This document shows, piece after piece, positions 1 through 64,000 of a DNA stretch of 64,000 nt. Under the pieces are notes generated by a model. That model searched no databases. It saw only the letters and a program-made list of their open reading frames with translations, and was not told the DNA's origin. The translations under genes and the position numbers were made by a program. Numbering within the stretch: position 1 is the stretch's first letter; each line of letters starts with the position of its first letter. The stretch lies in NCBI RefSeq assembly GCF_003116015.1, contig NZ_LGQZ01000085.1, positions 1 to 64,000 of the forward strand. The letters are read 5' to 3'. Source of the DNA: Azospirillum sp. TSO22-1 (GTDB taxonomy: Bacteria > Pseudomonadota > Alphaproteobacteria > Azospirillales > Azospirillaceae).

Positions 1-215
1 TCCAGCGCAACGAGACCGAGCTGGTCATCATCGTCACCCCCTACATCGTGCGGCCGGTGAACAACCCCGCCCAGCTCGCGGCACCGACCGACGGCGTCTC
101 GCCCCCCCGGTTCTTCGACCGCGTCTTCTTCGGCAAGCTGACGCAGCCCGGCCCCGGCACCCCGGCACCGGCACGGCCCGAGCTCGTCGGGCCGGCCGGC
201 TTCATCATGCGGTGA
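1..215 (+). CDS. cpaC: Flp/Tad pilus secretin CpaC (RcpA), C-terminal end only
   Basis: The gene is cut by the left window edge; only the last 70 codons are visible. The readable part starts with a segment containing ETELVIIVTPYIVRP, the conserved C-terminal signature of type II/III/Flp secretins, which form the outer-membrane channel for pilus export. A proline-rich tail follows. It converges with the rest of the Tad operon on the other strand, with only 25 nt between the two stop codons. In most alphaproteobacterial loci cpaC lies between cpaB and cpaE; here those two genes are directly adjacent and cpaC is displaced and inverted. The family call is confident; assignment to the Flp system rests on the neighbours. 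Confidence 0.85.
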   Translation, partial: QRNETELVIIVTPYIVRPVNNPAQLAAPTDGVSPPRFFDRVFFGKLTQPGPGTPAPARPELVGPAGFIMR

Positions 216-240
216 GGCCCGACGGCACGAAGCGGGGCCG

Positions 241-1665
241 TCACTGCTCCAGGCGCAGCAGGGTGAGCTGGGCGCCGATCTGGTTGAAGATCGAGGCGAG
301 CTGGTCGGGGGCCGGGCTGTCCCAGTAGAAGTTCGGCTGCGAAGCGCAGCCGCGGTACAGGTCGCGGGTGGCCGTGTTGGTCTGGCCGATGGTGATCGTG
401 TACATGGTGATCCCGGCGTCCTTCATCGTCTGGCACAGGCGCGACATGCGGGTGTTCAGCATGGTGGTCGCCTGGCTGAAGGTCGTCGTGCCCAGCCGGC
501 CGTCGCCGATCCGGCCGTAGGCGGTGTAGTCGCCGGTCGGCTGCTTGCCGTAGTCGAACCACTCGTTGTTGCCGTCGGTGACCAGGACGACGGCCTTGCG
601 CATCTCCGCCAACCGGTAGTCGAGCGGCATCCCGGCCGGCGTCGGGTCGCCCCACAGGCCGCGCCAGCGCGGCGACAGCGTGAACCAGCCCGCCTGCAGG
701 CCGAGGTTCGCCATGGTGCCGCCGCGGTTGACCGCGCGCAGCCCGGCGATCTTGTCGAGCACCGTCTGCTTTACGTTGGTCAGCGGCAGCACCGGAAAGC
801 CGCAGCCCAGATTGGGGCCGGTGCGGTCGTTGTCGTTGGTGTAGGCGCCGCTGTCGCTGACCGGCGGCCACGGGTTGTCGCCACCGTCGGCGTACTTGCC
901 GAGCGAGGAGGGGTAGAGGAACGCCTTGAACTTCGCGACGGCGGGCGGCGCGTCGTCCTCGTCGTAGGGGCTCGGCCGCGCCTCGACGCAGCCGCGCCAG
1001 GTGGACGGCGAGTACTGCGCGGCACCGGGCGAGTCGGCGGTGAGCCAGCCGGTGCGCGTCGGCCCCAGGTTGACCTCCGCCGTGTAGGGAACGACGGAGA
1101 CCCAGAGGTTCGTCCGGCTCGCCTTCGTGCCGTAGAGGATCTCCACCAGCGACGAGGCGGCGCCGCGCAGCTTGCCGATGCGGTCGTCGGTGGCCATGGA
1201 GCCGGTGGTGTCCAGCACCAGGGCCAGCTCCAGGCCGATGCCCTGGGCGCGGCGGGCGCGGTTCTCGACCGCGATCTGCATGGTGTCGATGCCGAACACC
1301 CCCATGAAGGCGGTGGGCAGCGCGGCCGAGCCCTTCACGGTGACCGTCTCGCGGTCGGGGCTGACCTGCACCGTCGGGTCGGGCACGCTGGCGCCCATAT
1401 AGCCGTTGGGCAGGTTGGCGCGGAAATACATCTTGGCGTCGCCCTGCACGTCGGCGGTGTCGATGACCCGCCCGGCGGCCAGCGCCGCCGCGTCGATGGC
1501 CGCGCTGAGGCGGGAGCGCACCATGTAGCCGCGCGCCGCATCCACCGACAGCCCGGCCAGCCCCATCACCGGGACCGCCAGCAGCGCCACGAACACCGGC
1601 ACGTTGCCGCGCCGTCCGCGCGGCGCCCTGCGGCGGAAGGCCGTGAGAAGATCAGCAGGGGTCAA
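241..1665 (-). CDS. TadG-like pilus assembly protein with vWA domain
   Basis: 474 residues. The N-terminus has a basic stretch, a glycine and one hydrophobic segment (about residues 22-42), as in TadE/TadG-type pseudopilins anchored in the inner membrane. A von Willebrand A-like domain follows, with a MIDAS-like motif DTTGS at residues 152-156 (the middle position is T where the consensus DxSxS has S) and a second acidic motif VTDGN near 361-365. TadG proteins are periplasmic or envelope factors of Flp pilus assembly. This is the last gene of the leftward tad operon; its start overlaps the end of the preceding TadE-like gene by 14 nt, which suggests translational coupling. Confidence 0.85.
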   Translation of the reverse strand: MTPADLLTAFRRRAPRGRRGNVPVFVALLAVPVMGLAGLSVDAARGYMVRSRLSAAIDAAALAAGRVIDTADVQGDAKMYFRANLPNGYMGASVPDPTVQVSPDRETVTVKGSAALPTAFMGVFGIDTMQIAVENRARRAQGIGLELALVLDTTGSMATDDRIGKLRGAASSLVEILYGTKASRTNLWVSVVPYTAEVNLGPTRTGWLTADSPGAAQYSPSTWRGCVEARPSPYDEDDAPPAVAKFKAFLYPSSLGKYADGGDNPWPPVSDSGAYTNDNDRTGPNLGCGFPVLPLTNVKQTVLDKIAGLRAVNRGGTMANLGLQAGWFTLSPRWRGLWGDPTPAGMPLDYRLAEMRKAVVLVTDGNNEWFDYGKQPTGDYTAYGRIGDGRLGTTTFSQATTMLNTRMSRLCQTMKDAGITMYTITIGQTNTATRDLYRGCASQPNFYWDSPAPDQLASIFNQIGAQLTLLRLEQ

Positions 1666-2329
1666 GGGTGGTCAGCGCTCCCAGGCGCGGCCGGAAGACG
1701 GCGCTGGAATAGGCCGTCACGGTGGGGTTGCCGGTGCCCGTCCAGCCGCCGCTGAGCAGGTAGGGCTGGAAGGTGAAGAACACCTCGACGAACAGCGTGT
1801 CGTCGCCCGGCCGCAGCGAGAATCCGGTGGGAAGCTGCACGGCAGCCGTCCCGGTGCCGAGCCGGCTGTTGATCGGCGCGATGCCGGCGTAGGCCTGCCA
1901 CGCGATGCGCGGGCCGCTGCCCTTGTCGGCGACGCTGGTGACGATCAGCCCGCCGGCCGCGGCCGGCACCGTCGTGGCGCCGCCGCCGGCGACGCTGACG
2001 GCGCCGTCGGCGGGTTCGGGGAAGAACAGCGGCTTGGCGATTTCCTTGGCGGCGAGGAACAGCACGCCGACCTCGTTGCCCTTCGACACCGCCATGCAGC
2101 CGCGCAGGCCGTCGAACTGCGAGCCGATGTTCGCCACGTCGGCGGCGAGCCGCTGCAGCCGGTTGGCCGTGGCCACATAGCCGGCGACGTCGATGATTCC
2201 GAACAGCGCCGCCAGCAGCGCCGGGACCGCCGCCGCGAGTTCCAGCGCCGCGACGCCGCGGCGGTCGCGCAGGACACGGAGCGGGGCACGGGCGGCATGG
2301 GCAAGGGCGGGCATGGCTGCGCTCATCAC
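1652..2329 (-). CDS. TadE/TadF-like pseudopilin
   Basis: 225 residues. A basic N-terminus is followed by RRGVAALELAAAVPAL and a hydrophobic helix, the TadE-like signature in which the G-x4-E region is processed by a prepilin peptidase. The remainder is a periplasmic domain with no recognisable motif. It overlaps the upstream TadE gene by 4 nt and the downstream TadG-like gene by 14 nt, so all three are probably translated from one mRNA. Minor pseudopilins of this class are needed for assembly of the Flp pilus machine. Which of the two TadE-like genes corresponds to TadE and which to TadF cannot be decided here. Confidence 0.8.
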   Translation of the reverse strand: MMSAAMPALAHAARAPLRVLRDRRGVAALELAAAVPALLAALFGIIDVAGYVATANRLQRLAADVANIGSQFDGLRGCMAVSKGNEVGVLFLAAKEIAKPLFFPEPADGAVSVAGGGATTVPAAAGGLIVTSVADKGSGPRIAWQAYAGIAPINSRLGTGTAAVQLPTGFSLRPGDDTLFVEVFFTFQPYLLSGGWTGTGNPTVTAYSSAVFRPRLGALTTLDPC

Positions 2330-2880
2330 TTCGCGAAGGGTTCGTTGCGCACGACGATGCGCGCCTCGTAGGACACGGCGGGGAACAGGCCGCTCAGCGG
2401 CGTGTCGGCGTAGCTCAGGCGGTAGACGGCGACCTGCTCGCTGGCACCGGCGCCGGAGCGGCCGCGGTCGGCGTCCCAGACGCCGTTGCCGTTGACGTCG
2501 GTGAACGGCTCGCCCTTGTCCCAGCGGCCGTTGCCGTTCAGGTCGGTGAAGGGCTCGGGCTTGCCGACGTCGCCGGGCGAGTCGTAGGCCAGCACGCGGA
2601 CGTCCACCTTCGTCGCGTCCACGTAGGGCATCACCGACTGCCGCACGACGGCGGCCAGCTGCGCCTCTCGCGTCGTGCCGGCGGGCGGTGCCGCGCCGGT
2701 GATGCCGACGCGCGACGCCTCGCGCGCCGCGAAGTCCAGGCTGGCCTGGATCGCCAGCCGCAGCCCGTACTCGAAGAACGCCACCGCCGTGAGGATGAGG
2801 ACGGGGGCCAGCAGCCCGAACTCCAGCGCCGTGCTGCCGCGCCGGCCGGCGAGCGCCCGGCGGATCATCATCGGAATCAT
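2326..2880 (-). CDS. TadE-like pseudopilin with calcium-binding-type insert
   Basis: 184 residues; start chosen at the ATG that overlaps the TadC stop in an ATGA arrangement. The N-terminus carries RRGSTALEFGLLAPVLIL, the TadE processing and membrane signature. Between about residues 110 and 140 are two near-identical acidic repeats, DLNGNGRWDKGEPF and DVNGNGVWDADRG. Their D-x-N-G-N-G-x-W-D pattern resembles EF-hand-like or thrombospondin-type-3 calcium loops. This suggests, as an inference, that the periplasmic part binds Ca2+. It belongs to the tightly overlapping tad operon. Confidence 0.82.
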   Translation of the reverse strand: MIPMMIRRALAGRRGSTALEFGLLAPVLILTAVAFFEYGLRLAIQASLDFAAREASRVGITGAAPPAGTTREAQLAAVVRQSVMPYVDATKVDVRVLAYDSPGDVGKPEPFTDLNGNGRWDKGEPFTDVNGNGVWDADRGRSGAGASEQVAVYRLSYADTPLSGLFPAVSYEARIVVRNEPFAK

Positions 2881-3842
2881 GGCAGCGCCCCCGCCTGCAC
2901 GCCCGGCATCATGTGCAGCGCATCCAGCACCGCCGGGCCGCCGACCACGATGAACACGCAGGGCAGGATGAACAGGATCATCGGCAGGGTGATGAACACC
3001 GGCAGTCTGGCGGCCCGCGCCTCGAACCGCACCATGCGCTCGGCGCGCAGCTCGGCGGAGATGACGCGCAACGCCTGGCTCAGCGGCGTGCCGTAGCGGA
3101 TCGCCTGGGCCAGCATGCCGGTGAAGCTGCGCACGCCCTCCAGCGGCAGCCGCTCGGCCATGTTGGACAGCGCCTGGGCGCGGTCGGGCAGCACGCGCAT
3201 CTCGGCCGCCAGCTTGGCGAGCTCCTGGCCCAGCTCCGGGTGGGCGTGGCCGATCTCGCGCGCCACGCGGGCGACCGCCACGTCGAAGCCGAGGCCCGCC
3301 TCGCCGCAGATGACCAGCAGGTCGAGCGCGTCGGGCATGCCGCGGTCGATGGCCTCCAGCCGGCGCTTGCGCCGCCGCGCCACCAGCAGGTCCGGGCCGC
3401 GCCAGCCGGCCAGCGCCGCCGCGGTGTAGACGCCCAGCGCCGCCACCAGGCCCGGCGGCACCGCCCGGCCGTGCAGCCACAGGTGCGCCAGACCGAGGCC
3501 GAGGACCGCCAGCAGCGACTTCAGCCCGACGAAGCCGGCCAGCGCCCGCGGGTGGCCGAGGCCGGCGGCGGCCAGCATCAGCGCCATGCGCGCCGCCTCG
3601 TCGCGGCCGACCAGCACGCTGGCGGCCACCGCCTCGCCCAGGCGCGCCAGCACGCCGGACAGGCTGCCGCCGCGCGCCGCCGGCGCCGCGTCGATGCGGC
3701 CGCGGGCGCGATCGATGCGGGCGCCGAAGCGGCGGCGGTCGCCGGCCAGGACGAAACCGGCCAGCGACAGCGCGAAGATCAGGCCGGCACCGGCCAGCAC
3801 CAGCAGCACGGCCTGCGGGCCAAGGGTGGACAGCGCGCTCAT
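2877..3842 (-). CDS. tadC: Flp pilus inner-membrane platform protein TadC
   Basis: 321 residues. The start is the ATG overlapping the TadB stop by 4 nt. An N-terminal hydrophobic helix is followed by a cytoplasmic region, a pair of hydrophobic segments, a GspF-type T2SSF domain (containing GMPDALDLLVICGEAGLG and, further on, LPLEGVRSFTGMLAQAIRYG) and a C-terminal membrane helix (VFITLPMILFILPCVFIVVG). TadC pairs with TadB to form the inner-membrane platform that couples the CpaF ATPase to pilin polymerisation. Gene order and overlaps with TadB and TadE support the call. Confidence 0.92.
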   Translation of the reverse strand: MSALSTLGPQAVLLVLAGAGLIFALSLAGFVLAGDRRRFGARIDRARGRIDAAPAARGGSLSGVLARLGEAVAASVLVGRDEAARMALMLAAAGLGHPRALAGFVGLKSLLAVLGLGLAHLWLHGRAVPPGLVAALGVYTAAALAGWRGPDLLVARRRKRRLEAIDRGMPDALDLLVICGEAGLGFDVAVARVAREIGHAHPELGQELAKLAAEMRVLPDRAQALSNMAERLPLEGVRSFTGMLAQAIRYGTPLSQALRVISAELRAERMVRFEARAARLPVFITLPMILFILPCVFIVVGGPAVLDALHMMPGVQAGALP

Positions 3843-4813
3843 GCGAGGATCTTCCGGATCATGGCCTGCATGGTCAGCAGGCCGAGGCCGAGGCTGAACG
3901 CCGCCAGACCCAGCAGCATCTTGCCGTCCGGCGTGGTGAACAGCCGCATCACGTAGGCCGGGCTCAGCACGTACAGGCTGCCCATGGCGACGAACGGCAG
4001 GGCGGCCAGCACCCAGACGGAGGTGCGCGCCTCCGCCGACAGCGCGTAGCCGCGCTGGCGCAGCGCGCGCCGCTTGCGGATGACGTCGGCGAGCTGGCCC
4101 AGCGTCTCCGCCAGATCGCCGCCGGTCTCGCGCTGGAGCACCACGGCCACCACGAAGAAGCGGTATTCCGGCAGGCCGCTGCGTTCGGCCAGCCGCCACA
4201 GCGCGGCCTCCAGGTCGACGCCGACCGCCACCTCGTCGGCGACGCGGCGGAACTCCGGCCCGGTGGGGGCGGGCATGGAATCGGCCAGCGCCCGCATGGA
4301 TTCCGCCACCGGGATGCCCGAGCGGATCGCCCGCACCACCAGCCCGACGGCGTCGGGCAGCTGGTCGAGCAGCCGCGCCACCGTCCGCCGCTGCGCCCAC
4401 GTGAAGCGCCAGCGCGCCGCCCCCAGCGCCGCCGCCCCGGCGGCCAGCAGGCCGAGCGGCAGCGGCAGCCCGGCGAACACGGCGGTGACCCACAGGGCCG
4501 CGGCGGCGGCGGCGACCGCCAGCGCGGCGGCGATCCAGCAAGCGCCTCCACCGGTGTCCACCAGCGGACCGTCGATGCCCAGCGCCCGCTCCAGCAGGCC
4601 GCGCAGGCTGCGGCGCTTGGCGGTGCGACGCAGCGTGATGTCCCCGACCGAAGTCTGCGCGGCGTCCGCGGACCCGCGCAGGCCGTGCAGCGCGGCGATC
4701 CGCCGGTCGAGCGCCGCGCGCCGCCGCTGCCCCACGATCGTGCCGACGGCGGCGCCCAGCGTGCCGGTCGCGAGCGCGGCGAACAGGAGCTGGAGGAGCA
4801 GGCGGCTGTCCAT
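3839..4813 (-). CDS. tadB: Flp pilus inner-membrane platform protein TadB
   Basis: 324 residues with an N-terminal membrane helix, a pair of hydrophobic segments around residues 95-135, a T2SSF domain (QLPDAVGLVVRAIRSG and RETGGDLAETLGQLADVIR are characteristic) and a C-terminal helix. It partners TadC as the platform of the Flp secretion motor. It lies 6 nt downstream of cpaF and overlaps tadC by 4 nt, the standard order in this family of loci. Confidence 0.93.
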   Translation of the reverse strand: MDSRLLLQLLFAALATGTLGAAVGTIVGQRRRAALDRRIAALHGLRGSADAAQTSVGDITLRRTAKRRSLRGLLERALGIDGPLVDTGGGACWIAAALAVAAAAAALWVTAVFAGLPLPLGLLAAGAAALGAARWRFTWAQRRTVARLLDQLPDAVGLVVRAIRSGIPVAESMRALADSMPAPTGPEFRRVADEVAVGVDLEAALWRLAERSGLPEYRFFVVAVVLQRETGGDLAETLGQLADVIRKRRALRQRGYALSAEARTSVWVLAALPFVAMGSLYVLSPAYVMRLFTTPDGKMLLGLAAFSLGLGLLTMQAMIRKILA

Positions 4814-4819
4814 GGCCCC

Positions 4820-6207
<1,388 letters not shown>

Positions 6208-6211
<4 letters not shown>

Positions 6212-7410
6212 GCCGCGGCCCCCCGGCGGCCGAGCAGCCGCCGCACCAGCCCCGGCCGGGTGGCGGCGCGGCCGGTGACCGCCTGCGCCAGCCCCGCCAC
6301 CGAGGCGCGGAAGGCGCGGCAGTCCTGCACCGCGATGCGGCCCAGCGCGGCGGCCTGCGCCAGCGGCTTCGGCTGCCACGCCACCGCGTGGTCGGGGACG
6401 CCGCCCAGCGCCTTGCGCAGGTCGGCGGCGGCCAGCTCGCCCGGCGCACCCTTGCGGTTCAGGACGGTCAGCGTCTTGTGGCCGATGCCGTCGAAGGCGG
6501 CGCGCAGGCGCACCACGTCGCGGGCTGCCGCCAGGCTGCCGTCGCAGACCAGCAGGCGCAGCCCGGCCCGGTCGATCACCGCGCGCCCCGACGGCGCCAG
6601 CGCCCGCGGCACGTCCACCACCACATAGTGGTAGCGGCGCTGCAGCTTCTCGATCAGCCCCAGCAGCGCGTCGGTGCGCGTCTCGACGCGCTCGCTCATC
6701 GGCTCCTCGCAGGCCAGCACGTCCAGCCGCTCCGACGCGGCGTGCAGCGCGCGCGACAGGAACACCTCGTCCACCCGCTCCGGGCTCTCCAGCGCCTCGC
6801 GCAGGCCGCGGCCGGGCGGCAGGTTGAGCAGGAAGGCCGCCGTGCCGGCGTGCACGTCCAGGTCGACCAGCGCCACCCGGCGCCGCTCGACGTCCGCCAG
6901 GTACGAGGCGAGGTTGACCGCCAGCGTCGTGGTGCCGACGCCGCCGCGCGCGCCGAACACCGCGATCAGGTTGCCGCGCCGGCCCGGCGCCGCTGCGGCC
7001 GGCGCCGCCTCGCCCATGATCGCCGCGGCGACCAGATCGGCCTTCAGCGGCTTGAACAGGTACTCCGCCACGCCGAGCTGCTTCAGCTGGCGGTACAGGC
7101 CGATGTCGTTGGCCTCGCCGATGGCGATAACGCGCACGTTCGGCTCGCACACCGCCGCGAGGTTCTCCAGGGCGGAGACCGGCAGCTCGATGCCGCCGAT
7201 ATCCACCAGCAGCACATCCGGCGAGCGCTCCTTCTGCAGGTCGCGGGTGGCGGTGCGGACGTCGCCGCGGCGCACCTCGACGCTGCCCGCCCAGTCCTCG
7301 GCCGCCCGGCGCACCGCCGCGTCGGACGCGGCGTCGCCGAGATAGGCGTACAGGCGCAGCGGGCGGGACATGGACGCCGCCGGATCGGCCTTCGACATCG
7401 TCGTCTCCAT
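6208..7410 (-). CDS. cpaE: Pilus assembly protein CpaE (TadZ-like ATPase)
   Basis: 400 residues. The N-terminal third resembles a response-regulator receiver fold (PDVLLVDIGG then LFKPLKADL) but need not be phosphorylated. The C-terminal two thirds are a MinD/ParA-type P-loop with the deviant Walker A GARGGVGTTT at residues 153-162 and the A' motif RRVALVDLDVHAG. The usual ParA lysine in GxGK is replaced (GVGTTT), as is common in CpaE/TadZ. CpaE/TadZ localises the pilus machine at the pole. The stop overlaps the cpaF start by 4 nt, and only 4 nt separate it from cpaB. Alternative starts lie 12 and 39 nt downstream. Confidence 0.93.
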
Positions 7411-7414
7411 GGCG

Positions 7415-8290
7415 TCAGCCCCCCGTATGGCTCCCGGTGTGAATGGTGCGCTGCGACCCGCGGACGATCAGCATGCCGGTGCCGTCGCGCGACGGCTCGG
7501 GCTTGGCGGCGCGGCGGGCACCCAGCGCGGGCGACACCTCCTCGGCCCAGGTGGAGGACACGTCGGCCTCGGGCGGCTGAACGGCCTCCGTCGCGCCGAG
7601 GCTGCGCAGCACCAGCGACAGCCGGCCGAGGCCGGAGGCGACGGCGATGGCCTCCGCCTGCTTGGCGGTCACCTCCAACGACACGGTGCGCGGCACCGCC
7701 GGGGCGCCGGTGTTGCGGTCGACCGCCGCGTCGCCCAGGTGCTGGTCGATGGACAGCACGCGCAGGTCGCGCAGCAGCGTCTCGCCCACCGCGCCGCGGC
7801 CGGGGGCGGCGCTGTCCTTGTCGAAGGTCTGGGCGAGGATCAGGTCCACCCGGTCGCCGGGAGAGATCAGGCCGCTCGCCGCGCTGACCGCGTCCACCGC
7901 CACGGCGACGGCGCGCTTTCCCGGCGTCAGCACCGCGGCCAGGAAGCCGCGCTCGTTCGGCAGGACCAGCTGGCCGAGCACCAGCGGCTCGCCCGCCACG
8001 AAGGGCCGGCGGTTGACGGCGCCGACCGCCTCGGCGGTCGTCCGGCCGCGCTCGATATAGCCTTCCGGCACGCCCTTGAGCGGCCAGTCCTCCCAGCGCA
8101 CGTCCTCGGGCCGCAGCAGCGTGCCGGTCGGCAGCGCCCGCGCCGCGACCAGGATGGCGGAACGCGCCGGGACCGCCGGCTCGGCCACCGCCACCGGCAC
8201 CGGCTCGCCGGAGGGGAGGTTGAGCACCACCACGCCCACCGCCCCCAACGACATCACCATGAGCAGAAGGAAGAGCACACGCAGAAGCAT
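7415..8290 (-). CDS. cpaB: Flp pilus assembly protein CpaB (RcpC)
   Basis: 291 residues; start placed at the ATG before LLRVLFLLLMVMSLGAVG, a single N-terminal membrane/signal segment. An SAF domain follows (ARALPTGTLLRPEDVRWEDWP) and then a Flp pilus CpaB/RcpC domain (RAVAVAVDAVSAASGLISPGD). CpaB lies in the periplasm and stabilises the secretin. It is followed immediately by cpaE; the expected cpaC between them is missing and is found on the opposite strand at the window start. Confidence 0.92.
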   Translation of the reverse strand: MLLRVLFLLLMVMSLGAVGVVVLNLPSGEPVPVAVAEPAVPARSAILVAARALPTGTLLRPEDVRWEDWPLKGVPEGYIERGRTTAEAVGAVNRRPFVAGEPLVLGQLVLPNERGFLAAVLTPGKRAVAVAVDAVSAASGLISPGDRVDLILAQTFDKDSAAPGRGAVGETLLRDLRVLSIDQHLGDAAVDRNTGAPAVPRTVSLEVTAKQAEAIAVASGLGRLSLVLRSLGATEAVQPPEADVSSTWAEEVSPALGARRAAKPEPSRDGTGMLIVRGSQRTIHTGSHTGG

Positions 8291-8301
8291 GTTCCACCCC
8301 G

Positions 8302-8832
8302 TCAAGAGGGTTGCGCCAGCAGCGTCAAGGCGGCCGTGGCGATGGCGACGCCGTAGGGCAGGCCGGCACCGCGCCGGATGCGCCGCCGCTCCGCCGCCAG
8401 CACCACCGCGCAGCGGTGCCGCCAGCGCCCGGTTGCCTTGCCCGGCATGGGGCAGCGTTGCGCAGGGAGACGGCGCAGCACGGCGCGCGCCATCAGGTAG
8501 CCGGCCGCCAGCACCCCGCCGGCGAGCGCCGTCAGCAGAAGAAGGTCCGGCGTGCGCCCGGCGCCCAGCAGAACGGCGCTGGCCGCCGCCAGCTTGATGT
8601 CGCCGCCGCCCAGCGCGCCGCCGGCGACGACCGCCAGGCCGATGAACACCGCCAGCCCGGCGCCGAGGGCGCCCCACGGCAGCCCCGGCCCCGCCAGGAG
8701 GGCGACACCGACGCCCACCGCCAGCAGGGCGACGGGCGCCCGGTCGGGAATGATGCGCGCGGCGACGTCGCAGAACGCCGCGCCGAGATAGACGGGGGTG
8801 ACGGCCATCAGGATCGCGTCGGCGGGTGTCAT
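8302..8832 (-). CDS. cpaA: Prepilin peptidase CpaA (TadV)
   Basis: 176 residues, almost entirely hydrophobic, consistent with a small A24-family aspartic prepilin peptidase. The two catalytic aspartates are visible: an N-terminal Asp within AAFCDVAARIIPDR and the GxGD-type motif in ALGGGDIKLAAA. It would process the Flp pilins encoded just upstream and the TadE-like pseudopilins downstream. The C-terminal part after the last helix is more basic than usual. It is the first enzyme gene of the operon, 40 nt after the pilin gene. Confidence 0.9.
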   Translation of the reverse strand: MTPADAILMAVTPVYLGAAFCDVAARIIPDRAPVALLAVGVGVALLAGPGLPWGALGAGLAVFIGLAVVAGGALGGGDIKLAAASAVLLGAGRTPDLLLLTALAGGVLAAGYLMARAVLRRLPAQRCPMPGKATGRWRHRCAVVLAAERRRIRRGAGLPYGVAIATAALTLLAQPS

Positions 8833-8872
8833 GGAGAGCCCTCCCTTGCCGCGGTCCCTCGGCCGTCCCGTC

Positions 8873-9070
8873 CTAATTGATGCCGGCGGCGGTGCTGGTC
8901 AGCTTGCCGCTGATCCCGCTGACGACGCTTTCCAGGCTGGCGCCCATGTTGGCCATCGCGGTGATGATCGCCACCGCCGCCAGGGCCGCCACCAGACCGT
9001 ATTCCAGCGCCGTCACGCCGCGCCGGTCCGACAGGGCGCGCACCAGGCGCATGAAGCTGCGGGTCTTCAT
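8873..9070 (-). CDS. Flp/Fap-type pilin (copy 1)
   Basis: 65 residues. A short basic leader is followed by DRRGVTALEYGLVAALAAVAI, the Flp prepilin signature: cleavage after the Gly, with Glu and Tyr at +5 and +6, then the hydrophobic assembly helix. A GAGG Shine-Dalgarno sequence lies 8 nt before the ATG. It is a near paralogue of the next upstream gene: the leader core and helix are almost identical and only the short C-terminal tails differ. One of the two is probably the major pilin. Confidence 0.93.
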   Translation of the reverse strand: MKTRSFMRLVRALSDRRGVTALEYGLVAALAAVAIITAMANMGASLESVVSGISGKLTSTAAGIN

Positions 9071-9123
9071 GTCGTCCGCCTCGTCGGGTTCTTTAAAAGA
9101 GGGTCGTGGGAAGGGCCGCCGCC

Positions 9124-9348
9124 CTACTTGATGCTGCCGGCGGTGGTGGTGAGCTTGGTGTTGATGGCCGTGAACGTGCTGGTCAGGCCGCCGCTGAAGC
9201 TGTTCATCGCCGTGATGATCGCCACCGCGGCCAGCGCCGCCACGAGGCCGTACTCCAGAGCGGTGACGCCGCGCCGGTCGGACAGGGCGCGGACCACCGA
9301 ACGGAGACCCGGAACGCGCGCCGCGTGGGCAAAGAGCATCGTCTTCAT
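9124..9348 (-). CDS. Flp/Fap-type pilin (copy 2, first gene of the operon)
   Basis: 74 residues with the start at 9348. An in-frame ATG six bases upstream exists, but its Shine-Dalgarno spacing would be only 3 nt, whereas the chosen start has the same spacing and sequence (GAGGCGGA-GAC before ATGAAG) as the paralogous pilin downstream. It contains DRRGVTALEYGLVAALAAVAI followed by a longer Ser/Thr-rich tail. It leads the tad operon, so its promoter should lie in the 300 bases upstream. Confidence 0.92.
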   Translation of the reverse strand: MKTMLFAHAARVPGLRSVVRALSDRRGVTALEYGLVAALAAVAIITAMNSFSGGLTSTFTAINTKLTTTAGSIK

Positions 9349-9655
9349 GTCCATCCGCCTCTTCGTTTGCGATGAAGGAAAATCCCGTCGGGATCGCCCC
9401 GGACCCTTCGGCTTAATGTGCCGCCGTGCTCCCGATACGCAAAAGATGAGCAAAATGCCTGGAAGTGGCAAACTGGCGGACGGATATCCCCTAAGGAGGT
9501 GGTGGATAGTAACCCTTCACGGACGCCGCCGTTGCACGGCCAACCAACTGGAATTCCCTGGCCTTTGCACTGGAGGGCCGTTCGTCCGGCCCCGTCGGGA
9601 CGTTCGGAGTCTTTGAGATTACGCCGGAATGAGGGGCGGTCCCGCCCGAAGGATT
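9349..9655. promoter_or_regulatory. Intergenic region carrying the tad operon promoter
   Basis: About 300 nt between the first pilin gene and the end of the TPR lipoprotein gene, both leftward. The pilin promoter must lie here, but I could not recognise a convincing sigma-70 or sigma-54 site. A short palindrome (ATCCCGTCGGGAT near 9383-9395) lies in the likely 5' leader. A perfect anti-Shine-Dalgarno match, TAAGGAGGT, occurs at 9492-9500 on the + strand without a believable gene behind it. Confidence 0.4.
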
Positions 9656-10864
9656 CTACGACGCGTCCGCCGGCCACAGCACCGTGCAACGCTGTTTCGG
9701 GGACCGCAGCGTGGCGCAGACGCGCGCCGCCTCCTCGCGGCTGGGGAAGGCCACCCGCAGGTGCACCAGCGTCTTGCCGTCCGAGGCCCGGGCGCGGGTC
9801 ACGAGGAGCGGTTCGCGCCCGGCGAGGAGCGCCCCGTGCTTCCGGGTCAGCGAGCCCCACTCCTGGCGGGCGAGCGCCTCGCTGGCGTAGGCGTCGAGGT
9901 CGATGCGCACCTTGCCCGCGGCGGGCGCCTGGGCGGTCGAAGATTGGGCGGTCGAAGGTTGGGCAGCCGCGGCGCGCGCGGGAAGCAGCGGCAGCGGCGC
10001 GCGCGCCGGCACGGCAGGGGCTGGCGCGGGAAGTGCCGAAGCGTGTTCCGCGACTGGGCGCGGCCACGCCGCGCCGCCGGAGCGCGCCTGCCGGTAGTAG
10101 ACGAGGTTGCGCTGCACCGCCGGCTCGTCCAGGTCCAGGCGGCCCATGCGCGCCGCGTCCTCGTCCCGGCCGGCGAGACCGTAGGCCATGGCGAGATTCT
10201 GCCGCTCCACGGCGCCGGCGCGCACCGACCGGGCCAGCGGTTCGAGGATGCGGATCGCCTCGTCGGTGGCGCCCGAGAGCATCAGCGAGAACGCGAGGTT
10301 GTTCAGCGTCATCGTGTCACCGGGGGTCAGCGCCAGCGCGGCGCGGAACTGCTCCTGTGCGCCGGGGTGGTCGCCCGTCATGGCCCTGGTGATGCCCAGG
10401 CCGTTGAGCGCGGCGACGTCCTTGGGGTCGGCGGCGAGCACGGCGGCGTAGTGGCGCGCGGCCTCCTGCGGCTGGTCCAGCGCGACCAGCGCCCAGGCGT
10501 AACCGCGCAGGGCGGCGGGGTTGTCCGGGTCGCGCGCCAATGCCTGCCGCCAGGAATCCAGCGCCTCGCGCGCGCTGCCCATATCCGTCAGCACAGCGCC
10601 GAGACCGAGCAGCGGCTCCACCCGCTTGTCGCTGGCGGCGTGCGCCCTCCGGTACAGGGTGGAGGCGGTGGTGAGGTCGCCCTGCGCACGCGTCGATTCG
10701 GCCAGGCGCATCAGCGCGTCGTAGCTGGCCGCGTTGGCGGCGCCGGTCTCCGTCACGTCGCGCAGGGTCTGGCACCCGCCGAGCACCAGCACGGACAGCG
10801 CCGCCAACAGAGCGGCTCGGAGAGGGCGGCGATGGGATCGGCCGCCGGGGTGCGTCGCGCGCAT
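9656..10864 (-). CDS. TPR-repeat lipoprotein with C-terminal SPOR-like domain (TadD-like)
   Basis: 402 residues from the ATG at 10864. The signal peptide ends in a lipobox (LVLGGC, Cys about 27), predicting a lipoprotein. Several tetratricopeptide repeats follow (for example AALRGYAWALVALDQPQEAA and MTLNNLAFSLMLSGATDEAI). After an alanine/proline-rich linker the last 70 residues read as a SPOR-type fold (LVHLRVAFPSREEAARVCAT), which normally binds denuded peptidoglycan. TadD lipoproteins with TPRs are pilotins of Flp systems. Its position just upstream of the tad operon on the same strand supports that role, but SPOR fusion is not typical of TadD, so the role is inferred. Confidence 0.75.
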   Translation of the reverse strand: MRATHPGGRSHRRPLRAALLAALSVLVLGGCQTLRDVTETGAANAASYDALMRLAESTRAQGDLTTASTLYRRAHAASDKRVEPLLGLGAVLTDMGSAREALDSWRQALARDPDNPAALRGYAWALVALDQPQEAARHYAAVLAADPKDVAALNGLGITRAMTGDHPGAQEQFRAALALTPGDTMTLNNLAFSLMLSGATDEAIRILEPLARSVRAGAVERQNLAMAYGLAGRDEDAARMGRLDLDEPAVQRNLVYYRQARSGGAAWPRPVAEHASALPAPAPAVPARAPLPLLPARAAAAQPSTAQSSTAQAPAAGKVRIDLDAYASEALARQEWGSLTRKHGALLAGREPLLVTRARASDGKTLVHLRVAFPSREEAARVCATLRSPKQRCTVLWPADAS

Positions 10865-10977
10865 GCCGGACCGCTTGGGAAACTGGGCCTGGAGCCAGTC
10901 TCCCGGGGTCGGGGTTAAGGAAGCATAAACTCTACTGTGCGGTGAGCTGGTCCCCGCTTCCGGTGCCGATTGGCACG

Positions 10978-11487
10978 CTATGGCACGGTGCCCAGATCCG
11001 TTGCCAACGCGTCCAGCCAGGAGCGGACACGTGCGGCGTTGACCCCGAAATCGGAGTGGCCGTACAGCGAGCGGCTGTAGATGGCGACCGTCGAGCGGTC
11101 TGCCGCCACGGCGACCGGGCGGATGGTCACGAGGTCCGGAAAGCGCAGCCAGCGCGTCCGCACCTCCACGTCGATCTGCCCCTCGTCGTCGCGCAGCCGG
11201 CGCGCGTCCACCCGGTCGAGCAGATGATCCCAGGCGCGGCGCTGCCCGGCGACGGAGACCGCGAAGACCGGGCTCTCGGCGTCGGCCCGGCGGCACAGGT
11301 CGTGCGGGCACACGAGGTAGCGGTTCGGCCGGTTGGATGGCTCCAACGTCTCGAAGGCGACCGCTCCGCGCTCACCCGGCCCGAGCAGGGTGGCCCACAC
11401 CGCATCGCGGCCGACGGCAAGCGCCAGCCCGCCATAGACGAGCAGCGGAAGCAGGAGCACGACGACGGCAACACGGACGGCCTTCAT
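10978..11487 (-). CDS. DUF1499 family membrane-anchored protein
   Basis: 169 residues from the ATG at 11487 (a GTG 30 nt upstream keeps the frame open). An N-terminal hydrophobic segment anchors it. The body matches DUF1499: NRYLVCPHDLC near residue 55, the central RTRWLRFPDLVTIRPVAV and the terminal STVAIYSRSLYGHSDFGVN. The biochemical function of the family is unknown. It stands alone between the TPR lipoprotein and the ferritin-like gene. Confidence 0.8.
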   Translation of the reverse strand: MKAVRVAVVVLLLPLLVYGGLALAVGRDAVWATLLGPGERGAVAFETLEPSNRPNRYLVCPHDLCRRADAESPVFAVSVAGQRRAWDHLLDRVDARRLRDDEGQIDVEVRTRWLRFPDLVTIRPVAVAADRSTVAIYSRSLYGHSDFGVNAARVRSWLDALATDLGTVP

Positions 11488-11588
11488 GACGGGGAGGATA
11501 GCCACCGTCCGCGGCACGCGCGAGCCTCCTCCTTCGGGGGCGGGCGGCGGCGTGTGACCTGGCTCCCGTGCGGGACCATGGCGTCGGC

Positions 11589-12050
11589 TTACGATGCGGC
11601 GCGCACGGCGGACAGATCCCCCGGCTTGCGCAGCATCTTGTCGACCTCACCGGCATGCATCTCCTCGGCATGGACCATCTGCCGGGCGTATTCCTCCAGC
11701 ATCACGGAGCGCCCTTCCACGAGCGCCAGAAGATCCTTGTAGAGAAGCAGCGCGGCCCCTTCCGCTTCCAGCGACTCCCGCAGGATCGTGCCGATGTCGT
11801 GCTGATGGCTGTCGAGAAGCCGCCCGATCGCGAGGGACGGATAGGCGCCCAAATGGGTGATCATTTCTCCCGCCTGCTGGGCATGGGTCAGCGCCTCCGC
11901 CGCCTGTCCACGCAGCCACGACACAATGGGAATGCGGTTGTATCCGAACACCAGAAACGAATAGTGGGTGTAACGCACGACACCCGCCAATTCGGCCTCC
12001 AGGATACGGTTCAGCGTCTCGACGACCTTGTCCTTGTCAATGTCGGACAT
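11589..12050 (-). CDS. Bacterioferritin-like diiron protein
   Basis: 153 residues, the length of bacterioferritin. It is an all-helical ferritin-like protein with the diiron ligand pattern in place: Glu in ILEAELAGVVRYTHY, E-x2-H in EALTHAQQ, Glu in ESLEAEGAALLLY and E-x2-H in HAEEMHAGE. I do not see the usual haem-ligand methionine context of classical Bfr, so it could be a bacterioferritin-like iron-storage or detoxification protein. It is probably monocistronic, with an 11-base leader (TTTCTCCCTCT on the + strand) before the start. Confidence 0.8.
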   Translation of the reverse strand: MSDIDKDKVVETLNRILEAELAGVVRYTHYSFLVFGYNRIPIVSWLRGQAAEALTHAQQAGEMITHLGAYPSLAIGRLLDSHQHDIGTILRESLEAEGAALLLYKDLLALVEGRSVMLEEYARQMVHAEEMHAGEVDKMLRKPGDLSAVRAAS

Positions 12051-12296
12051 CGCATTTTCTCCCTCTTGGCTCCGAGAAACGACAATGCGGCTGATTCGTC
12101 TTCTTTAGGCCGCTGCAATGGGTGCAGCGCGCACGTCAAGCGGTTCAGCGGAATGCCCTGGGGCCGGGCGCGAGGCCGGTGTGTTCCAGCCGCACCGATG
12201 CTCATCGTCATGGAATCTGGGGCGCGAAGGCCAAGGCGACATCCCAGGCTATCCATCTTGGCTCGCATCGTGGGCTCCAGGGCGATGGCCCGCAGG

Positions 12297-12539
12297 TCAG
12301 GCGACCGGCTTCGGTTTGCCGGGCCCGAGCCGCGTCACCGGTTTGTCCGCCCTCTCGCACGCGAAGCCGTCCGCCTGCAGAACCAGGAGCGCCTCATCGA
12401 AGTCCTCCCACGGTGTGACGGAGATCTCCGTGACCGACTCCTGGCGCGGCTCGAACTGTTGCTCGTGCAGCGCCCTGGCGGCCTGCGTGCAGTCCTCGGC
12501 GGAGCGGAAGCGAATCACCGGCACGGTCAACTCAGACAT
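12297..12539 (-). CDS. Small conserved-looking hypothetical protein (80 aa)
   Basis: 80 residues from an ATG preceded by AAAGGAAC at good spacing. I do not recognise a family. The protein has a beta/alpha/beta look (VPVIRFRSAEDC then a helix then EISVTPWEDFDEALLVLQADG) and a charged C-terminus. It is divergently transcribed from the inositol-phosphatase-like gene, with 176 nt between the two starts. Coding potential is supported by the ribosome-binding site and third-position G/C bias only. Confidence 0.5.
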   Translation of the reverse strand: MSELTVPVIRFRSAEDCTQAARALHEQQFEPRQESVTEISVTPWEDFDEALLVLQADGFACERADKPVTRLGPGKPKPVA

Positions 12540-12715
12540 TGTGTTCCTTTCCAACGGTTCTTTCCGCGGCCGACAGCGCTTCCCGGTATCGGCGCAGCGA
12601 CCATAGGCCGGCCATACGCGTCCCACCAGCAGGGCGCCGTACAGCACGCGGAGCGTAGGCTGTGCAGAGTTGAAGGGCTTGCCAAGGCGACCACCCTGCA
12701 CGACGATCGGCAGCC

Positions 12716-13564
12716 ATGATGACGTTCACGCTCTCTGATGCCCTTCGGATCGGCGAGATCCTGTTCCAGGCTTCCCGGACCGAGATCATGCCTCGGTTTG
12801 GTGCGTTGGTCGCCGGACAGGCGCGCGAAAAGTCGTCGCGGTTCGACGTCGTCACGGACGCGGACGAGGCGGCCGAGCGCGCCATCTCCACCGCACTCGA
12901 GACCGCCTACCCCGGGGCCGTCGTCGTCGGAGAGGAAGCCACCGCCTGCAACCCTACGCTGCTCGATGCCATCGGCACCGCCGACCTGGCGTTCGTGCTC
13001 GACCCGCTCGACGGCACCAAGAACTTCGCGTCCGGGCTGCCGCTGTTCGGGGCCATGGTCGCGGCGACGGTGCGGGGGGAGGTGGTGCTCGCCGCTATCC
13101 ACGATCCGGTGTGCGGCAACACCGCCTTTGCGCTCAGGGGCGAGGGGGCGTGGATCCAGGCCGAGGGAGACGCGCGGGCCGACCTGTCGGTCGCGGCCGC
13201 GGTGCCGGTCCGGGACATGCACGCGATCATCGGAACGAACTTCCTGCCGGAGCCCCTGCGCACCACCGTCAACGGCAACCTTTCGCGGTTGGGCATGAGC
13301 GCGTGGCTGCGGTGCGCCGCGCACGAGTACCGGATGGCCGCGGCGGGACACTGCGACGTGCTGTTCTACAACAAGCTGATGCCTTGGGATCACGCTGCGG
13401 GCTGGCTGCTCCACCGCGAGGCGGGCGGCTACAGCGCCCACTTCGACGGCACCGCCTATCTCCCGTCGCATCGCACCGGCGGCCTCATCTGCGCCCCGGA
13501 TGAAGCAAGCTGGCGGCTCGTCAGGGAGGCCCTGCTGGAGCCGCGCGAGCCTCCTCAATCATGA
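12716..13564 (+). CDS. Inositol monophosphatase family protein
   Basis: 282 residues. All signature motifs of the Mg2+-dependent, Li+-sensitive phosphatase family are present: DVVTDADEAAE, GEE, DPLDGTKNF (metal and phosphate site) and the C-terminal PWDHAAGWLL. Possible substrates are inositol phosphate, histidinol phosphate or 3'-phosphoadenosine phosphate; the sequence alone does not choose. The start is the first of two consecutive ATGs. No operon partner is on the same strand. Confidence 0.9.
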   Translation: MMTFTLSDALRIGEILFQASRTEIMPRFGALVAGQAREKSSRFDVVTDADEAAERAISTALETAYPGAVVVGEEATACNPTLLDAIGTADLAFVLDPLDGTKNFASGLPLFGAMVAATVRGEVVLAAIHDPVCGNTAFALRGEGAWIQAEGDARADLSVAAAVPVRDMHAIIGTNFLPEPLRTTVNGNLSRLGMSAWLRCAAHEYRMAAAGHCDVLFYNKLMPWDHAAGWLLHREAGGYSAHFDGTAYLPSHRTGGLICAPDEASWRLVREALLEPREPPQS

Positions 13565-13592
13565 GCGAGGGCCGTACGCCCGCCCGGCATGA

Positions 13593-13913
13593 TCACGCCG
13601 CCCCCAGCATCTCGTGCGTGCGGGTGCGCGCCAGCACCTTGTCCACCTTGGGCGGCACGTTGACGAGGCGCATGCGGCGGCCGGTGGCGGCGATGCGTTC
13701 GCCCAGCACCAGCAGCATGCCCAGGCCGTTCGAGTCAAGGAAGTGCAGCTCCTGCAGGTCCAGCACCACGTCGCCGGTGCCGTGTGCGTTCACCGCCTCG
13801 AACAGCGGGCGGAAGGTGCTGTAGCTGTTGTAGGTGAGCATCCCACTCAAAGCGCACAGCACGCGTCCCGATTCGTGCTGGACCCTGGCGCCGAACGTCC
13901 GGTCGGTGAGCAT
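13593..13913 (-). CDS. STAS-domain anti-anti-sigma factor-like protein
   Basis: 106 residues forming a single STAS domain (SpoIIAA-like). The phosphoacceptor loop LHFLDSNGLGMLLVLGE carries the conserved D-S-x-G-L/M pattern, with Ser as the likely phosphorylation site. Such proteins relay partner-switching signals to sigma-factor antagonists or diguanylate-cyclase pathways. No kinase or anti-sigma partner is next to it, so its partners are encoded elsewhere. Confidence 0.85.
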   Translation of the reverse strand: MLTDRTFGARVQHESGRVLCALSGMLTYNSYSTFRPLFEAVNAHGTGDVVLDLQELHFLDSNGLGMLLVLGERIAATGRRMRLVNVPPKVDKVLARTRTHEMLGAA

Positions 13914-14060
13914 GGTTCCCCCTCCCTGTTGCCCCGCTGCAAAACCTAGCAGCGAAATGTTTCCGGCGTTTGTTCAGAGTGTAACCAAACTTGTTCAGAC
14001 GCCAAACCAAAAAATGCAACACGGACAGAATGCGTCCGTATCACACGGCAAGCCGTGCGC

Positions 14061-14138
14061 CCCTCCCGCTCAATGCGTTGCATTGAGCGGGAGGGTTTGG
14101 CCGAAGGCGTTTGGCAATGATCGCCAAACGCCTTCGGC
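14061..14138 (-). terminator. Two tandem perfect hairpins downstream of the GH13 gene
   Basis: Immediately after the GH13 stop codon are a 16-bp perfect stem (GCCGAAGGCGTTTGGC, arms 14100-14115 and 14123-14138, 7-nt loop) and then a 15-bp perfect stem (CCCTCCCGCTCAATG, arms 14061-14075 and 14081-14095, 5-nt loop). Neither is followed by a clear T-run, so they may be mRNA 3'-end stabilisers or REP-like units rather than classical intrinsic terminators. Confidence 0.65.
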
Positions 14139-14139
14139 A

Positions 14140-15801
14140 TCACAGGTCCGAGCGCCGCAGGATGTAGTCCAGCCCGCCCACGCGGAACCAGCGGTAGCCG
14201 TAGGCTTCCAGCACCAGACAGGCGCGGCCGTCCTCGCCGACGTCGGCGTGGTCCTCGCTCAACAGGTTGGTCAGACGAGGCGACCCGCCGGTCGGGCCGG
14301 GGTCGAGAGCCACCTCGCACGGCTTGTCCTTCAGGTTGTGGACGACCAGCACGGCGTTGTTGCGCCAGTCGTAGCGCAACGCCAGCACGCCGGGGTCGCC
14401 GGCGTCGATGACGGCGAAGCGTCCCCAGCCGATCTCCGGGCACTCCTTGCGCATGCGGATGATGCGCTCCATCCAGTTCAGCAGCGACTCGGGGTTGCGG
14501 CGTTGGATGGCGGCGTTGATGCGCTCGAACCCGTAGGGGCCGCCGCTGATCACCGGCACCTCGGGCGTCTTCGCCTTGGTGAAGCCGCCGTTCGGCTCGG
14601 TGGACCATTGCATGGGGGTGCGGGCGCACTCGCGCTCGGGCAGCGACAAATCGTCGCCCATGCCGATCTCGTCGCCGTAGCGCAGCACCGGCGTGCCCGG
14701 CAACGTGAACAGCAGGCTGTAGGCCAGCTCCATCCGCCGCCGGTCGCCGTCCAGCATCGGCGCGAGGCGCCGGCGGATGCCGCGGTCGTAGAGCTGCATG
14801 CAGGGGTCGGGGCCGAAGGCGGCGAACACCGTCCGGCGCTGCTTCTCGGTCAGGCGGCCGAGGTCCAGTTCGTCGTGGTTGCGCAGGAACAGGCCCCACT
14901 GGGCGGTCGCCGGCCGCGGCTCGGTGGCGTTCAGCGCCTTGGCCAGCGGCCGGGTGTCGGCGCTGGCCAGCGCGTAGAACAGCGTCTGGTTGACCTGGAA
15001 GTTGAAGCACATGTGCATGCGGTCGCCGTCGTCGCCGAAGTACTTCAGGTCGTCCTGCGGCAGGATGTTGGCCTCGGCCAGCAGCACGGCGTCGCCCTGG
15101 CGCCACTGCACGAACTCGCGGAACGAGCGCAGCATGTCGAAGTGCTCGACGGGCCTGTCCACCTCCGGCCCCTTGCCGGAGATGATGAAGGGCACCGCGT
15201 CCATGCGGAACCCGGCCACCCCCAGCTCGATCCAGAAGCCCATGATCTTCAGAATCTCGGCGTGCACCTCGGGATGCGAGGTGTTTAGGTCGGGCTGGAA
15301 CTCGTAGAAACGGTGGAAATAATAGGCCTTGGCGAGCTTGTCGTGGGTCCAGGTGGTCTTCTGCACGCCGGGGAAGACCATGCCGGTCCCGGCGTTGGCC
15401 GGCTTCCTGTCGGACCAGACGTACCAGTCGCGATGGCGGGACTTGGGGTCGCGCCGCGCCTCCTGGAACCACGGGTGCTGGTCGGAGGTGTGGTTGACCA
15501 CCAGGTCGATGATGACACGGATGCCGCGCGACTTGGCGGCGTGCGTGAATTCGACGAAGTCGCCCAGCGTGCCGTAGCGCGGATCGACGTTGTAGTAGTC
15601 GCTGACGTCGTAGCCGTGGTCGCGCCCCGGCGAGGGCTGGAACGGCATCAGCCAGATCGCCGTGATCCCCAGCCCGTGCAGGTAGTCGAGCCGGCGCATC
15701 AACCCCTTGAAGTCCCCCACCCCGTCGCCGTCGGCGTCCATGAAGGTGCTGAGGTTCAAGCAGTAGACCACCGCGTTCTTGTACCAGAGGTCGTTGATCA
15801 T
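14140..15801 (-). CDS. GH13 alpha-amylase family protein, trehalose-synthase-like
   Basis: 553 residues from the ATG at 15801. The N-terminus (WYKNAVVYCLNLSTFMDADG) and the conserved regions match the trehalose synthase/maltose alpha-glucosylmutase branch of GH13: region I IIDLVVNHTSDQHPWF, region II GFRMDAVPF (catalytic Asp), region III VLLAEANILP (acid/base Glu) and region IV FLRNHDELDL. A C-terminal beta domain follows. It probably interconverts maltose and trehalose or acts on alpha-glucans; without a fused maltokinase domain the exact activity is uncertain. It is monocistronic. Confidence 0.85.
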   Translation of the reverse strand: MINDLWYKNAVVYCLNLSTFMDADGDGVGDFKGLMRRLDYLHGLGITAIWLMPFQPSPGRDHGYDVSDYYNVDPRYGTLGDFVEFTHAAKSRGIRVIIDLVVNHTSDQHPWFQEARRDPKSRHRDWYVWSDRKPANAGTGMVFPGVQKTTWTHDKLAKAYYFHRFYEFQPDLNTSHPEVHAEILKIMGFWIELGVAGFRMDAVPFIISGKGPEVDRPVEHFDMLRSFREFVQWRQGDAVLLAEANILPQDDLKYFGDDGDRMHMCFNFQVNQTLFYALASADTRPLAKALNATEPRPATAQWGLFLRNHDELDLGRLTEKQRRTVFAAFGPDPCMQLYDRGIRRRLAPMLDGDRRRMELAYSLLFTLPGTPVLRYGDEIGMGDDLSLPERECARTPMQWSTEPNGGFTKAKTPEVPVISGGPYGFERINAAIQRRNPESLLNWMERIIRMRKECPEIGWGRFAVIDAGDPGVLALRYDWRNNAVLVVHNLKDKPCEVALDPGPTGGSPRLTNLLSEDHADVGEDGRACLVLEAYGYRWFRVGGLDYILRRSDL

Positions 15802-15965
15802 GGCGCCCCATCCCCGGTTCGACCCTGCTGGAACGGGTCCGGCCCGGGGTGGGTCCGCGCCGGAGCGCGGATCAGCCTTTTTGCATATTCCCATAATCCG
15901 TCCATGGGCATGCCTGGGCCGCAAATTGTCCAGTTAAGCAATCGACTCGAATCGTTTATGGTGCG

Positions 15966-15989
15966 CCGCCCCTCGACCGGGGCGGTTTT
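15966..15989 (+). terminator. Terminator-like hairpin in the leader of the chemoreceptor gene
   Basis: A 7-bp GC stem (CCGCCCC at 15966-15972 with GGGGCGG at 15979-15985) followed by TTTT. It points along the + strand although no + gene ends upstream. It sits about 30 nt before the chemoreceptor start, so it may act as an attenuator or simply insulate that gene. Confidence 0.45.
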
Positions 15990-16017
15990 ATGACCCTTCC
16001 GTTGCACGAGTGTGATC

Positions 16018-17721
16018 ATGGCCTTTTCGTTGAAGCTCCGCGGCCGTCTGACGGCCATGGCGTCGGTCGCCCTGGTGGGCATGGTCGTCATCGCCGCCGT
16101 GGCGCTGACCAGCCTGCACACCGAGCTGATGAACGACCGCCAGATGAAGACGCGCGACCTGGTGGACGCCGCCTCCAGCCTGGCGCTGCGCTACCAGGAA
16201 CTGGCCCAGAAAGGCGTCCTGCCGGCCGATGAGGCGAAGAAGGCGGCGCTGGAGGCGATCGGCACGCTGCGCTACGAGGGCAACAACTATTTCTGGGTCA
16301 ACGACCTGAACGGCGTGCTGCTGATGCACCCGGCCGGGCTGAAGGACCGCGTCGGGCAGACCGTCATGGACGTGCGCGACCCCACCGGCTTCTCGATCTT
16401 CCAAGGCTTCATCGAGGTGGCGCGGCGCGACGGCGCCGGCTTCTTCCCCTATTCCTGGCCGAAGGCGAAGGGCGAGGCGCCGTCGCCGAAGATCTCCTAC
16501 GTCAAGCGCATCGCCGGCTGGGACTGGGTGGTCGGCACCGGCATCTACGTGGACGACGTGGACGCGGTGTTCCGCCAGAAGGTGGTCGAGCAGGCGTCGA
16601 TCTTCGCCGTCGTGCTGGCCGTCGTGCTGCTGGCGGCGTGGTGGGTGAGCCGCTCCATCGCCACCCCGATCGCCGCCATGCGCGGCACCATGCTGGCGCT
16701 CTCCGAGGGCCGCACCGACCTGGAGGTGCCGGCCGTGGACCGCGCCGACGAGATCGGCGACATGGCGCGCACCGTCCAGGTGTTCCGTGAGAACGTCATC
16801 CGCATCGAGCGCATGCGCACCGAGCACGAGGAGCACGAGCGCCGCGCCATCGAGGAGCGCAAGCGCGCCATGCTCGCCATGGCCGACAGCATGGAGCAGC
16901 GCGTCAAGGGCATGGTGCTGACCATCGGCAAGGTGATCGAGCGCCTGCAGGGCTCGGCCAACGCCATGTCGTCGAACGCCCAGCAGACCAGCGCCCAGAG
17001 CAGCGCCGTGGCGGCGGCCAGCCATCAGGCCTCGGCCAACGTGCAGACCGTGGCGGCGGCCACCGAGGAGCTGAACGCCGCCAGCCTGGAGATCGGCCGG
17101 CAGGTCGAGCGCGCCTCCTCCGTCGCCCAGCTGGCGTCGGAGCAGGCGGCGCGGACCGACGGCGTGGTGCAGGGCCTGTCCGACGCCGCCGGCAAGATCG
17201 GGCAGGTGGTCGACCTGATCCGCGACATCGCCGGCCAGACCAACCTGCTGGCGTTGAACGCGACCATCGAGGCCGCCCGCGCCGGCGAGGCCGGCAAGGG
17301 CTTCGCCGTGGTGGCGCACGAGGTGAAGGGCCTGTCGACGCAGACCGCCCGCTCCACCGATGAGATCGCGGCGCAGATCGCCGTGGTGCAGGCGGAGACC
17401 GATCAGGCCGTCGCCGCCATCCGCGAGATCGCCCGCACGGTCGGCGAGGTGCACGAGACCTCCTCCTCCATCGCCGCGGCGATCCACGAGCAGCACGCCG
17501 CCATCGGCGAGATCAGCCGCAACGTGGCGCAGGCGGCGCACGGCACGGACGAGATCAACCTGCACATCACCGACGTCTCGCGCGCCGCCGACGGCACGCT
17601 GGGCGCCTCGCAGGCGGTGGCCGACGCGGCGGACGAGCTGGTCCACCAGTCGGAAGCGCTGGAGCACCACGTCGAGGACTTCCTGCGCGAGATCCGCGAG
17701 TCCAACCGGCTGGCGGCGTAA
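16018..17721 (+). CDS. Methyl-accepting chemotaxis protein with single-cache sensor
   Basis: 567 residues (ATG at 16018; an in-frame GTG six bases earlier is possible). The order is an N-terminal membrane helix, a periplasmic sCache domain containing [15 protein letters not shown] near residues 85-99 and [13 protein letters not shown], a second membrane helix ([16 protein letters not shown]), a HAMP linker, and a long signalling coiled coil. The hairpin tip [20 protein letters not shown] near residues 403-423 is canonical. sCache receptors of this type often sense small carboxylates, which is known of the family and not shown here. No C-terminal CheR-binding pentapeptide is visible. Confidence 0.93.
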
Positions 17722-17803
17722 GGCCGCAGCCCCCTCCGTTCGGAAGCCTTGGTGGCGCCGGCGGTTGCTGTATGCTGATGGGCGAACCAGCAGGGAGGAC
17801 AAC

Positions 17804-17983
17804 GTGCGCTATCACGTCATGGCCGGCGGCACGATGGGCGTCATCAGCCTGAAGCGGGACACCCTGGACGGCGCCATCAAGAAGGCCGGCGAACTCCGCC
17901 AGAGCCACGAGTACGAGGACGTCCGGATCATCGACACCGAGAGCGGCGCGGTGGTCGAGGAACCCAAGCCGACCGTGCAGTAG
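17804..17983 (+). CDS. Small hypothetical protein (59 aa, GTG start)
   Basis: 59 residues starting with GTG, preceded at ideal distance by AGGGAGG (17792-17798), which decides the start. The sequence (MRYHVMAGGTMGVISLKRDT onwards) looks like a compact alpha/beta fold with a helix LDGAIKKAGELRQS and a final strand VRIIDTESGAVVEE. I do not recognise a named family. It follows the chemoreceptor gene by 82 nt and is followed by a complex palindromic repeat. Confidence 0.65.
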   Translation: MRYHVMAGGTMGVISLKRDTLDGAIKKAGELRQSHEYEDVRIIDTESGAVVEEPKPTVQ

Positions 17984-18000
17984 GCACGGCGTTCCACGGC

Positions 18001-18167
18001 CCCCACCCTATCCCTCCCCCGCTGGGCGGGGGAGGGAACTTCGCCATACCGGGAATGCAGGCAAGGGTACCCCCTCTCCCGCCCAGCTTTCGCGCAAGCT
18101 TCGCTTGCGCTGACGCGGTAGGCGGATCCTTCGGATCCGCCGAGAGCGGGGGAGGGCCGGGGTGGGG
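18001..18167. repeat. Nested palindromic intergenic repeat element
   Basis: About 167 nt closed by 23-nt outer inverted arms (18001-18023 and 18145-18167, 21/23 complementary). Inside are three further hairpins: CCCTCCCCCGC/GCGGGGGAGGG near 18012-18036, GCGCAAGC/GCTTGCGC at 18092-18110 and GGCGGATCC/GGATCCGCC at 18121-18141. This is typical of a REP/BIME-like or non-autonomous mobile repeat. Confidence 0.75.
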
Positions 18168-18293
18168 GCAAAAACCTCGCCATGCTTGTGGCCCGGCTCA
18201 CATCCGCCCAGGCCTGCCCCCGCTAGTCTCCTGTCATCGACAACACGCCGGACGCGAGAGAGCGCCGGCCCCCTCAGACAGGAGACCGACACC

Positions 18294-18743
18294 ATGATCC
18301 GCACTTCGCTCCTCGCCGGCTTCGCCTCGCTCGCGCTGTTCGCCGCTCCCGCCATGGCGCAGAACGTGTCGAACATCTCGAACACTGCCGCCGGCGTCGG
18401 CAACGTCGCGGTGCAGGGCGTCACCACCATGCAGCGCGGCGGCGGACTGTTGGGCGGCCCGAACGTCGCGAACGTCTCCAACACGGCGGCCGGCATCGGC
18501 AACACCGCGTCGCAGGGCGTCTTCGTCGGCCAGCGCTCAGGCGGGCTGTTCCCCGGCGGCTCGATGGCGAACGTCTCCAACACCGCGGCGGGCATCGGCA
18601 ACCAGGCGTCGCAGGCGGCGACGGTGCTCCAGCGCTCCGGCGGCCGGGCGCCCTTCGGCGGCCCGAACTTCGCCAACGTGTCGAACCTCTCGGCCGGCAT
18701 CGGCAACTTCGCCGGCCAGGGCGCCCTCGTCCGCCAGCGCTGA
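18294..18743 (+). CDS. Secreted protein with four curlin-like repeats
   Basis: 149 residues; ATG preceded by AGGAG at 9 nt. A signal peptide (cleavage after APAMA, about residue 22) is followed by four imperfect repeats of 32-35 residues, each with the core SNTAAGIGNTASQ and a spaced Q-R, that is A-G-x-G-N-x-A-x-Q-x5-Q-R. The spacing of Gly, Asn, Ala and Gln resembles curlin (CsgA/B) amyloid repeats, S-x5-Q-x-G-x2-N-x-A-x3-Q, but is not identical. Linkers are Gly/Arg/Pro-rich. No csg secretion genes are nearby. An extracellular or periplasmic beta-solenoid or amyloid role is an inference. Confidence 0.65.
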   Translation: MIRTSLLAGFASLALFAAPAMAQNVSNISNTAAGVGNVAVQGVTTMQRGGGLLGGPNVANVSNTAAGIGNTASQGVFVGQRSGGLFPGGSMANVSNTAAGIGNQASQAATVLQRSGGRAPFGGPNFANVSNLSAGIGNFAGQGALVRQR

Positions 18744-18776
18744 CCGTTCACCCGCCCCCCCGAACCAAACCCCGGG

Positions 18777-18805
18777 CCCCGGCCGGAGCGATCCGGCCGG
18801 GGTTT
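18777..18805 (+). terminator. Rho-independent terminator
   Basis: An 11-bp perfect GC-rich stem (CCCCGGCCGGA at 18777-18787 with its complement at 18792-18802), a 4-nt loop and TTT. It lies just after the repeat-protein gene and just before the end of the convergent gluQ gene. Confidence 0.8.
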
Positions 18806-18810
18806 CCGCG

Positions 18811-19653
18811 TCAATCCGGAAAGCCGGCCAGCGCGCGCACCTCGGCCGGCGCGCAGCCGGCCTCGCGGAGCGAGCGCAGCGTCTGCGCCCGGTCGCGCTT
18901 GGCGAGGCGCTCGCCGCGGTCGTTGGTCAGCAGACCGTGGTGGTGCCATTCCGGCACGTGCAGCCCGAGCAGCGCCTGCAGCAGCCGGTGCAGGTGGGTG
19001 GCGAAGAACAGGTCCTCGCCGCGGGTCACCAGCGTGACGCCCTGCAGGTCGTCGTCCACGGTGACGCTGAGGTGATAGCTGGTCGGCGTGTCCTTGCGGG
19101 CCAGCACCACGTCGCCGAGGATCTCCGGAGTCGCCTCCTGCCAGCCGCGGCCGCGGTCGAACCAGCGCGGAGGCCCCACCCGCCGCACCGCCGCCGCGAC
19201 GTCGAGCCGCCACGCGTACGCCTCCCCCGCCGCCATGCGGGCGGCGCGTTCGGACTCGGCAAGATGGCGGCAGGTGCCGGGGTAGAGCGGACCGTCCGGC
19301 CCGTGCGGCGCGTGGCCGGCGCGGGCGATCTCCGCCGCGATGTCCCTGCGGGTGCAGAAGCACGGGTAGACGACGCCCAGCGCCTGCAGGCGCCCGAGCG
19401 CCGCGCGGTAATCGTCGAGGTGATTGGATTGCCGGCGCACCGGCGTTTCCCAGGCGAGGCCCAGCCACGCCAGGTCCTCCATCAGGTCCCGCTCGAACTC
19501 GGGACGGCAGCGCTGCGGGTCGATGTCCTCGATGCGCAGGAGGAAGCGGCCTTTTGCCGCAGTGGCCGCGCGCCAGCCGAACAGCGCCGAATGCGCGTGG
19601 CCCAGGTGCAGGTGCCCGGTCGGGCTGGGGGCGAAGCGGGTGACGGTCGTCAT
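18811..19653 (-). CDS. gluQRS: Glutamyl-Q tRNA(Asp) synthetase
   Basis: 280 residues from the ATG at 19653. It is a class I aminoacyl-tRNA synthetase catalytic core without an anticodon-binding domain, the length expected for GluQRS. RFAPSPTGHLHLGHAHSA holds the HIGH-type motif, RLAKRD is the KMSKS equivalent, and the zinc-site pattern C-x-C ... Y-x3-C is seen in YPCFCTRRDI and LYPGTCRHL. The enzyme glutamylates queuosine at the wobble position of tRNA-Asp. It is convergent with the repeat-protein gene. Confidence 0.93.
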   Translation of the reverse strand: MTTVTRFAPSPTGHLHLGHAHSALFGWRAATAAKGRFLLRIEDIDPQRCRPEFERDLMEDLAWLGLAWETPVRRQSNHLDDYRAALGRLQALGVVYPCFCTRRDIAAEIARAGHAPHGPDGPLYPGTCRHLAESERAARMAAGEAYAWRLDVAAAVRRVGPPRWFDRGRGWQEATPEILGDVVLARKDTPTSYHLSVTVDDDLQGVTLVTRGEDLFFATHLHRLLQALLGLHVPEWHHHGLLTNDRGERLAKRDRAQTLRSLREAGCAPAEVRALAGFPD

Positions 19654-19722
19654 GCCGCTTCTATAGCCGAACCGACGCCCCTCCCACAAACGGCCCCCTC
19701 ACAAATGGGAGAAAGCGCCTGT

Positions 19723-19890
19723 TCAGATGTAGGGGTTGTCGCGGATCGGCTCGACCGGGATATCCTCGCCCTCGAGGTACAGGGCGAGCCGGCGGCGCAG
19801 TTCGCGATCGAAGGCCTCGATGCGCTGCTGACGCGCCTTCTCTTCGCGTTCCTGGCGCTTCGCGGCAAGGCTGATGATCTGTGCAGTCAT
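19723..19890 (-). CDS. Small hypothetical protein (55 aa)
   Basis: 55 residues read directly from the sequence: MTAQIISLAAKRQEREEKAR, a long charged helix (RQQRIEAFDRELRRRLALYL) and a conserved-looking tail EGEDIPVEPIRDNPYI. The pattern of an N-terminal ISLAAKRQER helix is familiar from small alphaproteobacterial proteins, but I cannot name the family. It is upstream of gluQRS on the same strand with a 69-nt gap. The ribosome-binding site is weak. Confidence 0.55.
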   Translation of the reverse strand: MTAQIISLAAKRQEREEKARQQRIEAFDRELRRRLALYLEGEDIPVEPIRDNPYI

Positions 19891-20188
19891 GGTGGCCCCC
19901 GTGGTCGTTGCCGCGACTGTGCCCGACCATGGTTAACGACCAGTAACCAAGCCGGCGGCTTTCGGCCGTCTTGGCTGTGGGCACCCCATTTGTCACACCC
20001 CTCCCCCTTTTTCTGGGGCGCCGCCGGGCACCGAAGGCGTGTCGGAAGCGTTACGGGGGTGTGAAGATTGTGCGGTGCGGTGGCGGTCGGCGACACGAGA
20101 TGTTGAGATTATCCGCCGTATCGCTTATGTATCTGGTGCGCTCGGGGTCAGAGGCCGTGCGAGACGGTATGAGACGAGGGAGTGGCCA

Positions 20189-20752
20189 TTGGCTCCACCA
20201 CCCGATCACTGTCCGGCTCTGGTGCTGAACGCGGACTTCCGCCCGCTCAGCTACTTCCCCCTGTCGCTCTGGTCGTGGCAGGAGGCGGTGAAGGCGGTCT
20301 TCCTCGACCGCGTCAACGTGATTTCCCAGTATGACCGGATCGTTCACTCCCCGCGCTTCGAGATCCGCCTGCCCAGCGTCATCTCGCTGAAGGAGTACAT
20401 CCCGGCGACCCGCCGGCCGGCGTTCACCCGCTTCAACGTGTTCCTGCGCGACCGCTTCAGCTGCCAGTACTGCGGCAAGCCGTTCCCGACGCAGGAGCTG
20501 ACCTTCGACCACGTCATCCCGCGCTCGCGCGGCGGGCGGACGACGTGGGAGAACGTCGTCACATCCTGTTCGGCGTGCAATCTGGTGAAAGGCAACCGGC
20601 TGCCGCACCATTGCGGCATGATCCCGCTCAGTCCGCCGTTCCAGCCGACGGCCTACGAGCTGCAAGAGAACGGACGCGCCTTCCCGCCAAACTTCCTGCA
20701 CGAGAGTTGGCGGGATTTTCTTTACTGGGACACCGAACTGGACCCGGTGTGA
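20189..20752 (+). CDS. HNH endonuclease family protein
   Basis: 187 residues from a TTG codon chosen because GAGGGAG lies 6 nt upstream and the conserved region begins right after it (CPALVLNADFRPLSYFPLSL). The frame stays open to 20039, so a longer N-terminus is possible. The HNH core is complete: CQYCGKPF, LTFDHVIPRSRGG and SCSACNLVKGNR give two CxxC zinc pairs around the D-H catalytic motif. This is a common chromosomal alphaproteobacterial HNH protein without an assigned role; it is not next to mobile DNA. Confidence 0.85.
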   Translation: MAPPPDHCPALVLNADFRPLSYFPLSLWSWQEAVKAVFLDRVNVISQYDRIVHSPRFEIRLPSVISLKEYIPATRRPAFTRFNVFLRDRFSCQYCGKPFPTQELTFDHVIPRSRGGRTTWENVVTSCSACNLVKGNRLPHHCGMIPLSPPFQPTAYELQENGRAFPPNFLHESWRDFLYWDTELDPV

Positions 20753-20758
20753 CGGGGG

Positions 20759-21337
20759 TCAGACCCGCTCCGCGACCCAGATCGCCGCACGAGTGCAGAC
20801 CCGGATCGTGCCGGACAGCAGCGGGTACGCGGGCGCCTGCTCCGCACCGTTGGCGAGGCCGATGTCGCGGTGTTCCAGCTCCTCGGCCTGGAACTTGAGG
20901 ATCTTCTCCTCCAGATCCGACTCGGCGGGGCCGAGGTGGTCGAGCTGGGCGGCGTAGTGGCCGTCGATGACCTCCTCCACCGCCACCGTGCAGGCCATCG
21001 CCGCGCGGTCTCCGATCAGCGCCGTCACCGCGCCGAGCAGCCAGCCGCCGACGTGCCACAGCGGCTGCAGCGCCGTCGGGCGGACGCGGCGGGCCACCAG
21101 CTGCTCCTCGAAGTAGCGCAGGTGTTCGCGCTCCTGGGCGGCCATGTGACGCAGCGTGCGGCCGTGCGGCCCCTTGCCCATGACGGCGAGCTGGCCCTCG
21201 TAGATGCGCTTGGCGCCGTACTCGCCGGCGTGGTCGACGCGGATGATGCGGGCGAGGCGTTCCTGCGGGCGCGGATCGCCGGGCAACGCGCCGCGCGCCG
21301 GCTTGCGGGGGGCGGAAGCGGCGGCTGGAAGGGTCAT
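20759..21337 (-). CDS. coq7: COQ7-type demethoxyubiquinone hydroxylase
   Basis: 192 residues. The diiron ligands are all visible: Glu in RIIRVDHAGEYGAKRIYEGQ, E-x2-H in AAQEREHLRYFEEQ, Glu in VEEVIDGHYAAQ and E-x2-H in EELEHRDIGL. The enzyme performs the penultimate hydroxylation in ubiquinone synthesis at the inner membrane. It follows dsbB with a 4-nt overlap, so the two are co-transcribed, and is convergent with the HNH gene (6 nt between stop codons). Confidence 0.94.
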   Translation of the reverse strand: MTLPAAASAPRKPARGALPGDPRPQERLARIIRVDHAGEYGAKRIYEGQLAVMGKGPHGRTLRHMAAQEREHLRYFEEQLVARRVRPTALQPLWHVGGWLLGAVTALIGDRAAMACTVAVEEVIDGHYAAQLDHLGPAESDLEEKILKFQAEELEHRDIGLANGAEQAPAYPLLSGTIRVCTRAAIWVAERV

Positions 21338-21861
21338 GCGGCGGCTTCCGTGCGGCCGGCGGCGCGGTAGGCCAGGCGCGCCGAAAGGAAGGCGAAGGCG
21401 GACAGCGCCAGTGAGACGACCACGTTGTAGCCGGCCATGGTGATGCCGAACAATTCCCACTGGATCTCGTCGCAGCGCACGACGGGCGCCTTCATGACCT
21501 GGGCGCGCAGGTCCTCCAGCGTCAGCGCCGCGCCGCCCGTTGCGCCGCAGGCCGAGGTGCCGGCCCACCAATGGTGTTCGACCCCGACGTGGTAGGTGGC
21601 GATGCCGGCGTTGGCGAGCAGCGCCAGCCCGCTGGCCACCAGCAGCGCGTCGCCCAGGCCGCGCCAGCGCGGGAAGGCCAGCGTGATGATGCCGAAGCCG
21701 AGCACGGCGGCGTAGGGCACGCGCTGGTAGAGGCACAGGATGCACGGCTGGTAGCCGAACCCGTATTGGAAGACGAACGCGGCGCCGAGCACTCCGGCGC
21801 TGGCGAGCGCCAGCAGGACGGCCGGCAGGCGGGGATCGATGAGGGTCGGGCGATGCAGCAT
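21334..21861 (-). CDS. dsbB: Disulfide bond formation protein DsbB family
   Basis: 175 residues with four predicted membrane helices. The first periplasmic loop carries the quinone-linked redox pair in YQPCILCLYQR. The second loop has a Cys pair in SACGATGG and VRCDEIQWE. It would re-oxidise a DsbA-type thiol oxidase using ubiquinone, which fits its coupling to coq7. No dsbA is visible nearby. Confidence 0.9.
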   Translation of the reverse strand: MLHRPTLIDPRLPAVLLALASAGVLGAAFVFQYGFGYQPCILCLYQRVPYAAVLGFGIITLAFPRWRGLGDALLVASGLALLANAGIATYHVGVEHHWWAGTSACGATGGAALTLEDLRAQVMKAPVVRCDEIQWELFGITMAGYNVVVSLALSAFAFLSARLAYRAAGRTEAAA

Positions 21862-21982
21862 GGCGCCTTCGATATAGCGCGGCGCGGCGCGTTGCGCCAG
21901 TTGCCGCGCGCGTGCTTCCGCGCATCCTTTGCGATTGACCGGGGCGGGCGGGTCTGTATGATCGCCGCACCATTCATCCCGT

Positions 21983-22068
21983 GCCCCAGTGGCGAAATGG
22001 TAGACGCGGCAGACTCAAAATCTGTTGCCGGCAACGGCGTGCTGGTTCGAGTCCGGCCTGGGGCACCA
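21983..22068 (+). tRNA. tRNA-Leu (anticodon CAA)
   Basis: 86 nt including an encoded CCA. The acceptor stem pairs GCCCCAG (21983-21989) with CTGGGGC (22058-22064), discriminator A, then CCA. The anticodon loop is CTCAAAA with CAA at 22016-22018. A long class II variable arm (GTTGCCGGCAACGGC) and a T-arm with TTCGAGT follow. Its 3' portion is repeated at 40639-40695 and is the integration site of the element that begins here; the element supplies a 3' end that keeps the tRNA intact. Confidence 0.97.
22012..22068 (+). repeat. Left attachment repeat (within tRNA-Leu)
   Basis: Covers the anticodon loop to CCA of tRNA-Leu. Against 40639-40695 it shows 16 identical bases, a 10-base variable-arm segment with 4 differences, and 31 identical bases ending in CCA. 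Differences confined to the variable arm suggest that the element brought its own tRNA 3' end. Confidence 0.9.
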
Positions 22069-22612
22069 TCTCTACCAAGGCTTTTTGCGCCTGAGGGGAC
22101 GTGCAGCGGCGATGTATGCCGCTGCGTCCCCTCCTATTCCCCTCTGGGAACCCTTGGGTGGCGGAAGACCGGGCCGCCGGCAGGGCGAGGCAAGAGAGCA
22201 TAGCGGCATCGGCGGCGGCATCTCCGCAGACTCATCGCATGACGGTGCGGCGTCCTGCCCTCTCGAACCGGCTGCACCGCTGTCAGCTCCGAAATCCTCT
22301 CTTACCTCTATCTAAGCCCCTGTTGGGGCAAGCATCAGCCGCACCATCCTTACAAGGGGGCAAATCCCGCCGAAACCAACTTTCCCTTACACGTCCTCAG
22401 ATTCAAACGATACCAGCCGCGTCACACCCTGCGGCTGCTTACATTTTCGTCCCTTTACACGCCTCCGGGTTTCCCCGCCCAGCCCCTTCCCTGACTATGC
22501 CACCGTCCGCTCGCCCCGTTATCTGCATTCTACATCGACGATCACAGGAAACCGTCTTCCCTTCCGCTCCCGATCCGGCCACATTCGCGCCACGTGCTGG
22601 ATCTGCTGGGGA
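22069..22612. other. Gene-free segment at the left end of the element
   Basis: About 540 nt between the tRNA and the first gene. The open frames here have unlikely Pro/Ser/Arg-rich products and no ribosome-binding sites. I see no tRNA, no clear hairpin and no repeat array. It may hold integrase arm-type sites, which I cannot identify by eye. Confidence 0.5.
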
Positions 22613-23989
22613 ATGGACGTGGTTGAGACGGTTGAGGTTGGGGTGACGGATCTCGATGGTCCGGCGGACGCGGAGGCCGACGCCCTTCTGGACCTGTTCG
22701 CGGTCGGCATACACGCTGTCCTCCCTGATCTGGACGGCGGCCTTGCTGGCTTCGCGAGCCGGTTGGCCCGTGCTGGGGTGGTGCGACCTGTCAGTAGGGC
22801 GCCGGGTGCCGCACGCACTTCCGTGCGCCTCGACGTGCGCTTCACCGTGCCGGACCTCCCGGACGGCGGCAAGATGGAGCTGAAGGGGCAGCTTTGCCTC
22901 ACAGTGGGAGACCGCAGCATCATCGTGACCCCCGCCAGCGTCCTCCGGGGGAACGCCCTCCGCTCTCTGCGGGAGCGGCTCACGGATGTCGGACCGAAGG
23001 GCCTGGATGGAAACGACAACGTGGTGGGCGCGCGCGAGGGTGACCGGGGACGGCTGCTGCGCCTCCAGCTCCGGGACGTTGAACTGGCGTTCGACGCCTT
23101 CTTGGCCGCGTTGCGGTCGGCGGCGCTGATGCCGGGAGACGCCCCCCTGTCGTGCGAGCTCCGGCTGTGGTCATGCGAGATCTGCCGGGATATCACCGAG
23201 TCTGACGCACCCAGCTTGGTGGCCTCGCTGCGCAACATGCGCCCCCCAGACGCCGCGGTCTTCCGGTCCCGCTTCTTTGTCACGTCCACGGCGGAGGAGA
23301 TCGTTGGCAACCTCCCCGCGGTGACCTGGAATGAGGGGCACAGGCGGGGAAAGGTGGAGTCCAAGATCTACGCCAAGAGGGCGGACCTTCTCCGCCTGGA
23401 GGTAAAGGCCCTCGACCGAGCCGCCGTCAAGCGCCTCCTAGGCAGGTCCGATGACGCACAGATCGTAACGCCGCTCAGCGGGAGGACAATTGCCGCCCTG
23501 CTCGCGCGGGTCGCGGAAGCCGCACAGGATCGTCTAGACGTCATGTGGGAGTTCAGGCAGTACGCAACTACCGTCCAAGAGGACCGCGTGCATTTCCTCG
23601 GCAGCCTCGCGCCGTTGCTTCGCGTCATCAACCCGCCCACCGGGCGCGGCGGACGCCCGATCAGCGATGAGACGCGCACACTCGCCTACCGTGCCATCGA
23701 GACCCTCATACAGCTTGGCAGCTTTAGCGCCGTCAGCGTGCGGCGGGATAACCCGGTGCGGCAGGCTCTCGATGAGATGGCGGACGACGCCGAAGGCGGC
23801 CTTGTTACCCGCGGCGGACGGCATGGCTCCATCTACGTCGTCCGCCCCGAGTACGCAAAGGCGCGCGAAGCTGCTGCCGTGATGTTGGCACCCTCACCAA
23901 ACGCCACCGGGGTGACCGCGCCAGCGCACCGCGATGAGGGAGCGACGAGTGAGGATATAGAGGAACAGGAAAGGGGACACTCGCTCTGA
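22613..23989 (+). CDS. Unrecognised element protein, possible replication initiator
   Basis: 458 residues. I do not recognise a full-length family. The central segment KVESKIYAKRADLLRLEVKA followed by LDRAAVKRLLG resembles the K-x-Y-x-K ... R-x-E-V-x-L pattern near the end of phage and plasmid rolling-circle or Rep_trans initiators. That, with its place next to an SF3 helicase, suggests but does not prove a replication role. The N-terminal 90 residues are acidic and hydrophobic without motifs. It converges with the helicase gene (58 nt between stops). The start has only a weak GGGG upstream. Confidence 0.5.
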   Translation: MDVVETVEVGVTDLDGPADAEADALLDLFAVGIHAVLPDLDGGLAGFASRLARAGVVRPVSRAPGAARTSVRLDVRFTVPDLPDGGKMELKGQLCLTVGDRSIIVTPASVLRGNALRSLRERLTDVGPKGLDGNDNVVGAREGDRGRLLRLQLRDVELAFDAFLAALRSAALMPGDAPLSCELRLWSCEICRDITESDAPSLVASLRNMRPPDAAVFRSRFFVTSTAEEIVGNLPAVTWNEGHRRGKVESKIYAKRADLLRLEVKALDRAAVKRLLGRSDDAQIVTPLSGRTIAALLARVAEAAQDRLDVMWEFRQYATTVQEDRVHFLGSLAPLLRVINPPTGRGGRPISDETRTLAYRAIETLIQLGSFSAVSVRRDNPVRQALDEMADDAEGGLVTRGGRHGSIYVVRPEYAKAREAAAVMLAPSPNATGVTAPAHRDEGATSEDIEEQERGHSL

Positions 23990-24047
23990 GCGCCCCCTTG
24001 CTTCAATGTCGCTGCGGCGGCACCGCTTCCGGCGCCGCCCCGCCTGC

Positions 24048-25763
24048 TCACAGGCCCTCAACCTCGCCAGCCGCCTCACCAGCATTCATTTCGTCCGCGG
24101 TCAGCACGGCGAACCCGTCCCTGAAGCGGATGCCCTTATAGAACGGCGCACCGTCCACCATGTGGCGCGTCACGCGGTAGCGCGCCTTCAGCAGGTCGGC
24201 CACCTTGCGCATGTGTGACGCGCTACTCCAGTCGGTCGTGTCCAGCCCGAGCCGGCGGCCGGCGGCCCGAAGCGCCGCCTGGAGCTCACGTGACGTGATA
24301 CGCTCGTCCGACGCCGCCTCCACCCACAAGCGCGCCACCTGCGCCGCGGGGTCCGGCCCGTGTTGCATCTGCACCACCTGCTCCTCGTGGTCGTCGGGCA
24401 GCGTGAAGGCGCCGTCCCGGTGCATCGCGCGAGCCTCTTCGACGAGGAGGTTAATGATGCCGGGGGCCTCTTCCCAGACGCGCTCCAGGAAATCGGGGTC
24501 CACCTCCTCGCGGCCGAGGCTCTCCGCGAACGTGACCACAATGAACCGGCGCTCCAGCGAGTCGTTCGTCTCCGACAGCTTCGGCAGCTCGTTGCAGCCG
24601 AACACGTGCGCCGCCTGCGGCGTGAACGTGAACGGCTTCCCATAGATCTGGCGCGCGACGACCGGCTCACGCGATGCGATCTGCTTGAACACCGCGCCTG
24701 AGATCGCGCGGCCGGCGGACGACAACTCTGTGACAGTGTTGAGGCGAACGCCGCAGAGCATCGCCCGCTGATACTCCTGCGACCACTGCTCGGGCGGCAC
24801 GGACGCCCTGGCATGCGCCGGCACGAAGCGCGACATCAACTCGATGAGGGTGGACTTGCCAGAGCGCGGCGGGCCGTACAGGACCATGACCGTGCGCACG
24901 CGATCACGCGCGGGCATGCTCCCGAACAGGATGCAGGCCATGAATTGGAGCACCACCCGCACCTTTCGCCCGTCTCCGCCCAGCAACCGTCGCAGGCCCG
25001 ACAGAAACGTTGGCGCTCGCGCGTCGGGATCATAGCGCACATCGAGCAGGAAGCGGGCTTTGTTCTCTGGCGCGTGGGGGAGCAGTTCGACGTTCCCAAG
25101 CACCGCATTCTGACGCAGGAACCCGTTGCCGAGGTTGATGCCGGCGGGCGCGTCAGCAAAGTAGTCCTCGCGCGCGCAAGCGGCACAGATGCGATTGGCC
25201 ACCTCCTTTCGGTCTCGCTCGCTCTGGACGCAAGGCATGCCGACGAAAGCACCCAGAATATCGGCCTTCAACTCGTCATAAGTGTGTGCCTCATAATACG
25301 GAGCCCCAGCGTTACCGTGTACGTAAGAGTAGAAGCGCCCTTCCGTCCAGAGCACAATGTGATAAATCGCACTCAATAGCTTCAGGAAGGCCGCGGTAAC
25401 GTCATCAGCCGAGTTCAAGCATCCATATTCTGGGTGATAGTTGAGAGCATCATTTTCCACAGCTTTTATCACGTCCACCGGGAGCTCCGTCGCAGACTTG
25501 ATCGCGTTCCGGAGCATGGCCCGCTCCCCACCGGACAGCTTGGCCTCCACCGCCTTCCTGATCACGACAATCGTGCCAGGGAAATCGCCCTTCCCCAAAT
25601 TCGACGCGATCTCCAAAAGCCCCGCGTAATCAGACCGCTCCGGCCCTGCACTTCGCTCCACCACATCCGTCGATGTAACGGAGACGTTGCCGGCCCCTTG
25701 GCCAGCTTCCTGCAGAACGGCCTGCCCCGTCTCGTTCTCGATGTCGATTGCCGGTGTCAACAC
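24048..25763 (-). CDS. Phage/plasmid-type SF3 helicase (primase C-terminal, D5/P4-like)
   Basis: 571 residues from a GTG preceded by AGGAGG at 4 nt, which decides the start. The C-terminal half is a superfamily 3 helicase: Walker A YGPPRSGKST with Lys 303, then LNTVTELSSAGRAISGAVFK and HVFGCNELPKLSETNDSLER, the motif C/sensor region with a terminal Arg finger (RRFIVV). The N-terminal part lacks an obvious primase active site. Proteins of this type unwind the origin of satellites, phages and integrative islands. The CHC2-like primase piece is encoded separately just upstream (26139-26570). Confidence 0.85.
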   Translation of the reverse strand: MLTPAIDIENETGQAVLQEAGQGAGNVSVTSTDVVERSAGPERSDYAGLLEIASNLGKGDFPGTIVVIRKAVEAKLSGGERAMLRNAIKSATELPVDVIKAVENDALNYHPEYGCLNSADDVTAAFLKLLSAIYHIVLWTEGRFYSYVHGNAGAPYYEAHTYDELKADILGAFVGMPCVQSERDRKEVANRICAACAREDYFADAPAGINLGNGFLRQNAVLGNVELLPHAPENKARFLLDVRYDPDARAPTFLSGLRRLLGGDGRKVRVVLQFMACILFGSMPARDRVRTVMVLYGPPRSGKSTLIELMSRFVPAHARASVPPEQWSQEYQRAMLCGVRLNTVTELSSAGRAISGAVFKQIASREPVVARQIYGKPFTFTPQAAHVFGCNELPKLSETNDSLERRFIVVTFAESLGREEVDPDFLERVWEEAPGIINLLVEEARAMHRDGAFTLPDDHEEQVVQMQHGPDPAAQVARLWVEAASDERITSRELQAALRAAGRRLGLDTTDWSSASHMRKVADLLKARYRVTRHMVDGAPFYKGIRFRDGFAVLTADEMNAGEAAGEVEGL

Positions 25764-26138
25764 ACTACCTCCTGACCCAGCCCTACAGGACCACAGGGGA
25801 AACACGGTCCCGCTGCGGTCGCTGGCCGGTTTATGCTCCGCGAAGCGGGGTTGCGCTTCGCGGTGGCGTGGATAAGGCTGTTATGTGCCCTGACCACATA
25901 GCAGTCTGTGGCTTTTCCGTAGCGCTTTCACATTTGCATCATTCTTTTTCAGCCTTCGCCAAATCAACATGAACCCGACACACTCCGCCATTTCCCATGG
26001 ATAAGAGGACGCCGGACGCTGCCGTCAGTTGGAATCATCCCCGCCGCCAGAAGTAGGAAAAGGTTGAGCTTCCACTAAAACAAAGGCGCCACTCATAGAG
26101 AGCGGCGCCTTGCGTACACGAGAACATGATCTTGATAT
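25764..26138. promoter_or_regulatory. Helicase upstream region with two palindromes
   Basis: About 375 nt between the helicase and the small primase-like gene. A 10-bp inverted repeat CCGCGAAGCG/CGCTTCGCGG occupies 25838-25863 and TATGTG/CACATA occupies 25882-25900. The composition becomes A+T-richer to the right. The position between two replication genes makes it a candidate for the helicase promoter/operator or the element's replication origin. Confidence 0.4.
26083..26111 (-). terminator. Rho-independent terminator of the primase-like gene
   Basis: An 8-bp perfect stem AAGGCGCC/GGCGCCTT (arms 26083-26090 and 26104-26111) followed, on the minus strand, by TTTGTTTTAG. It is located 28 nt after the stop of the leftward gene at 26139. 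Confidence 0.8.
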
Positions 26139-26570
26139 TTAGCGTGATTCCCGCATGTCATGATAATGGCCGAAAGCAGCATTCCTGACACGCCGAACGG
26201 CTTCATCTTCTGATACGTCGAAGATGTAAGCTGCCAAGCTGACCATGTCAGTACCTGCCGCACCACAGTCGGCATCTCCCCACTTGCCGGTCCTCAGATC
26301 AATCCTGAGTGAGCCAAAGCGCTGGTGGGGCGCCCGCGGATTGGACACAACGAACACATCGTCCAAAAAACATCCACCGGGCAGCCAGTCCAAAAGAAAA
26401 TCCTCAGCTTTTGCCAGCGCGCAAACGTTATCGTACAGACGATCGGATTCCGGGTTGCGCTTACGCCCGCGTCCCTGGCCTGGATAAGGGCGCGATCTAT
26501 CGGTCGAGTCGTAATAGCGCCTTCCGGGAGACGATGCGTTGCGGTTGAATGGAGGGTTGTCGTAGGGCAT
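26139..26570 (-). CDS. Small CHC2/primase-N-terminal-like protein
   Basis: 143 residues from the ATG at 26570. After an Asn/Arg/Pro-rich N-terminus, the C-terminal 75 residues read LLDWLPGGCFLDDVFVVSNP, then GSLRIDLRTGKWGDADCGA and GTDMVSLAAYIFDVSEDEAV. This is the pattern at the N-terminus of phage primase-helicases (zinc-ribbon-like: gsfkvnl-tGrW-D-a-g-kGgD-vsL-ayl). Here that domain is a stand-alone gene upstream of the SF3 helicase, so the primase-helicase appears split. Only two cysteines are visible, so zinc binding is uncertain. Confidence 0.7.
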   Translation of the reverse strand: MPYDNPPFNRNASSPGRRYYDSTDRSRPYPGQGRGRKRNPESDRLYDNVCALAKAEDFLLDWLPGGCFLDDVFVVSNPRAPHQRFGSLRIDLRTGKWGDADCGAAGTDMVSLAAYIFDVSEDEAVRRVRNAAFGHYHDMRESR

Positions 26571-26706
26571 AGTCAGTGGGCCTCGCGTGGCAAAACACGA
26601 CGTGATCCGTCGCAAGGCACAAATTGGACTCATGCTTTTTAATTGTCAAGCCGGTATTTCCAATGAAAAGCATTTTGACGCACGCTGGACCTGGGATGGG
26701 GTGAGA

Positions 26707-27780
26707 ATGAGGCGGATGGAAGGGTTGGCGCTTTGGAACGGGCGGAAACTTGATCAGGCACGGGTGGCTACCCTGCTAGGGGCGGCATGGGGGGAAGGCT
26801 GGCGGCAACGTCTGGAGATCCAGCTTGGCGCTACGCAATCAGACCTCGAAGAATGGCTGACATCCGATAAAATTCCGCCCATTGCAGGCGCTGCGATTGC
26901 TCAAGCGGTCAGCAATGCCGTTTTGGCCATGCTTCCGGCATGGCGAGTGGCCGAAGGCACGGCTGGTTATGAAATCTGGAGTTCAGGTCCGGGCCTTCTT
27001 GAAAAGCTCGCGGATCAGGTCAACTCGCTCCCGATCGCCAACGCCATGGCCGCTGTACCAGCGTTGATCATGGCGGCACGACACGCCCTTGAACTCCTCT
27101 CTAACGATGAAGCGCTGAACGAGGCGACCCCAGCCCGTCATCGGGTTCAAGTTGAATTGGACGTGGCCTTGGCCCTGACTGGAGAGGCGGTGACGACGTC
27201 GAGGCGGCCGGCCACGATTCCGCCCGCGAGCGTTTCAGTGCGCACTTCAGCAGTTCAGATCTCGCCGCTGGATGAGCTGATCCAAGAGATCCGCGCGGCG
27301 AAGGCACCCGACAAGATGGTCCCCGAGATTGACCCGAACGGCCCGCGCGAGAAAGCCGACGTGGTTGTCGTGATGCAGTCGCCATCGCACGCCGAACTCC
27401 AGGCTGGCACCGTCTCCTTCTCATCGGGCGGGCCCGCCGTGCGCATGGTGAAGCGACTGCTGACCGAGGCGGGATTGGATCCAACGCACTGTCTCGTCTG
27501 GAACATCGTTCCGTGGTTTCCGTTCAGTGAAGCCGACATTGATGAAGGTCGCCGCTGGCTGAGGCGGCTGCTGGATGCCCTGGAGCATCCACGAGCGGTG
27601 GTTTTCATGGGGCGCCACGCCAGACGGGCAATGGACGACTTCCACGACCGCCCCAACCTCATACGCATCAAGACCGCGCTGCCTGTGAACAATCCACGGC
27701 TGTACCCTTCCGTCAGGGAGGATCTGGAGCTTGTAGCGCAGACTCTGCGCCAGAAAGACTCAGAGGGCGACACTTACTGA
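26707..27780 (+). CDS. UDG-superfamily protein with HTH-like N-terminus
   Basis: 357 residues from the ATG at 26707 (weak GGTGAG upstream; the frame is open to a GTG at 26587). Near residues 40-75, LGATQSDLEEWLTSDKIPP looks like a Cro/XRE-type helix-turn-helix. The last 150 residues match the uracil-DNA-glycosylase superfamily: VVVMQSPSHAELQAG, then GGPAVRMVKRLLTEAGLDP, LVWNIVPWFP and RAVVFMGRHARRAM. The usual C-terminal HPS motif is replaced by ALPVNNP, and the APG of motif 1 by SPS, so classical uracil excision may be lost. It lies back to back with the primase-like gene. Base repair, a defence glycosylase or a regulator are all possible. Confidence 0.65.
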   Translation: MRRMEGLALWNGRKLDQARVATLLGAAWGEGWRQRLEIQLGATQSDLEEWLTSDKIPPIAGAAIAQAVSNAVLAMLPAWRVAEGTAGYEIWSSGPGLLEKLADQVNSLPIANAMAAVPALIMAARHALELLSNDEALNEATPARHRVQVELDVALALTGEAVTTSRRPATIPPASVSVRTSAVQISPLDELIQEIRAAKAPDKMVPEIDPNGPREKADVVVVMQSPSHAELQAGTVSFSSGGPAVRMVKRLLTEAGLDPTHCLVWNIVPWFPFSEADIDEGRRWLRRLLDALEHPRAVVFMGRHARRAMDDFHDRPNLIRIKTALPVNNPRLYPSVREDLELVAQTLRQKDSEGDTY

Positions 27781-28118
27781 GCCCCATCTTCTGTCGCAGC
27801 CGGACGACGCACGAACAGTCGGCGCTTCTTGTCGAACACAGCTGAAGTCGGGGCGGCCATCGGCTGCTGCCGTGCTTGCACCGTATTCTGAAACAATTTG
27901 GCTGCGATGAACGCCTCTACATCAACCCGGCGGTAGCGTACCATCCGCGTGCCGAGCTTGACAAACACCGGCCCGGTGCCCTGCCTCCGCCAAGCCTCCA
28001 GGGTAGCCGGCGCAACCCCCAGCAAGATCGCCGCCGATTCGGGCGTCAGTAGGCCCTCCATCGTCCCGCCGCTCGTCGTGCTCGCCGCCGTCACGGCAGC
28101 ATCCGTCATGTCGGTCAT
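27774..28118 (-). CDS. AlpA/MerR-type helix-turn-helix protein (putative excisionase)
   Basis: 114 residues; ATG preceded by AGGAG at 7 nt. The segment LLTPESAAILLGVAPATLEA, followed by WRRQGTGPVFVKLG and RMVRYRRVDVEAFI, is the HTH_17 fold of AlpA-like regulators and excisionases. It is 47 nt upstream of nothing and downstream of the integrase on the same strand, and overlaps the 3' end of the UDG-like gene by 7 nt on the opposite strand. Such proteins steer integrase directionality or activate element genes. Confidence 0.85.
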   Translation of the reverse strand: MTDMTDAAVTAASTTSGGTMEGLLTPESAAILLGVAPATLEAWRRQGTGPVFVKLGTRMVRYRRVDVEAFIAAKLFQNTVQARQQPMAAPTSAVFDKKRRLFVRRPAATEDGAQ

Positions 28119-28165
28119 CGACGTTCTCCTCTGTATTGGAAAAAGAAAGGGGAGAGGCGCCGGGC

Positions 28166-29338
28166 TCAGGGCCCGGCCGCCTCGATAAGTTGCCCGACAA
28201 CGAGCCGCCCCGCAGCCTCCGACGCCCTCGCCAGCGTGTTGCCAGCCAAGTGCGCGTACCGCTGCGTCATCACCGGGGTGGAGTGGTTCAGGAGTTGCTG
28301 CACGACGAACAGGCTCTCGCCCGCGTTCACCAGCAGGCTGGCGTAGGTGTGCCGCAGGTCGTGCACACGGACGCCGCTCAGGCCCGCCCTCTGGCAGGCC
28401 CGCGCCCAGGTGTGCCGCACGGAACGGCGATGGGTGCCGGGCTTGTCACCGGGGAAGAGGTGCGGGTTGCCCTCCTCGCGCGGCAAGCTCTCCAACAGCG
28501 CCAACGCCGGGCCGCTCAGCGGCTTGAACTGCACGCGCCCGGACTTCGGGCGCGGCAGCCGCCACAGCCGTCCGCCCAGGTCCACCTCATCCCAGCGCGC
28601 CCGCGCCGCCTCGCCAAAGCGCGCGCCTGTCAGCAGGAGCAGCATCAGCAGTGCGGCGCCGATGCGGTCCCTCTCCTCGCCCAGCATGCGGACCAGCGCC
28701 TGGATCTGCTCCGGGGTGAGGTACGTGTGCCTCTGGTTGTTCTCCTTGAGCAGCTTGACGCCGAGCGTCGGCGAACGCTCGACTTCGCCCCACAGCACAG
28801 CCTTGGAGAACATGGTCTTCATCAGCGCCAAGTGACGGTTGGCCGTGGCCGGGGTGAGCCCCTCGGCCACGACGCCGTCGTGGATGCGCGTGATGTCGGA
28901 CGCCGTCACGTCCGCCAGCAGCTTGCGCCCGATCGCCGGCAGGATGCGCTTGTTCAGCAGCTTCTCGTCCTCGCGCCAGGAGCGCTTGCGCGCCCGCTGG
29001 TGCTCCATGAAGCGCACGGAGAACTCAGCGACCGTGAGCGCCTGACGGGCAGTGTCGCGCTCGGCGGCCGGGTCCTCACCGGCGGCGACCCGACCGCGCA
29101 GTTCCAGGGCCTTCTTACGGGCCTGATCGAGGGTCACATCCTGACCGTGCCGGCCGATCTTGACCATCCGGGTCTGCCCGGCGCGGTTCTTGAACTTGCA
29201 GTAGAAGGTGATGAGGCCCGTGCTGCGAACCTCGGCGACGAAGCCGGGCAAACGGGCGTCGTGGAGGACGAGCTTGGCCTTGCCGTCCGGCAGCGGCGGC
29301 GGCTCGGCCAGGATCTTGTTGGTGATCTGAAGTCTCAA
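28166..29338 (-). CDS. int: Tyrosine integrase of the element
   Basis: 390 residues from a TTG codon preceded by GGAGG at 5 nt; the conserved N-terminus begins there. It has a DUF4102-like arm-binding N-terminus (LPDGKAKLVLHDARLPGF), a SAM-like core-binding domain and a catalytic domain with all residues present: R240 (LLTGARFGE), H326 and R329 (HDLRHTYAS), H352 (LLNHSTPV) and Y361 (TQRYAHL). It should catalyse recombination at the tRNA-Leu site that bounds this element. Unusually it sits about 6 kb from the tRNA rather than adjacent to it. Confidence 0.95.
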   Translation of the reverse strand: MRLQITNKILAEPPPLPDGKAKLVLHDARLPGFVAEVRSTGLITFYCKFKNRAGQTRMVKIGRHGQDVTLDQARKKALELRGRVAAGEDPAAERDTARQALTVAEFSVRFMEHQRARKRSWREDEKLLNKRILPAIGRKLLADVTASDITRIHDGVVAEGLTPATANRHLALMKTMFSKAVLWGEVERSPTLGVKLLKENNQRHTYLTPEQIQALVRMLGEERDRIGAALLMLLLLTGARFGEAARARWDEVDLGGRLWRLPRPKSGRVQFKPLSGPALALLESLPREEGNPHLFPGDKPGTHRRSVRHTWARACQRAGLSGVRVHDLRHTYASLLVNAGESLFVVQQLLNHSTPVMTQRYAHLAGNTLARASEAAGRLVVGQLIEAAGP

Positions 29339-29435
29339 GCGGACCTCCGCGGGTGTGGATATGGGGCCGCGGAGTGCGCCGCAGCCCCGATGGGTTGTTC
29401 GGGCCGCAGCGGGCTTTGAACGGCGAAAGCGGACG

Positions 29436-29612
29436 TCAGCCGCCCTTGTTGACCACCACGTGGACGTGCACCTCCACGGGCGGGCTCCGCTGGGCGTCGG
29501 CGATCGCGACGGGCATCGGCGGGACGGAATGGGACGGTGCGCGACGCCCATCGACGACGGCGCGGACCAACTCGACGGCGATGGGCGCGAGCAGCGGGTT
29601 GAGGTTCAGCAT
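29436..29612 (-). CDS. Small element protein (58 aa), intact copy of a duplicated gene
   Basis: 58 residues (MLNLNPLLAPIAVELVRAVV at the start, VEVHVHVVVNKGG at the end). I do not recognise a family; the C-terminal strand VEVHVHVVV is striking. The start overlaps the stop of a 17-codon upstream ORF in the arrangement ATGCTGA. A diverged copy of the last 48 codons lies inverted at 34954-35100, with mostly synonymous or conservative changes, which argues that this frame is really translated. Confidence 0.6.
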   Translation of the reverse strand: MLNLNPLLAPIAVELVRAVVDGRRAPSHSVPPMPVAIADAQRSPPVEVHVHVVVNKGG

Positions 29613-29659
29613 GCGCGGCCCTCGCGCACCAGGGGCAGGGCACGGGACTTCAACTTCAT
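29606..29659 (-). CDS. 17-residue upstream ORF coupled to the small element protein
   Basis: Encodes MKLKSRALPLVREGRAC, preceded by CAGGAGACGTC with ideal spacing. Its TGA overlaps the ATG of the 58-residue gene by reading frame (ATGCTGA), so ribosomes leaving it could re-initiate there. It may be only a translational leader. It lies 39 nt after the stop of the 208-residue gene on the same strand. Confidence 0.45.
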   Translation of the reverse strand: MKLKSRALPLVREGRAC

Positions 29660-29698
29660 GACGTCTCCTGTTCGGTTGATGACGGTGAAGGGTGGTGG

Positions 29699-30325
29699 TC
29701 AGCACCGTTGAGGCGCATCAGCGCGTTCGGCTTCGGCGCGTGCCGCCTCGCAGCGGATTGCTTCGGCGAGATGGACGCGTAGGTGCACGAGGTGCCGGTC
29801 CTCCGGCAGCCTCGCCGTCGCGTCGGCGCACGCCTGCTCGCAGATGAGCAGGGCCTGCTCCACGGTGATGCCTTCAGAGCGGCCGGCAGGGTCGCGGCAG
29901 AGATCGAAGGCGTTATCGCCTGCCCACGCCCCGGCGAGCCGGTAAGGCCATTCCGGTGTCGGTTCGGCCTCTTCCAGGCCGAATCGGTCGTGACGCGGCA
30001 TGGCGGCGCGGCGGGCAAGTTCCTCCTCGATGCAGCGGCGCACCGACCCCTCCATGCGGTCGGCGAGCGAGCGTGGGCGCCGCACCGCTTCCTCGGCGGC
30101 ACGCCGGGCAACCACGTCGAGGAGATCGAGGAGGGTGAACCCCTCGGGCCCGGTGGCCTCGTCGAAGCGGACCAAGAAGGCGGCGCCGTCGCCGTAGATG
30201 TCGGCCATCACCGATGACCAGGGCAAGAGAGAGCCGGCCGGCAGGTCGGTGTCGGTGAACAGCAGGAAGCGCCCGTCGCTGGCGCGGCGCTCCGCGACAA
30301 TGGCGGCATCGTCGATGTCGATCAT
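29699..30325 (-). CDS. Hypothetical element protein (208 aa)
   Basis: 208 residues, acidic and largely helical, with GGAGGT 8 nt before the ATG. The N-terminal half (ERRASDGRFLLFTDTDLPAG, VMADIYGDGAAFLVRFD) looks like a small beta-rich domain; the rest is Glu/Arg/Ala-rich helices. No family recognised. It heads a short leftward group with the two small ORFs before the integrase. Its leader carries a palindromic element shared with the gene at 35166-35978. Confidence 0.6.
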   Translation of the reverse strand: MIDIDDAAIVAERRASDGRFLLFTDTDLPAGSLLPWSSVMADIYGDGAAFLVRFDEATGPEGFTLLDLLDVVARRAAEEAVRRPRSLADRMEGSVRRCIEEELARRAAMPRHDRFGLEEAEPTPEWPYRLAGAWAGDNAFDLCRDPAGRSEGITVEQALLICEQACADATARLPEDRHLVHLRVHLAEAIRCEAARAEAERADAPQRC

Positions 30326-30341
30326 GTCTCGTGACCTCCAT

Positions 30342-30406
30342 AAAGGCGAAGGGCCGTCCTGCAGCAGCAGGACGGCCCTGGATCACGCACATGAGATCTT
30401 CGCGAA
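30342..30406 (-). promoter_or_regulatory. Shared palindromic leader element, copy 1
   Basis: A 12-bp perfect hairpin (GGGCCGTCCTGC at 30351-30362 with its complement at 30367-30378, loop AGCA) and a conserved flank reading TCATGTGCGTGA on the minus strand. Exactly 25 nt separate the stem from the start codon of the 208-residue gene. Copy 2 lies at 35990-36057 with identical spacing to its own gene. It could be an RNA hairpin or an operator. Confidence 0.6.
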
Positions 30407-30780
30407 GGTGCTCCAGCTTACGGTCAATGCCTTTCACTCCTCTTCCGTTTGCGGTCTTGGACAGGGCAATGCATCCTCAATCCCTAGTTCGGTTCATTCC
30501 TGCGCCCCGCAAATTGCGCATTGCCTACGCGGCCTAACACGGCTGCGCGTATCAAACCGCTGCAATACATTTAAACATCAGCCTGATCTTGATGGGCCCG
30601 CCGCGTCGGTTAGGCGAAAGCGCCAATCACTCTACCAAATTGCTAGCCAAAGCCTTTACCGATCAGGTGCCCAGTGAGGGTTGTCGCCACATCATAATCC
30701 CTGGTTGCCACGGCTTCATCCAGGCTATACCATCCCATCCGCCCCTAGCCCAATCCACTCCAATTTGGCTCACAGTATCA
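30407..30780. promoter_or_regulatory. Divergent promoter region between the 208-aa gene and the NACHT gene
   Basis: About 375 nt that turn distinctly A+T-richer toward the NACHT gene. Divergent promoters are expected here, but I cannot place boxes with confidence. The frame upstream of the chosen NACHT start stays open but encodes an improbable peptide. Confidence 0.4.
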
Positions 30781-33700
30781 ATGACATACGACTTTTCGCG
30801 CTTTTCCCCACAGTCATTCGAGCGGTTTGCACAGTCCCTTGCTGCCGCCGAATTTGGTGGTCGCCTACAGATCTTCGGCGCGGGTCGCGACGGCGCCCGC
30901 GAAGCAACTTACGAAGGGCGCGTCCTAGTGGAGGATGGACGCGAGTGGAACGGATATGTGGTTGTCCAAGCTAAATATTTAGCAGACTCGACGACGCCAG
31001 CAGCGGACGCAACTTGGCTCATTTCACAAATTGACGATGAAATGGCGAAGTACGAAGATGCTAAGCGTGCGCTACGTCGTCCAGAATATTACCTACTGGT
31101 TACAAACGCCAAGTTAAGTGCATCCGCTGCTGACGCAACAGGTAAAGGGGCTGGCGGGATCGATAAGGTTGAAGCTCAACTTAAAACCTGGTCCGCCAAA
31201 CTTGGCATAAAGGGCGCGCATGTTTGGCACGCTGATTCATTGAGGATATTTCTTAACAACCACTCGGAATTGCGGACATATTTTAGCTTCTGGGTTCAGC
31301 CCGGAGACGTGCTTTCTGCACACCTGAAGCTCTTAGCTCAGCCCACGTTCGACGAAGTAATGCCGCGCGCAATTCGCAAGCAACTGCGCCGTGGGCGCGA
31401 TATTAAGACCAAAGATGCAGGCCAAGCTACTGGGAAATCTCTGCACATCGAGGACGTATTTGTAGATCTTCCATTAACAGATGATGTTTGGTTTTCCAAT
31501 ATTGATTTTGAGAACTTGGACATTACCTTTCACGAGGTGAGCACCGCCGATATAGTCGTTGAGGTTTCCTATAATGACCTAGAGGACTTCAGCGATGATG
31601 AATACGTTGACGATTCTGATTTCGAGCAAACGCAGACCAGCAATGTAACTGCACTTGTTTTTGAACATTGCGCGGACAGACTTGACCCATGGCAAACCGC
31701 AGATGGCAGCGATGATACACTATTTAAGGGCCGCATAGTGCTCCTGGGCGGACCGGGCCAAGGAAAATCAACTATCGGCCAATTCATCGCGCAACTCTGC
31801 CGTGCTCGACTCCTTGAGCAAATTGATGGTCCTGCTAACACATCTGAAATTCGGCAGATCGTTTCCAAGGTAATCAAGCGCGCAAGTGAGGAAGGAGTTT
31901 CAATTGGAGGTCCGGCGCGTTTCCCTTTCCAGGTTGAACTCCCTAGCTTTGCTGACAAACTCAGTGATTCAGTATCGGCTGGAAAAGAGTTGAGCATAAT
32001 TGAACATTTATCTTCACAGATGAGCGACGCCGGGGAGGCGCCTGTTTCAGTATCGTTGTTGCGCCAATGGTTGGCTGCAACACCAACAATTATAATTCTT
32101 GACGGGTTAGACGAAGTCCCACAGAGCGGAAATCGCACAGCTGTTATAACAGCAATAAATGACCTTGTAGATACAATCCAAGATATACGCGCAGACGCTC
32201 TTCTGCTCGTCACCAGCCGGCCACAAGGCTATGATCACGAACTCAGTCCAAGGTTCTGGTCCCATTGGAAAATGAAGGAGCTGGATACTACAAGCGCAAT
32301 GCGATTTGCAGAACGGTTAGCTCACGTACTAATATCAGACGATATCAGGCAGATGGAGGTGCTAGACAGCTTACGCTCAGCTGCAGCCGATCCGACAACC
32401 TCTCCTTTAATGATTAGCCCACTTCAAGTTGGATTGCTGTTTGCGCTCGTGGAAACGCGGAACAATATTCCGAAGGACAAATGGACGCTTTTCGAGAGGC
32501 ATTACGAGATCCTTCGTGATCGTGAAATCGCAAAGGGCGGATCGAACGGAAGGCTCATTGGTACATATAAGGCCGATATCGACCGCATCCATTTTGACGC
32601 AGGATACTTACTCCATGTGCGCGCCGAAGAGCCTGCTAATGCAAATGCTTTCCTGACACCCGAGGAATTTGCAGAACTCGTCAGAAGCCAGCTTGGTCGC
32701 AGTGGTCATGAGGACGTTACGGGTGCACTCGAGCGCGAAATTGTTTGGTTGGCAACCACGCGCCTCGTATTTTTGAGGTGCCATGTAGAAAAGCAGATTG
32801 GCTTTGACGTGCGCTCTCTGCAAGAATTCATGGCAGCAGCCCGGATAATGTCAAGCCCAGAGGAGCGCATCCGGGCTAGGCTCAAAGAAGTTGCCGGCAG
32901 AACGCACTGGCTTCATGTTTTCAAAATAGCATGCAGCAAGATATATTCTTCAGCTAGCTTGCTTGATTTCCACGGGGAGATATTGGGGATCCTCGACGCC
33001 CTCGATGCGGGTGACCGTGATGCTGATGATGCGCTGGTGCACAGCGGCGCAATGTTGGCAATGCAGATTCTTGCTGAGGGCATAGCTAGTTCGGCCCCCG
33101 CTCAGCGCCGGCTACTGGCGGCCAGAGCGATGCGCTTGCTTGACGTTAACCTCCCAAGTACAGCTCAGCAACTCGCTGATGTTATTGACGCTGGGGTAAC
33201 TGGAGCCGTAGAGCCCCAACTGCTGTTGGCACTGAGTGGCGGAGGGCATCCCGCAGTAGTGGCGATGAAAGTACTTCTTCACCTTAGTCACTCATCAGAC
33301 ACATTGGTGCGCAAATGGGCAATCTCTATCCTTGACCGTGCTTTGACATTTAGCAATAGCGAATTTCTAACCGCAATTGATGATCCACGACTGCTACCGA
33401 CCGCCCCGACACTTTCGCGTCACTTTATTGAGGCACAATGGCGCGCGGCGCCGGATGCACTGTGGCGGTGGAGTTCATTGCTTCGCCTTCGAAGCAAAGG
33501 AGACTCGCATTCCATTCTTCGTGACGACGAGAATGGCTATGCGATCTGCATCGTATCTACCTCTGATGGACGGCCTACCGATCTCACTCTGCGCTTTCGG
33601 TCGCTAAATGCAATGCTACACTTTGATCAACCGCCCGTTGGCGCACACCCTGCTTGGCCTTTCCTCAGAGCTGCAAGAGAATTCACAAACAATCCGAGCC

Positions 33701-34785
33701 AGGAGACTTTGGCCAATGCAATAGCTATTGCCGCAGATCCGGCAGTAAATGACGCCGTGCGGAACGTACCTCTGCCTTGGCCTATAGCAAATCTTATTCG
33801 TGGCGCGCTTCCGGAGGATATAATACGCCGCGCCGTGGAGGTGAGAGTCGGAAAGCATGGGGACGTAGAAGCTTGGCAAGCAGCTGAACGGCGGTGGGTC
33901 ACACAAGGCATAACTGCGGATGAACTAAACAATCTGAACAAGGATGGAATTGCCGCTGACATCGCCGTCTTTGGAGCGCCACCAACTGGCTCAATAAGAA
34001 AGGGGAGAAGCGGCGAAGCGGCGCTACCGGCCCTCCTTGAGCTGCGGCACTTATCTGATGGAAGCACTTCGCTCGATAGGTTCATCCTTGCCTGTATGGT
34101 TTGGGGAACTACCGCAGCAAAGCACCGTGATGAGGTGATTTTGTTTCTAGAATCCGCAGTCGCATCGAAACGAATTCCATCAAGTGAAATTCTCTCTCGA
34201 ATTCTATCTCTTCCACCAAATTTTCTGGACGACACGCGCATATCACATCTAATTCGGTCGCTTGCTTCCAACGCCGATCATACCGTTACAGCTCGCGCCG
34301 CTTCTTCGAGGGCGCTGATAACTATTTTCAACCTAGATCCATCCGCTAGATCTCTTTTACCGCTTCTGGCCTTGTCGGTAGGAAAGGCCTTTGGCCCTAA
34401 CACACAGCAACTTTCAAGGTTGGATGAAAGCGCGTTCAATACAACTCCATCAGATACTCCTTCTATCCGAGCGGCAACAATTGCTCTGGCAATGTGGACT
34501 GGCCAGTGGGACACTTCTCGCATCGACGACGCTGTTGAAGCTTTTACCCACTCGGAGGCCCGCTTTTCTGCCGTGTCCTTCGTAGAAGCTCTAGCCCAAA
34601 AAGGAGAGCGCGAATTCACGAGCCGGCTTGGCGCAGCCATCGGCCGAAAGTTGCTTTCCGCGCAAGGCGCAAGGTCTCCAGATGTATATCGGCTCATTCG
34701 GAAAAACGTTGAAGTGCAGCGTTCCGGATTGAGCAAAGCCGAGGTGGCAGACCATCTGAAACTCCCACGGAGGATAGGCACATAG
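30781..34785 (+). CDS. Mrr-like nuclease-NACHT STAND ATPase (probable anti-phage NLR-type protein)
   Basis: 1334 residues from the ATG at 30781 (no clear Shine-Dalgarno; the frame is open 64 codons upstream). The N-terminus is an Mrr-type PD-(D/E)xK nuclease: helix SFERFAQSLAAAEFGG with E14, GAGRDG with D37, and VVVQAKY with Q63 and K65. A NACHT P-loop domain follows: Walker A LLGGPGQGKST at 321-331, Walker B IIILDGLDEVP with D441, D444 and E445, and the TSRPQGY sensor near 480. About 850 residues of HEAT/TPR-like helices complete it. Bacterial Avs and bNACHT defence proteins have this effector-NTPase-sensor plan; a defence role is inferred. Codon use is A+T-richer than the flanks, indicating transfer. 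Confidence 0.85.
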   Translation: MTYDFSRFSPQSFERFAQSLAAAEFGGRLQIFGAGRDGAREATYEGRVLVEDGREWNGYVVVQAKYLADSTTPAADATWLISQIDDEMAKYEDAKRALRRPEYYLLVTNAKLSASAADATGKGAGGIDKVEAQLKTWSAKLGIKGAHVWHADSLRIFLNNHSELRTYFSFWVQPGDVLSAHLKLLAQPTFDEVMPRAIRKQLRRGRDIKTKDAGQATGKSLHIEDVFVDLPLTDDVWFSNIDFENLDITFHEVSTADIVVEVSYNDLEDFSDDEYVDDSDFEQTQTSNVTALVFEHCADRLDPWQTADGSDDTLFKGRIVLLGGPGQGKSTIGQFIAQLCRARLLEQIDGPANTSEIRQIVSKVIKRASEEGVSIGGPARFPFQVELPSFADKLSDSVSAGKELSIIEHLSSQMSDAGEAPVSVSLLRQWLAATPTIIILDGLDEVPQSGNRTAVITAINDLVDTIQDIRADALLLVTSRPQGYDHELSPRFWSHWKMKELDTTSAMRFAERLAHVLISDDIRQMEVLDSLRSAAADPTTSPLMISPLQVGLLFALVETRNNIPKDKWTLFERHYEILRDREIAKGGSNGRLIGTYKADIDRIHFDAGYLLHVRAEEPANANAFLTPEEFAELVRSQLGRSGHEDVTGALEREIVWLATTRLVFLRCHVEKQIGFDVRSLQEFMAAARIMSSPEERIRARLKEVAGRTHWLHVFKIACSKIYSSASLLDFHGEILGILDALDAGDRDADDALVHSGAMLAMQILAEGIASSAPAQRRLLAARAMRLLDVNLPSTAQQLADVIDAGVTGAVEPQLLLALSGGGHPAVVAMKVLLHLSHSSDTLVRKWAISILDRALTFSNSEFLTAIDDPRLLPTAPTLSRHFIEAQWRAAPDALWRWSSLLRLRSKGDSHSILRDDENGYAICIVSTSDGRPTDLTLRFRSLNAMLHFDQPPVGAHPAWPFLRAAREFTNNPSQETLANAIAIAADPAVNDAVRNVPLPWPIANLIRGALPEDIIRRAVEVRVGKHGDVEAWQAAERRWVTQGITADELNNLNKDGIAADIAVFGAPPTGSIRKGRSGEAALPALLELRHLSDGSTSLDRFILACMVWGTTAAKHRDEVILFLESAVASKRIPSSEILSRILSLPPNFLDDTRISHLIRSLASNADHTVTARAASSRALITIFNLDPSARSLLPLLALSVGKAFGPNTQQLSRLDESAFNTTPSDTPSIRAATIALAMWTGQWDTSRIDDAVEAFTHSEARFSAVSFVEALAQKGEREFTSRLGAAIGRKLLSAQGARSPDVYRLIRKNVEVQRSGLSKAEVADHLKLPRRIGT

Positions 34786-34953
34786 GCGAGCCTCTGGTGT
34801 GATAATTCAGAACGGATGCTACAACTGATGGCAGAGTGAGAGGTTCGGCAACCGAGGTACAGCCGATCCTCTCGTTGAATCTGTGCAACCTCCCCGCCCA
34901 GTCCTCCCCGCCTCCAGATGGGACCGACTGGCACGTGCCGGTCACATCGGGGT

Positions 34954-35110
34954 ATCGCCGTCGAGCTGGTCCGCGCCGTCGTCGATGGGCGTCGCGCACC
35001 GTCCCATCCTGTCCTGCCAGTGCCCGTCGCGATCGTCAACGCCCAGCGGAGCCCGCCCGTGGAGGTGCACGTCCACGTGGTGGTCAACAGGGGCGGCTGA
35101 CGCCCGCTTT
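34954..35110 (+). pseudogene. Inverted, 5'-truncated duplicate of the 58-aa gene
   Basis: Encodes IAVELVRAVVDGRRAPSHPV and ends VEVHVHVVVNRGG before the same TGA context as the gene at 29436-29612. The similarity runs from the ATCGCCGTCGAG block to about 10 nt past the stop. The first ten codons of the original are missing and the upstream sequence is unrelated. The copies are in opposite orientation and flank the integrase-side/NACHT segment. An upstream in-frame ATG at 34918 could still allow translation. Confidence 0.65.
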
Positions 35111-35165
35111 CACGGTGCCCGCTTCACACAGGTGCTCGAATCCCCCCAACTATTGACCGCTAACG

Positions 35166-35978
35166 TCACCGGCTTTCAGATAGACGACAAGGGTAACTTG
35201 CGACGATGAAGGGTTCCCGCCACTCCTTCCAGAACTGGTCGTAGTATCTGATCTTCTTGATATCCGCGATGGCACCGGACACGGTGACCTGCTGTCCCTG
35301 GCTGAGGCGCGATGCCGAAGCAAGATCGATGTAGCAGACGACGCGGGCCTTCTCGCCCCACATCAGGGCGTTGAAGTTGCGTCCACCATCAAGCGGCCCG
35401 ATGAGCACGCCAGCAAAGCGCTCCCCCCGATCGTTGGCTTCGACGTTGATCTCCGCCACCCTCCCCGGCAGCGCAAAGCCCGCCCCACTCCCATAAAGCG
35501 CCAGCGCGCGGGCTTGATTGCTGGCAACCAATTGGCCCAGTTCCTCCAGCGTCGTCGGCTGCGCCACGGCCGCTTGAGGAGCGCCGATGTCGATGGGATC
35601 GTTGGTCATCACGAGGCCAGGATCGACCCCGGTCTTCCCGTTCGCCCATTTGACCGTCAACCCCTTCTCCGCCGAGAAGGCAGACGGTGACTTGAGAACG
35701 CCATCCACCGTCACCTTGGTCTTCTGCGTGATGAGGACATCGACATCGCGCATGAAGTACATCGGGGCGTCTTCACCGTCATCCAGCACCTTCACGACGC
35801 CCTTCGCGTCGGCGCGGTCGAGGCAGTAGATGCCCCCGACGCCGGCCGGACACGCGACGAGCGTGCCGCTCAACGACACCGTCTGCTCTGCCAACGCCGG
35901 GCTGCCCCCGATGGCGCCGATCACAGCGATGGCCTGCATGGCGCATCGCGAGACCTTCGTTACAGCCGTTTCGTACAT
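35166..35978 (-). CDS. Exported hypothetical protein with OB-fold-like domain
   Basis: 270 residues; AAGGAGGT lies directly before the ATG. A signal peptide ends at SPALA (about residue 31). Two related segments follow; the second, LPGRVAEINVEANDRGERFA ... ARVVCYIDLASASRLSQGQQ ... VTVSGAIADI, has the shape of tRNA_anti-like OB-fold domains found in periplasmic proteins. No catalytic motif. Its leader carries copy 2 of the palindromic element. Two other small leftward genes lie upstream and may be co-transcribed. Confidence 0.65.
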   Translation of the reverse strand: MYETAVTKVSRCAMQAIAVIGAIGGSPALAEQTVSLSGTLVACPAGVGGIYCLDRADAKGVVKVLDDGEDAPMYFMRDVDVLITQKTKVTVDGVLKSPSAFSAEKGLTVKWANGKTGVDPGLVMTNDPIDIGAPQAAVAQPTTLEELGQLVASNQARALALYGSGAGFALPGRVAEINVEANDRGERFAGVLIGPLDGGRNFNALMWGEKARVVCYIDLASASRLSQGQQVTVSGAIADIKKIRYYDQFWKEWREPFIVASYPCRLSESR

Positions 35979-35989
35979 ATCGACCTCCT

Positions 35990-36057
35990 TGAAGCATGAC
36001 GAAGGCCGTCCCGCGGCAGCGGGACGGCCCTGTTCACGCACATGACATCCTCGCCGG
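35990..36057 (-). promoter_or_regulatory. Shared palindromic leader element, copy 2
   Basis: An 11-bp perfect hairpin (GGCCGTCCCGC at 36004-36014 with its complement at 36019-36029, loop GGCA) with the TCATGTGCGTGA flank, 25 nt before the start at 35978. Relative to copy 1 a T-A pair in the stem is replaced by C-G on both arms, so pairing is preserved. Confidence 0.6.
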
Positions 36058-36105
36058 GGCGGCCTGGCTTGCGGCGACATCCCCGGCGCAGGCAGCCTCG
36101 CACGA

Positions 36106-36582
36106 TCAGACCTCCACCTCGGCGGACTCGATGAGCTTGATGCAGACGTCGAAGCAGTCATCGACGTGCTGGTTGCCCACGTACTTCATCGCACCGAAGC
36201 CGATCGCCGCAGACACCGCGTTGCCGACGATGGGAACGAACTTGGCGGCCTGCTTGACGGCGACCCGCCCGGCGACACCCTTGAGGACCTGAAGGACGAG
36301 TTGCTTCGTCACAACCTTTCCGGCCAAGCCCATGCCGGTCTTCTTGATCATGGCGTAGACGACGGCTTTGAGCGACGGCGGCAAGCCGTCGATCTGCTCG
36401 GGCGACAGCTCGAACCGGCGGTTGATCTCTGGGATCATCTCCAAGAGGATGGCAACGTCGGCGATGGCGTCGGGGCCGGGCACCGGGATGGCTGAAGCGC
36501 CACCGGAAACCAAGGCGCGCTTGGTGACCATCTCCTTGCACTCGTCCCTGACGCGCTCCGCGTCTCTACGGGTCTTCAGCAT
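36106..36582 (-). CDS. Hypothetical protein with DUF697-like hydrophobic helices
   Basis: 158 residues. After a charged N-terminal helix comes SGGASAIPVPGPDAIADVAI followed by LLEMIPEINRRFELSPEQID, a pattern reminiscent of DUF697-type regions seen behind dynamin-like GTPases. Two glycine-rich amphipathic or membrane helices follow (GMGLAGKVVTKQLVL and AAIGFGAMKYVG). It may insert in or associate with the membrane. No GTPase partner is nearby. It lies between two genes for exported proteins on the same strand. Confidence 0.55.
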   Translation of the reverse strand: MLKTRRDAERVRDECKEMVTKRALVSGGASAIPVPGPDAIADVAILLEMIPEINRRFELSPEQIDGLPPSLKAVVYAMIKKTGMGLAGKVVTKQLVLQVLKGVAGRVAVKQAAKFVPIVGNAVSAAIGFGAMKYVGNQHVDDCFDVCIKLIESAEVEV

Positions 36583-36652
36583 TCTTCGTCCATGTCGTGG
36601 GGCAAGGGGGCGGGCTCATGCCCGTAGAGCGAATCGAGGCGCCGGGCACGCC

Positions 36653-37045
36653 TCACTTGCCGCAGGGGTTCGTCTGCATCCGGGTGAACCAGGGCCGCAC
36701 AGCCGCCTCCTGCTCGGGCGTAGCCCGCTGCCCCTTGGTCAGGGCGGTCAACTTCTCCCCATATGGCTTCGCCGCCAAGTTCGCCTGCTCCTCGCGGCGC
36801 TGGGCATCGGCCAAGCGGTCTTTGATGGTGGTGATTTGCTCATAAGCGCCTTGGCCCGTCGCGCTTGCTCGTTGCACGTCGTCCATGGCCTTGAACTTGT
36901 CGGCCTGGGCTTTCTTGGCCTCGCAGGCGTGGGGCAGTATGCCCTTGATGGCGGCGATCATGTCGTCGCTCGTTTTATCGGCACGGGCGCCAGCCGGCAG
37001 GGCGAGCAGCGCCACCACCAGGGCAGCAAATCCTCTCTTGAGCAC
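36653..37045 (-). CDS. Small exported hypothetical protein
   Basis: 130 residues from a GTG preceded by AGGAGG at 6 nt. A signal peptide (LKRGFAALVVALLALPAGARA) is followed by a mature helical domain with two cysteines, one near the N-terminus (LPHACEAKK) and one at the end (QTNPCGK), which could form a disulfide. The middle is a long charged coiled-coil-like helix. No family recognised. It is the first gene of the leftward trio 37045-35166. Confidence 0.6.
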   Translation of the reverse strand: MLKRGFAALVVALLALPAGARADKTSDDMIAAIKGILPHACEAKKAQADKFKAMDDVQRASATGQGAYEQITTIKDRLADAQRREEQANLAAKPYGEKLTALTKGQRATPEQEAAVRPWFTRMQTNPCGK

Positions 37046-37262
37046 GATGTTCCTCCTCTCGCGGATGTGGCCGATGGCCGGCCTCCGCCTGCCACGCCCC
37101 CTTGGACGCCGGCTGGGCGGTGCCGATGCGCTGGTCGAAGCGAATCCGCGCGCTTGCACTTGACCGGCCGCTCTCAACCCCATATTGCGCCTTTCAGCCT
37201 TAACACGCAACTACGGCTCATGGTCGGAGACCGTCTCCCGCACTGACAATGCGGGCCGAGCC

Positions 37263-37613
37263 ATGGACTTGAAGATTCACATAGGGGCGCGGGTGAAGGC
37301 GGCGCGGCAGCGCAAGGGCATCACCCAGGAGCAGCTCGCCGAGGCAGTCGATAAGGCGGTCGAGACGATCTCCAACATCGAGCGCGGCGCGATGCTGACC
37401 GGCATCGACACCCTCCAGCGCATCGCCGCCGCGCTGGACGCGCCCATGACCTACTTCTTCGAGGGAGCCGGGGACGAACGGCCGATCAGTCGCGCCCGCC
37501 TGGAAGCCGAATTGCGGCTTCAGGCGATCGGCCAGCACTTGCCGGCCAAAGACCTGCACCTTGCCATTGCCCTGCTTGAGACGCTGGAGAGCTACCGGGA
37601 AGAAACGAAGTAG
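37263..37613 (+). CDS. XRE-family transcriptional repressor
   Basis: 116 residues. A canonical Cro/C1-type helix-turn-helix occupies residues 6-60 (VKAARQRKGITQEQLAEAVD then ISNIERGAMLTGIDTLQRIA). A short C-terminal helix probably dimerises. It is divergent from the exported-protein genes, with 217 nt between the starts, and is a good candidate for the element's lysogeny-type regulator or the regulator of the neighbouring accessory genes. Confidence 0.85.
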   Translation: MDLKIHIGARVKAARQRKGITQEQLAEAVDKAVETISNIERGAMLTGIDTLQRIAAALDAPMTYFFEGAGDERPISRARLEAELRLQAIGQHLPAKDLHLAIALLETLESYREETK

Positions 37614-37818
37614 AGGGGCAGCATCCGGGCGCTTTCGCGCTGGATCCCCGCTATAGCGCTATGTCTTGATCAGCATGCGCATCAGCATGGAACTGGGGTC
37701 TCGTACGGATACACACTATGGCCTCCTCCATCTCTCGTCCCCGCTGTCCGGGTTAGGCCGGCTGATGGGGACGGAGATCGCCCTTGAACAAGCATACCTC
37801 GGTTGCTACATAAGCCAA

Positions 37819-38162
37819 TGAACAACGAGCTCGGGCAAAAAGCCAAGCAAGTTGCTAAGAGCAGCAATCGTGGCGTGGCTGGTACTGCACCCCGTAAATC
37901 CCACCGTAACGGTAACGTTGAACGTGGAGGTTCACATGGAAGCAGCAAACAACATCAGTCACGTCTCCAAGGGGGTTGCTAATGAAGAACGGTCGGAGCA
38001 ACGCAATGAGCGTTCAGAAACAATCGCCAAGGAACGTGGGGAAGCACGCGGTGCCATGGGACCGGGAAGGTAGTGCCAGCTACGTCGCGAGTAAGTGATA
38101 GCAGAACAGCTTGGTGGCCGAGGAACACCGCAAGGAGGGTTCGACTCCCTCCTCCCATACCA
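37819..38162 (+). ncRNA. Putative RNA of about 340 nt with a tRNA-like 3' end
   Basis: The 3' end is a canonical tRNA half: T-stem GAGGG/CCCTC (38135-38139 and 38147-38151) around the loop TTCGACT, a 7-nt acceptor strand CTCCCAT, discriminator A and CCA ending at 38162, then an intrinsic terminator. A possible promoter (TTGAAC, 17 nt, TACATA at 37807-37812) would start the RNA near 37819. The best 5' acceptor partner is ATGGGAC at 38056-38062 (6 of 7 pairs), which would give a 107-nt tRNA-like unit. No normal D-arm or anticodon arm could be drawn. The 5' end is a guess. Confidence 0.4.
37936..38073 (+). CDS. Possible small protein (45 aa)
   Basis: 45 residues starting MEAANNISHVSKGVANEERS, a highly charged helix, ending GAMGPGR. 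GGAGG lies 5 nt before the ATG. Two other short ORFs (37818-37982 and 37982-38098, joined by TAATG) overlap it in other frames without ribosome-binding sites. It may be a genuine small gene, or a chance frame inside the putative RNA. Confidence 0.35.
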   Translation: MEAANNISHVSKGVANEERSEQRNERSETIAKERGEARGAMGPGR

Positions 38163-38167
38163 ATTTG

Positions 38168-38196
38168 AAACGCCCGGTGTAAGCGCCGGGCGTTTT
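38168..38196. terminator. Bidirectional intrinsic terminator
   Basis: A 9-bp stem AACGCCCGG/CCGGGCGTT (38169-38177 and 38186-38194) followed by TTTT on the + strand and by GTTTC on the other. It separates the CCA-ended RNA from the convergent GHKL-nuclease gene. Confidence 0.85.
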
Positions 38197-38219
38197 CATA
38201 TCAATTAGCCTGCATACTT

Positions 38220-40241
38220 TTAGTTTTCCGCAGGATCGCCCACAGCCCCCACTAGCAACTCCGCTTCGGAATGGTCACTTTCTACCACGACGCCGTCCAA
38301 CAACGCCGCATGTTCCTTCCGCAGATAGCGCATCGCGTGCTCATCGTTGGCGGTAAAATTTAACTTTTCCTGGATAAACTGGTATCGTGCCTTGCACTCC
38401 TCGATGAGTTGTCTCCAGGTCTTTACGTATATCTTCGCAGTCGGCGTATCCCGCACCAACCCCCGGCCCGTTGAGTCCTTCTTTACCTCATACGCTCCGT
38501 AGCTATCGAGCTTGTCCGAGATCACCCAAAAATGCCACACGATGCCGTCGCGCATAGCAAACCGACCATCGCTCTCAATGGAACTGGCATATTTCGTTAT
38601 TTGCGTGATCTCGTCCGCACCAACGTCTACGCCCGGACGCTTCAATTCGACGACAAGGTGCTCGACCTCATCCGCCCGATGGCGCCGCAGAAGTCTGGAA
38701 AGCATCAGATCGACGATGCCGGTGGACTGGTCGATATGCTTGACCGGCACGTCGATGACAATGTCGTCGTCGAGATGCTTCTTGTGCGCCCGCAGAACCG
38801 CCGTTAGGTCGCGGTCGTCGGTTGAGACCATGAACTCTTCGCCGAAGATCCAGGGGTTTATAGCCAAGATCCGGTGGAGTTGTCTGCGTTCTTTGATGCG
38901 GCCGTGCTTCTCATACTCGTAGACGATCTGATAAAGGCCACGCAGGAATTTGAGGCGATCCGTGACTATTTTTGCGGCGCCGATGATCGAGGAGAGGGTA
39001 GTTTCTTCCAACAGCTTCGAAAGATCATCCTGCTCTCGCTTAGGCAACTCAATTACCTTCGAGAGGAGATCTCGGAGATGATTGGGGCCGGTCTCGATGG
39101 CGTGCCGCAGCAATTCTAGCTGGAGTGCCTTCGCCACCTTGGGGGCGGCGGTTAGCTCGGTATACGCAGTATGGATCTTGACCGCGACGATCTCGAAGAC
39201 TTTCCGCTCGGCCTCCTCGATAGTGGTCTTCGGTGCATCCTCGTACGGATAGATCTTTGCCGCCTTCCATTCCTGGATAAGACGAGCCGCCTCTTTCTTG
39301 TCCTCGCCCTCGTAATGCTCCTTGATGGTATCTTTGGATACATGGATGATCAGTTCGGCAAGTGGATCAAGATCGGTCAGGGCAAGCCTATTCTCCTGCT
39401 CCAATTGGTCTAGGTATGGAGAGGTGAGGTACGCCGAGAAGGAGTGCTTCTTGAGCTGAAATTTGGTGGATACCTGCTGTACGGCGAAGCCGCGGGCGTC
39501 GCAGATAAAGAGGCTGCGGCGGTCAACATGCCGCCACTCCAGCACACGAAGTTCACTCTCGGGCGCACGCTCTCCGCTTGGCAGCATGACATCCGGAACT
39601 CGAAGCTTAAACTGCTTCTGAATGGCGTTTGTAACTTCAAGCTGCTTCTCAGCGAACACCACCTTCACATCGGGATAGTCCGCCAAGTAGATGGCTAGCA
39701 GCTCGGTCAACTCCTGTGCCGATTCGTTTCCCTCAAGGTTCTTGAACTGCTTGTGCGGATCGCGAATTTGCACAATACAACCGGTTGCCGTGTGCTTGGA
39801 CGGCTGGGCGTCGGAGATGCGCACCTGAGAAGGATCGGTACTGAGGATCTCGACGGTGAATTCGGAGATGCCGTTCCCATCCTCAAAGAAGAGCTTCCAC
39901 GTCACGGACCGGCCGATCGACAGGGACTTGTAGCGTCCCTGCCCCTGGTTGCCGTGCAGTACCCGCTGGTGCTTTTTCGTCCGAGCCCCTGGCCGCTTCC
40001 ATGAGCCGCCCAGCTTGCCGAAATACTCCTGTGCCTCAGTTGGCGTCATGCCGAGGCCGTTGTCCTCAACGATGATGCCTTTGAGCCCCATCTGATCGCG
40101 GTCGAAGTATACAACAACCTCCTCCGCGTCGGCGTCCAGACTATTCCAGACCAACTCGCCGATCGCGCTCAGCGGCCGGGCGCGCGCGATTCGCATGAAC
40201 GTGTCAGCCTGCGCGACGACTTTGATATGAGCTGTGGCCAC
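38220..40241 (-). CDS. GHKL ATPase fused to a Shedu-like PD-(D/E)xK nuclease (candidate defence system)
   Basis: 673 residues from a GTG with GGAG 6 nt upstream. The N-terminus is an Hsp90/MutL/MORC-type GHKL ATPase: LSAIGELVWNSLDADAEE supplies E29, N33 and D36; EDNGLGMT supplies D60-x-G-x-G64; HGNQGQGRYKSLSIG is the lid/G2 motif. A middle region of helices follows. The C-terminal 180 residues hold a nuclease: GIVDLML with D511, HLVVELKRPG with E532 and K534, and EITQITKYA, the D ... E-x-K ... Q-x3-Y layout of Shedu (DUF4263)-type enzymes. ATP-gated DNA cleavage against phage or plasmid DNA is the inferred role. It is single and A+T-rich, and lies next to the attachment repeat. Confidence 0.8.
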   Translation of the reverse strand: MATAHIKVVAQADTFMRIARARPLSAIGELVWNSLDADAEEVVVYFDRDQMGLKGIIVEDNGLGMTPTEAQEYFGKLGGSWKRPGARTKKHQRVLHGNQGQGRYKSLSIGRSVTWKLFFEDGNGISEFTVEILSTDPSQVRISDAQPSKHTATGCIVQIRDPHKQFKNLEGNESAQELTELLAIYLADYPDVKVVFAEKQLEVTNAIQKQFKLRVPDVMLPSGERAPESELRVLEWRHVDRRSLFICDARGFAVQQVSTKFQLKKHSFSAYLTSPYLDQLEQENRLALTDLDPLAELIIHVSKDTIKEHYEGEDKKEAARLIQEWKAAKIYPYEDAPKTTIEEAERKVFEIVAVKIHTAYTELTAAPKVAKALQLELLRHAIETGPNHLRDLLSKVIELPKREQDDLSKLLEETTLSSIIGAAKIVTDRLKFLRGLYQIVYEYEKHGRIKERRQLHRILAINPWIFGEEFMVSTDDRDLTAVLRAHKKHLDDDIVIDVPVKHIDQSTGIVDLMLSRLLRRHRADEVEHLVVELKRPGVDVGADEITQITKYASSIESDGRFAMRDGIVWHFWVISDKLDSYGAYEVKKDSTGRGLVRDTPTAKIYVKTWRQLIEECKARYQFIQEKLNFTANDEHAMRYLRKEHAALLDGVVVESDHSEAELLVGAVGDPAEN

Positions 40242-40638
40242 GACCTTCTCCGCCCCCCAAGCGATGCCGATTTAAGCGGGCTGCGAGAGTGTCTGAGCTC
40301 TGCGCGGTTGTCAATTTTGCTATGGTTGTCGTTCAACACGATCACCACAGGTTTAATGCACACATCATAAGTTGAGGCGCTTGATTCTCTGGATGAATCC
40401 TACACTCCTGCCCTGCCTACCCCTTCGGCCTGATTCGCGCCATTTACGAGATCGCGCCGAACAACGAGCAGCTCACCTCGGCAGTTCGCCGGCCTGTCGA
40501 GAGGTGCGCCTCCTCCCCTCCGCATCCTCCCCTGTGCCCGCCGGCATCAACGGGACCGTGCGGGTCACAGCGGTGCAGCGCCGAAGCGCCGCATGATGTG
40601 AGCGGGCCTCCGCCGGCATGTTCTGCCTTCGTTCCCAG
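40242..40638. promoter_or_regulatory. Upstream region of the GHKL-nuclease gene to the right end of the element
   Basis: About 400 nt. The first 150 nt are A+T-rich and should hold the promoter of the leftward GHKL gene; TTGACA occurs on the minus strand near 40314 but a matching -10 box is not clear. The remainder, up to the attachment repeat, has no credible gene. Confidence 0.4.
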
Positions 40639-40695
40639 GACTCAAAATCTGTTGGCCGCAAGGTCGTGCTGGTTCGAGTCCGGCCTGGGGCACCA
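40639..40695 (+). repeat. Right attachment repeat (displaced tRNA-Leu 3' fragment)
   Basis: 57 bases from the anticodon loop to CCA of tRNA-Leu, without any tRNA 5' half upstream, so it is not a functional gene. It matches 22012-22068 at 53 of 57 positions. It marks the right junction of the element; flanking core genes resume immediately after it. Confidence 0.9.
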
Positions 40696-40718
40696 CTCTC
40701 CTTCTGCAGCTGCCGCGC

Positions 40719-41735
<1,017 letters not shown>

Positions 41736-41905
41736 GCGGAGTTCTCACCACCTGAGGAGTCGGGGTTGGCGTCCGCCATCACTTAGGCCCGCCCGCCCGC
41801 TTCGCCAACCGGGCGGCGGGGAGCGCTGGGTTGCGTCGGTTGCCCCTTGAAGGGCGCGCGCGAACCGGACACCTTCTTCATCCTCGACCACCCGAAGAGG
41901 TACCC

Positions 41906-42766
41906 ATGGACACCGCGACCGACGGCCGGCCGACCCAACTGGCGGCGAACACGTGCTTCGGCGGCTGGCACAAGCGGTTCCGCCACCGCTCGGCGGCGCT
42001 CGGCTGCGACATGGTGTTCGCCGTCTACCTGCCGCCGCAGGTGGAGGCGGGCAAACGGGTGCCGGTGCTCTATTGGCTGTCGGGCCTCACCTGCACCGAC
42101 GAGAACTTCATGCAGAAGGCCGGCGCCATGCGCACGGCCGCCGAACTCGGAATCGCCATCGTGGCGCCCGACACCAGCCCGCGCGGCCCCGACGTGCCCG
42201 GCGATCCGGACGGCGCATGGGACTTCGGGCTGGGCGCCGGCTTCTACGTCAACGCGACGCAGGAGCCGTGGGCAACGCACTACCGCATGCACGACTACGT
42301 GGTGTGGGAACTGCCGGAGCTGGTCGAGACCATGCTGCCCACCACCGGCCGGCGGGCGATCTCCGGCCACTCCATGGGCGGGCACGGCGCGCTGGTCTGC
42401 GCGCTGCGCAACCCCGGCCGCTACCGCTCGGTCTCGGCCTTCGCGCCGATCGTCAACCCGGCGGCCGTGCCCTGGGGCGAGAAGGCCTTCGGCCGCTTCT
42501 TCGGGCCGGACCGGTCGCGGTGGCTGGAGTGGGACAGCTGCGCCCTGATCGCCCGCGCGCAGGAGCGCCTGCCGCTGCTGGTGGACCAGGGCGACGCCGA
42601 CAGCTTCCTGGACACGCAGCTGAAGCCCGACGCCCTGCGCCAAGCCGCCGAAGCGGCCGGGCATCCGCTGACGCTGCGGATGCAGCCGGGTTACGACCAC
42701 AGCTACTTCTTCATCTCCAGCTTCATCGACGACCACCTGCGCCACCACGCGGCGGCGCTCGGCTGA
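41906..42766 (+). CDS. fghA: S-formylglutathione hydrolase
   Basis: 286 residues; AAGAGG before the ATG at 41906. An esterase-D family alpha/beta hydrolase with the oxyanion/Cys region [14 protein letters not shown], nucleophile [10 protein letters not shown], acid in [12 protein letters not shown] and catalytic His in [13 protein letters not shown]. It completes glutathione-dependent formaldehyde oxidation by hydrolysing S-formylglutathione. The partner dehydrogenase gene is not adjacent. Confidence 0.94.
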
Positions 42767-43054
42767 CGCCGGCGCCATCGGGCGGATCCGACGTCCACCG
42801 CCGGGCCGATCGGGCCGCTATTGCGGGGTAGATCGCGACACGCGCCCTACGGTCGGACGCCCCCCTCTGCTTTGCGGCGCGATGGACTTAGGAACCTCTA
42901 CTCGGGCAGCCTAGACAGATCGACGCCGCCGTCTGTACCGATGCCGCGCTTTGCCACGGAAGCGACGGGCGCGCTCTCCCGATGAGCGCTGCTGGCGGCG
43001 AAAATCCGCATGGTATGACTTGGGGCATCCCATCACGAACGCTGGAGCCGCCTC

Positions 43055-43294
43055 ATGGTGAACGCGAGCCTGCGCGGAGTGTCCCTGCCCGAAGCGGAAC
43101 GGGCCCTCGCCAGCGTCTGGTGCCGCGTCGAGGAATACGGCGTGGACGCGCCGCGGCTGCGCTTCGGCTTCCGGCGCGACGGCAGCGTCACCATCCGCTT
43201 CTCCTTCTCCGATCCGGCGGCCGCCCATCTGGTGCTGAACGGGCTCGGCGCCCGAACGCCGAGAGCCCCGGCGGCGCGGGGCCACCGGGGCTGA
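43055..43294 (+). CDS. Small hypothetical protein (79 aa)
   Basis: 79 residues; GGAG 8 nt upstream of the ATG. The sequence (MVNASLRGVSLPEAERALAS, then RLRFGFRRDGSVTIRFSFSD) looks like an alpha-beta-beta unit with a helix near the end. No family recognised. It converges with the beta-helix protein gene. About 290 nt without a gene separate it from fghA. Confidence 0.5.
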   Translation: MVNASLRGVSLPEAERALASVWCRVEEYGVDAPRLRFGFRRDGSVTIRFSFSDPAAAHLVLNGLGARTPRAPAARGHRG

Positions 43295-43358
43295 GGGGCG
43301 GTGCCCGCGGGACGGCGCTTTTCGCCGCCCCGGCGGATACCAGTCGTCAGCGCCGTCG

Positions 43359-45443
43359 TCAGTGAGTGTAGACGCTGTCCACGTGCAGCGGATCCACGAC
43401 CAGCGTGTGCGTGGCGTCCACCGCCGCCAACTCGAACGACGCGGCCGAGGCGGTGGCCGTGGTCGTCGCCGCCGCGGTCGGGGCGGACTGCGCGACCAGA
43501 TGGTCGTAGACGTCGAGCTGGGCTGCGGCGGCAGCGGCGGCCGGCGCCGGGAAGTAGGACTTGTCGGCGTTCACCACCAGCGTGCCGTCCCACCACATGC
43601 CCGACTGGCCGGCAACCACGTCCTGCCCGTCCAGCGCGTACTTGTCGTAGGTCACGATCGACGCCGTCGGCGCCACCGCCTTGCCGTTGATGGTGATCTG
43701 GTTGACGATCAGGTTGCGGTCCTGGCCGTTGATCGTGGCGTCGTTGTCGAACTGCACCTGCACCTTGTGCGCCTGGTCGGTGGTGACGCTGGAGGCGAAG
43801 GTGAAGTCCTTGGCCGTGGCGCCGGCAGTGCCCTCGCCCACCTTCTGGCCGTCGATCAGCAGGTTGAAGTGGGCGTTGACGCCGTCCGCCGCGGTGCCCT
43901 GCGCGTTCACCGTGATGGTCGAATCGGTGGCGGCCGGGACGGCAGCGGCCTTGGCGGCCGGGAAGTAGCTGGCCGGCAGGTTGGCCACCAGCGTGCCGTT
44001 CCACCACATGCCCTGCTGGCCGGCGACCACGTCCCTGCCGTCCAGCGCCCCCTTGTCGTAGGTGACCATGCTGCTGGTCGGGCCGAACGACTGGCCGTTC
44101 ACCGTGAACTTGTTGACGTACAGGTCGCGGGAGCCGGAGTCGTTGTCGTACTGCACCTGCACCTTGTGGCCGACGCCCAGCGTGGCGGTGGTGGTGAAGG
44201 CGTAGTCCTTGGCGGTGGAGCTGGTCGTGGCCTCGCCGATCTTCACGCCGTCGACCAGCACGTTGAAGTGCGCGTTCGCGCCCTTGGTCGTGGAGCCGTT
44301 CGCGTTGATCACGATGCTGGAGGTGGTGGGCGTCGGCGTGGGGGTCGGGGTCGGCGTGGGGGTCGGGGTGGGAGTCGGCGTGGGAGTCGGCGTGGTGGTG
44401 GTCGCGTGGTACTCGTAGGCGCCGATGTCCACCGCACCCTCGCGGGCGGTGCCGCTCAGGTCGTAGGTCGGCGCGCTGGTCGAGGTGCCCGCGTTGATCG
44501 CCGGCGAGCCGGCCGCCAGATGGTAGTCGCCGCCGCCGGTGGCGACGTAGTTCACGAACTTCGGATCGGCGCTGATCGTGCCGGTGGCCGTGCCGTTCTT
44601 CAGGATCCAGTTGGTGCCGTTGCCGTACACCAGATTGTTGGAATAGGTGTTGTGCGTGCCGACCTCGCCGTAGGTCTCCAGACCCTTGGTGTTGGCGTAC
44701 AGGATGTTGTTGGACACCTGCGTGTAGTCGTTCGGCCCGCTGGTCTTGTAGTGGTCGCCGGCGCCGATCATGATGCCCGCGCCGTTCGCCTCGAAGATCG
44801 TGTTGTTGACGATCTTCAGGTTGGTCGCGTCGTGCCAGGTGGTCACGCCGTCGCCGACGATCTGGTAGACGAGGTTGCCCTTCACCTCGCCGCTGGTCGC
44901 CATGTAGACGCCGTGGATCAGGCTGCTGCTCTGGTTGGCCATCCCGATGTTGTAGACGGTGTTGTTGAGCATCTTGATGTTCGAGCCACCGTAGTAGCCG
45001 TCGCCCATGATGCCGGCGCCGCCCTGGCCGGTGTTGGCGGCGCTCCAGGCGGTGGAGTCGCGCACGATGTCGTGCACCTTCATGTTCTGCACCACCGAGT
45101 TGGAGCCGGTGGTGTAGACGCCGAACAGCCAGCGGGTGCCGGCGGTCTGGCCGGAGCCGTCGATCTCGAAGCCGTCGATGGTGACGTTGGAGCCGCGGTT
45201 GTCCCAGGCCTCGATGCGGCCGTTGCTGGAACCGGGGACGATCTTGGCGCCCCACTTCACGTCGGAGACGTAGGTCACGCCGCTCGTCGTCGTCTGGAAG
45301 CCGCCCTGGTAGGTGCCGGGCGCGACGTGCACGGTGGAGCCGGACGAGGCGGCCTGCGAGGCCTTCAGAATGGTGCGGAAGGGCGAAGCCTGGGTGCCGG
45401 CGTTGCTGTCGGAACCGGTCGTCGAGACGTAGAAATCAGCCAT
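43359..45443 (-). CDS. Right-handed beta-helix protein with two CBM60-like modules
   Basis: 694 residues. The start MADFYVSTTGSDSNAGTQAS is the DUF1565 entry of secreted beta-helix (polysaccharide lyase/epimerase-like) proteins. Repeated Asn-rich coils follow (IDGFEIDG, NNTVYNIG, NNTIFEAN, NNILYANT). After a Thr-Pro repeat linker come two xylan-binding-like modules of about 130 residues, with AHFNVLVDGVKIGEATTSS in the first and AHFNLLIDGQKVGEGTAGA in the second. There is no signal peptide, so type I secretion is likely. It probably binds or modifies the exopolysaccharide made by the cluster to its right. A paralogue lies at 57676-58785. Confidence 0.8.
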   Translation of the reverse strand: MADFYVSTTGSDSNAGTQASPFRTILKASQAASSGSTVHVAPGTYQGGFQTTTSGVTYVSDVKWGAKIVPGSSNGRIEAWDNRGSNVTIDGFEIDGSGQTAGTRWLFGVYTTGSNSVVQNMKVHDIVRDSTAWSAANTGQGGAGIMGDGYYGGSNIKMLNNTVYNIGMANQSSSLIHGVYMATSGEVKGNLVYQIVGDGVTTWHDATNLKIVNNTIFEANGAGIMIGAGDHYKTSGPNDYTQVSNNILYANTKGLETYGEVGTHNTYSNNLVYGNGTNWILKNGTATGTISADPKFVNYVATGGGDYHLAAGSPAINAGTSTSAPTYDLSGTAREGAVDIGAYEYHATTTTPTPTPTPTPTPTPTPTPTPTPTTSSIVINANGSTTKGANAHFNVLVDGVKIGEATTSSTAKDYAFTTTATLGVGHKVQVQYDNDSGSRDLYVNKFTVNGQSFGPTSSMVTYDKGALDGRDVVAGQQGMWWNGTLVANLPASYFPAAKAAAVPAATDSTITVNAQGTAADGVNAHFNLLIDGQKVGEGTAGATAKDFTFASSVTTDQAHKVQVQFDNDATINGQDRNLIVNQITINGKAVAPTASIVTYDKYALDGQDVVAGQSGMWWDGTLVVNADKSYFPAPAAAAAAAQLDVYDHLVAQSAPTAAATTTATASAASFELAAVDATHTLVVDPLHVDSVYTH
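44328..44400. repeat. Low-complexity Thr-Pro codon repeat
   Basis: About twelve tandem 6-bp units of the type GGCGTG/GGGGTC encoding alternating Thr-Pro in the linker of the beta-helix protein. Unit length is a multiple of three, so slippage would change linker length without breaking the frame. Confidence 0.85.
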
Positions 45444-45895
45444 AGCTCAAGTGTTCCTTTGCTGAAAGGGGCTCGCGGCGGACGCAAGGCCCCGATCGGG
45501 AGCGCAAGGGCATCCCGATGAGAGCGCCCTCTCGGGCGCATCCGGTTGTGGGTATGGAGGGCGGGTGCCCCGGTCCCGGCTGCTTCGCTCCGGGATCCCC
45601 GGCCGGCGCGTCAGGGCTGCGTCAGGGCAGCCGGCCGACGGGCGGCGGGGACAGTATGATCAGGCGAGTCCAGATCCGGTGCGCATGGCCGGCATCTCCA
45701 TGGTGTTGGTCCCACGGGAACCGCGGATCGTTGCTGCGGCTCCGTTCGTGGTACGACCATAGTCCGAGGGCATGGGGCGAAAGTCGGACAAATTAGAGAG
45801 ACATTTTAGGTAACTTGTCGCAATCTCGCCGCGCGTTGCGGCGGCGCCACACTCACCTGGCCCGAAGGCCTATGACGACGGGCAGGAGGCGGGGG
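45444..45895. promoter_or_regulatory. Upstream region of the beta-helix gene
   Basis: About 450 nt between two leftward genes. The promoter of the beta-helix gene should lie here. The stretch 45785-45830 (ACAAATTAGAGAGACATTTT and beyond) is conspicuously A+T-rich. The open frames in it have no ribosome-binding site and an improbable composition. Confidence 0.35.
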
Positions 45896-45924
45896 TCAGG
45901 AGGCGGGGGTCAGGAGGCGGGAAC
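45883..45924. repeat. Three tandem copies of a 14-bp unit across a stop codon
   Basis: CAGGAGGCGGGGGT occurs twice exactly and a third time with two end changes. The 3' end and stop codon of the HTH gene lie inside the array. Because 14 is not a multiple of three, copy-number change would alter the C-terminus. Confidence 0.85.
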
Positions 45925-46384
45925 GCGCGTGCGCGTGTTCGGCGGTACGCGCACGCTCTAGCTCGATGCGGGTGCGTGCGGCGACACGCATCAGGCGGTC
46001 GGTGGCGTCGATCAGCTGGTCGTAGCTGTCCGGCGAGCTTTCCGTAAGAAAGGAATCGAACACCGCGAGAAAAGACGCGATCTCGCTGCTGACCCGCCGG
46101 CGCAGATCCGGGTCGATGCCGGCCGCGGCGGGCGGTTCGGCGCGGGCCGGCGTCTCGGTGGGGCGGCCTTCCGGCCGCGGCGCGCGGCCCGGCGGCGGAG
46201 CGGCGGGCACCGGCCGATCGTCGTCGGCTGCGGCGGCCGGGCGGTTCACGATGTAGCGGATGGCTGGGCCGGTGCAGCCATAGTCACGGGCGATGCTCGC
46301 CAGCGACTCCCCACCCGCGTAGCGGGCGCGGATCGCCGGCCATTCCTGGTGGGGGATCTTCCCCTTTTCCCGTAGATTTGCCAT
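45896..46384 (-). CDS. Helix-turn-helix DNA-binding protein
   Basis: 162 residues. The N-terminal 45 residues form a homeodomain-like HTH: WPAIRARYAGGESLASIARD followed by YGCTGPAIRYIVNR. A Pro/Ala/Arg-rich linker and a C-terminal helical domain (RRRVSSEIASFLAVFDSFLT) follow. I cannot name the family. It lies at the edge of the exopolysaccharide cluster and may regulate it. The C-terminus runs into a tandem DNA repeat. Confidence 0.7.
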   Translation of the reverse strand: MANLREKGKIPHQEWPAIRARYAGGESLASIARDYGCTGPAIRYIVNRPAAAADDDRPVPAAPPPGRAPRPEGRPTETPARAEPPAAAGIDPDLRRRVSSEIASFLAVFDSFLTESSPDSYDQLIDATDRLMRVAARTRIELERARTAEHAHARSRLLTPAS

Positions 46385-46508
46385 GTTCGCGAGCCCAGGG
46401 CGGATGCAGCCTTCGCCGGGGCGGCGGCCACCCCGGATCCGTCCGCGCCCTTTTCCTCAGATAACATGGAACCTCTTATTATTCCACGCTTTCTTGCCCC
46501 GCTCCGGC

Positions 46509-47213
46509 TCAGCCGGCGGCGACGGCCTCGTGGAGACCTTCGTAGGTCAGCTGCTGCACGGCGCCGGGGCCGAGGTTGAACAGCGCGTCGAGGACGCTCA
46601 GGCCGGACACGAATCCGCCCTGGTGCTGCGGGTAAGGGCGCGGCTTGTACGCGCGCACGCACAGGTCAAGCCCGGCCGCCGCGAACTTCTCCGGGTGCTG
46701 GTAGTTCTGCCCACCGGCGCCGGAGACGTAGGTGTCGCCGCCCACCGCCTTGACCAGCTCGATCAGCCGGTCGTCGCTGGACTGCGACACGCCGAAGGCG
46801 CTGGACAGCTCGAACCGGCAGGACAGGCCGAGATAGCCGGCGATCAGCGTCACCGCATTCATGTTGAACGGTGCGAGCCCCTCGGTCGGAAAACCGTAGA
46901 TCGCCTCCACCAGTTCCATCACGGGGGCGAAGAACGGCGCCTTGCGGTAGGTGTGGAACAGCGTCGCCTGATGCTTGCGGCGCCAGTCCTCGTCGGCGAA
47001 GCGGACGTCCTTGATGAGCTGCCGCTCCTCCCGCCGGATCGGCGCCGACAGCCAGGCGCCGTCGGGCGGGGCGTGGACCCGGCTGCGGTGGACGTAACTG
47101 CGCCCCTGCGGCAGTTGCACGTCGTCGAGGAAGATGAAGACGTCCGCGCTGGCCAGCTTCGCGAAATAGCCGAGCCACGGGATGTAGTTCGGCTGGTGCG
47201 CAGCAACTTTCAT
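46509..47213 (-). CDS. WbqC family protein
   Basis: 234 residues from the ATG at 47213. MKVAAHQPNYIPWLGYFAKL is the hallmark N-terminus of WbqC-like proteins, followed by VFIFLDDVQLPQGRSYVHRS and later YVSGAGGQNY. The family occurs in O-antigen and exopolysaccharide loci and is thought to act on amino-sugar or glycine-type modifications. It follows the deacetylase-like gene by 44 nt on the same strand, so the two are probably co-transcribed. Confidence 0.88.
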   Translation of the reverse strand: MKVAAHQPNYIPWLGYFAKLASADVFIFLDDVQLPQGRSYVHRSRVHAPPDGAWLSAPIRREERQLIKDVRFADEDWRRKHQATLFHTYRKAPFFAPVMELVEAIYGFPTEGLAPFNMNAVTLIAGYLGLSCRFELSSAFGVSQSSDDRLIELVKAVGGDTYVSGAGGQNYQHPEKFAAAGLDLCVRAYKPRPYPQHQGGFVSGLSVLDALFNLGPGAVQQLTYEGLHEAVAAG

Positions 47214-47257
47214 GGCTGGACGATGCTCCCCTGTGGATCCCCTGCGGATCGTCGTAA

Positions 47258-48061
47258 TCAGATGCGGAACCGCCGCTCCTCCCCCCCGAGCAGGGCGGCG
47301 AACACCTTGGGAAAGTTCCGGGTCATGTAGCGGCGCAGCTGGTCGGTGCGCCGGTCGCTGAGGCGTTGCCAGAACTCGGCGACGGACTCCACCTCGCACC
47401 ACCATTCAGGATGCAGGAGGAGTTGCAGGTGCGGCCGGCCCTCGTCCAGCCACCCCATCAGGGTGTCGTGGAAGGCGAGGCTGCGGCGCGAGTCCGACAG
47501 GTAGGAACCGGCGTCGAAGATGCGGTCGTCGTAGGCGTTGACGAAGGCGCCGTACCGGCGCCCCAGCACCTCAGGCGAGGGCCGGTGGAAGCTGACGGCG
47601 CGATCCATCGGCACGATGCGGCGGGTCACCCAGTCGAAGGTGTCGGCGATCGCCCGCTCGTCGGCGCCGATCAGCAGCTCGTCGATGTGCAGGCCGACGC
47701 AGTGCCCCATGGCGCGCAGGCGGGCGACGATGTCCAGCGTTTCCGGGACGAAGAAGGAATAGGTCTCGGCGTTGAGCTGGAAGAAGAAGTTCCCGCGCAC
47801 GCCGTGCTCGTGCTCGATCTCGCCCAGGCGCAGCGCCATCGGCGTGGAGATGTCGACGTCGTGCCGAAGGTAGAACACCCGCCCGCCGGCCATCCCGAAC
47901 GGCTCATCGATGCGGGCGAAGCCATAGCCGCGCTCCAGCGCCCGGGTCAGGATGACGCGGAAGGTCGGTTCGCCGAACCGCGGCCGCACGCCGGCATCCG
48001 CCAGCCCGCCCATCAGTGCCGCGGCGGGCGAAAACGCGTGGCTCTCGTTCATGTCCTTCAT
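47258..48061 (-). CDS. Polysaccharide-deacetylase-like (NodB-fold) protein
   Basis: 267 residues. FYLRHDVDISTPMALRLGEI carries the H-D-V-D motif 1 of carbohydrate esterase family 4 folds, with GNFFFQLNAETYSFF, a His in CVGLHIDELL and the late motif LLLHPEWWCEV. The classical H-x3-H zinc pair is not obvious, so activity is uncertain. It may remove acetyl groups from an envelope or capsule sugar. It is the first gene of a leftward pair with WbqC and divergent from the GNAT gene. Confidence 0.72.
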   Translation of the reverse strand: MKDMNESHAFSPAAALMGGLADAGVRPRFGEPTFRVILTRALERGYGFARIDEPFGMAGGRVFYLRHDVDISTPMALRLGEIEHEHGVRGNFFFQLNAETYSFFVPETLDIVARLRAMGHCVGLHIDELLIGADERAIADTFDWVTRRIVPMDRAVSFHRPSPEVLGRRYGAFVNAYDDRIFDAGSYLSDSRRSLAFHDTLMGWLDEGRPHLQLLLHPEWWCEVESVAEFWQRLSDRRTDQLRRYMTRNFPKVFAALLGGEERRFRI

Positions 48062-48537
48062 CGCACCCCCGTCTTATCGAAAAATGCGGGCCACACGAAC
48101 GGCGCCAGCGCGTTCGACTGAACCTATTATCCACGGCAGGCTCGGACAAGAAGAGAAAAAGATGGATATCAAAATGCACGCCCCCACACCATAAGAAAGG
48201 CGGGATCAAGCGAAGGCGAGGGAGGCGGCGGGCCCGCAGCCCGGCTCCTCGCCTGGGCAGGGCCCAAAGACATCGGCTATATCATTGAAAATTATTAGTT
48301 ATTCTTGGGGAGACGGTCCTGTTGCAGCGTCGACGGGGGCGGAGGAAGGACGCATTACCAAAGCAGAGTACCACGTCCACCACCTTCCTTCGCGGCGGGA
48401 ATGTTGAGAAGATCGCCCCAAATTAAGAAAACATAACACCAGCCGCAGCTGGCCGGCGAGGATCGCCCCTAACGCCGGACCGGCGCGATAGCGCGCGGCT
48501 GGTGCCACTGTGGTCTGACGCCAAAGGAGGCCATGAC
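48062..48537. promoter_or_regulatory. Divergent intergenic region in the exopolysaccharide cluster
   Basis: About 475 nt between divergent starts, with a strongly A+T-rich core at 48280-48310 and 48420-48435. Divergent promoters for the deacetylase/WbqC pair and the GNAT/ATP-grasp group are expected. AAGGAGG at 48523-48529 is the ribosome-binding site of the rightward gene. No RNA gene seen. Confidence 0.45.
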
Positions 48538-49650
48538 GTGTCGTTCAGCGTGTCCCTCACTCGGCACGCGCCGGGGGCCAAGCCCGGCGCGACGGGTGTG
48601 TCGTGCTACCTCAACGAAATCCCCTCCTTCGCCGGCGCCGAGCTGTCGCGGCTGTACGGCCACATCCATTCTTCGCCGGCGTTCTTCGAGACGTCGCGGC
48701 CGACGGACAACGTCAGCACCTATGTCGCCCACGCCGACGGCGAGATCTCCGCCGTTCTCGTCTTCCGCCTTGCGGACGGCGTGGCGGACGTGCTGAACGA
48801 GTTCATCGTCATCGACGCGCAGGAGGTGTGCCGGTTCGCCGACTGCATCTTCGCCACGTTTCCCGCGACGCGGGCGATCCGCTTCCAGGCCGTGCAGACC
48901 GACGCGTCGGCGCTGCCCTACCCGGTCCAGCTCCACAATTCCAAGGAGAACTGGATCATCACGCTGCCGGCCAGCGCCGCCGCGTACACGGCGGGCCTGG
49001 GCAAGGCGACGCGCGGGAAGATCAAGCGCTGCACCAGGAAGGTCGCCCGCGACCTGCCCACCTACGGCTACGAGTTCCGCGAGCGCGAGGCCATCCGCGA
49101 GGAGGATGTCCGCGAGCTGATCCGGCTCAACCAGGCGCGCATCGCCTCGAAGGGAAAGCTGTTCGGCATCGACGAGGCGGAGACCCGGCGCATCCTGCGC
49201 ATGGCCCGGCGCTGCGGCGTGATGAACCTGACACGCGTGGACGGCCGGCTGTGCGCCGGCATGATCACCTACCACATCGGCGAGGACTTCCTGACCGAGG
49301 TGATCGCGCACGACCCGGCCTACAACGACTACAGCCTCGGCCAGCTCTGCTACCACACCACCGTCTGCGAGAGCATCGCGCGCGGCGCCAGGCGCTTCCA
49401 CCTGGGCGGCGGGCGCGAAGAGTACAAGGCGCGGATGCTCGGCGTGCGGCAGGACGTGGACCGGCTGGTCATCCACCGCTCGGCCACGCACATGGCGCTG
49501 AACGCGCCGCTGGTGGTCCGCACCGCCGCCGCCGGCCGGGCGCGCCGGGCGAAGGTGTGGATGCTGACCAACCCGGACAGCCGGATCACGCGCGCCGTCC
49601 TCACCACTCTCACCATCCTCGCCGGCCTCCGGCGTCCGCAGGGGCGCTGA
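48538..49650 (+). CDS. GNAT-fold acyltransferase (FemAB/BioF2-like)
   Basis: 370 residues from a GTG with AAGGAGG 8 nt upstream. An ATG at 48533 is out of frame. The C-terminal half has the GNAT_6/BioF2 pattern: IRLNQARIASKGKLFGIDEA, then MNLTRVDGRLCAGMITYHIG and FHLGGGREEYKARMLGV. Such proteins in polysaccharide loci N-acylate or aminoacylate sugars. It precedes the ATP-grasp gene by 70 nt; the pair could activate and transfer an amino acid or acyl group, which is inference. Confidence 0.78.
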   Translation: MSFSVSLTRHAPGAKPGATGVSCYLNEIPSFAGAELSRLYGHIHSSPAFFETSRPTDNVSTYVAHADGEISAVLVFRLADGVADVLNEFIVIDAQEVCRFADCIFATFPATRAIRFQAVQTDASALPYPVQLHNSKENWIITLPASAAAYTAGLGKATRGKIKRCTRKVARDLPTYGYEFREREAIREEDVRELIRLNQARIASKGKLFGIDEAETRRILRMARRCGVMNLTRVDGRLCAGMITYHIGEDFLTEVIAHDPAYNDYSLGQLCYHTTVCESIARGARRFHLGGGREEYKARMLGVRQDVDRLVIHRSATHMALNAPLVVRTAAAGRARRAKVWMLTNPDSRITRAVLTTLTILAGLRRPQGR

Positions 49651-49720
49651 GATCCGCTCACGCGCCGGCACCGCCACGAACCGGAGCCAAGAACCGGGGC
49701 CACGAACCAGGGGAACCTGC

Positions 49721-50920
49721 ATGAACCACCACATCGGGACTTCACCGGACGGCCTGCCGCTGGCGTGCGTCATGGGCAGCATGGACCTCCTGCGGCCGCT
49801 CGCCCTGGCCGGCTACCCCTGCGCGGCGCTCGGCCGTACGGACAGCCCGACGCTCGCGTCCCGGTACGCCCGGACCACGCTCTCCTGGGATGCCGCCACC
49901 GAGCCCGAGGCGCTGGTCGACAAGCTGGTGGCCTTCGGCCTGCGGCAGGACCAGCCGCCGGTGCTGTTCTATGAGGAGGATTCAAAGCTCCTCATGATCT
50001 CCCGCTACCGCAGCCATCTGGCGCGGGCGTTCCGCTTCGTGGTCGCGGACGCCGGGCTGGTCGAGGACCTGGTGGACAAGTCGCGCTTCCGCCTGCTGGC
50101 CGAGCGCCTGAACCTGCCGGTGCCGAAGACCCGCCTGCTGCGCCCCGCGGCCATGGACGAGGCGCCGGACCTCGACCTGAGCTTTCCCATCATCATCAAG
50201 CCAACCCGCCGCACCCGGGCGTGGCTGGCGTTGGGCGAGGCCGGCAAGGCGCACCAGGTCGACAGCCCGGCCGGGCTGCGCGCGCTGTGGCCCCACCTCG
50301 CCTCCGGCGGGCAGGACCTGCTGGCGCAGGAGATGATCCCCGGCCCGGAATCCTGCATCGAGAGCTACCACGTGTTCGTTGACCGCTGGGGGGACATCGC
50401 CGGCGAGTTCACCGGCCGCAAGATCCGCACCTATCCCGAGGCCTACGGCCACACCACGGCGCTGACCATCACCGACGAGGCGGACGTGACGGCGCTCGGC
50501 CGCGACCTGACGCGCCGGCTCGACCTGCGCGGCGTCGCCAAGTTCGACTTCAAGCGCGCGCCGGACGGTTCGCTGCACCTGCTGGAGGTCAACCCGCGCT
50601 TCAACCTCTGGCATCTGGCCGGCGCGCTGGCCGGGGTCAACCTGCCGGCGCTGGTCTACGCCGACCTGCTCGGCTTGCCGCGCCCGGTGACGCGGCGCGC
50701 GCGGGCCGGCGTGGAGTGGTGCCACATGGTGAACGACTTCGCCGCGATCCGCGCCTCCGGCACGCCGCTGGCGGCCTGGGCGCTGTGGGCGCTGCGCTGC
50801 GACGGCAAGTCGGCGATGGCCTGGGACGACCCGATGCCGGTGCTGCGCGGCGCCTGGCGGCTGTTCGCCGCACGGCGGACGGCGGCGCGCGGCACGACGG
50901 CGACCCCCGCGCGGGGGTGA
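49721..50920 (+). CDS. ATP-grasp family ligase
   Basis: 399 residues. The ATP-grasp core is visible: SFPIIIKPTRRTRAW (first lysine), LLAQEMIPGPESCIESYHVF, GVAKFDFKRAPDGSLHLLEV and NPRFNLWHLAG with the metal-binding E-x-N. The N-terminal domain (LACVMGSMDLLRPLALAGYP) is a typical pre-ATP-grasp fold. These enzymes make carboxylate-amine bonds; here the substrate is probably a sugar or amino-acid modifier of the exopolysaccharide. The C-terminus is Arg/Ala-rich. Confidence 0.85.
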   Translation: MNHHIGTSPDGLPLACVMGSMDLLRPLALAGYPCAALGRTDSPTLASRYARTTLSWDAATEPEALVDKLVAFGLRQDQPPVLFYEEDSKLLMISRYRSHLARAFRFVVADAGLVEDLVDKSRFRLLAERLNLPVPKTRLLRPAAMDEAPDLDLSFPIIIKPTRRTRAWLALGEAGKAHQVDSPAGLRALWPHLASGGQDLLAQEMIPGPESCIESYHVFVDRWGDIAGEFTGRKIRTYPEAYGHTTALTITDEADVTALGRDLTRRLDLRGVAKFDFKRAPDGSLHLLEVNPRFNLWHLAGALAGVNLPALVYADLLGLPRPVTRRARAGVEWCHMVNDFAAIRASGTPLAAWALWALRCDGKSAMAWDDPMPVLRGAWRLFAARRTAARGTTATPARG

Positions 50921-50929
50921 CGCAACAAG

Positions 50930-51027
50930 GCCCCTCCCCCCTCGTGGGGAAGGGGCTTCTCAACACAGCGAAACGGCTGTGACGGCAGATGCGCCAAGCC
51001 CCTCCACGCCACCGGCGTGGGGGTTTT
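50930..51027 (+). terminator. Two tandem terminators after the ATP-grasp gene
   Basis: The first stem is GCCCCT-CCCC/GGGG-AGGGGC at 50930-50956 followed by TTCTC. The second is CCTCCACGCC/GGCGTGGGGG at 51001-51023 followed by TTTT. Both point rightward and separate the ATP-grasp gene from the methyltransferase gene. Confidence 0.75.
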
Positions 51028-51053
51028 GGCGTTTGCCGGGCGCATAACGAAAA

Positions 51054-51761
51054 ATGGGAATCAACGACATGAAATTTGCCCTGAAGGCACTTGCCCATTA
51101 CGCTGAGAGCGTACGGGCGAACGGGTTGCGCGGCACGCTGGAGAACGCCGCGGCCCTGATGGATGATCTGCGTTTCGACCGCATCCACGGCACCGAGACG
51201 GCGCAGGACGTATCGCTCGATGCGCTGGCGGTCCGCGGCCGCAACAAGCACCTGGGCATCGGGTACACGCCGACGCGGGTGCGCGCGTTCCACAAGCTGA
51301 TGGCGCACCTCAAGCCGCCCTTGGGCGGCGTGTTCGTCGATTTCGGCTGCGGCAAGGGCCGCATCCTGTGCGCCGCCGCGGCCTACCCGTTCCGCCGCAT
51401 CGTCGGCATCGAATTCGCGCCGGAACTCGCCGCCATCTGCCGGACCAACGTCACCGTCTACAGCCGGTCCGCCAATCCATCGGCCGACATCGTCATCATC
51501 GAAGGCGACGCCGCCGAGTACCGCTTCACCGGCGACGAGGAGGTGATCTTCCTGTTCAACCCGTTCCGCCCGGCGGTGATGGCGGTGGTGCTGGGCAACC
51601 TGCACCGCTCGTTGCGCGTGCGCCACCGCGTCGTCCAGCTGATCGTCTCCAACCCCGCCGGGCTGGCGCCGGTGCTGGCAAAGGACGCGCTCCTTCGGAA
51701 GACCGACGAATACGCCTACGGCAGCTCACGGTTCTTCATCTATTCGAACGCCCCATCATGA
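51054..51761 (+). CDS. Class I SAM-dependent methyltransferase
   Basis: 235 residues (a second start, MKFALK, lies 15 nt inside). The SAM-binding motif I is GGVFVDFGCGKGRILCAAAA, with the acidic motif II end IVGIEFAPELAAIC and IVIIEGDAAEYRF. It looks like the small methyltransferases found in polysaccharide clusters; the target is unknown. It is flanked by terminators on both sides, so it is monocistronic. Confidence 0.82.
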   Translation: MGINDMKFALKALAHYAESVRANGLRGTLENAAALMDDLRFDRIHGTETAQDVSLDALAVRGRNKHLGIGYTPTRVRAFHKLMAHLKPPLGGVFVDFGCGKGRILCAAAAYPFRRIVGIEFAPELAAICRTNVTVYSRSANPSADIVIIEGDAAEYRFTGDEEVIFLFNPFRPAVMAVVLGNLHRSLRVRHRVVQLIVSNPAGLAPVLAKDALLRKTDEYAYGSSRFFIYSNAPS

Positions 51762-51766
51762 AAAGA

Positions 51767-51797
51767 AAAGGCCCTCTCCCGCAGGAGAAGGGCCTTT
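51767..51797. terminator. Bidirectional intrinsic terminator
   Basis: AAAGGCCCT-CTCC paired with GGAG-AAGGGCCTTT, with A-rich and T-rich flanks on both strands. It serves the converging methyltransferase and aminotransferase genes. Confidence 0.8.
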
Positions 51798-51812
51798 GCC
51801 AGGGATGGAGCC

Positions 51813-52928
51813 CTATTCCCGCAGGACGGCCAACACCTGATCGCAGGCGTACTCGGCCTCCTCGTCGGTGATCTCGCCGCAGATCGGCAGGCTGAGAATG
51901 CGCGCGGCCGCCCGTTCCGCATTCGGCAGCGCCTCGCCGCCCAGGTAACGGAAGGCCGGCTGCCGGTGCAGCGGGCACGGGTAATGCACGCCGGTCTCGA
52001 CACCCAGCGCCGCCAGCGCCGCGGCGGTCTTCTGCTGGTCGTCCACCTCGATGACGTAGAGGTGGTAGACGGACTCCGCCCCCTCCGGCGCCTCGATCAC
52101 CTTGACGCCGGCCGGCTTCAGCCGGCTGTCGTAGTAGGCGGCGACGCGCCGGCGACGCTCGGTCCAGCCGCGCAGATGCGGCAGCTTCACCGACAGCAGC
52201 GCCGCCTGCAACCCATCCAGGCGCTGGTTGTAGCCGACGATGTCGTGCTCGTACTTCGACAGGCGGCCGTGGTCGGCGAGCTTGCGGATGCGCTCGGCGA
52301 GCCGTGCGTCGCCGGTCGCCACCGCCCCGGCGTCGCCGAGCGCGCCCAGGTTCTTGCCGGGGAAGAAGCTGAAGCTGCCGGCATGGCCGATGCTGCCCAC
52401 CATGCGCCCCTTGCAGGTGGCGAGGTGCGCCTGCGCGCAGTCCTCGATCACCACGAGATCATGGGCCCCGGCGAGGTCGAGGATCGCGTCCATATCCGCC
52501 GGCGTGCCGTAGATGTGCACGGGGATGATCGCCCGCGTGCGCGGCGTGATGCGCCGTTCGGCGTCCCTGGGGTCGAGGGTGTAGGTGTCCGGGTCGATGT
52601 CGCAGAACACCGGCGTGGCGCCGACATGGCACACCGCCTCGCCGGTGGCGATGAAGGTGTGGGAGGGGACGATCACCTCGTCGCCCGGCCCGACGCCCGC
52701 CGCCTCCAGCGCCAGCGCCACCGCGGCGGTGCCGTTGGCGCAGCCGACGATGTGCGGTGCCCCGATGGCCTCCGCGAACGCCGTCTCGAACGCCGTCACG
52801 TGCGGCCCCTTGATGAAGCCGCGCGAGTCCAGCACCGCCTCGAACGCGGCCACGAGGTCGGGGCGCAGCCGCTCGATCTGGCGGGCGAGGTTGACGAAGG
52901 GGATCTTCTGGAGCGTGGTCAGGCTCAC
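51813..52928 (-). CDS. DegT/DnrJ/EryC1 sugar aminotransferase
   Basis: 371 residues from a GTG (GGAG 7 nt upstream) that overlaps the stop of the dehydrogenase gene by 4 nt. PLP-fold landmarks: IVGCANGTAAVALALEAAGV, VVIEDCAQAHLATCKGR and the Schiff-base lysine in SFFPGKNLGALGDAGAV. Together with the preceding Gfo/Idh/MocA gene it forms the WbpB/WbpE-type pair that oxidises and then aminates a UDP-sugar at C3; the exact sugar is not determined. Confidence 0.9.
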   Translation of the reverse strand: MSLTTLQKIPFVNLARQIERLRPDLVAAFEAVLDSRGFIKGPHVTAFETAFAEAIGAPHIVGCANGTAAVALALEAAGVGPGDEVIVPSHTFIATGEAVCHVGATPVFCDIDPDTYTLDPRDAERRITPRTRAIIPVHIYGTPADMDAILDLAGAHDLVVIEDCAQAHLATCKGRMVGSIGHAGSFSFFPGKNLGALGDAGAVATGDARLAERIRKLADHGRLSKYEHDIVGYNQRLDGLQAALLSVKLPHLRGWTERRRRVAAYYDSRLKPAGVKVIEAPEGAESVYHLYVIEVDDQQKTAAALAALGVETGVHYPCPLHRQPAFRYLGGEALPNAERAAARILSLPICGEITDEEAEYACDQVLAVLRE

Positions 52929-54010
52929 GGGTGCACTCCAAGCTGGGGCATCAGGCCGAGGGGGGAGACCTGGGGCCGGAAGCGCATCCGGACCTCCTGG
53001 TTGGTGGCGATGGATTCGTAGATGGCCGACAGCAGGTAGAGCGACTTGTAGCCCTCCAGCCCGTCCACCAGCGCGCGGCCGCCGTTGTCCAGGCTGTCCA
53101 CCACGTTGTTCAGGTAATGCTTGTGGCCGAAGCCGTAGACGTCCGGCGGCGTCTCGCGGCACTCGCGCAGGATGGCCTCGTCCTCGGGGCCCTGGTCGAC
53201 GAACTGCCAGGTCTTCATCTCGTTGACGGCGAAACCGCCGATCTCGACCGTGCCGCGCTCGCCGAGGATGGAGATGGAGCCCTCCAGGTCCTTCGGCCGG
53301 GTCGCCGTGGTCGCCTCGACGACGCCGAGCGCCCCGCTGGCGAACTTGATCAGCGCGACGCCGGTGTCCTCCGCCTCGATGTCGACCAGCGCGGTGCGCG
53401 CCTTGGCGAACACCGTCTCCGGCTCGCCCAGCAGCCATTCCAGCAGATCCACGTGGTGGCTCGCCTGGTTGGCGAAGACGCCGCCGTCGAGCGCCCAGGT
53501 GCCGCGCCACTTCGCCTGGTCGTAGTAGGACTGCGGCCGGCACCAGCGCACCCGCACCGTGCCCATGACGATCTTGCCGAAGCGGCCCTGCTCCAGCGCC
53601 TGGCGCAGGCGGACGACGGGCAAGTTGAAGCGGTTCTGCTTGACGACGAACAGCTTGACGTTGGCGGCGTCGCAGGCGCGGATCATCGCCTCGGCGTCGG
53701 CCAGCGTCAGCGCCATCGGCTTCTCGACCACGATGTGCTTGCCGTACTTGGCGAGGTCGATGGTGTGGCGGGCGTGGTTGCCGCTCTCGGTGAGCACGCT
53801 GACCACGTCGATCCTGTCGCCCATCGCCCGCATCATCTCATGGTGGTCGGCGAAGGCCGGGACGCCGTATTCCTTGGCGAAGAGCTGGCGGCGGGATTCG
53901 TCGATCTCCGCCACGGCGGCCAGGGTCGCCCCGTTGATCTGCCCTTGCGACAGCAGATCGGCGTGCCGCTTGGCGATGCGCCCGCAGCCGACCAAAGCAA
54001 ATGCCGTCAT
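52925..54010 (-). CDS. Gfo/Idh/MocA family sugar dehydrogenase (WbpB-like)
   Basis: 361 residues from the second of two nearby ATGs (GGGAGG 8 nt upstream). The Rossmann motif is FALVGCGRIAKRHADLLS; the family EKP motif is in HIVVEKPMALTLADAEAM; the C-terminal domain has WALDGGVFANQASHHVDLLE. It would oxidise a UDP-hexuronic acid at C3 with NAD, handing the product to the DegT aminotransferase encoded immediately downstream with a 4-nt overlap. Confidence 0.9.
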   Translation of the reverse strand: MTAFALVGCGRIAKRHADLLSQGQINGATLAAVAEIDESRRQLFAKEYGVPAFADHHEMMRAMGDRIDVVSVLTESGNHARHTIDLAKYGKHIVVEKPMALTLADAEAMIRACDAANVKLFVVKQNRFNLPVVRLRQALEQGRFGKIVMGTVRVRWCRPQSYYDQAKWRGTWALDGGVFANQASHHVDLLEWLLGEPETVFAKARTALVDIEAEDTGVALIKFASGALGVVEATTATRPKDLEGSISILGERGTVEIGGFAVNEMKTWQFVDQGPEDEAILRECRETPPDVYGFGHKHYLNNVVDSLDNGGRALVDGLEGYKSLYLLSAIYESIATNQEVRMRFRPQVSPLGLMPQLGVHP

Positions 54011-54252
54011 CCGCATTCCCTCCCAGTGCGTGATAGCGGCCGATGCTATTATGTTTTTTATCGTCAGAAACAAAAGAAGCCGGAGTAAGAGACCACGCAG
54101 AAGGGGTGCCCCGGCCCGACGGAGGGAGAGGTACGAATGGCCGTATAGATGCGATCCTGGTCGGGGTAGCCCCTCGTGGCGCCTTCCGCCGTCCGATTTC
54201 GGCGTGGCATCCTGCCCGCCGCTCTCTGGCTCTGGGCAGGACGACGAAAAGG

Positions 54253-55617
54253 ATGCCGCAGGTGAACACGCTGGCGAACGGGACGGCGCGGCTGTTCGGC
54301 GCCGTCCGGCGCAACGGGTCGTTCATCGGCCGCGTCACCGGCGACGTGATGCGGATCTCCGGCGCGGTGGGCCTGGGGCAGGCGCTGGCCTTCCTGGCGG
54401 CGCCTTTGCTCACCCGCCTGTACGGGCCGGAGGCGTTCGGCCACTTCGCCATCCTCGGCGCGCTGGTCAACCTCCTGCTGCCCTGGGCGCTGCTGCGCTT
54501 CAACTGGGCGCTGCCGCTGCCGCAGGAGGACGCGGAGGCCCGCGACCTGCTGGCGCTGTGCCTGCTGATCGTCCTCGGCGCGGCGCCGCTGTTCGCGGTG
54601 ATCGGCGTGTTGGCGCAGCCGTGGCTGGCCGGCTGGCTGTCGATGTCGGTGCTGGACGTCGTGCTGGTGGCGGTCGCGCTGGCGGTCACCGCGCTGCACG
54701 AGATCGCCATGAGCTGGCTGGTCCGCCACAAGGATTTCGCGGTGGTCGCGCAGGCGCGCTTCGTCACGCTGGTCGGCGTGGTCGGCTGCCAGATCCTGCT
54801 GGCGGTGCGGCATACGGACGCCACCAGCCTGCTGCTCGGCTACATCGGCGGCTACTCCCTGGGCATGCTGCGCGGCGCGTGGCACGCGCGGGCCGACGTC
54901 GCGGCGTCCTTGCGCGCCCTGGCTCCCGCCCGGCTGCGCGCCGTGGCCGGGGAGTACCGCCGCTTCCCGCTGGTCGCCACGCCGTCCAGCATGGTCAGCG
55001 CGGTCAGCGCCCAGGCGCCCAATCTCGTCATGCCGTCGCTGTACGGGCTGGCGGTGAACGGGCAGCTGTCGCTGGCGGGGCGCGTGCTGTGGCAGCCCAC
55101 CGCCTTCGTCGGGCAGGCGGTCAACCAGGTCTTCTGGGGCAACGCCGCCCGCCTGCAGCACGAGGACCCGCGGCGGCTGTGGCTGCTGTTCCTGATCCTC
55201 AACGCCGGGCTGCTCGCCGCCATGGCGCCGGCGCTGGTGCTGGTGTGGTGGGGGCCGGAGCTGTTCGGCTGGATCTTCGGCGCGGCCTGGGCGACGGCCG
55301 GTGAGTACGCCGGAGTGCTGGTGCTGGGCAGTTTCGTCGGCCTCGCCGCGCACGGCACCGAGAGCCTGCACATCTACGGCCGCAACCACTGGATGGCGGC
55401 GTGGGAGGTGATGCGGCTGGCCTTCATCGCCGGGGCGCTGGTGCTGTCCTGGTGGCTGGAACTGTCGCCGCTCGCCTGCATCGGCGCGCTGACGGTGGGC
55501 GGCGTGCTGGCCAACCTGTCGCTGCTCGCCCTCAACGCCCTGGCCATCCTGCGGCTGCGCGCGAGGCACGGGCAGGACGAGTTGAAGGAACCAACCCGAT
55601 GCGCGCCGGCTTCCTGA
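54253..55617 (+). CDS. Polysaccharide flippase (Wzx-like, MOP superfamily)
   Basis: 454 residues from the ATG at 54253, with 12-14 hydrophobic helices. The N-terminal RISGAVGLGQALAFLAAPLL and LTRLYGPEAFGHFAILGALV are typical of Wzx/oligosaccharide flippases. It moves undecaprenyl-linked repeat units across the inner membrane. It overlaps the next gene by 19 nt, implying coupling. It is divergent from the dehydrogenase gene across about 240 nt that should hold both promoters. Confidence 0.85.
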   Translation: MPQVNTLANGTARLFGAVRRNGSFIGRVTGDVMRISGAVGLGQALAFLAAPLLTRLYGPEAFGHFAILGALVNLLLPWALLRFNWALPLPQEDAEARDLLALCLLIVLGAAPLFAVIGVLAQPWLAGWLSMSVLDVVLVAVALAVTALHEIAMSWLVRHKDFAVVAQARFVTLVGVVGCQILLAVRHTDATSLLLGYIGGYSLGMLRGAWHARADVAASLRALAPARLRAVAGEYRRFPLVATPSSMVSAVSAQAPNLVMPSLYGLAVNGQLSLAGRVLWQPTAFVGQAVNQVFWGNAARLQHEDPRRLWLLFLILNAGLLAAMAPALVLVWWGPELFGWIFGAAWATAGEYAGVLVLGSFVGLAAHGTESLHIYGRNHWMAAWEVMRLAFIAGALVLSWWLELSPLACIGALTVGGVLANLSLLALNALAILRLRARHGQDELKEPTRCAPAS

Positions 55618-56891
55618 CCGTCGACATCACGCCGGCCCGCCCCGCCCCGCTGGCCGGCTTCGCGGCGCGGACGCGCGCCTTCACCGGGATCGACGCGCCG
55701 CTGGAGGCGAATCTCGCCGGCTTCGTCGACGGCGGCGGCCAGCGCGTGGTGCTGGCCAGCCTCGACACGCTGTTCGTCGGCGCCGCCACGCACGCCGCCA
55801 TCGCCGCGGCGGCGGGACTGGCGCCGGAGCGGCTGGTGCTGGTCGCCACCCACACCCACAACGCGCCCTCCCTGGCGCCGGAGGTGCCGCAGCTCGGCGC
55901 GCTCGACCCGGCCTACCGCGACATGGTGGTGCGGTGCGTCGCCGACGCCATCCGCCGGCTGCCGGCCGAGCCGGTCTCCGCCGGCGCCGCGGAGCGCTTG
56001 GCACCCTACAACGTCAACCGCCGCAAACCGGCCTGGGTGCTCGATTACCCGGCGCTCCGCCACGAGCGGCGCCTGCGCTTCGGGCGGGAGATCGCGCTGG
56101 CCCCGTATCGCAAGGGAATCGTCGACCGGACGCTGCGCTGCATCGTGCTGCGCGACGACGCTGGGGCGGTGCGCGCCGTCGTCTGGTCCTTCGCCTGCCA
56201 CGCCAACCGCTACCCGCGCATGGACCGGGTGTCGCCGGACTTCCCCGGCCTCGTGCGCGGCCATCTGCGCGCGCGGTTCGGCGCCGGTTGCGCGGTGCTC
56301 TACCTGCCGGGCTTCGCCGGGTCGGCCATCGCCGACATTCCGGTCCCGGTCCCGCGCACGGTGAACGAGGTCCTGCGCATCGCCCTGCCCTTCAACCCCT
56401 ACATCCCCTGGTTCACGCCGGACGGCTTCCGCGCCTGGGGCGACAGGCTTGCCGCCACCGCCGTCGCCTGCGCCGAGGCGGCGCGACCGGCGGAGGCGGA
56501 CCTGGAACACCGCCACCTCCGCTCCGCACCGATCTTCCACGGCACGCCGGAGATCGCGTTGGACATGGTGAGCCTGGACTTCGGCCCGGCCTGCGGAATC
56601 GTCGCCATGACCGGCGAGGTGATCGGCGAGTGGGGGCCGATCCTGGCGCCGCGCCTGCCGCCGGGGCGGATCGCCACCGGCTACCTCGCCGGCCCGTGCC
56701 TGTACGTGCCGACCGACGCGGCGGTGCGGGCGGGCGGCTACGAGGCCGACCGCTTCCGCACCCTGTTCGACCTGGACGGAACGTTCATCCCCGACCTCGA
56801 CCGCACCGTCGGCCGGGCCGTCGCCGAGCTGCTGGCGGACCGGCCCGGTGCCGCCGACCTACAGCCCGCCCGACAGGAGCGGCTTGCCTGA
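55599..56891 (+). CDS. Neutral ceramidase-like N-terminal domain protein
   Basis: 430 residues; AAGGA 9 nt upstream of the ATG. MRAGFLTVDITPARPAPLAG, then VLVATHTHNAPSLAPEV and VVWSFACHANRYPRM, match the neutral/alkaline non-lysosomal ceramidase N-terminal family (zinc ligands in the H-T-H and C-H-A-N segments). There is no signal peptide, unlike secreted ceramidases. Coupling to the flippase gene by a 19-nt overlap points to a role in exopolysaccharide or lipid-carrier modification; ceramide hydrolysis itself is unproven. Confidence 0.75.
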   Translation: MRAGFLTVDITPARPAPLAGFAARTRAFTGIDAPLEANLAGFVDGGGQRVVLASLDTLFVGAATHAAIAAAAGLAPERLVLVATHTHNAPSLAPEVPQLGALDPAYRDMVVRCVADAIRRLPAEPVSAGAAERLAPYNVNRRKPAWVLDYPALRHERRLRFGREIALAPYRKGIVDRTLRCIVLRDDAGAVRAVVWSFACHANRYPRMDRVSPDFPGLVRGHLRARFGAGCAVLYLPGFAGSAIADIPVPVPRTVNEVLRIALPFNPYIPWFTPDGFRAWGDRLAATAVACAEAARPAEADLEHRHLRSAPIFHGTPEIALDMVSLDFGPACGIVAMTGEVIGEWGPILAPRLPPGRIATGYLAGPCLYVPTDAAVRAGGYEADRFRTLFDLDGTFIPDLDRTVGRAVAELLADRPGAADLQPARQERLA

Positions 56892-57647
56892 CGACACCGC
56901 CGCCGCCGCGGACGCGCGGGCGGCGCGGTTGCGGATGACGGTGCCGTACACCGCGCGCTCGCGGAAGCCGAACAGGCGCAGCAGCGCCGAATCCACCGCG
57001 TGGATGGCGTCGTTGACCGCCTCCAGCGCCTCCACGTCGCGGCGCAGCGCGAAGCGGGCGGCGCCGACGTTCAGGAAGCCGAAGCCATGCGTCTCGTGCT
57101 CGTAGCCGGCCAGCACCTCGCCCAGGTCCTCGCGCCGGAAATAGGTCCAGCGGTTGCGGCCGGCGCCCAGCAGGCTGTTCAGCTTGGCGACGGGGCCGAC
57201 ATGGCCATTGTCGAAGGTCAGCACCACGCCATCCTCGCTCAGGTGCCCGACGAGGCCGCGGACGATGGAGCGCATCTTCGCCACGTCGCCGGCGCGACAG
57301 ATGCCGCCCAGCACCGACTTCAGCACGATGATGTCGTACGTGCCGGTGAAGTCGTGGATGTCCACCTCGCGCAGCGTGATGCCGGTGATGCCGTACTTCT
57401 CCGACACGGTCCGCAGCCGGCCGGTCTCGATGGCGTGGTGCGCCTGCCCGTAGTAGGAGCAGGTCACCTCCGCCCCCAGCACGGCGAACACCGGGGCGAG
57501 GCAGGAATACTTGCCGGCGCCGATCTCCAGGACCCGCTTGCCGCTCAGGTCGCCCGGCAGCGCCGACAGCGCAAAGGAGACGGCGTCGGCCCAGGTCCGC
57601 CGGTTCCAGCCGCAGCAGTCTTCGATGAGCGGACGGATGTCGTTCAT
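56859..57647 (-). CDS. SAM-dependent methyltransferase
   Basis: 262 residues; GGAGGGA before the ATG. Motif I is KRVLEIGAGKYSCLAPVFAV, followed by VLTFDNGHVGPVAKLN. The remainder is a variable C-terminal domain. It probably methylates a sugar of the exopolysaccharide repeat. Its 3' end overlaps the 3' end of the ceramidase-like gene on the other strand by 33 nt. It is the last gene of a leftward group with the beta-helix and polymerase genes. Confidence 0.78.
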   Translation of the reverse strand: MNDIRPLIEDCCGWNRRTWADAVSFALSALPGDLSGKRVLEIGAGKYSCLAPVFAVLGAEVTCSYYGQAHHAIETGRLRTVSEKYGITGITLREVDIHDFTGTYDIIVLKSVLGGICRAGDVAKMRSIVRGLVGHLSEDGVVLTFDNGHVGPVAKLNSLLGAGRNRWTYFRREDLGEVLAGYEHETHGFGFLNVGAARFALRRDVEALEAVNDAIHAVDSALLRLFGFRERAVYGTVIRNRAARASAAAAVSSGKPLLSGGL

Positions 57648-57675
57648 GGTCCCTCCGGACGTGAATGGGGGAGGC

Positions 57676-58785
57676 TCAAGGCACGGCGGCGGACGTCTTG
57701 GCTGTGGTCGAGCGCTCGTAGGCGCCGATGTCGATACCCCGGTTCTGCGGCCGCGCCACGCCCTCCAGATCGGTGGCGGGCGCCGCGGCCAACGTGCCGG
57801 CGTCGATGGCCGGCGAGCCGGGCGCGAGCCGGTAGTCGCCGCCGCCGAGCCGGTCGTAGCGCACGAACTGCGGGTCGGCGGCCACCGTCGCCTCCGCCCG
57901 ACCGACGCGCAGCCGCCAGTCGGTCCGGTTGCCGTAGACGAGGTTGTGCGTGTAGGCGTTCCGCGGGCCGACCGCCCCGCCCTCCTCGATGCCCTTGGCG
58001 TTGTCGTAGACGAGGTTGTTGGAGATGCGCGATCCGTCGTGCGGCCCCGTGCGCTTGTAGAAGTCGCCGGCGCCGACCAGGATCCCGGCGCCGCGCGCCT
58101 GGAACACCGTGTTGTTGAGGATCCTCACCTCGGTGGCGTCGTGCCACGTGCTGACGCCGTCGCCGACCACCTGGTAGATCAGGTTGTTCAGCACCGCCCC
58201 GCGCGTCGCCAGGTAGACGCCGTGCACCAGGTTGCTTCTCACCTCGGCCGGGCCGATGTTGTAGACGGTGTTGCCGGCTATGGTGATGTCCAGGCCGCCG
58301 TAGTAGCTGTCGCCCATGATCCCGGCGCCGCCCTGGTTGCCCGTGTTGGCGGCGCGCATGGCCGCGGCGTCGCGGGCGATGTCGTGCACCTTCGTGTTGC
58401 GCACCACCGAGCGTGAGCCGGTGGTGTAGACGCCGTACAGCCAGGGCGTGCCGCCCCGGTACGCACCGCCGTCGATCTCGAACCCGTCGATCACCACGTC
58501 GGCGCCGCGGTTGTCCCAGGCCTCCTGCTTGCGGCTGTCGGCCGGCGGCACGATGCGCGCCGCGCCGGGAACCTCCGAGAGGTAGACGATCGGCGCCTCC
58601 ACGGTGCCGCTGGCGGCGGTCTGGAAGCCGCCCTCGTAGGTCCCGGGCGCCACGTGCACGACGGTGCCCGGCTTGGCCAACTGAGCGGCGCGGGCGATGC
58701 TGCGCACAGGCCGCTCGGCGGTGCCGGGATTGGCGTCCGCCCCGGCGGCGGAGACGTAGAGGTGGAAGGCCAGCTCGGCGATCAT
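57676..58785 (-). CDS. Right-handed beta-helix protein, paralogue without CBM modules
   Basis: 369 residues from the ATG overlapping the polymerase stop by 4 nt. It aligns along its length with the beta-helix part of the protein at 43359-45443: FHLYVSAAGADANPGTAERP, TVVHVAPGTYEGGFQTAASG, WLYGVYTTGSRSVV, GGAGIMGDSYYGG and VGDGVSTWHDATEVRILNNT recur at equivalent positions. The Thr-Pro linker and the two CBM60-like modules are absent. A lyase or epimerase acting on the exopolysaccharide during synthesis or release is likely. Confidence 0.8.
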   Translation of the reverse strand: MIAELAFHLYVSAAGADANPGTAERPVRSIARAAQLAKPGTVVHVAPGTYEGGFQTAASGTVEAPIVYLSEVPGAARIVPPADSRKQEAWDNRGADVVIDGFEIDGGAYRGGTPWLYGVYTTGSRSVVRNTKVHDIARDAAAMRAANTGNQGGAGIMGDSYYGGLDITIAGNTVYNIGPAEVRSNLVHGVYLATRGAVLNNLIYQVVGDGVSTWHDATEVRILNNTVFQARGAGILVGAGDFYKRTGPHDGSRISNNLVYDNAKGIEEGGAVGPRNAYTHNLVYGNRTDWRLRVGRAEATVAADPQFVRYDRLGGGDYRLAPGSPAIDAGTLAAAPATDLEGVARPQNRGIDIGAYERSTTAKTSAAVP

Positions 58786-60095
58786 CGGACGTACACCGGT
58801 TTCAGCGCCTGCGGCTTGCTCCGCCCGATGCAGAGCGCCAGGGCGATCAGCGTGAAGTACATGCGGTTGTCGCCGAGATAGCCTTCGACGCTCGCGTGCG
58901 AGACGATCTCGGTGAGGAACTTCAGCGCGATCATCATCTCGATCCACGAGGAGTCCGGGTTCCGGATGGCGCGCAGGCAGGCGAACAGCGCGATGATCTG
59001 CAGCGCCACGAAGGGCACCGTCCCGACCAGCCCCATCTCCATCAGGGTCTCAAGCAGCAGGTTGTGCGGGTAGTCGAGGGTGGGGAGCTGGACGCGGAAC
59101 TCGCCGAGGCCCCAGCCGAACAACGGCAGCTCCAGCCAGCGCCGGAACGCCAGGTCGCGCCCCTCGGCGCGGATGTCCAGCGAATAGGTCGCCTCGTTGG
59201 AGATCTGCCCGGACAGGCGCTCCAGTGTGTAGAGCTGCTCCGACGCCTCGCTGAAACCTTTGACCGCCACCAGAGCGGCATAGCCGGCCCAGGCCATGAC
59301 GGCGAGCACCACCAGCAGCAGGACGAGCCGCTGGAAGCCGCCGCCGTCCCGCCGCCGGCCGATCACCAGCATCGCGCCGGCCAGCGGCACGGCGAGCGCC
59401 GAGAACACCAGCGAGCCGCGCGCGCCGATCAGCATCAGCAGGAACAGCCCCGCCACCGCCACCGCCAGCGCCGGCACCAGCCATTTCCGCGGCCCGAAGA
59501 CCACCATCGCCAGCGCGCCGAAGAACATCCAGCCGGCGTGCGCGCCGTATTCCAGGTAGTTGTTGCCGCGGATGCGGCCGGTGTTCTCCAGCTCCCACAT
59601 GCTGATGCCGACGACCCAGCGGTGGAAGGCGTAGTAGGCCATCAGCGCGACGCTGAAGCCGATCAGCAGCCGCACCAGCCGGTCGCGCCGCTCCGGGTCC
59701 TGCACCAGGATCCTGGCTATGAAGTAGGCGCTGGTGCTGGCCAGCACGAAGCGCCACGCCTTGTCGATGTTCTTCGGCTCCAGGCTGGACCAGAACACGC
59801 TGACGATGCCCAGCGCCACGAAGCCCATCACCAACAGGTCGGCGGCGTCCAGCGGCAGCAGCCGCATCTCGCGCGCGCCCACCTTGTGGATGATCAGGCC
59901 CAGCGTCAGCGCGAAGAACAGCATCGTCGGATCGACGGGCAGGAACTCGAACTCCGGCAGCGCCTTGTAGCGTCCGGCGGTCAGGTACAGCATGAAGCAC
60001 ATCTCGATCGACAGCAGGTCGTCGAGGAAAGCGGGCAGCGGGCCGGCACGGCGCTGGAGGCCATAGGTCCGATCGAGCTGCGCGTGCATCGTCAT
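58782..60095 (-). CDS. O-antigen ligase/polymerase-like membrane protein (Wzy-type)
   Basis: 437 residues with about 10-12 membrane helices and a large periplasmic loop. The Wzy_C/WaaL signature appears as LPLFGWGLGEFRVQLPTLDY followed by PHNLLLETLMEMGLVG. It would polymerise or ligate repeat units delivered by the flippase. It leads the leftward group polymerase, beta-helix, methyltransferase and is divergent from the glycosyltransferase gene across about 280 nt that include an A+T-rich stretch. Confidence 0.85.
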   Translation of the reverse strand: MTMHAQLDRTYGLQRRAGPLPAFLDDLLSIEMCFMLYLTAGRYKALPEFEFLPVDPTMLFFALTLGLIIHKVGAREMRLLPLDAADLLVMGFVALGIVSVFWSSLEPKNIDKAWRFVLASTSAYFIARILVQDPERRDRLVRLLIGFSVALMAYYAFHRWVVGISMWELENTGRIRGNNYLEYGAHAGWMFFGALAMVVFGPRKWLVPALAVAVAGLFLLMLIGARGSLVFSALAVPLAGAMLVIGRRRDGGGFQRLVLLLVVLAVMAWAGYAALVAVKGFSEASEQLYTLERLSGQISNEATYSLDIRAEGRDLAFRRWLELPLFGWGLGEFRVQLPTLDYPHNLLLETLMEMGLVGTVPFVALQIIALFACLRAIRNPDSSWIEMMIALKFLTEIVSHASVEGYLGDNRMYFTLIALALCIGRSKPQALKPVYVR

Positions 60096-60372
60096 ATCCG
60101 CTCCCGCCTCGTCGCCGGTTGGGCACAGCGGGCGATGTTATCTTATCGACGACGGTCGGTAAACGCACCATAAGAGCGAAGAAGGGGTGGCCGCGCGGCG
60201 CCGCCGCCGTGCCTCCAAAGAGGGAAAATCCGGCCCGACTGCGCGTGCACCTGCTCTTTTTGCGCGGTTCCTCGCAGATTTTTGCAGCTGTACGTTAAGA
60301 TAACACAACAGCACCCGGAGCACTCCGAATCTGTTCACGCTCCGGCTCCGCCATGATGGGGGAAACGATCTC

Positions 60373-61578
60373 ATGCCTGACAGCCATTCGCCGCCGGATC
60401 GCGTCAAGGTCGTCCACCTGACCTCGACGCACCTGGCCGACGACGCCCGCATCTTCGCCAAGGAGTGTTCGGGCCTCGCGCGGGCCGGCTACGACGTGTC
60501 GCTGGTGATCCCCGACAACCGCTGCCTCACCGACGATGGCCGCCCGGTGCGCCGGCAGGAGGTGGACATCGTGGCGCTGAAGCGCCGCCCGGGCCTCGTC
60601 GGGCGGCTGCTCCGGACGACGTCGGCGGTGGTCGCCGCCGGGCTGCGGCTGAAGGGCGACGTCTACCACTTCCACGACCCGGAGCTGATCCCCGCCGGGC
60701 TGCTGCTGCGCCTGCTCGGCAAGCGGGTGATCTACGACGTGCACGAGGACCTGCCGCGCGACATCCTGACCCGCACCTGGATCCCCAAGCCGTTGCGCCC
60801 GCCGATCGCCGCGGTGGCGGAGGCGGTGGAGTGGCTGGCCGGGCGCACCATGTCCGGCGTGGTGGCGGCAACGCCGACCATCACCAAGCGCTTCCCCAAG
60901 CACAAGACGGCGCTGGTGCAGAACTTCGCGCTGTTCACCGAGTTCAAGGGCGACGGCGACCCGCCCTTCGCCGAGCGGCGCGGCGTCGCCTTCGCCGGCA
61001 CCATCTGCGCCGACCGCTGCGCGGTGGAGATGGTGGACGCCATGGCCCGGGTCGCCGACCCGCGGGCGAAGATGCTGCTGGCCGGCGGCGTCGAGACGGC
61101 GGCGCTGAAGCGCGCCATGGAGGCCTCGCCCGGCTGGCCGCGGGTCGAGTTCCGCGGCCGGGTGGACCGCGCCGGAGTGCAGAAGCTGCTCGGCGAGTCA
61201 CGGGTCGGGCTGGCGCTGTACTACCCGACGCAGAACTACATCGACACCCAGCCGGTCAAGCTCTACGAGTACATGGCGGCCGGGATCCCGGTGATCACCG
61301 CCGACTTCCCCTACCACCGTGGCCTCATCGAGACGCACCGCTGCGGCCTGTGCGTGAACTGCACCGACCCCGACGCCATCGCCCAGGCCATCCAGTGGAT
61401 GTTCGACCATCCGGAGGAGGCCGAGGCCATGGGCCGCCGCGGCCGCGAGGCGGTGAAGGCGCACTTCAACTGGGCCAACGAAGAGGCCCGGCTGATGCAG
61501 CTTTACGACCGCGTGGGGCCGGCGTACGGGATGTTGCAGCCCGGCATGATGCGCAGCGAGATGGACGGGCGGCCGTAG
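60373..61578 (+). CDS. GT4-type glycosyltransferase
   Basis: 401 residues with a GT-B fold. The N-terminal domain begins VKVVHLTSTHLADDARIFAK with DVYHFHDPELIPAG; the C-terminal nucleotide-sugar domain has VGLALYYPTQNYIDTQPVKL followed by YEYMAAGIPVITADFP, the E-x7-E region of GT4 enzymes. It adds one sugar of the repeat unit on the cytoplasmic face. It is followed by a strong terminator, so it is monocistronic. Confidence 0.88.
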   Translation: MPDSHSPPDRVKVVHLTSTHLADDARIFAKECSGLARAGYDVSLVIPDNRCLTDDGRPVRRQEVDIVALKRRPGLVGRLLRTTSAVVAAGLRLKGDVYHFHDPELIPAGLLLRLLGKRVIYDVHEDLPRDILTRTWIPKPLRPPIAAVAEAVEWLAGRTMSGVVAATPTITKRFPKHKTALVQNFALFTEFKGDGDPPFAERRGVAFAGTICADRCAVEMVDAMARVADPRAKMLLAGGVETAALKRAMEASPGWPRVEFRGRVDRAGVQKLLGESRVGLALYYPTQNYIDTQPVKLYEYMAAGIPVITADFPYHRGLIETHRCGLCVNCTDPDAIAQAIQWMFDHPEEAEAMGRRGREAVKAHFNWANEEARLMQLYDRVGPAYGMLQPGMMRSEMDGRP

Positions 61579-61600
61579 CACCCGCGGTCTTTTTCAGAAA

Positions 61601-61632
61601 AGCCCCTCTCCGTCGTGGAGAGGGGCTTTTTT
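61601..61632 (+). terminator. Rho-independent terminator
   Basis: An 11-bp perfect stem (AGCCCCTCTCC with its complement at 61617-61627) followed by six T. It ends the glycosyltransferase transcript. Confidence 0.92.
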
Positions 61633-61660
61633 CGTGCCCGTCACCTGCACTTTCCCGGCT

Positions 61661-61751
61661 CGTCATGCCCGGGCTTGTCCCGGGCATCCACGCACTCGAA
61701 CGTCCACAAAGCTTCAGGTCGTGGATGGCCGGGACAAGCCCGGCCATGACG
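61661..61751. repeat. Inverted-repeat intergenic element
   Basis: Two 32-bp arms (61661-61692 and 61720-61751) that are complementary except at two positions, each arm also containing its own hairpin built on CCCGGGCTTGTCCCGGG or its variant. This GGCTTGTCCC-centred palindrome is a widespread alphaproteobacterial intergenic repeat. Confidence 0.8.
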
Positions 61752-61836
61752 TCGATGACACAAATTTGGTGGAAGCCCACGAAAAAGGGAGCGGCGCCCG
61801 GCACCGCTCCCCCAATTCCGTCCGGCCGTGCCGCCG

Positions 61837-64000
61837 TCAGTGCGTGTAGTACTTCCGGAACCCCGAGGAGAAGATCTCGGAGTCCGAGTAGCCGTAGACG
61901 CTGTACTTCCTGCCGTCCACCTGCGACAGCACGATGCCGTCCACCGGCACGCTGTCGTCGGACAGGCGTTGCAGGGCGCTGACCAGCGTCGACACCTGGG
62001 TGGACTTCCAGCGCACCATCATCAGCGTGCGGTCGGCCAGCCGCGCCAGGATGTGCGCGTCGCACACCGCCAGCACCGGCGGCGAGTCGAGGATCACCGT
62101 GTCGTAGGTGATCGCCAGGTGGCCGATCAGCTCCTGCATGCGCAACGACGACAGCACGTCGGCCGAGGCGCCGCGGCAATGCCCGGCGGCGATGACGTCG
62201 CAGCCCGAGACCTCGTCGCGCTGCACCACCTCGTCCAGCCCCAGTCCCTCCTGGATGAACTCGGCCAGCCCGCGGTTGCGGCGCAGGCCGAGCACCTTGT
62301 GCATGGTCGGCGCCCGCAGGTCGGCGTCGATCAGCATCACCCGCCGGCCGGACAGCGCCAGCATGCGGGCCAGCGAGGAGGCCGCGGTGCTCTTGCCCTC
62401 GCCCGACACCGAGGAGGTGACCAGCAGCACCTTCACCGGCGCCGGCCCGGCCGCCCCGGCTCTCAAGGCGATGGTGCGCAGGTGCTCCAGATAGGCCGAA
62501 TCGCTGCCCTCCACCACCGACTGGGCGGGCGAGCGGCGGCGGCGGCGCGTCACCGGCAGCGTGCCCAGCACGCGCAGCGGCGTGATGGAGCGCAGCTGCG
62601 AGGTGCTCTGGATGGTGTGGTCGGCGCGCTCCAGCATCACCGCCAGCACGCCACCGCCGCCGGCCGCCAGCACCACCGCGGTCGCCATGATGGCGAGCAC
62701 CGGCGGGTGGCTGGGGAAGCGCGGCACCACCGCCTGCGAGATCACCTGGGTGTCGGCGCCCTGGTTGCGCAGGTAGTCGATCTGCGCGTTGGCGTTGTTG
62801 AGCCGCTGGGTGAGCTGCGGCATCAGCGTGCGCTTGGCCTCGACCTCGCGCTCCAGCACCGCGATGTCCACCTCGGACTCGCTGGCGCGGGCCATCTGCG
62901 CCTTCAGCTGGTCCATCTGCTGGCGCAGGCCCGCCTCGTTGGCCTTGGCGATGGCGACGGCATTGTGGCGGGCGTTCTGGATCTTGCCGACCTCCTCGGC
63001 GATCTTGCCGCGGATGTCGCGCAGCTCGGAGCGCGCGGCGATCAGCTGCGGGTGCTGGTCGTTGTAGCGCAGCTGCAGCTGGGCGACGCGGCTGGACGCC
63101 CCGGCCGCCGCCTCCTGCAGCCGCTGGATCAGCGGCGAGCCCAGCACCTGCGCCGCCGAGCCGGCGTCGCCGCCGCGCACCGACTGCGCCTGGGCGAACT
63201 CCGCCTCGGCGCGCACGCGCTCGCCGGCGGCGGCGGTGAGCTGGCGGCCCAGGTCGGCCATGCGGTCGTTGAGCGCCTTCATGCTGGCGTCGGAATGGAT
63301 GCCCAGCGCCAGACGCCGCTCATCGACCTTGCGCTCGGCGTCCTGGATCTCCTTGTTGAGGTCGGCGACCTCCTGCGTCAGGTTGCGGGCCAGCACTTCG
63401 GCGCCCGTCAGCTCCTGGTCGCGCTTGCGGATGATGAACTGCTCGGCCACCGTGTTGGCGATTAGCGCCGCGCGCTGCTTGTCCTCGGACAGGAAGCGGA
63501 TGCCGATCACGCGCGAGGCGTCGCTGGACGACGTCTCCAGCCGGCGCAGGAAACGGTTGATGATCTCGTCGCGCAGGCGCTCGTCGCTCAGCTCCCCGTC
63601 ACGCCAGCTGGTGTCGGTCTTGCGCATCGAGTCCGGCAGGTACTCCAGCACCGGCCCGAGCCAGCCCAAGACCGTGGTGCGGATCTCGTCGGCGATCGCC
63701 TGGGTGCGCGACGGCGGGCGCAGGGTCGGGTTGAACTCCGGCAGCTTGTCGAGCTGGAGGCGGTCGACCACCACCTCGGCCACCCCGCGCGAGCGGACGA
63801 TGGCGATGTAGTTCTTGCGCGCCGTCTCCTCCGACGGAAGCATGGTGCCCTGCTGGGTCGTCGCCCCGACCAGCGTCAGTTCGCGCGGGTTGAACATGAT
63901 GCCGGCCTCCGCCTCGTACAGCGGGGTCATCAGCCGGGTAACCGCCAGCGCCGCCGCCGTGGCGCCGACGACCAGCACGGCGATCAGCACTTTGCGGCGC
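61837..64000 (-). CDS. Polysaccharide co-polymerase fused to BY-kinase (Wzc/GumC-ExoP type), N-terminus beyond the window
   Basis: About 720 residues visible; the frame continues past the right edge (R-R-K before the first visible hydrophobic segment). A Wzz membrane segment (VLIAVLVVGATAAALAVTRL) is followed by long periplasmic coiled coils (NLTQEVADLNKEIQDAERKV), a second membrane helix and a bacterial tyrosine-kinase domain: Walker A SSVSGEGKST, A' RRVMLIDADLR, and B VILDSPPVL. The C-terminus holds a tyrosine cluster (YSVYGYSDSE and RKYYTH), the usual autophosphorylation tail. It controls chain length and export in the Wzx/Wzy pathway. Confidence 0.93.
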   Translation of the reverse strand, partial: RRKVLIAVLVVGATAAALAVTRLMTPLYEAEAGIMFNPRELTLVGATTQQGTMLPSEETARKNYIAIVRSRGVAEVVVDRLQLDKLPEFNPTLRPPSRTQAIADEIRTTVLGWLGPVLEYLPDSMRKTDTSWRDGELSDERLRDEIINRFLRRLETSSSDASRVIGIRFLSEDKQRAALIANTVAEQFIIRKRDQELTGAEVLARNLTQEVADLNKEIQDAERKVDERRLALGIHSDASMKALNDRMADLGRQLTAAAGERVRAEAEFAQAQSVRGGDAGSAAQVLGSPLIQRLQEAAAGASSRVAQLQLRYNDQHPQLIAARSELRDIRGKIAEEVGKIQNARHNAVAIAKANEAGLRQQMDQLKAQMARASESEVDIAVLEREVEAKRTLMPQLTQRLNNANAQIDYLRNQGADTQVISQAVVPRFPSHPPVLAIMATAVVLAAGGGGVLAVMLERADHTIQSTSQLRSITPLRVLGTLPVTRRRRRSPAQSVVEGSDSAYLEHLRTIALRAGAAGPAPVKVLLVTSSVSGEGKSTAASSLARMLALSGRRVMLIDADLRAPTMHKVLGLRRNRGLAEFIQEGLGLDEVVQRDEVSGCDVIAAGHCRGASADVLSSLRMQELIGHLAITYDTVILDSPPVLAVCDAHILARLADRTLMMVRWKSTQVSTLVSALQRLSDDSVPVDGIVLSQVDGRKYSVYGYSDSEIFSSGFRKYYTH

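What the first reader, a model, noticed from the sequence alone, without database searches (positions are those of the whole stretch)
38220..40241. Single-gene GHKL ATPase-PD-(D/E)xK nuclease at the edge of an integrative element
Seen: an N-terminal GHKL ATPase with E29, N33, D36 and D60-x-G-x-G64, and a C-terminal D511 ... E532-x-K534 plus a Q/Y helix of Shedu type. Known: GHKL ATPases of MutL/MORC type occur with restriction systems, and Shedu (DUF4263) is an anti-phage nuclease. I do not know a named system joining the two in one chain. It stands alone, is A+T-rich, and lies next to the attachment site, a usual place for cargo defence genes. It is the best candidate here for an undescribed system.
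Basis: partly seen in the sequence, partly recalled or inferred. Interest (0 to 1): 0.82.

Follow-up and report, generated by a model that had tools for sequence, protein, structure and literature searches.

The report
ATP-gated Shedu-like anti-phage nuclease gene
A single mobile bacterial gene fuses an ATP-driven DNA clamp to a DNA-cutting domain; it is most likely a virus-defence gene, and since a gene of the same design was named and tested in 2025 it is a new member of a known kind rather than a new kind.

Summary
In detail: window 38220-40241 (-) encodes a 673-aa protein with an N-terminal GHKL ATPase and a C-terminal PD-(D/E)xK nuclease. AlphaFold models are good (pLDDT 88.7 whole, 88.1 nuclease alone). 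Residues 9-318 match MORC modules (Z about 20). The nuclease resembles EndoMS/NucS (Z 9.1) and E. coli/B. cereus Shedu (7.6/7.5); by profile comparison it is nearer SduA (92-93%) than NucS (10-21%). The gene lies 0.4 kb inside the right end of an 18.7-kb tRNA-Leu island and was found in none of the 44 other genomes of the genus searched.

The claim that it is undescribed fails: paraMORC3 (2008) has this architecture, and VcSduA (V. cholerae, 2025), a GHKL-Shedu fusion, blocks phage and needs both active sites. VcSduA's sequence was not in hand, so direct kinship is untested; Pfam SduA_C does not hit our protein.

New support for defence: a DNA search with the Salmonella member found relatives in 11 of 5,426 E. 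coli genomes, all between psu and the integrase of a P4-like satellite, a published antiviral hotspot (one lineage). The family is widespread and mobile, mostly labelled 'ATP-binding protein' or PHROG_6203 'unknown'. Anti-phage function of this gene is inferred, not shown.

The parts
38220..40241 (-). 673-aa GHKL ATPase - PD-(D/E)xK nuclease, single gene
39288..40217 (-). residues 9-318: GHKL ATPase plus following (S5/transducer-type) module, MORC-like
   Evidence: Pfam HATPase_c_3 E 9.2e-15; VIA-align Z 20.3 to mouse MORC3 5ix2_B, rmsd 4.0 over 279 residues
40134..40157 (-). GHKL motif I: E29, N33, D36
40050..40064 (-). GHKL motif II: D60-x-G62-x-G64
38361..38906 (-). residues 446-627: PD-(D/E)xK nuclease domain
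   Evidence: model of 446-673 pLDDT 88.1; Z 9.1 EndoMS/NucS, 7.6 EcSduA; hhalign to SduA 91.8-93.0%
38889..38891 (-). E451, first acidic residue of the E-D-ExK motif
   Evidence: invariant 15/15, 77/77
38640..38711 (-). D511 ... E532-x-K534 nuclease motif
38589..38603 (-). Q547/Y551 helix
   Evidence: Q 76/77, Y 77/77
21983..22068 (+). tRNA-Leu(CAA), attL of the island
   Evidence: ARAGORN; Rfam tRNA 57.4 bits
40639..40695 (+). 57-nt copy of the tRNA-Leu 3' part, attR of the island
   Evidence: 93% identity to 22012-22068
28166..29551 (-). tyrosine integrase with Arm-DNA-bind_3, the island's likely integrase
   Evidence: Phage_integrase E 1.1e-25

Best explanation
It is a horizontally acquired, single-protein anti-phage nuclease of the paraMORC3 / GHKL-Shedu type. 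Shown by sequence and model: a MORC-like GHKL ATPase with its motif residues, a helical middle region and a PD-(D/E)xK nuclease with its motif residues in one chain, carried as cargo near the end of a tRNA-Leu island. Inferred: ATP binding brings two N-terminal domains together into a clamp on DNA, as in other GHKL+S5 proteins; the clamp holds the C-terminal nuclease inactive until it meets invading DNA (ends, replication intermediates or another phage-specific state); the nuclease then nicks or cuts that DNA, and the cell survives (direct restriction, as reported for VcSduA). No cognate methylase is needed.
For: Both active sites conserved. MORC3/MORC2/MORC4 fill ranks 1-11 of the structural comparison, Z 20.3-18.4, residues 9-about 318. 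Nuclease kinship to SduA: 91.8% (81 columns) and 93.0% (145 columns) in the two directions, against 0.0-0.4% in 9 controls (two reversed alignments, the family's own GHKL domain, six column shuffles) and 10.5-20.8% for five actinobacterial NucS proteins. Same-architecture VcSduA restricts T1-like phages and X29; E27A or K557A abolishes its activity (PMC12137116 section 12 and passages). Mobility: 1 of 45 genomes of the genus at E 1e-10, its own; nearest kin are Caulobacter and Microvirga, 68-70%; on 46 of 72,556 plasmid records, 2 of 50,697 phage records and 61 IMG/VR loci, some of them distant or partial. In E. coli a DNA search with the Salmonella member found it in 11 of 5,426 genomes, in 11 of 11 between psu and the integrase, the locus that Rousset et al. 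2022 describe as an antiviral hotspot (PMC9122126 passages). No conserved partner: the largest cluster among the neighbours (5 ORFs each side) occurs in 21 of 135 loci, 20 of them phage contigs.
Against: No assay on this gene or, that I know of, on any close relative. Pfam SduA_C (PF14082) is not listed for any of 15 members at E up to 10, while HSDR_N_2 is weakly listed for 15 of 15; PADLOC SduA was hit by 1 of 15 (E 0.02). By structural Z the nuclease is slightly nearer EndoMS/NucS (9.1, 106 residues) than EcSduA (7.6, 142 residues), and Shedu is not in Foldseek's own top 50. The 11 E. coli copies are nearly identical, so they count as one event. Some relatives adjoin restriction-modification genes.
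Confidence: 0.75

Rival explanations
1. It is a subunit of a restriction-modification system: the GHKL part loops or remodels DNA and the nuclease cuts unmodified DNA, with methylation supplied by a neighbour or an unlinked gene.
For: Iyer et al. 2008 place MORC/paraMORC proteins mainly in R-M operons. In Phaeobacter the gene overlaps by 4 bp the end of a type ISP restriction/modification gene. Recurring N6-methylase-like neighbours (named by eye) occur in 8 of 135 loci and HsdR-like ones in 5 of 135.
Against: None of the 10 island proteins scanned hits a methylase or SF2-helicase Pfam model; recurring methylase neighbours are a small minority (methylases outside the recurring clusters were not counted); the phage and satellite copies opened show none beside the gene.
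Confidence: 0.12
2. It is a repair enzyme, a one-chain MutL-like ATPase with an EndoMS-like nuclease that acts on mismatches.
For: N-terminus hits MutL models (TIGR00585 E 1.3e-9); the closest nuclease folds by Z are EndoMS/NucS; Iyer et al. allowed a repair role for versions in non-R-M contexts.
Against: Patchy: 1 of 45 genomes of the genus; carried by phages, plasmids and satellites; MutL DQHA motif in 0 of 77 members; TIGR00585 score 37.5 bits against a cut-off of 180; profile match to NucS weak.
Confidence: 0.05
3. It serves the mobile element itself: exclusion of competing plasmids or satellites rather than phage defence of the host.
For: The gene is often element-borne; GHKL clamps can act on DNA topology (recalled for topoisomerases and MORC).
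Against: The tested protein of the same architecture acts on phages; systems tested from the psu-int hotspot give phage defence (passages). The two roles do not exclude each other.
Confidence: 0.08

Closest known systems
VcSduA, V. cholerae Shedu with N-terminal GHKL ATPase (type I-D Shedu), PMC12137116
   Same: Single protein; GHKL with a catalytic glutamate near residue 27-29; middle region between the two domains; C-terminal PD-(D/E)xK with catalytic lysine; carried on a genomic island.
   Different: Lysine at 557 rather than 534; its nuclease is assigned to DUF4263 by the authors, ours is not hit by that Pfam model; sequence kinship not measured here.
paraMORC3 of Iyer, Abhiman and Aravind 2008 (PMC2292703)
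   Same: GHKL + S5 + C-terminal restriction-endonuclease fold with E-D-ExK; lacks the MORC-specific motif; a subset stand-alone; laterally mobile.
   Different: No feature tested here differs; their member list (supplement) was not seen.
Classical Shedu nucleases: EcSduA (8ps4), B. cereus SduA (8ti9)
   Same: Nuclease fold (Z 7.6 and 7.5) and the W-x-F-G, D, E-x-K, Q motif order in the profile alignment.
   Different: The seven Vibrio SduA proteins compared are shorter (228-459 aa) and show no GHKL motif by pattern (not scanned with Pfam); EcSduA has a DNA-end-binding N-terminal clamp (review passage).
PHROG_6203 (phage protein family, unknown function)
   Same: Nearly full-length match, residues 24-635, E 1.1e-64.
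   Different: No function is assigned to it in PHROGs.
MORC2/MORC3 ATPases
   Same: GHKL plus following module, Z about 20.
   Different: The MORC S5 motif is present in 0 of 77 members; eukaryotic MORCs carry no nuclease domain (recalled).
EndoMS/NucS mismatch endonuclease
   Same: Nuclease core fold, Z 9.1 over 106 residues.
   Different: No GHKL (recalled); weak profile similarity (10.5-20.8%).
BbrUII/HgiDII type II restriction enzymes
   Same: N-terminal GHKL-like region (NF050001, 51 bits, best stretch residues 27-114).
   Different: Far below the 550-bit cut-off; no methylase found among the island proteins scanned.

Membership tests
GHKL-Shedu (VcSduA, Shedu type I-D) | N-terminal GHKL ATPase with its motifs | tested here: met
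   Pfam PF13589 E 9.2e-15; motif residues invariant 15/15
GHKL-Shedu (VcSduA, Shedu type I-D) | C-terminal DUF4263/SduA_C nuclease domain | tested here: inconclusive
   Pfam SduA_C listed for 0 of 15 members; PADLOC SduA for 1 of 15 at E 0.02; but profile-profile 91.8-93.0% with clean controls and fold Z 7.6
GHKL-Shedu (VcSduA, Shedu type I-D) | Catalytic Glu of GHKL and Lys of PD-(D/E)xK present | tested here: met
   E29 and K534
GHKL-Shedu (VcSduA, Shedu type I-D) | Sequence homology to VcSduA itself | not tested
   VcSduA sequence not in the collections reached; 227 Vibrio genomes gave 12 matches to most of the family profile, none with E-K spacing 530 where both were placed
GHKL-Shedu (VcSduA, Shedu type I-D) | Anti-phage activity needing both active sites | not testable with these tools
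   needs plaque assays
paraMORC3 | GHKL + S5 + C-terminal RE-fold with E-D-ExK | tested here: met
   fold match over 9-about 318 to MORC ATPase modules, which include the S5 domain (recalled); E451, D511, E532, K534; nuclease fold
paraMORC3 | Lacks the MORC-specific S5 motif | tested here: met
   motif in 0 of 77 members
paraMORC3 | Stand-alone or R-M linked, laterally mobile | tested here: met
MORC (prokaryotic) | GhXhhpXXRhl motif in S5 | tested here: not met
   0 of 77
MutL endonuclease | C-terminal endonuclease motif beginning DQHA (motif recalled) | tested here: not met
   0 of 77 contain DQHA
BbrUII/HgiDII type II restriction enzyme | NCBIfam NF050001 above 550 bits | tested here: not met
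   51.1 bits
EndoMS/NucS | Profile kinship of the nuclease domain | tested here: inconclusive
   10.5-20.8% against five closely related NucS proteins; fold Z 9.1

The most novel reading that the evidence does not exclude
The family (PHROG_6203-like) is a separate class of ATP-dependent defence nuclease, not merely VcSduA again: a MORC-style clamp closes topologically on DNA and licenses the nuclease by the state of the DNA (linear, uncoated or replicating) instead of by DNA ends held in a Shedu clamp. The same gene class would then be shared by chromosomal islands, plasmids, temperate phages and P4 satellites, and would link the evolution of MORC chromatin clamps to phage defence.
Probability: 0.2. 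Interest if true: 0.62.

Novelty: new member of a known kind. Interest (0 to 1): 0.36.

Why it matters
It points to a widespread family of GHKL-nuclease defence proteins that standard labels miss: the annotated relatives opened or listed are mostly called 'ATP-binding protein' or 'hypothetical protein', PADLOC gives only weak type II restriction-enzyme hits on the GHKL part, no NCBIfam model passes its cut-off, and PHROGs says 'unknown function'. The E. coli satellite copy gives a convenient laboratory handle on how a MORC-type ATPase can gate a nuclease, a question open for VcSduA as well.

Tried and rejected
Pfam and PADLOC scans for a direct SduA/DUF4263 label: none for the window protein. 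PDB sequence search with the nuclease alignment A3: no match up to E 10. Foldseek alone did not list Shedu in its top 50; Shedu appeared in the VIA-align second look. HSDR_N_2 as a rival label for the nuclease: weakly listed for all 15 members (window 15.6 bits against a cut-off of 25; best member E 1.7e-5). I tried to build an HsdR control: the search of 21 genomes gave two loci, but the only ORF my script compared lies outside the HSDR match, so its 0.2% says nothing and that control failed. The single-sequence comparison with the NACHT protein's N-terminus (0.4%) is likewise too weak a test.

Finding VcSduA itself: Pfam SduA_C in 148 Vibrio genomes gave 12 hits, in open frames of 266-542 aa, none long enough for this fusion; A1 in 227 Vibrio genomes gave 27 genomes with a match, 12 matches covering most of the model. 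Gu et al. 2025 was not held and Loeff et al. 2025 was not looked up; both are known here through citing passages.

Empty-site test: the right flank (40696-41800) is found in other genomes of the genus, but the 11 loci from other genomes have no tRNA within them; in one of nine left-flank loci homology runs up to exactly the tRNA end, but the DNA beyond does not match the right flank. No empty site was shown.

First genome-contig scan with the single protein found no relative; the alignment-based scan found 509, of which only the best 80 were returned. In one search, 98 of 398 genomes match, but most matches cover only about residues 21-110 and are probably MutL or other GHKL proteins (not tested).

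Papers: PMC2292703 main text read whole (supplement not seen); PMC12137116 section 12 and passages; PMC12409362, PMC12904381, PMC12839542, PMC7824862 and PMC9122126 passages only, supplements not seen, so Rousset's system tables may hold this gene unnamed; others listing only. That I met no further named system of this architecture rests on searches in an open-licence library.

Full report
What is there. Window 38220-40241 on the minus strand is one open frame of 673 codons. The N-terminus matches Pfam HATPase_c_3 (E 9.2e-15, residues 25-134). In alignment A1 (the window and 14 of the relatives then in hand, found by tblastn or genome search) the two active sites are invariant: E29, N33, D36, D60, G62, G64, G97, G100, G102 and E451, D511, E532, K534, with Q547 and Y551. 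In A2 (the window and 76 of the 141 loci, chosen by me for full length and spread) the nuclease residues E451, D511, E532, K534 and Y551 are again 77/77 and Q547 76/77; the GHKL residues there are partly so by construction, because most loci were fetched by a GHKL motif.

Structure. The AlphaFold model made with A2 has mean pLDDT 88.7 and pTM 0.61. VIA-align puts residues 9-about 318 on MORC3, MORC2 and MORC4, which fill ranks 1-11 (Z 20.3-18.4, rmsd 3.8-4.6 A, 268-291 residues), just ahead of TRAP1/Hsp90 (Z 18.1 and less). The nuclease region predicted alone (residues 446-673) has pLDDT 88.1 and pTM 0.83. Its best matches are EndoMS/NucS (2vld Z 9.1, 2.3 A, 106 residues; 5gke Z 9.0), AF1548 (Z 8.7), E. 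coli SduA 8ps4 (Z 7.6, 3.7 A, 142 residues) and B. cereus Shedu 8ti9 (Z 7.5, 129 residues). These lie near the level at which Z alone is not decisive.

Is the nuclease Shedu-like? Seven Vibrio SduA_C proteins (of the 12 loci found) were aligned as A4. hhalign of A3 (77 nuclease regions) with A4 gives 91.8% over 81 columns, and 93.0% over 145 columns in the other direction; nine controls (two reversed alignments, the family's GHKL domain, six column shuffles) give 0.0-0.4%. Five actinobacterial NucS proteins give 10.5 and 20.8%, with the caveat that those five are close relatives and make a poorer profile. Against this, Pfam SduA_C is not listed for any of 15 members at E up to 10 (HMMER's filters drop most matches above 0.1), while HSDR_N_2 is weakly listed for all 15. 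I therefore call it Shedu-like, not a formal SduA_C member.

Island. tRNA-Leu(CAA) lies at 21983-22068; its last 57 nt recur at 40639-40695 with 93% identity. The island is 18.7 kb (22012-40695). It holds a tyrosine integrase (28166-29551), a DUF5906 protein, a UDG-superfamily protein, a NACHT-domain protein, an HTH protein and the gene studied. Island GC is 60.4%, the gene 56.1%, the rest of the window 70.6%. No empty site was seen in relatives. Of 33 plasmid records sharing DNA with window 41000-64000, 20 are Azospirillum; that the host is Azospirillum is an inference.

Mobility and spread. The gene was found in 1 of 45 genomes of the genus, its own (E 1e-10). Its nearest relatives are from two Caulobacter and one Microvirga, 70, 69 and 68% identical, joined to it with SH-aLRT 100 in a quick tree. 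Relatives: 509 of 530 candidate stretches in genome contigs (84,980 genomes; one motif; only the best 80 were returned and seen), 61 loci in IMG/VR, some distant or partial, 46 of 72,556 plasmid records, 36 of them over at least 80% of the query, 2 of 50,697 phage records. On the 77-row tree, 56 rows with a phylum label need 17 changes for 13 groups, against a least possible 12 and a shuffled mean of 22.7: clustered by phylum, with some changes that may be transfer.

Neighbours. In 135 of the 141 loci, with 5 ORFs taken on each side, the largest neighbour cluster is seen in 21, of which 20 are phage contigs; N6-methylase-like proteins recur in 8, integrase-like in 8, HsdR-like in 5 (names by eye). 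I opened 12 of the 48 plasmid and phage hits (one record has no annotation there): the gene overlaps an ISP-type R-M gene in Phaeobacter, sits beside an LlaMI-type R-M pair and near Drt2 in Psychrobacter, near an abortive-infection gene in Bradyrhizobium and about 1.5 kb from a DNA methyltransferase in Deinococcus. In two Pasteurella phages it lies among tail genes.

The most telling context came from E. coli. A DNA search with the Salmonella member found it in 11 of 5,426 complete E. coli genomes; more distant E. coli members were not sought. The E. coli protein is 35.5% identical to the window protein and has all 15 catalytic or motif residues checked. All 11 were opened: in 11 of 11 it lies between the polarity-suppression gene and the integrase, with ssrA shown beyond the integrase in 10 of 11. 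That is the P4-satellite psu-int locus which Rousset et al. 2022 describe as a reservoir of antiviral systems (PMC9122126, passages). The 11 copies are 97.8-97.9% identical to the query and to be counted as one lineage. 'GHKL', 'HATPase' and 'ATP-binding' have 0 occurrences in that paper's main text; its supplementary tables were not seen.

Comparison with the known. VcSduA has the same order of domains, protects against T1-like phages and X29, and loses activity with E27A or K557A; its authors read the growth curves as direct restriction (PMC12137116 section 12; passages). They equate such proteins with paraMORC3 and with Shedu type I-D. Iyer et al. 2008 defined paraMORC3 by GHKL + S5 + RE-fold nuclease with E-D-ExK and noted stand-alone members. 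The window protein meets each of those features, and lacks the MORC motif (0 of 77). Whether it is homologous to VcSduA along its whole length was not tested; VcSduA's E-K spacing of 530 is longer than the 496-521 seen in 140 profile hits.

How it likely works. Shown: conserved ATPase and nuclease sites, MORC-like and Shedu/EndoMS-like predicted folds, element-borne, no fixed partner. Inferred from GHKL+S5 proteins and from VcSduA: ATP-driven dimer clamp, control of the nuclease by the clamp, cutting of invading DNA with survival of the cell. Unknown: the trigger and how self DNA is spared.

Verdict. A sound observation and a probable defence gene; the architecture is already published. New here are the family's breadth, its place in the P4 satellite hotspot, its match to PHROG_6203, and its distance from the formal SduA_C model.

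Noticed in passing
window 30589-34785 (+): Large NACHT/STAND-type protein (NACHT E 4.3e-6) whose residues 65-183 match the N-termini of PADLOC models named Aga_REase-TIR and similar (best E 1e-8): a likely second, NLR-like defence gene on the same island.
   Followed up: partly
window 29425-29582 and 34954-35111: A 158-bp inverted repeat, 93.7% identical, flanks the NACHT gene; origin unknown.
   Followed up: no
window 38129-38162 (+): A sequence that looks by eye like the 3' part of another tRNA (T arm, acceptor, CCA), right beside the gene; no other copy with up to 3 mismatches in the genome. It may be the scar of an older or nested integration.
   Followed up: partly
window 28166-29551 (-): The island's integrase lies 6 kb from attL and 11 kb from attR, not next to either end, which suggests a composite island.
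   Followed up: no
window 26587-27780 (+) and 24048-25805 (-): UDG-superfamily protein and DUF5906 protein on the island.
   Followed up: no
L246 8001-9986 and 10 similar E. coli loci: Family member in the psu-int slot of P4-like satellites, 11 of 11, ssrA shown in 10; annotated only 'ATP-binding protein'.
   Followed up: yes
L022 1076-7989: In Phaeobacter pGal_E78 the family gene overlaps by 4 bp a type ISP restriction/modification gene, as in a coupled operon.
   Followed up: no
loci among L152-L169: A distant clade (about 20% identical to the window protein) on phage contigs, with a recurring short downstream gene in 12 loci.
   Followed up: partly
window 30347-30403 and 36000-36054: A pair of imperfect direct repeats (86%) on either side of the NACHT gene.
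   Followed up: no
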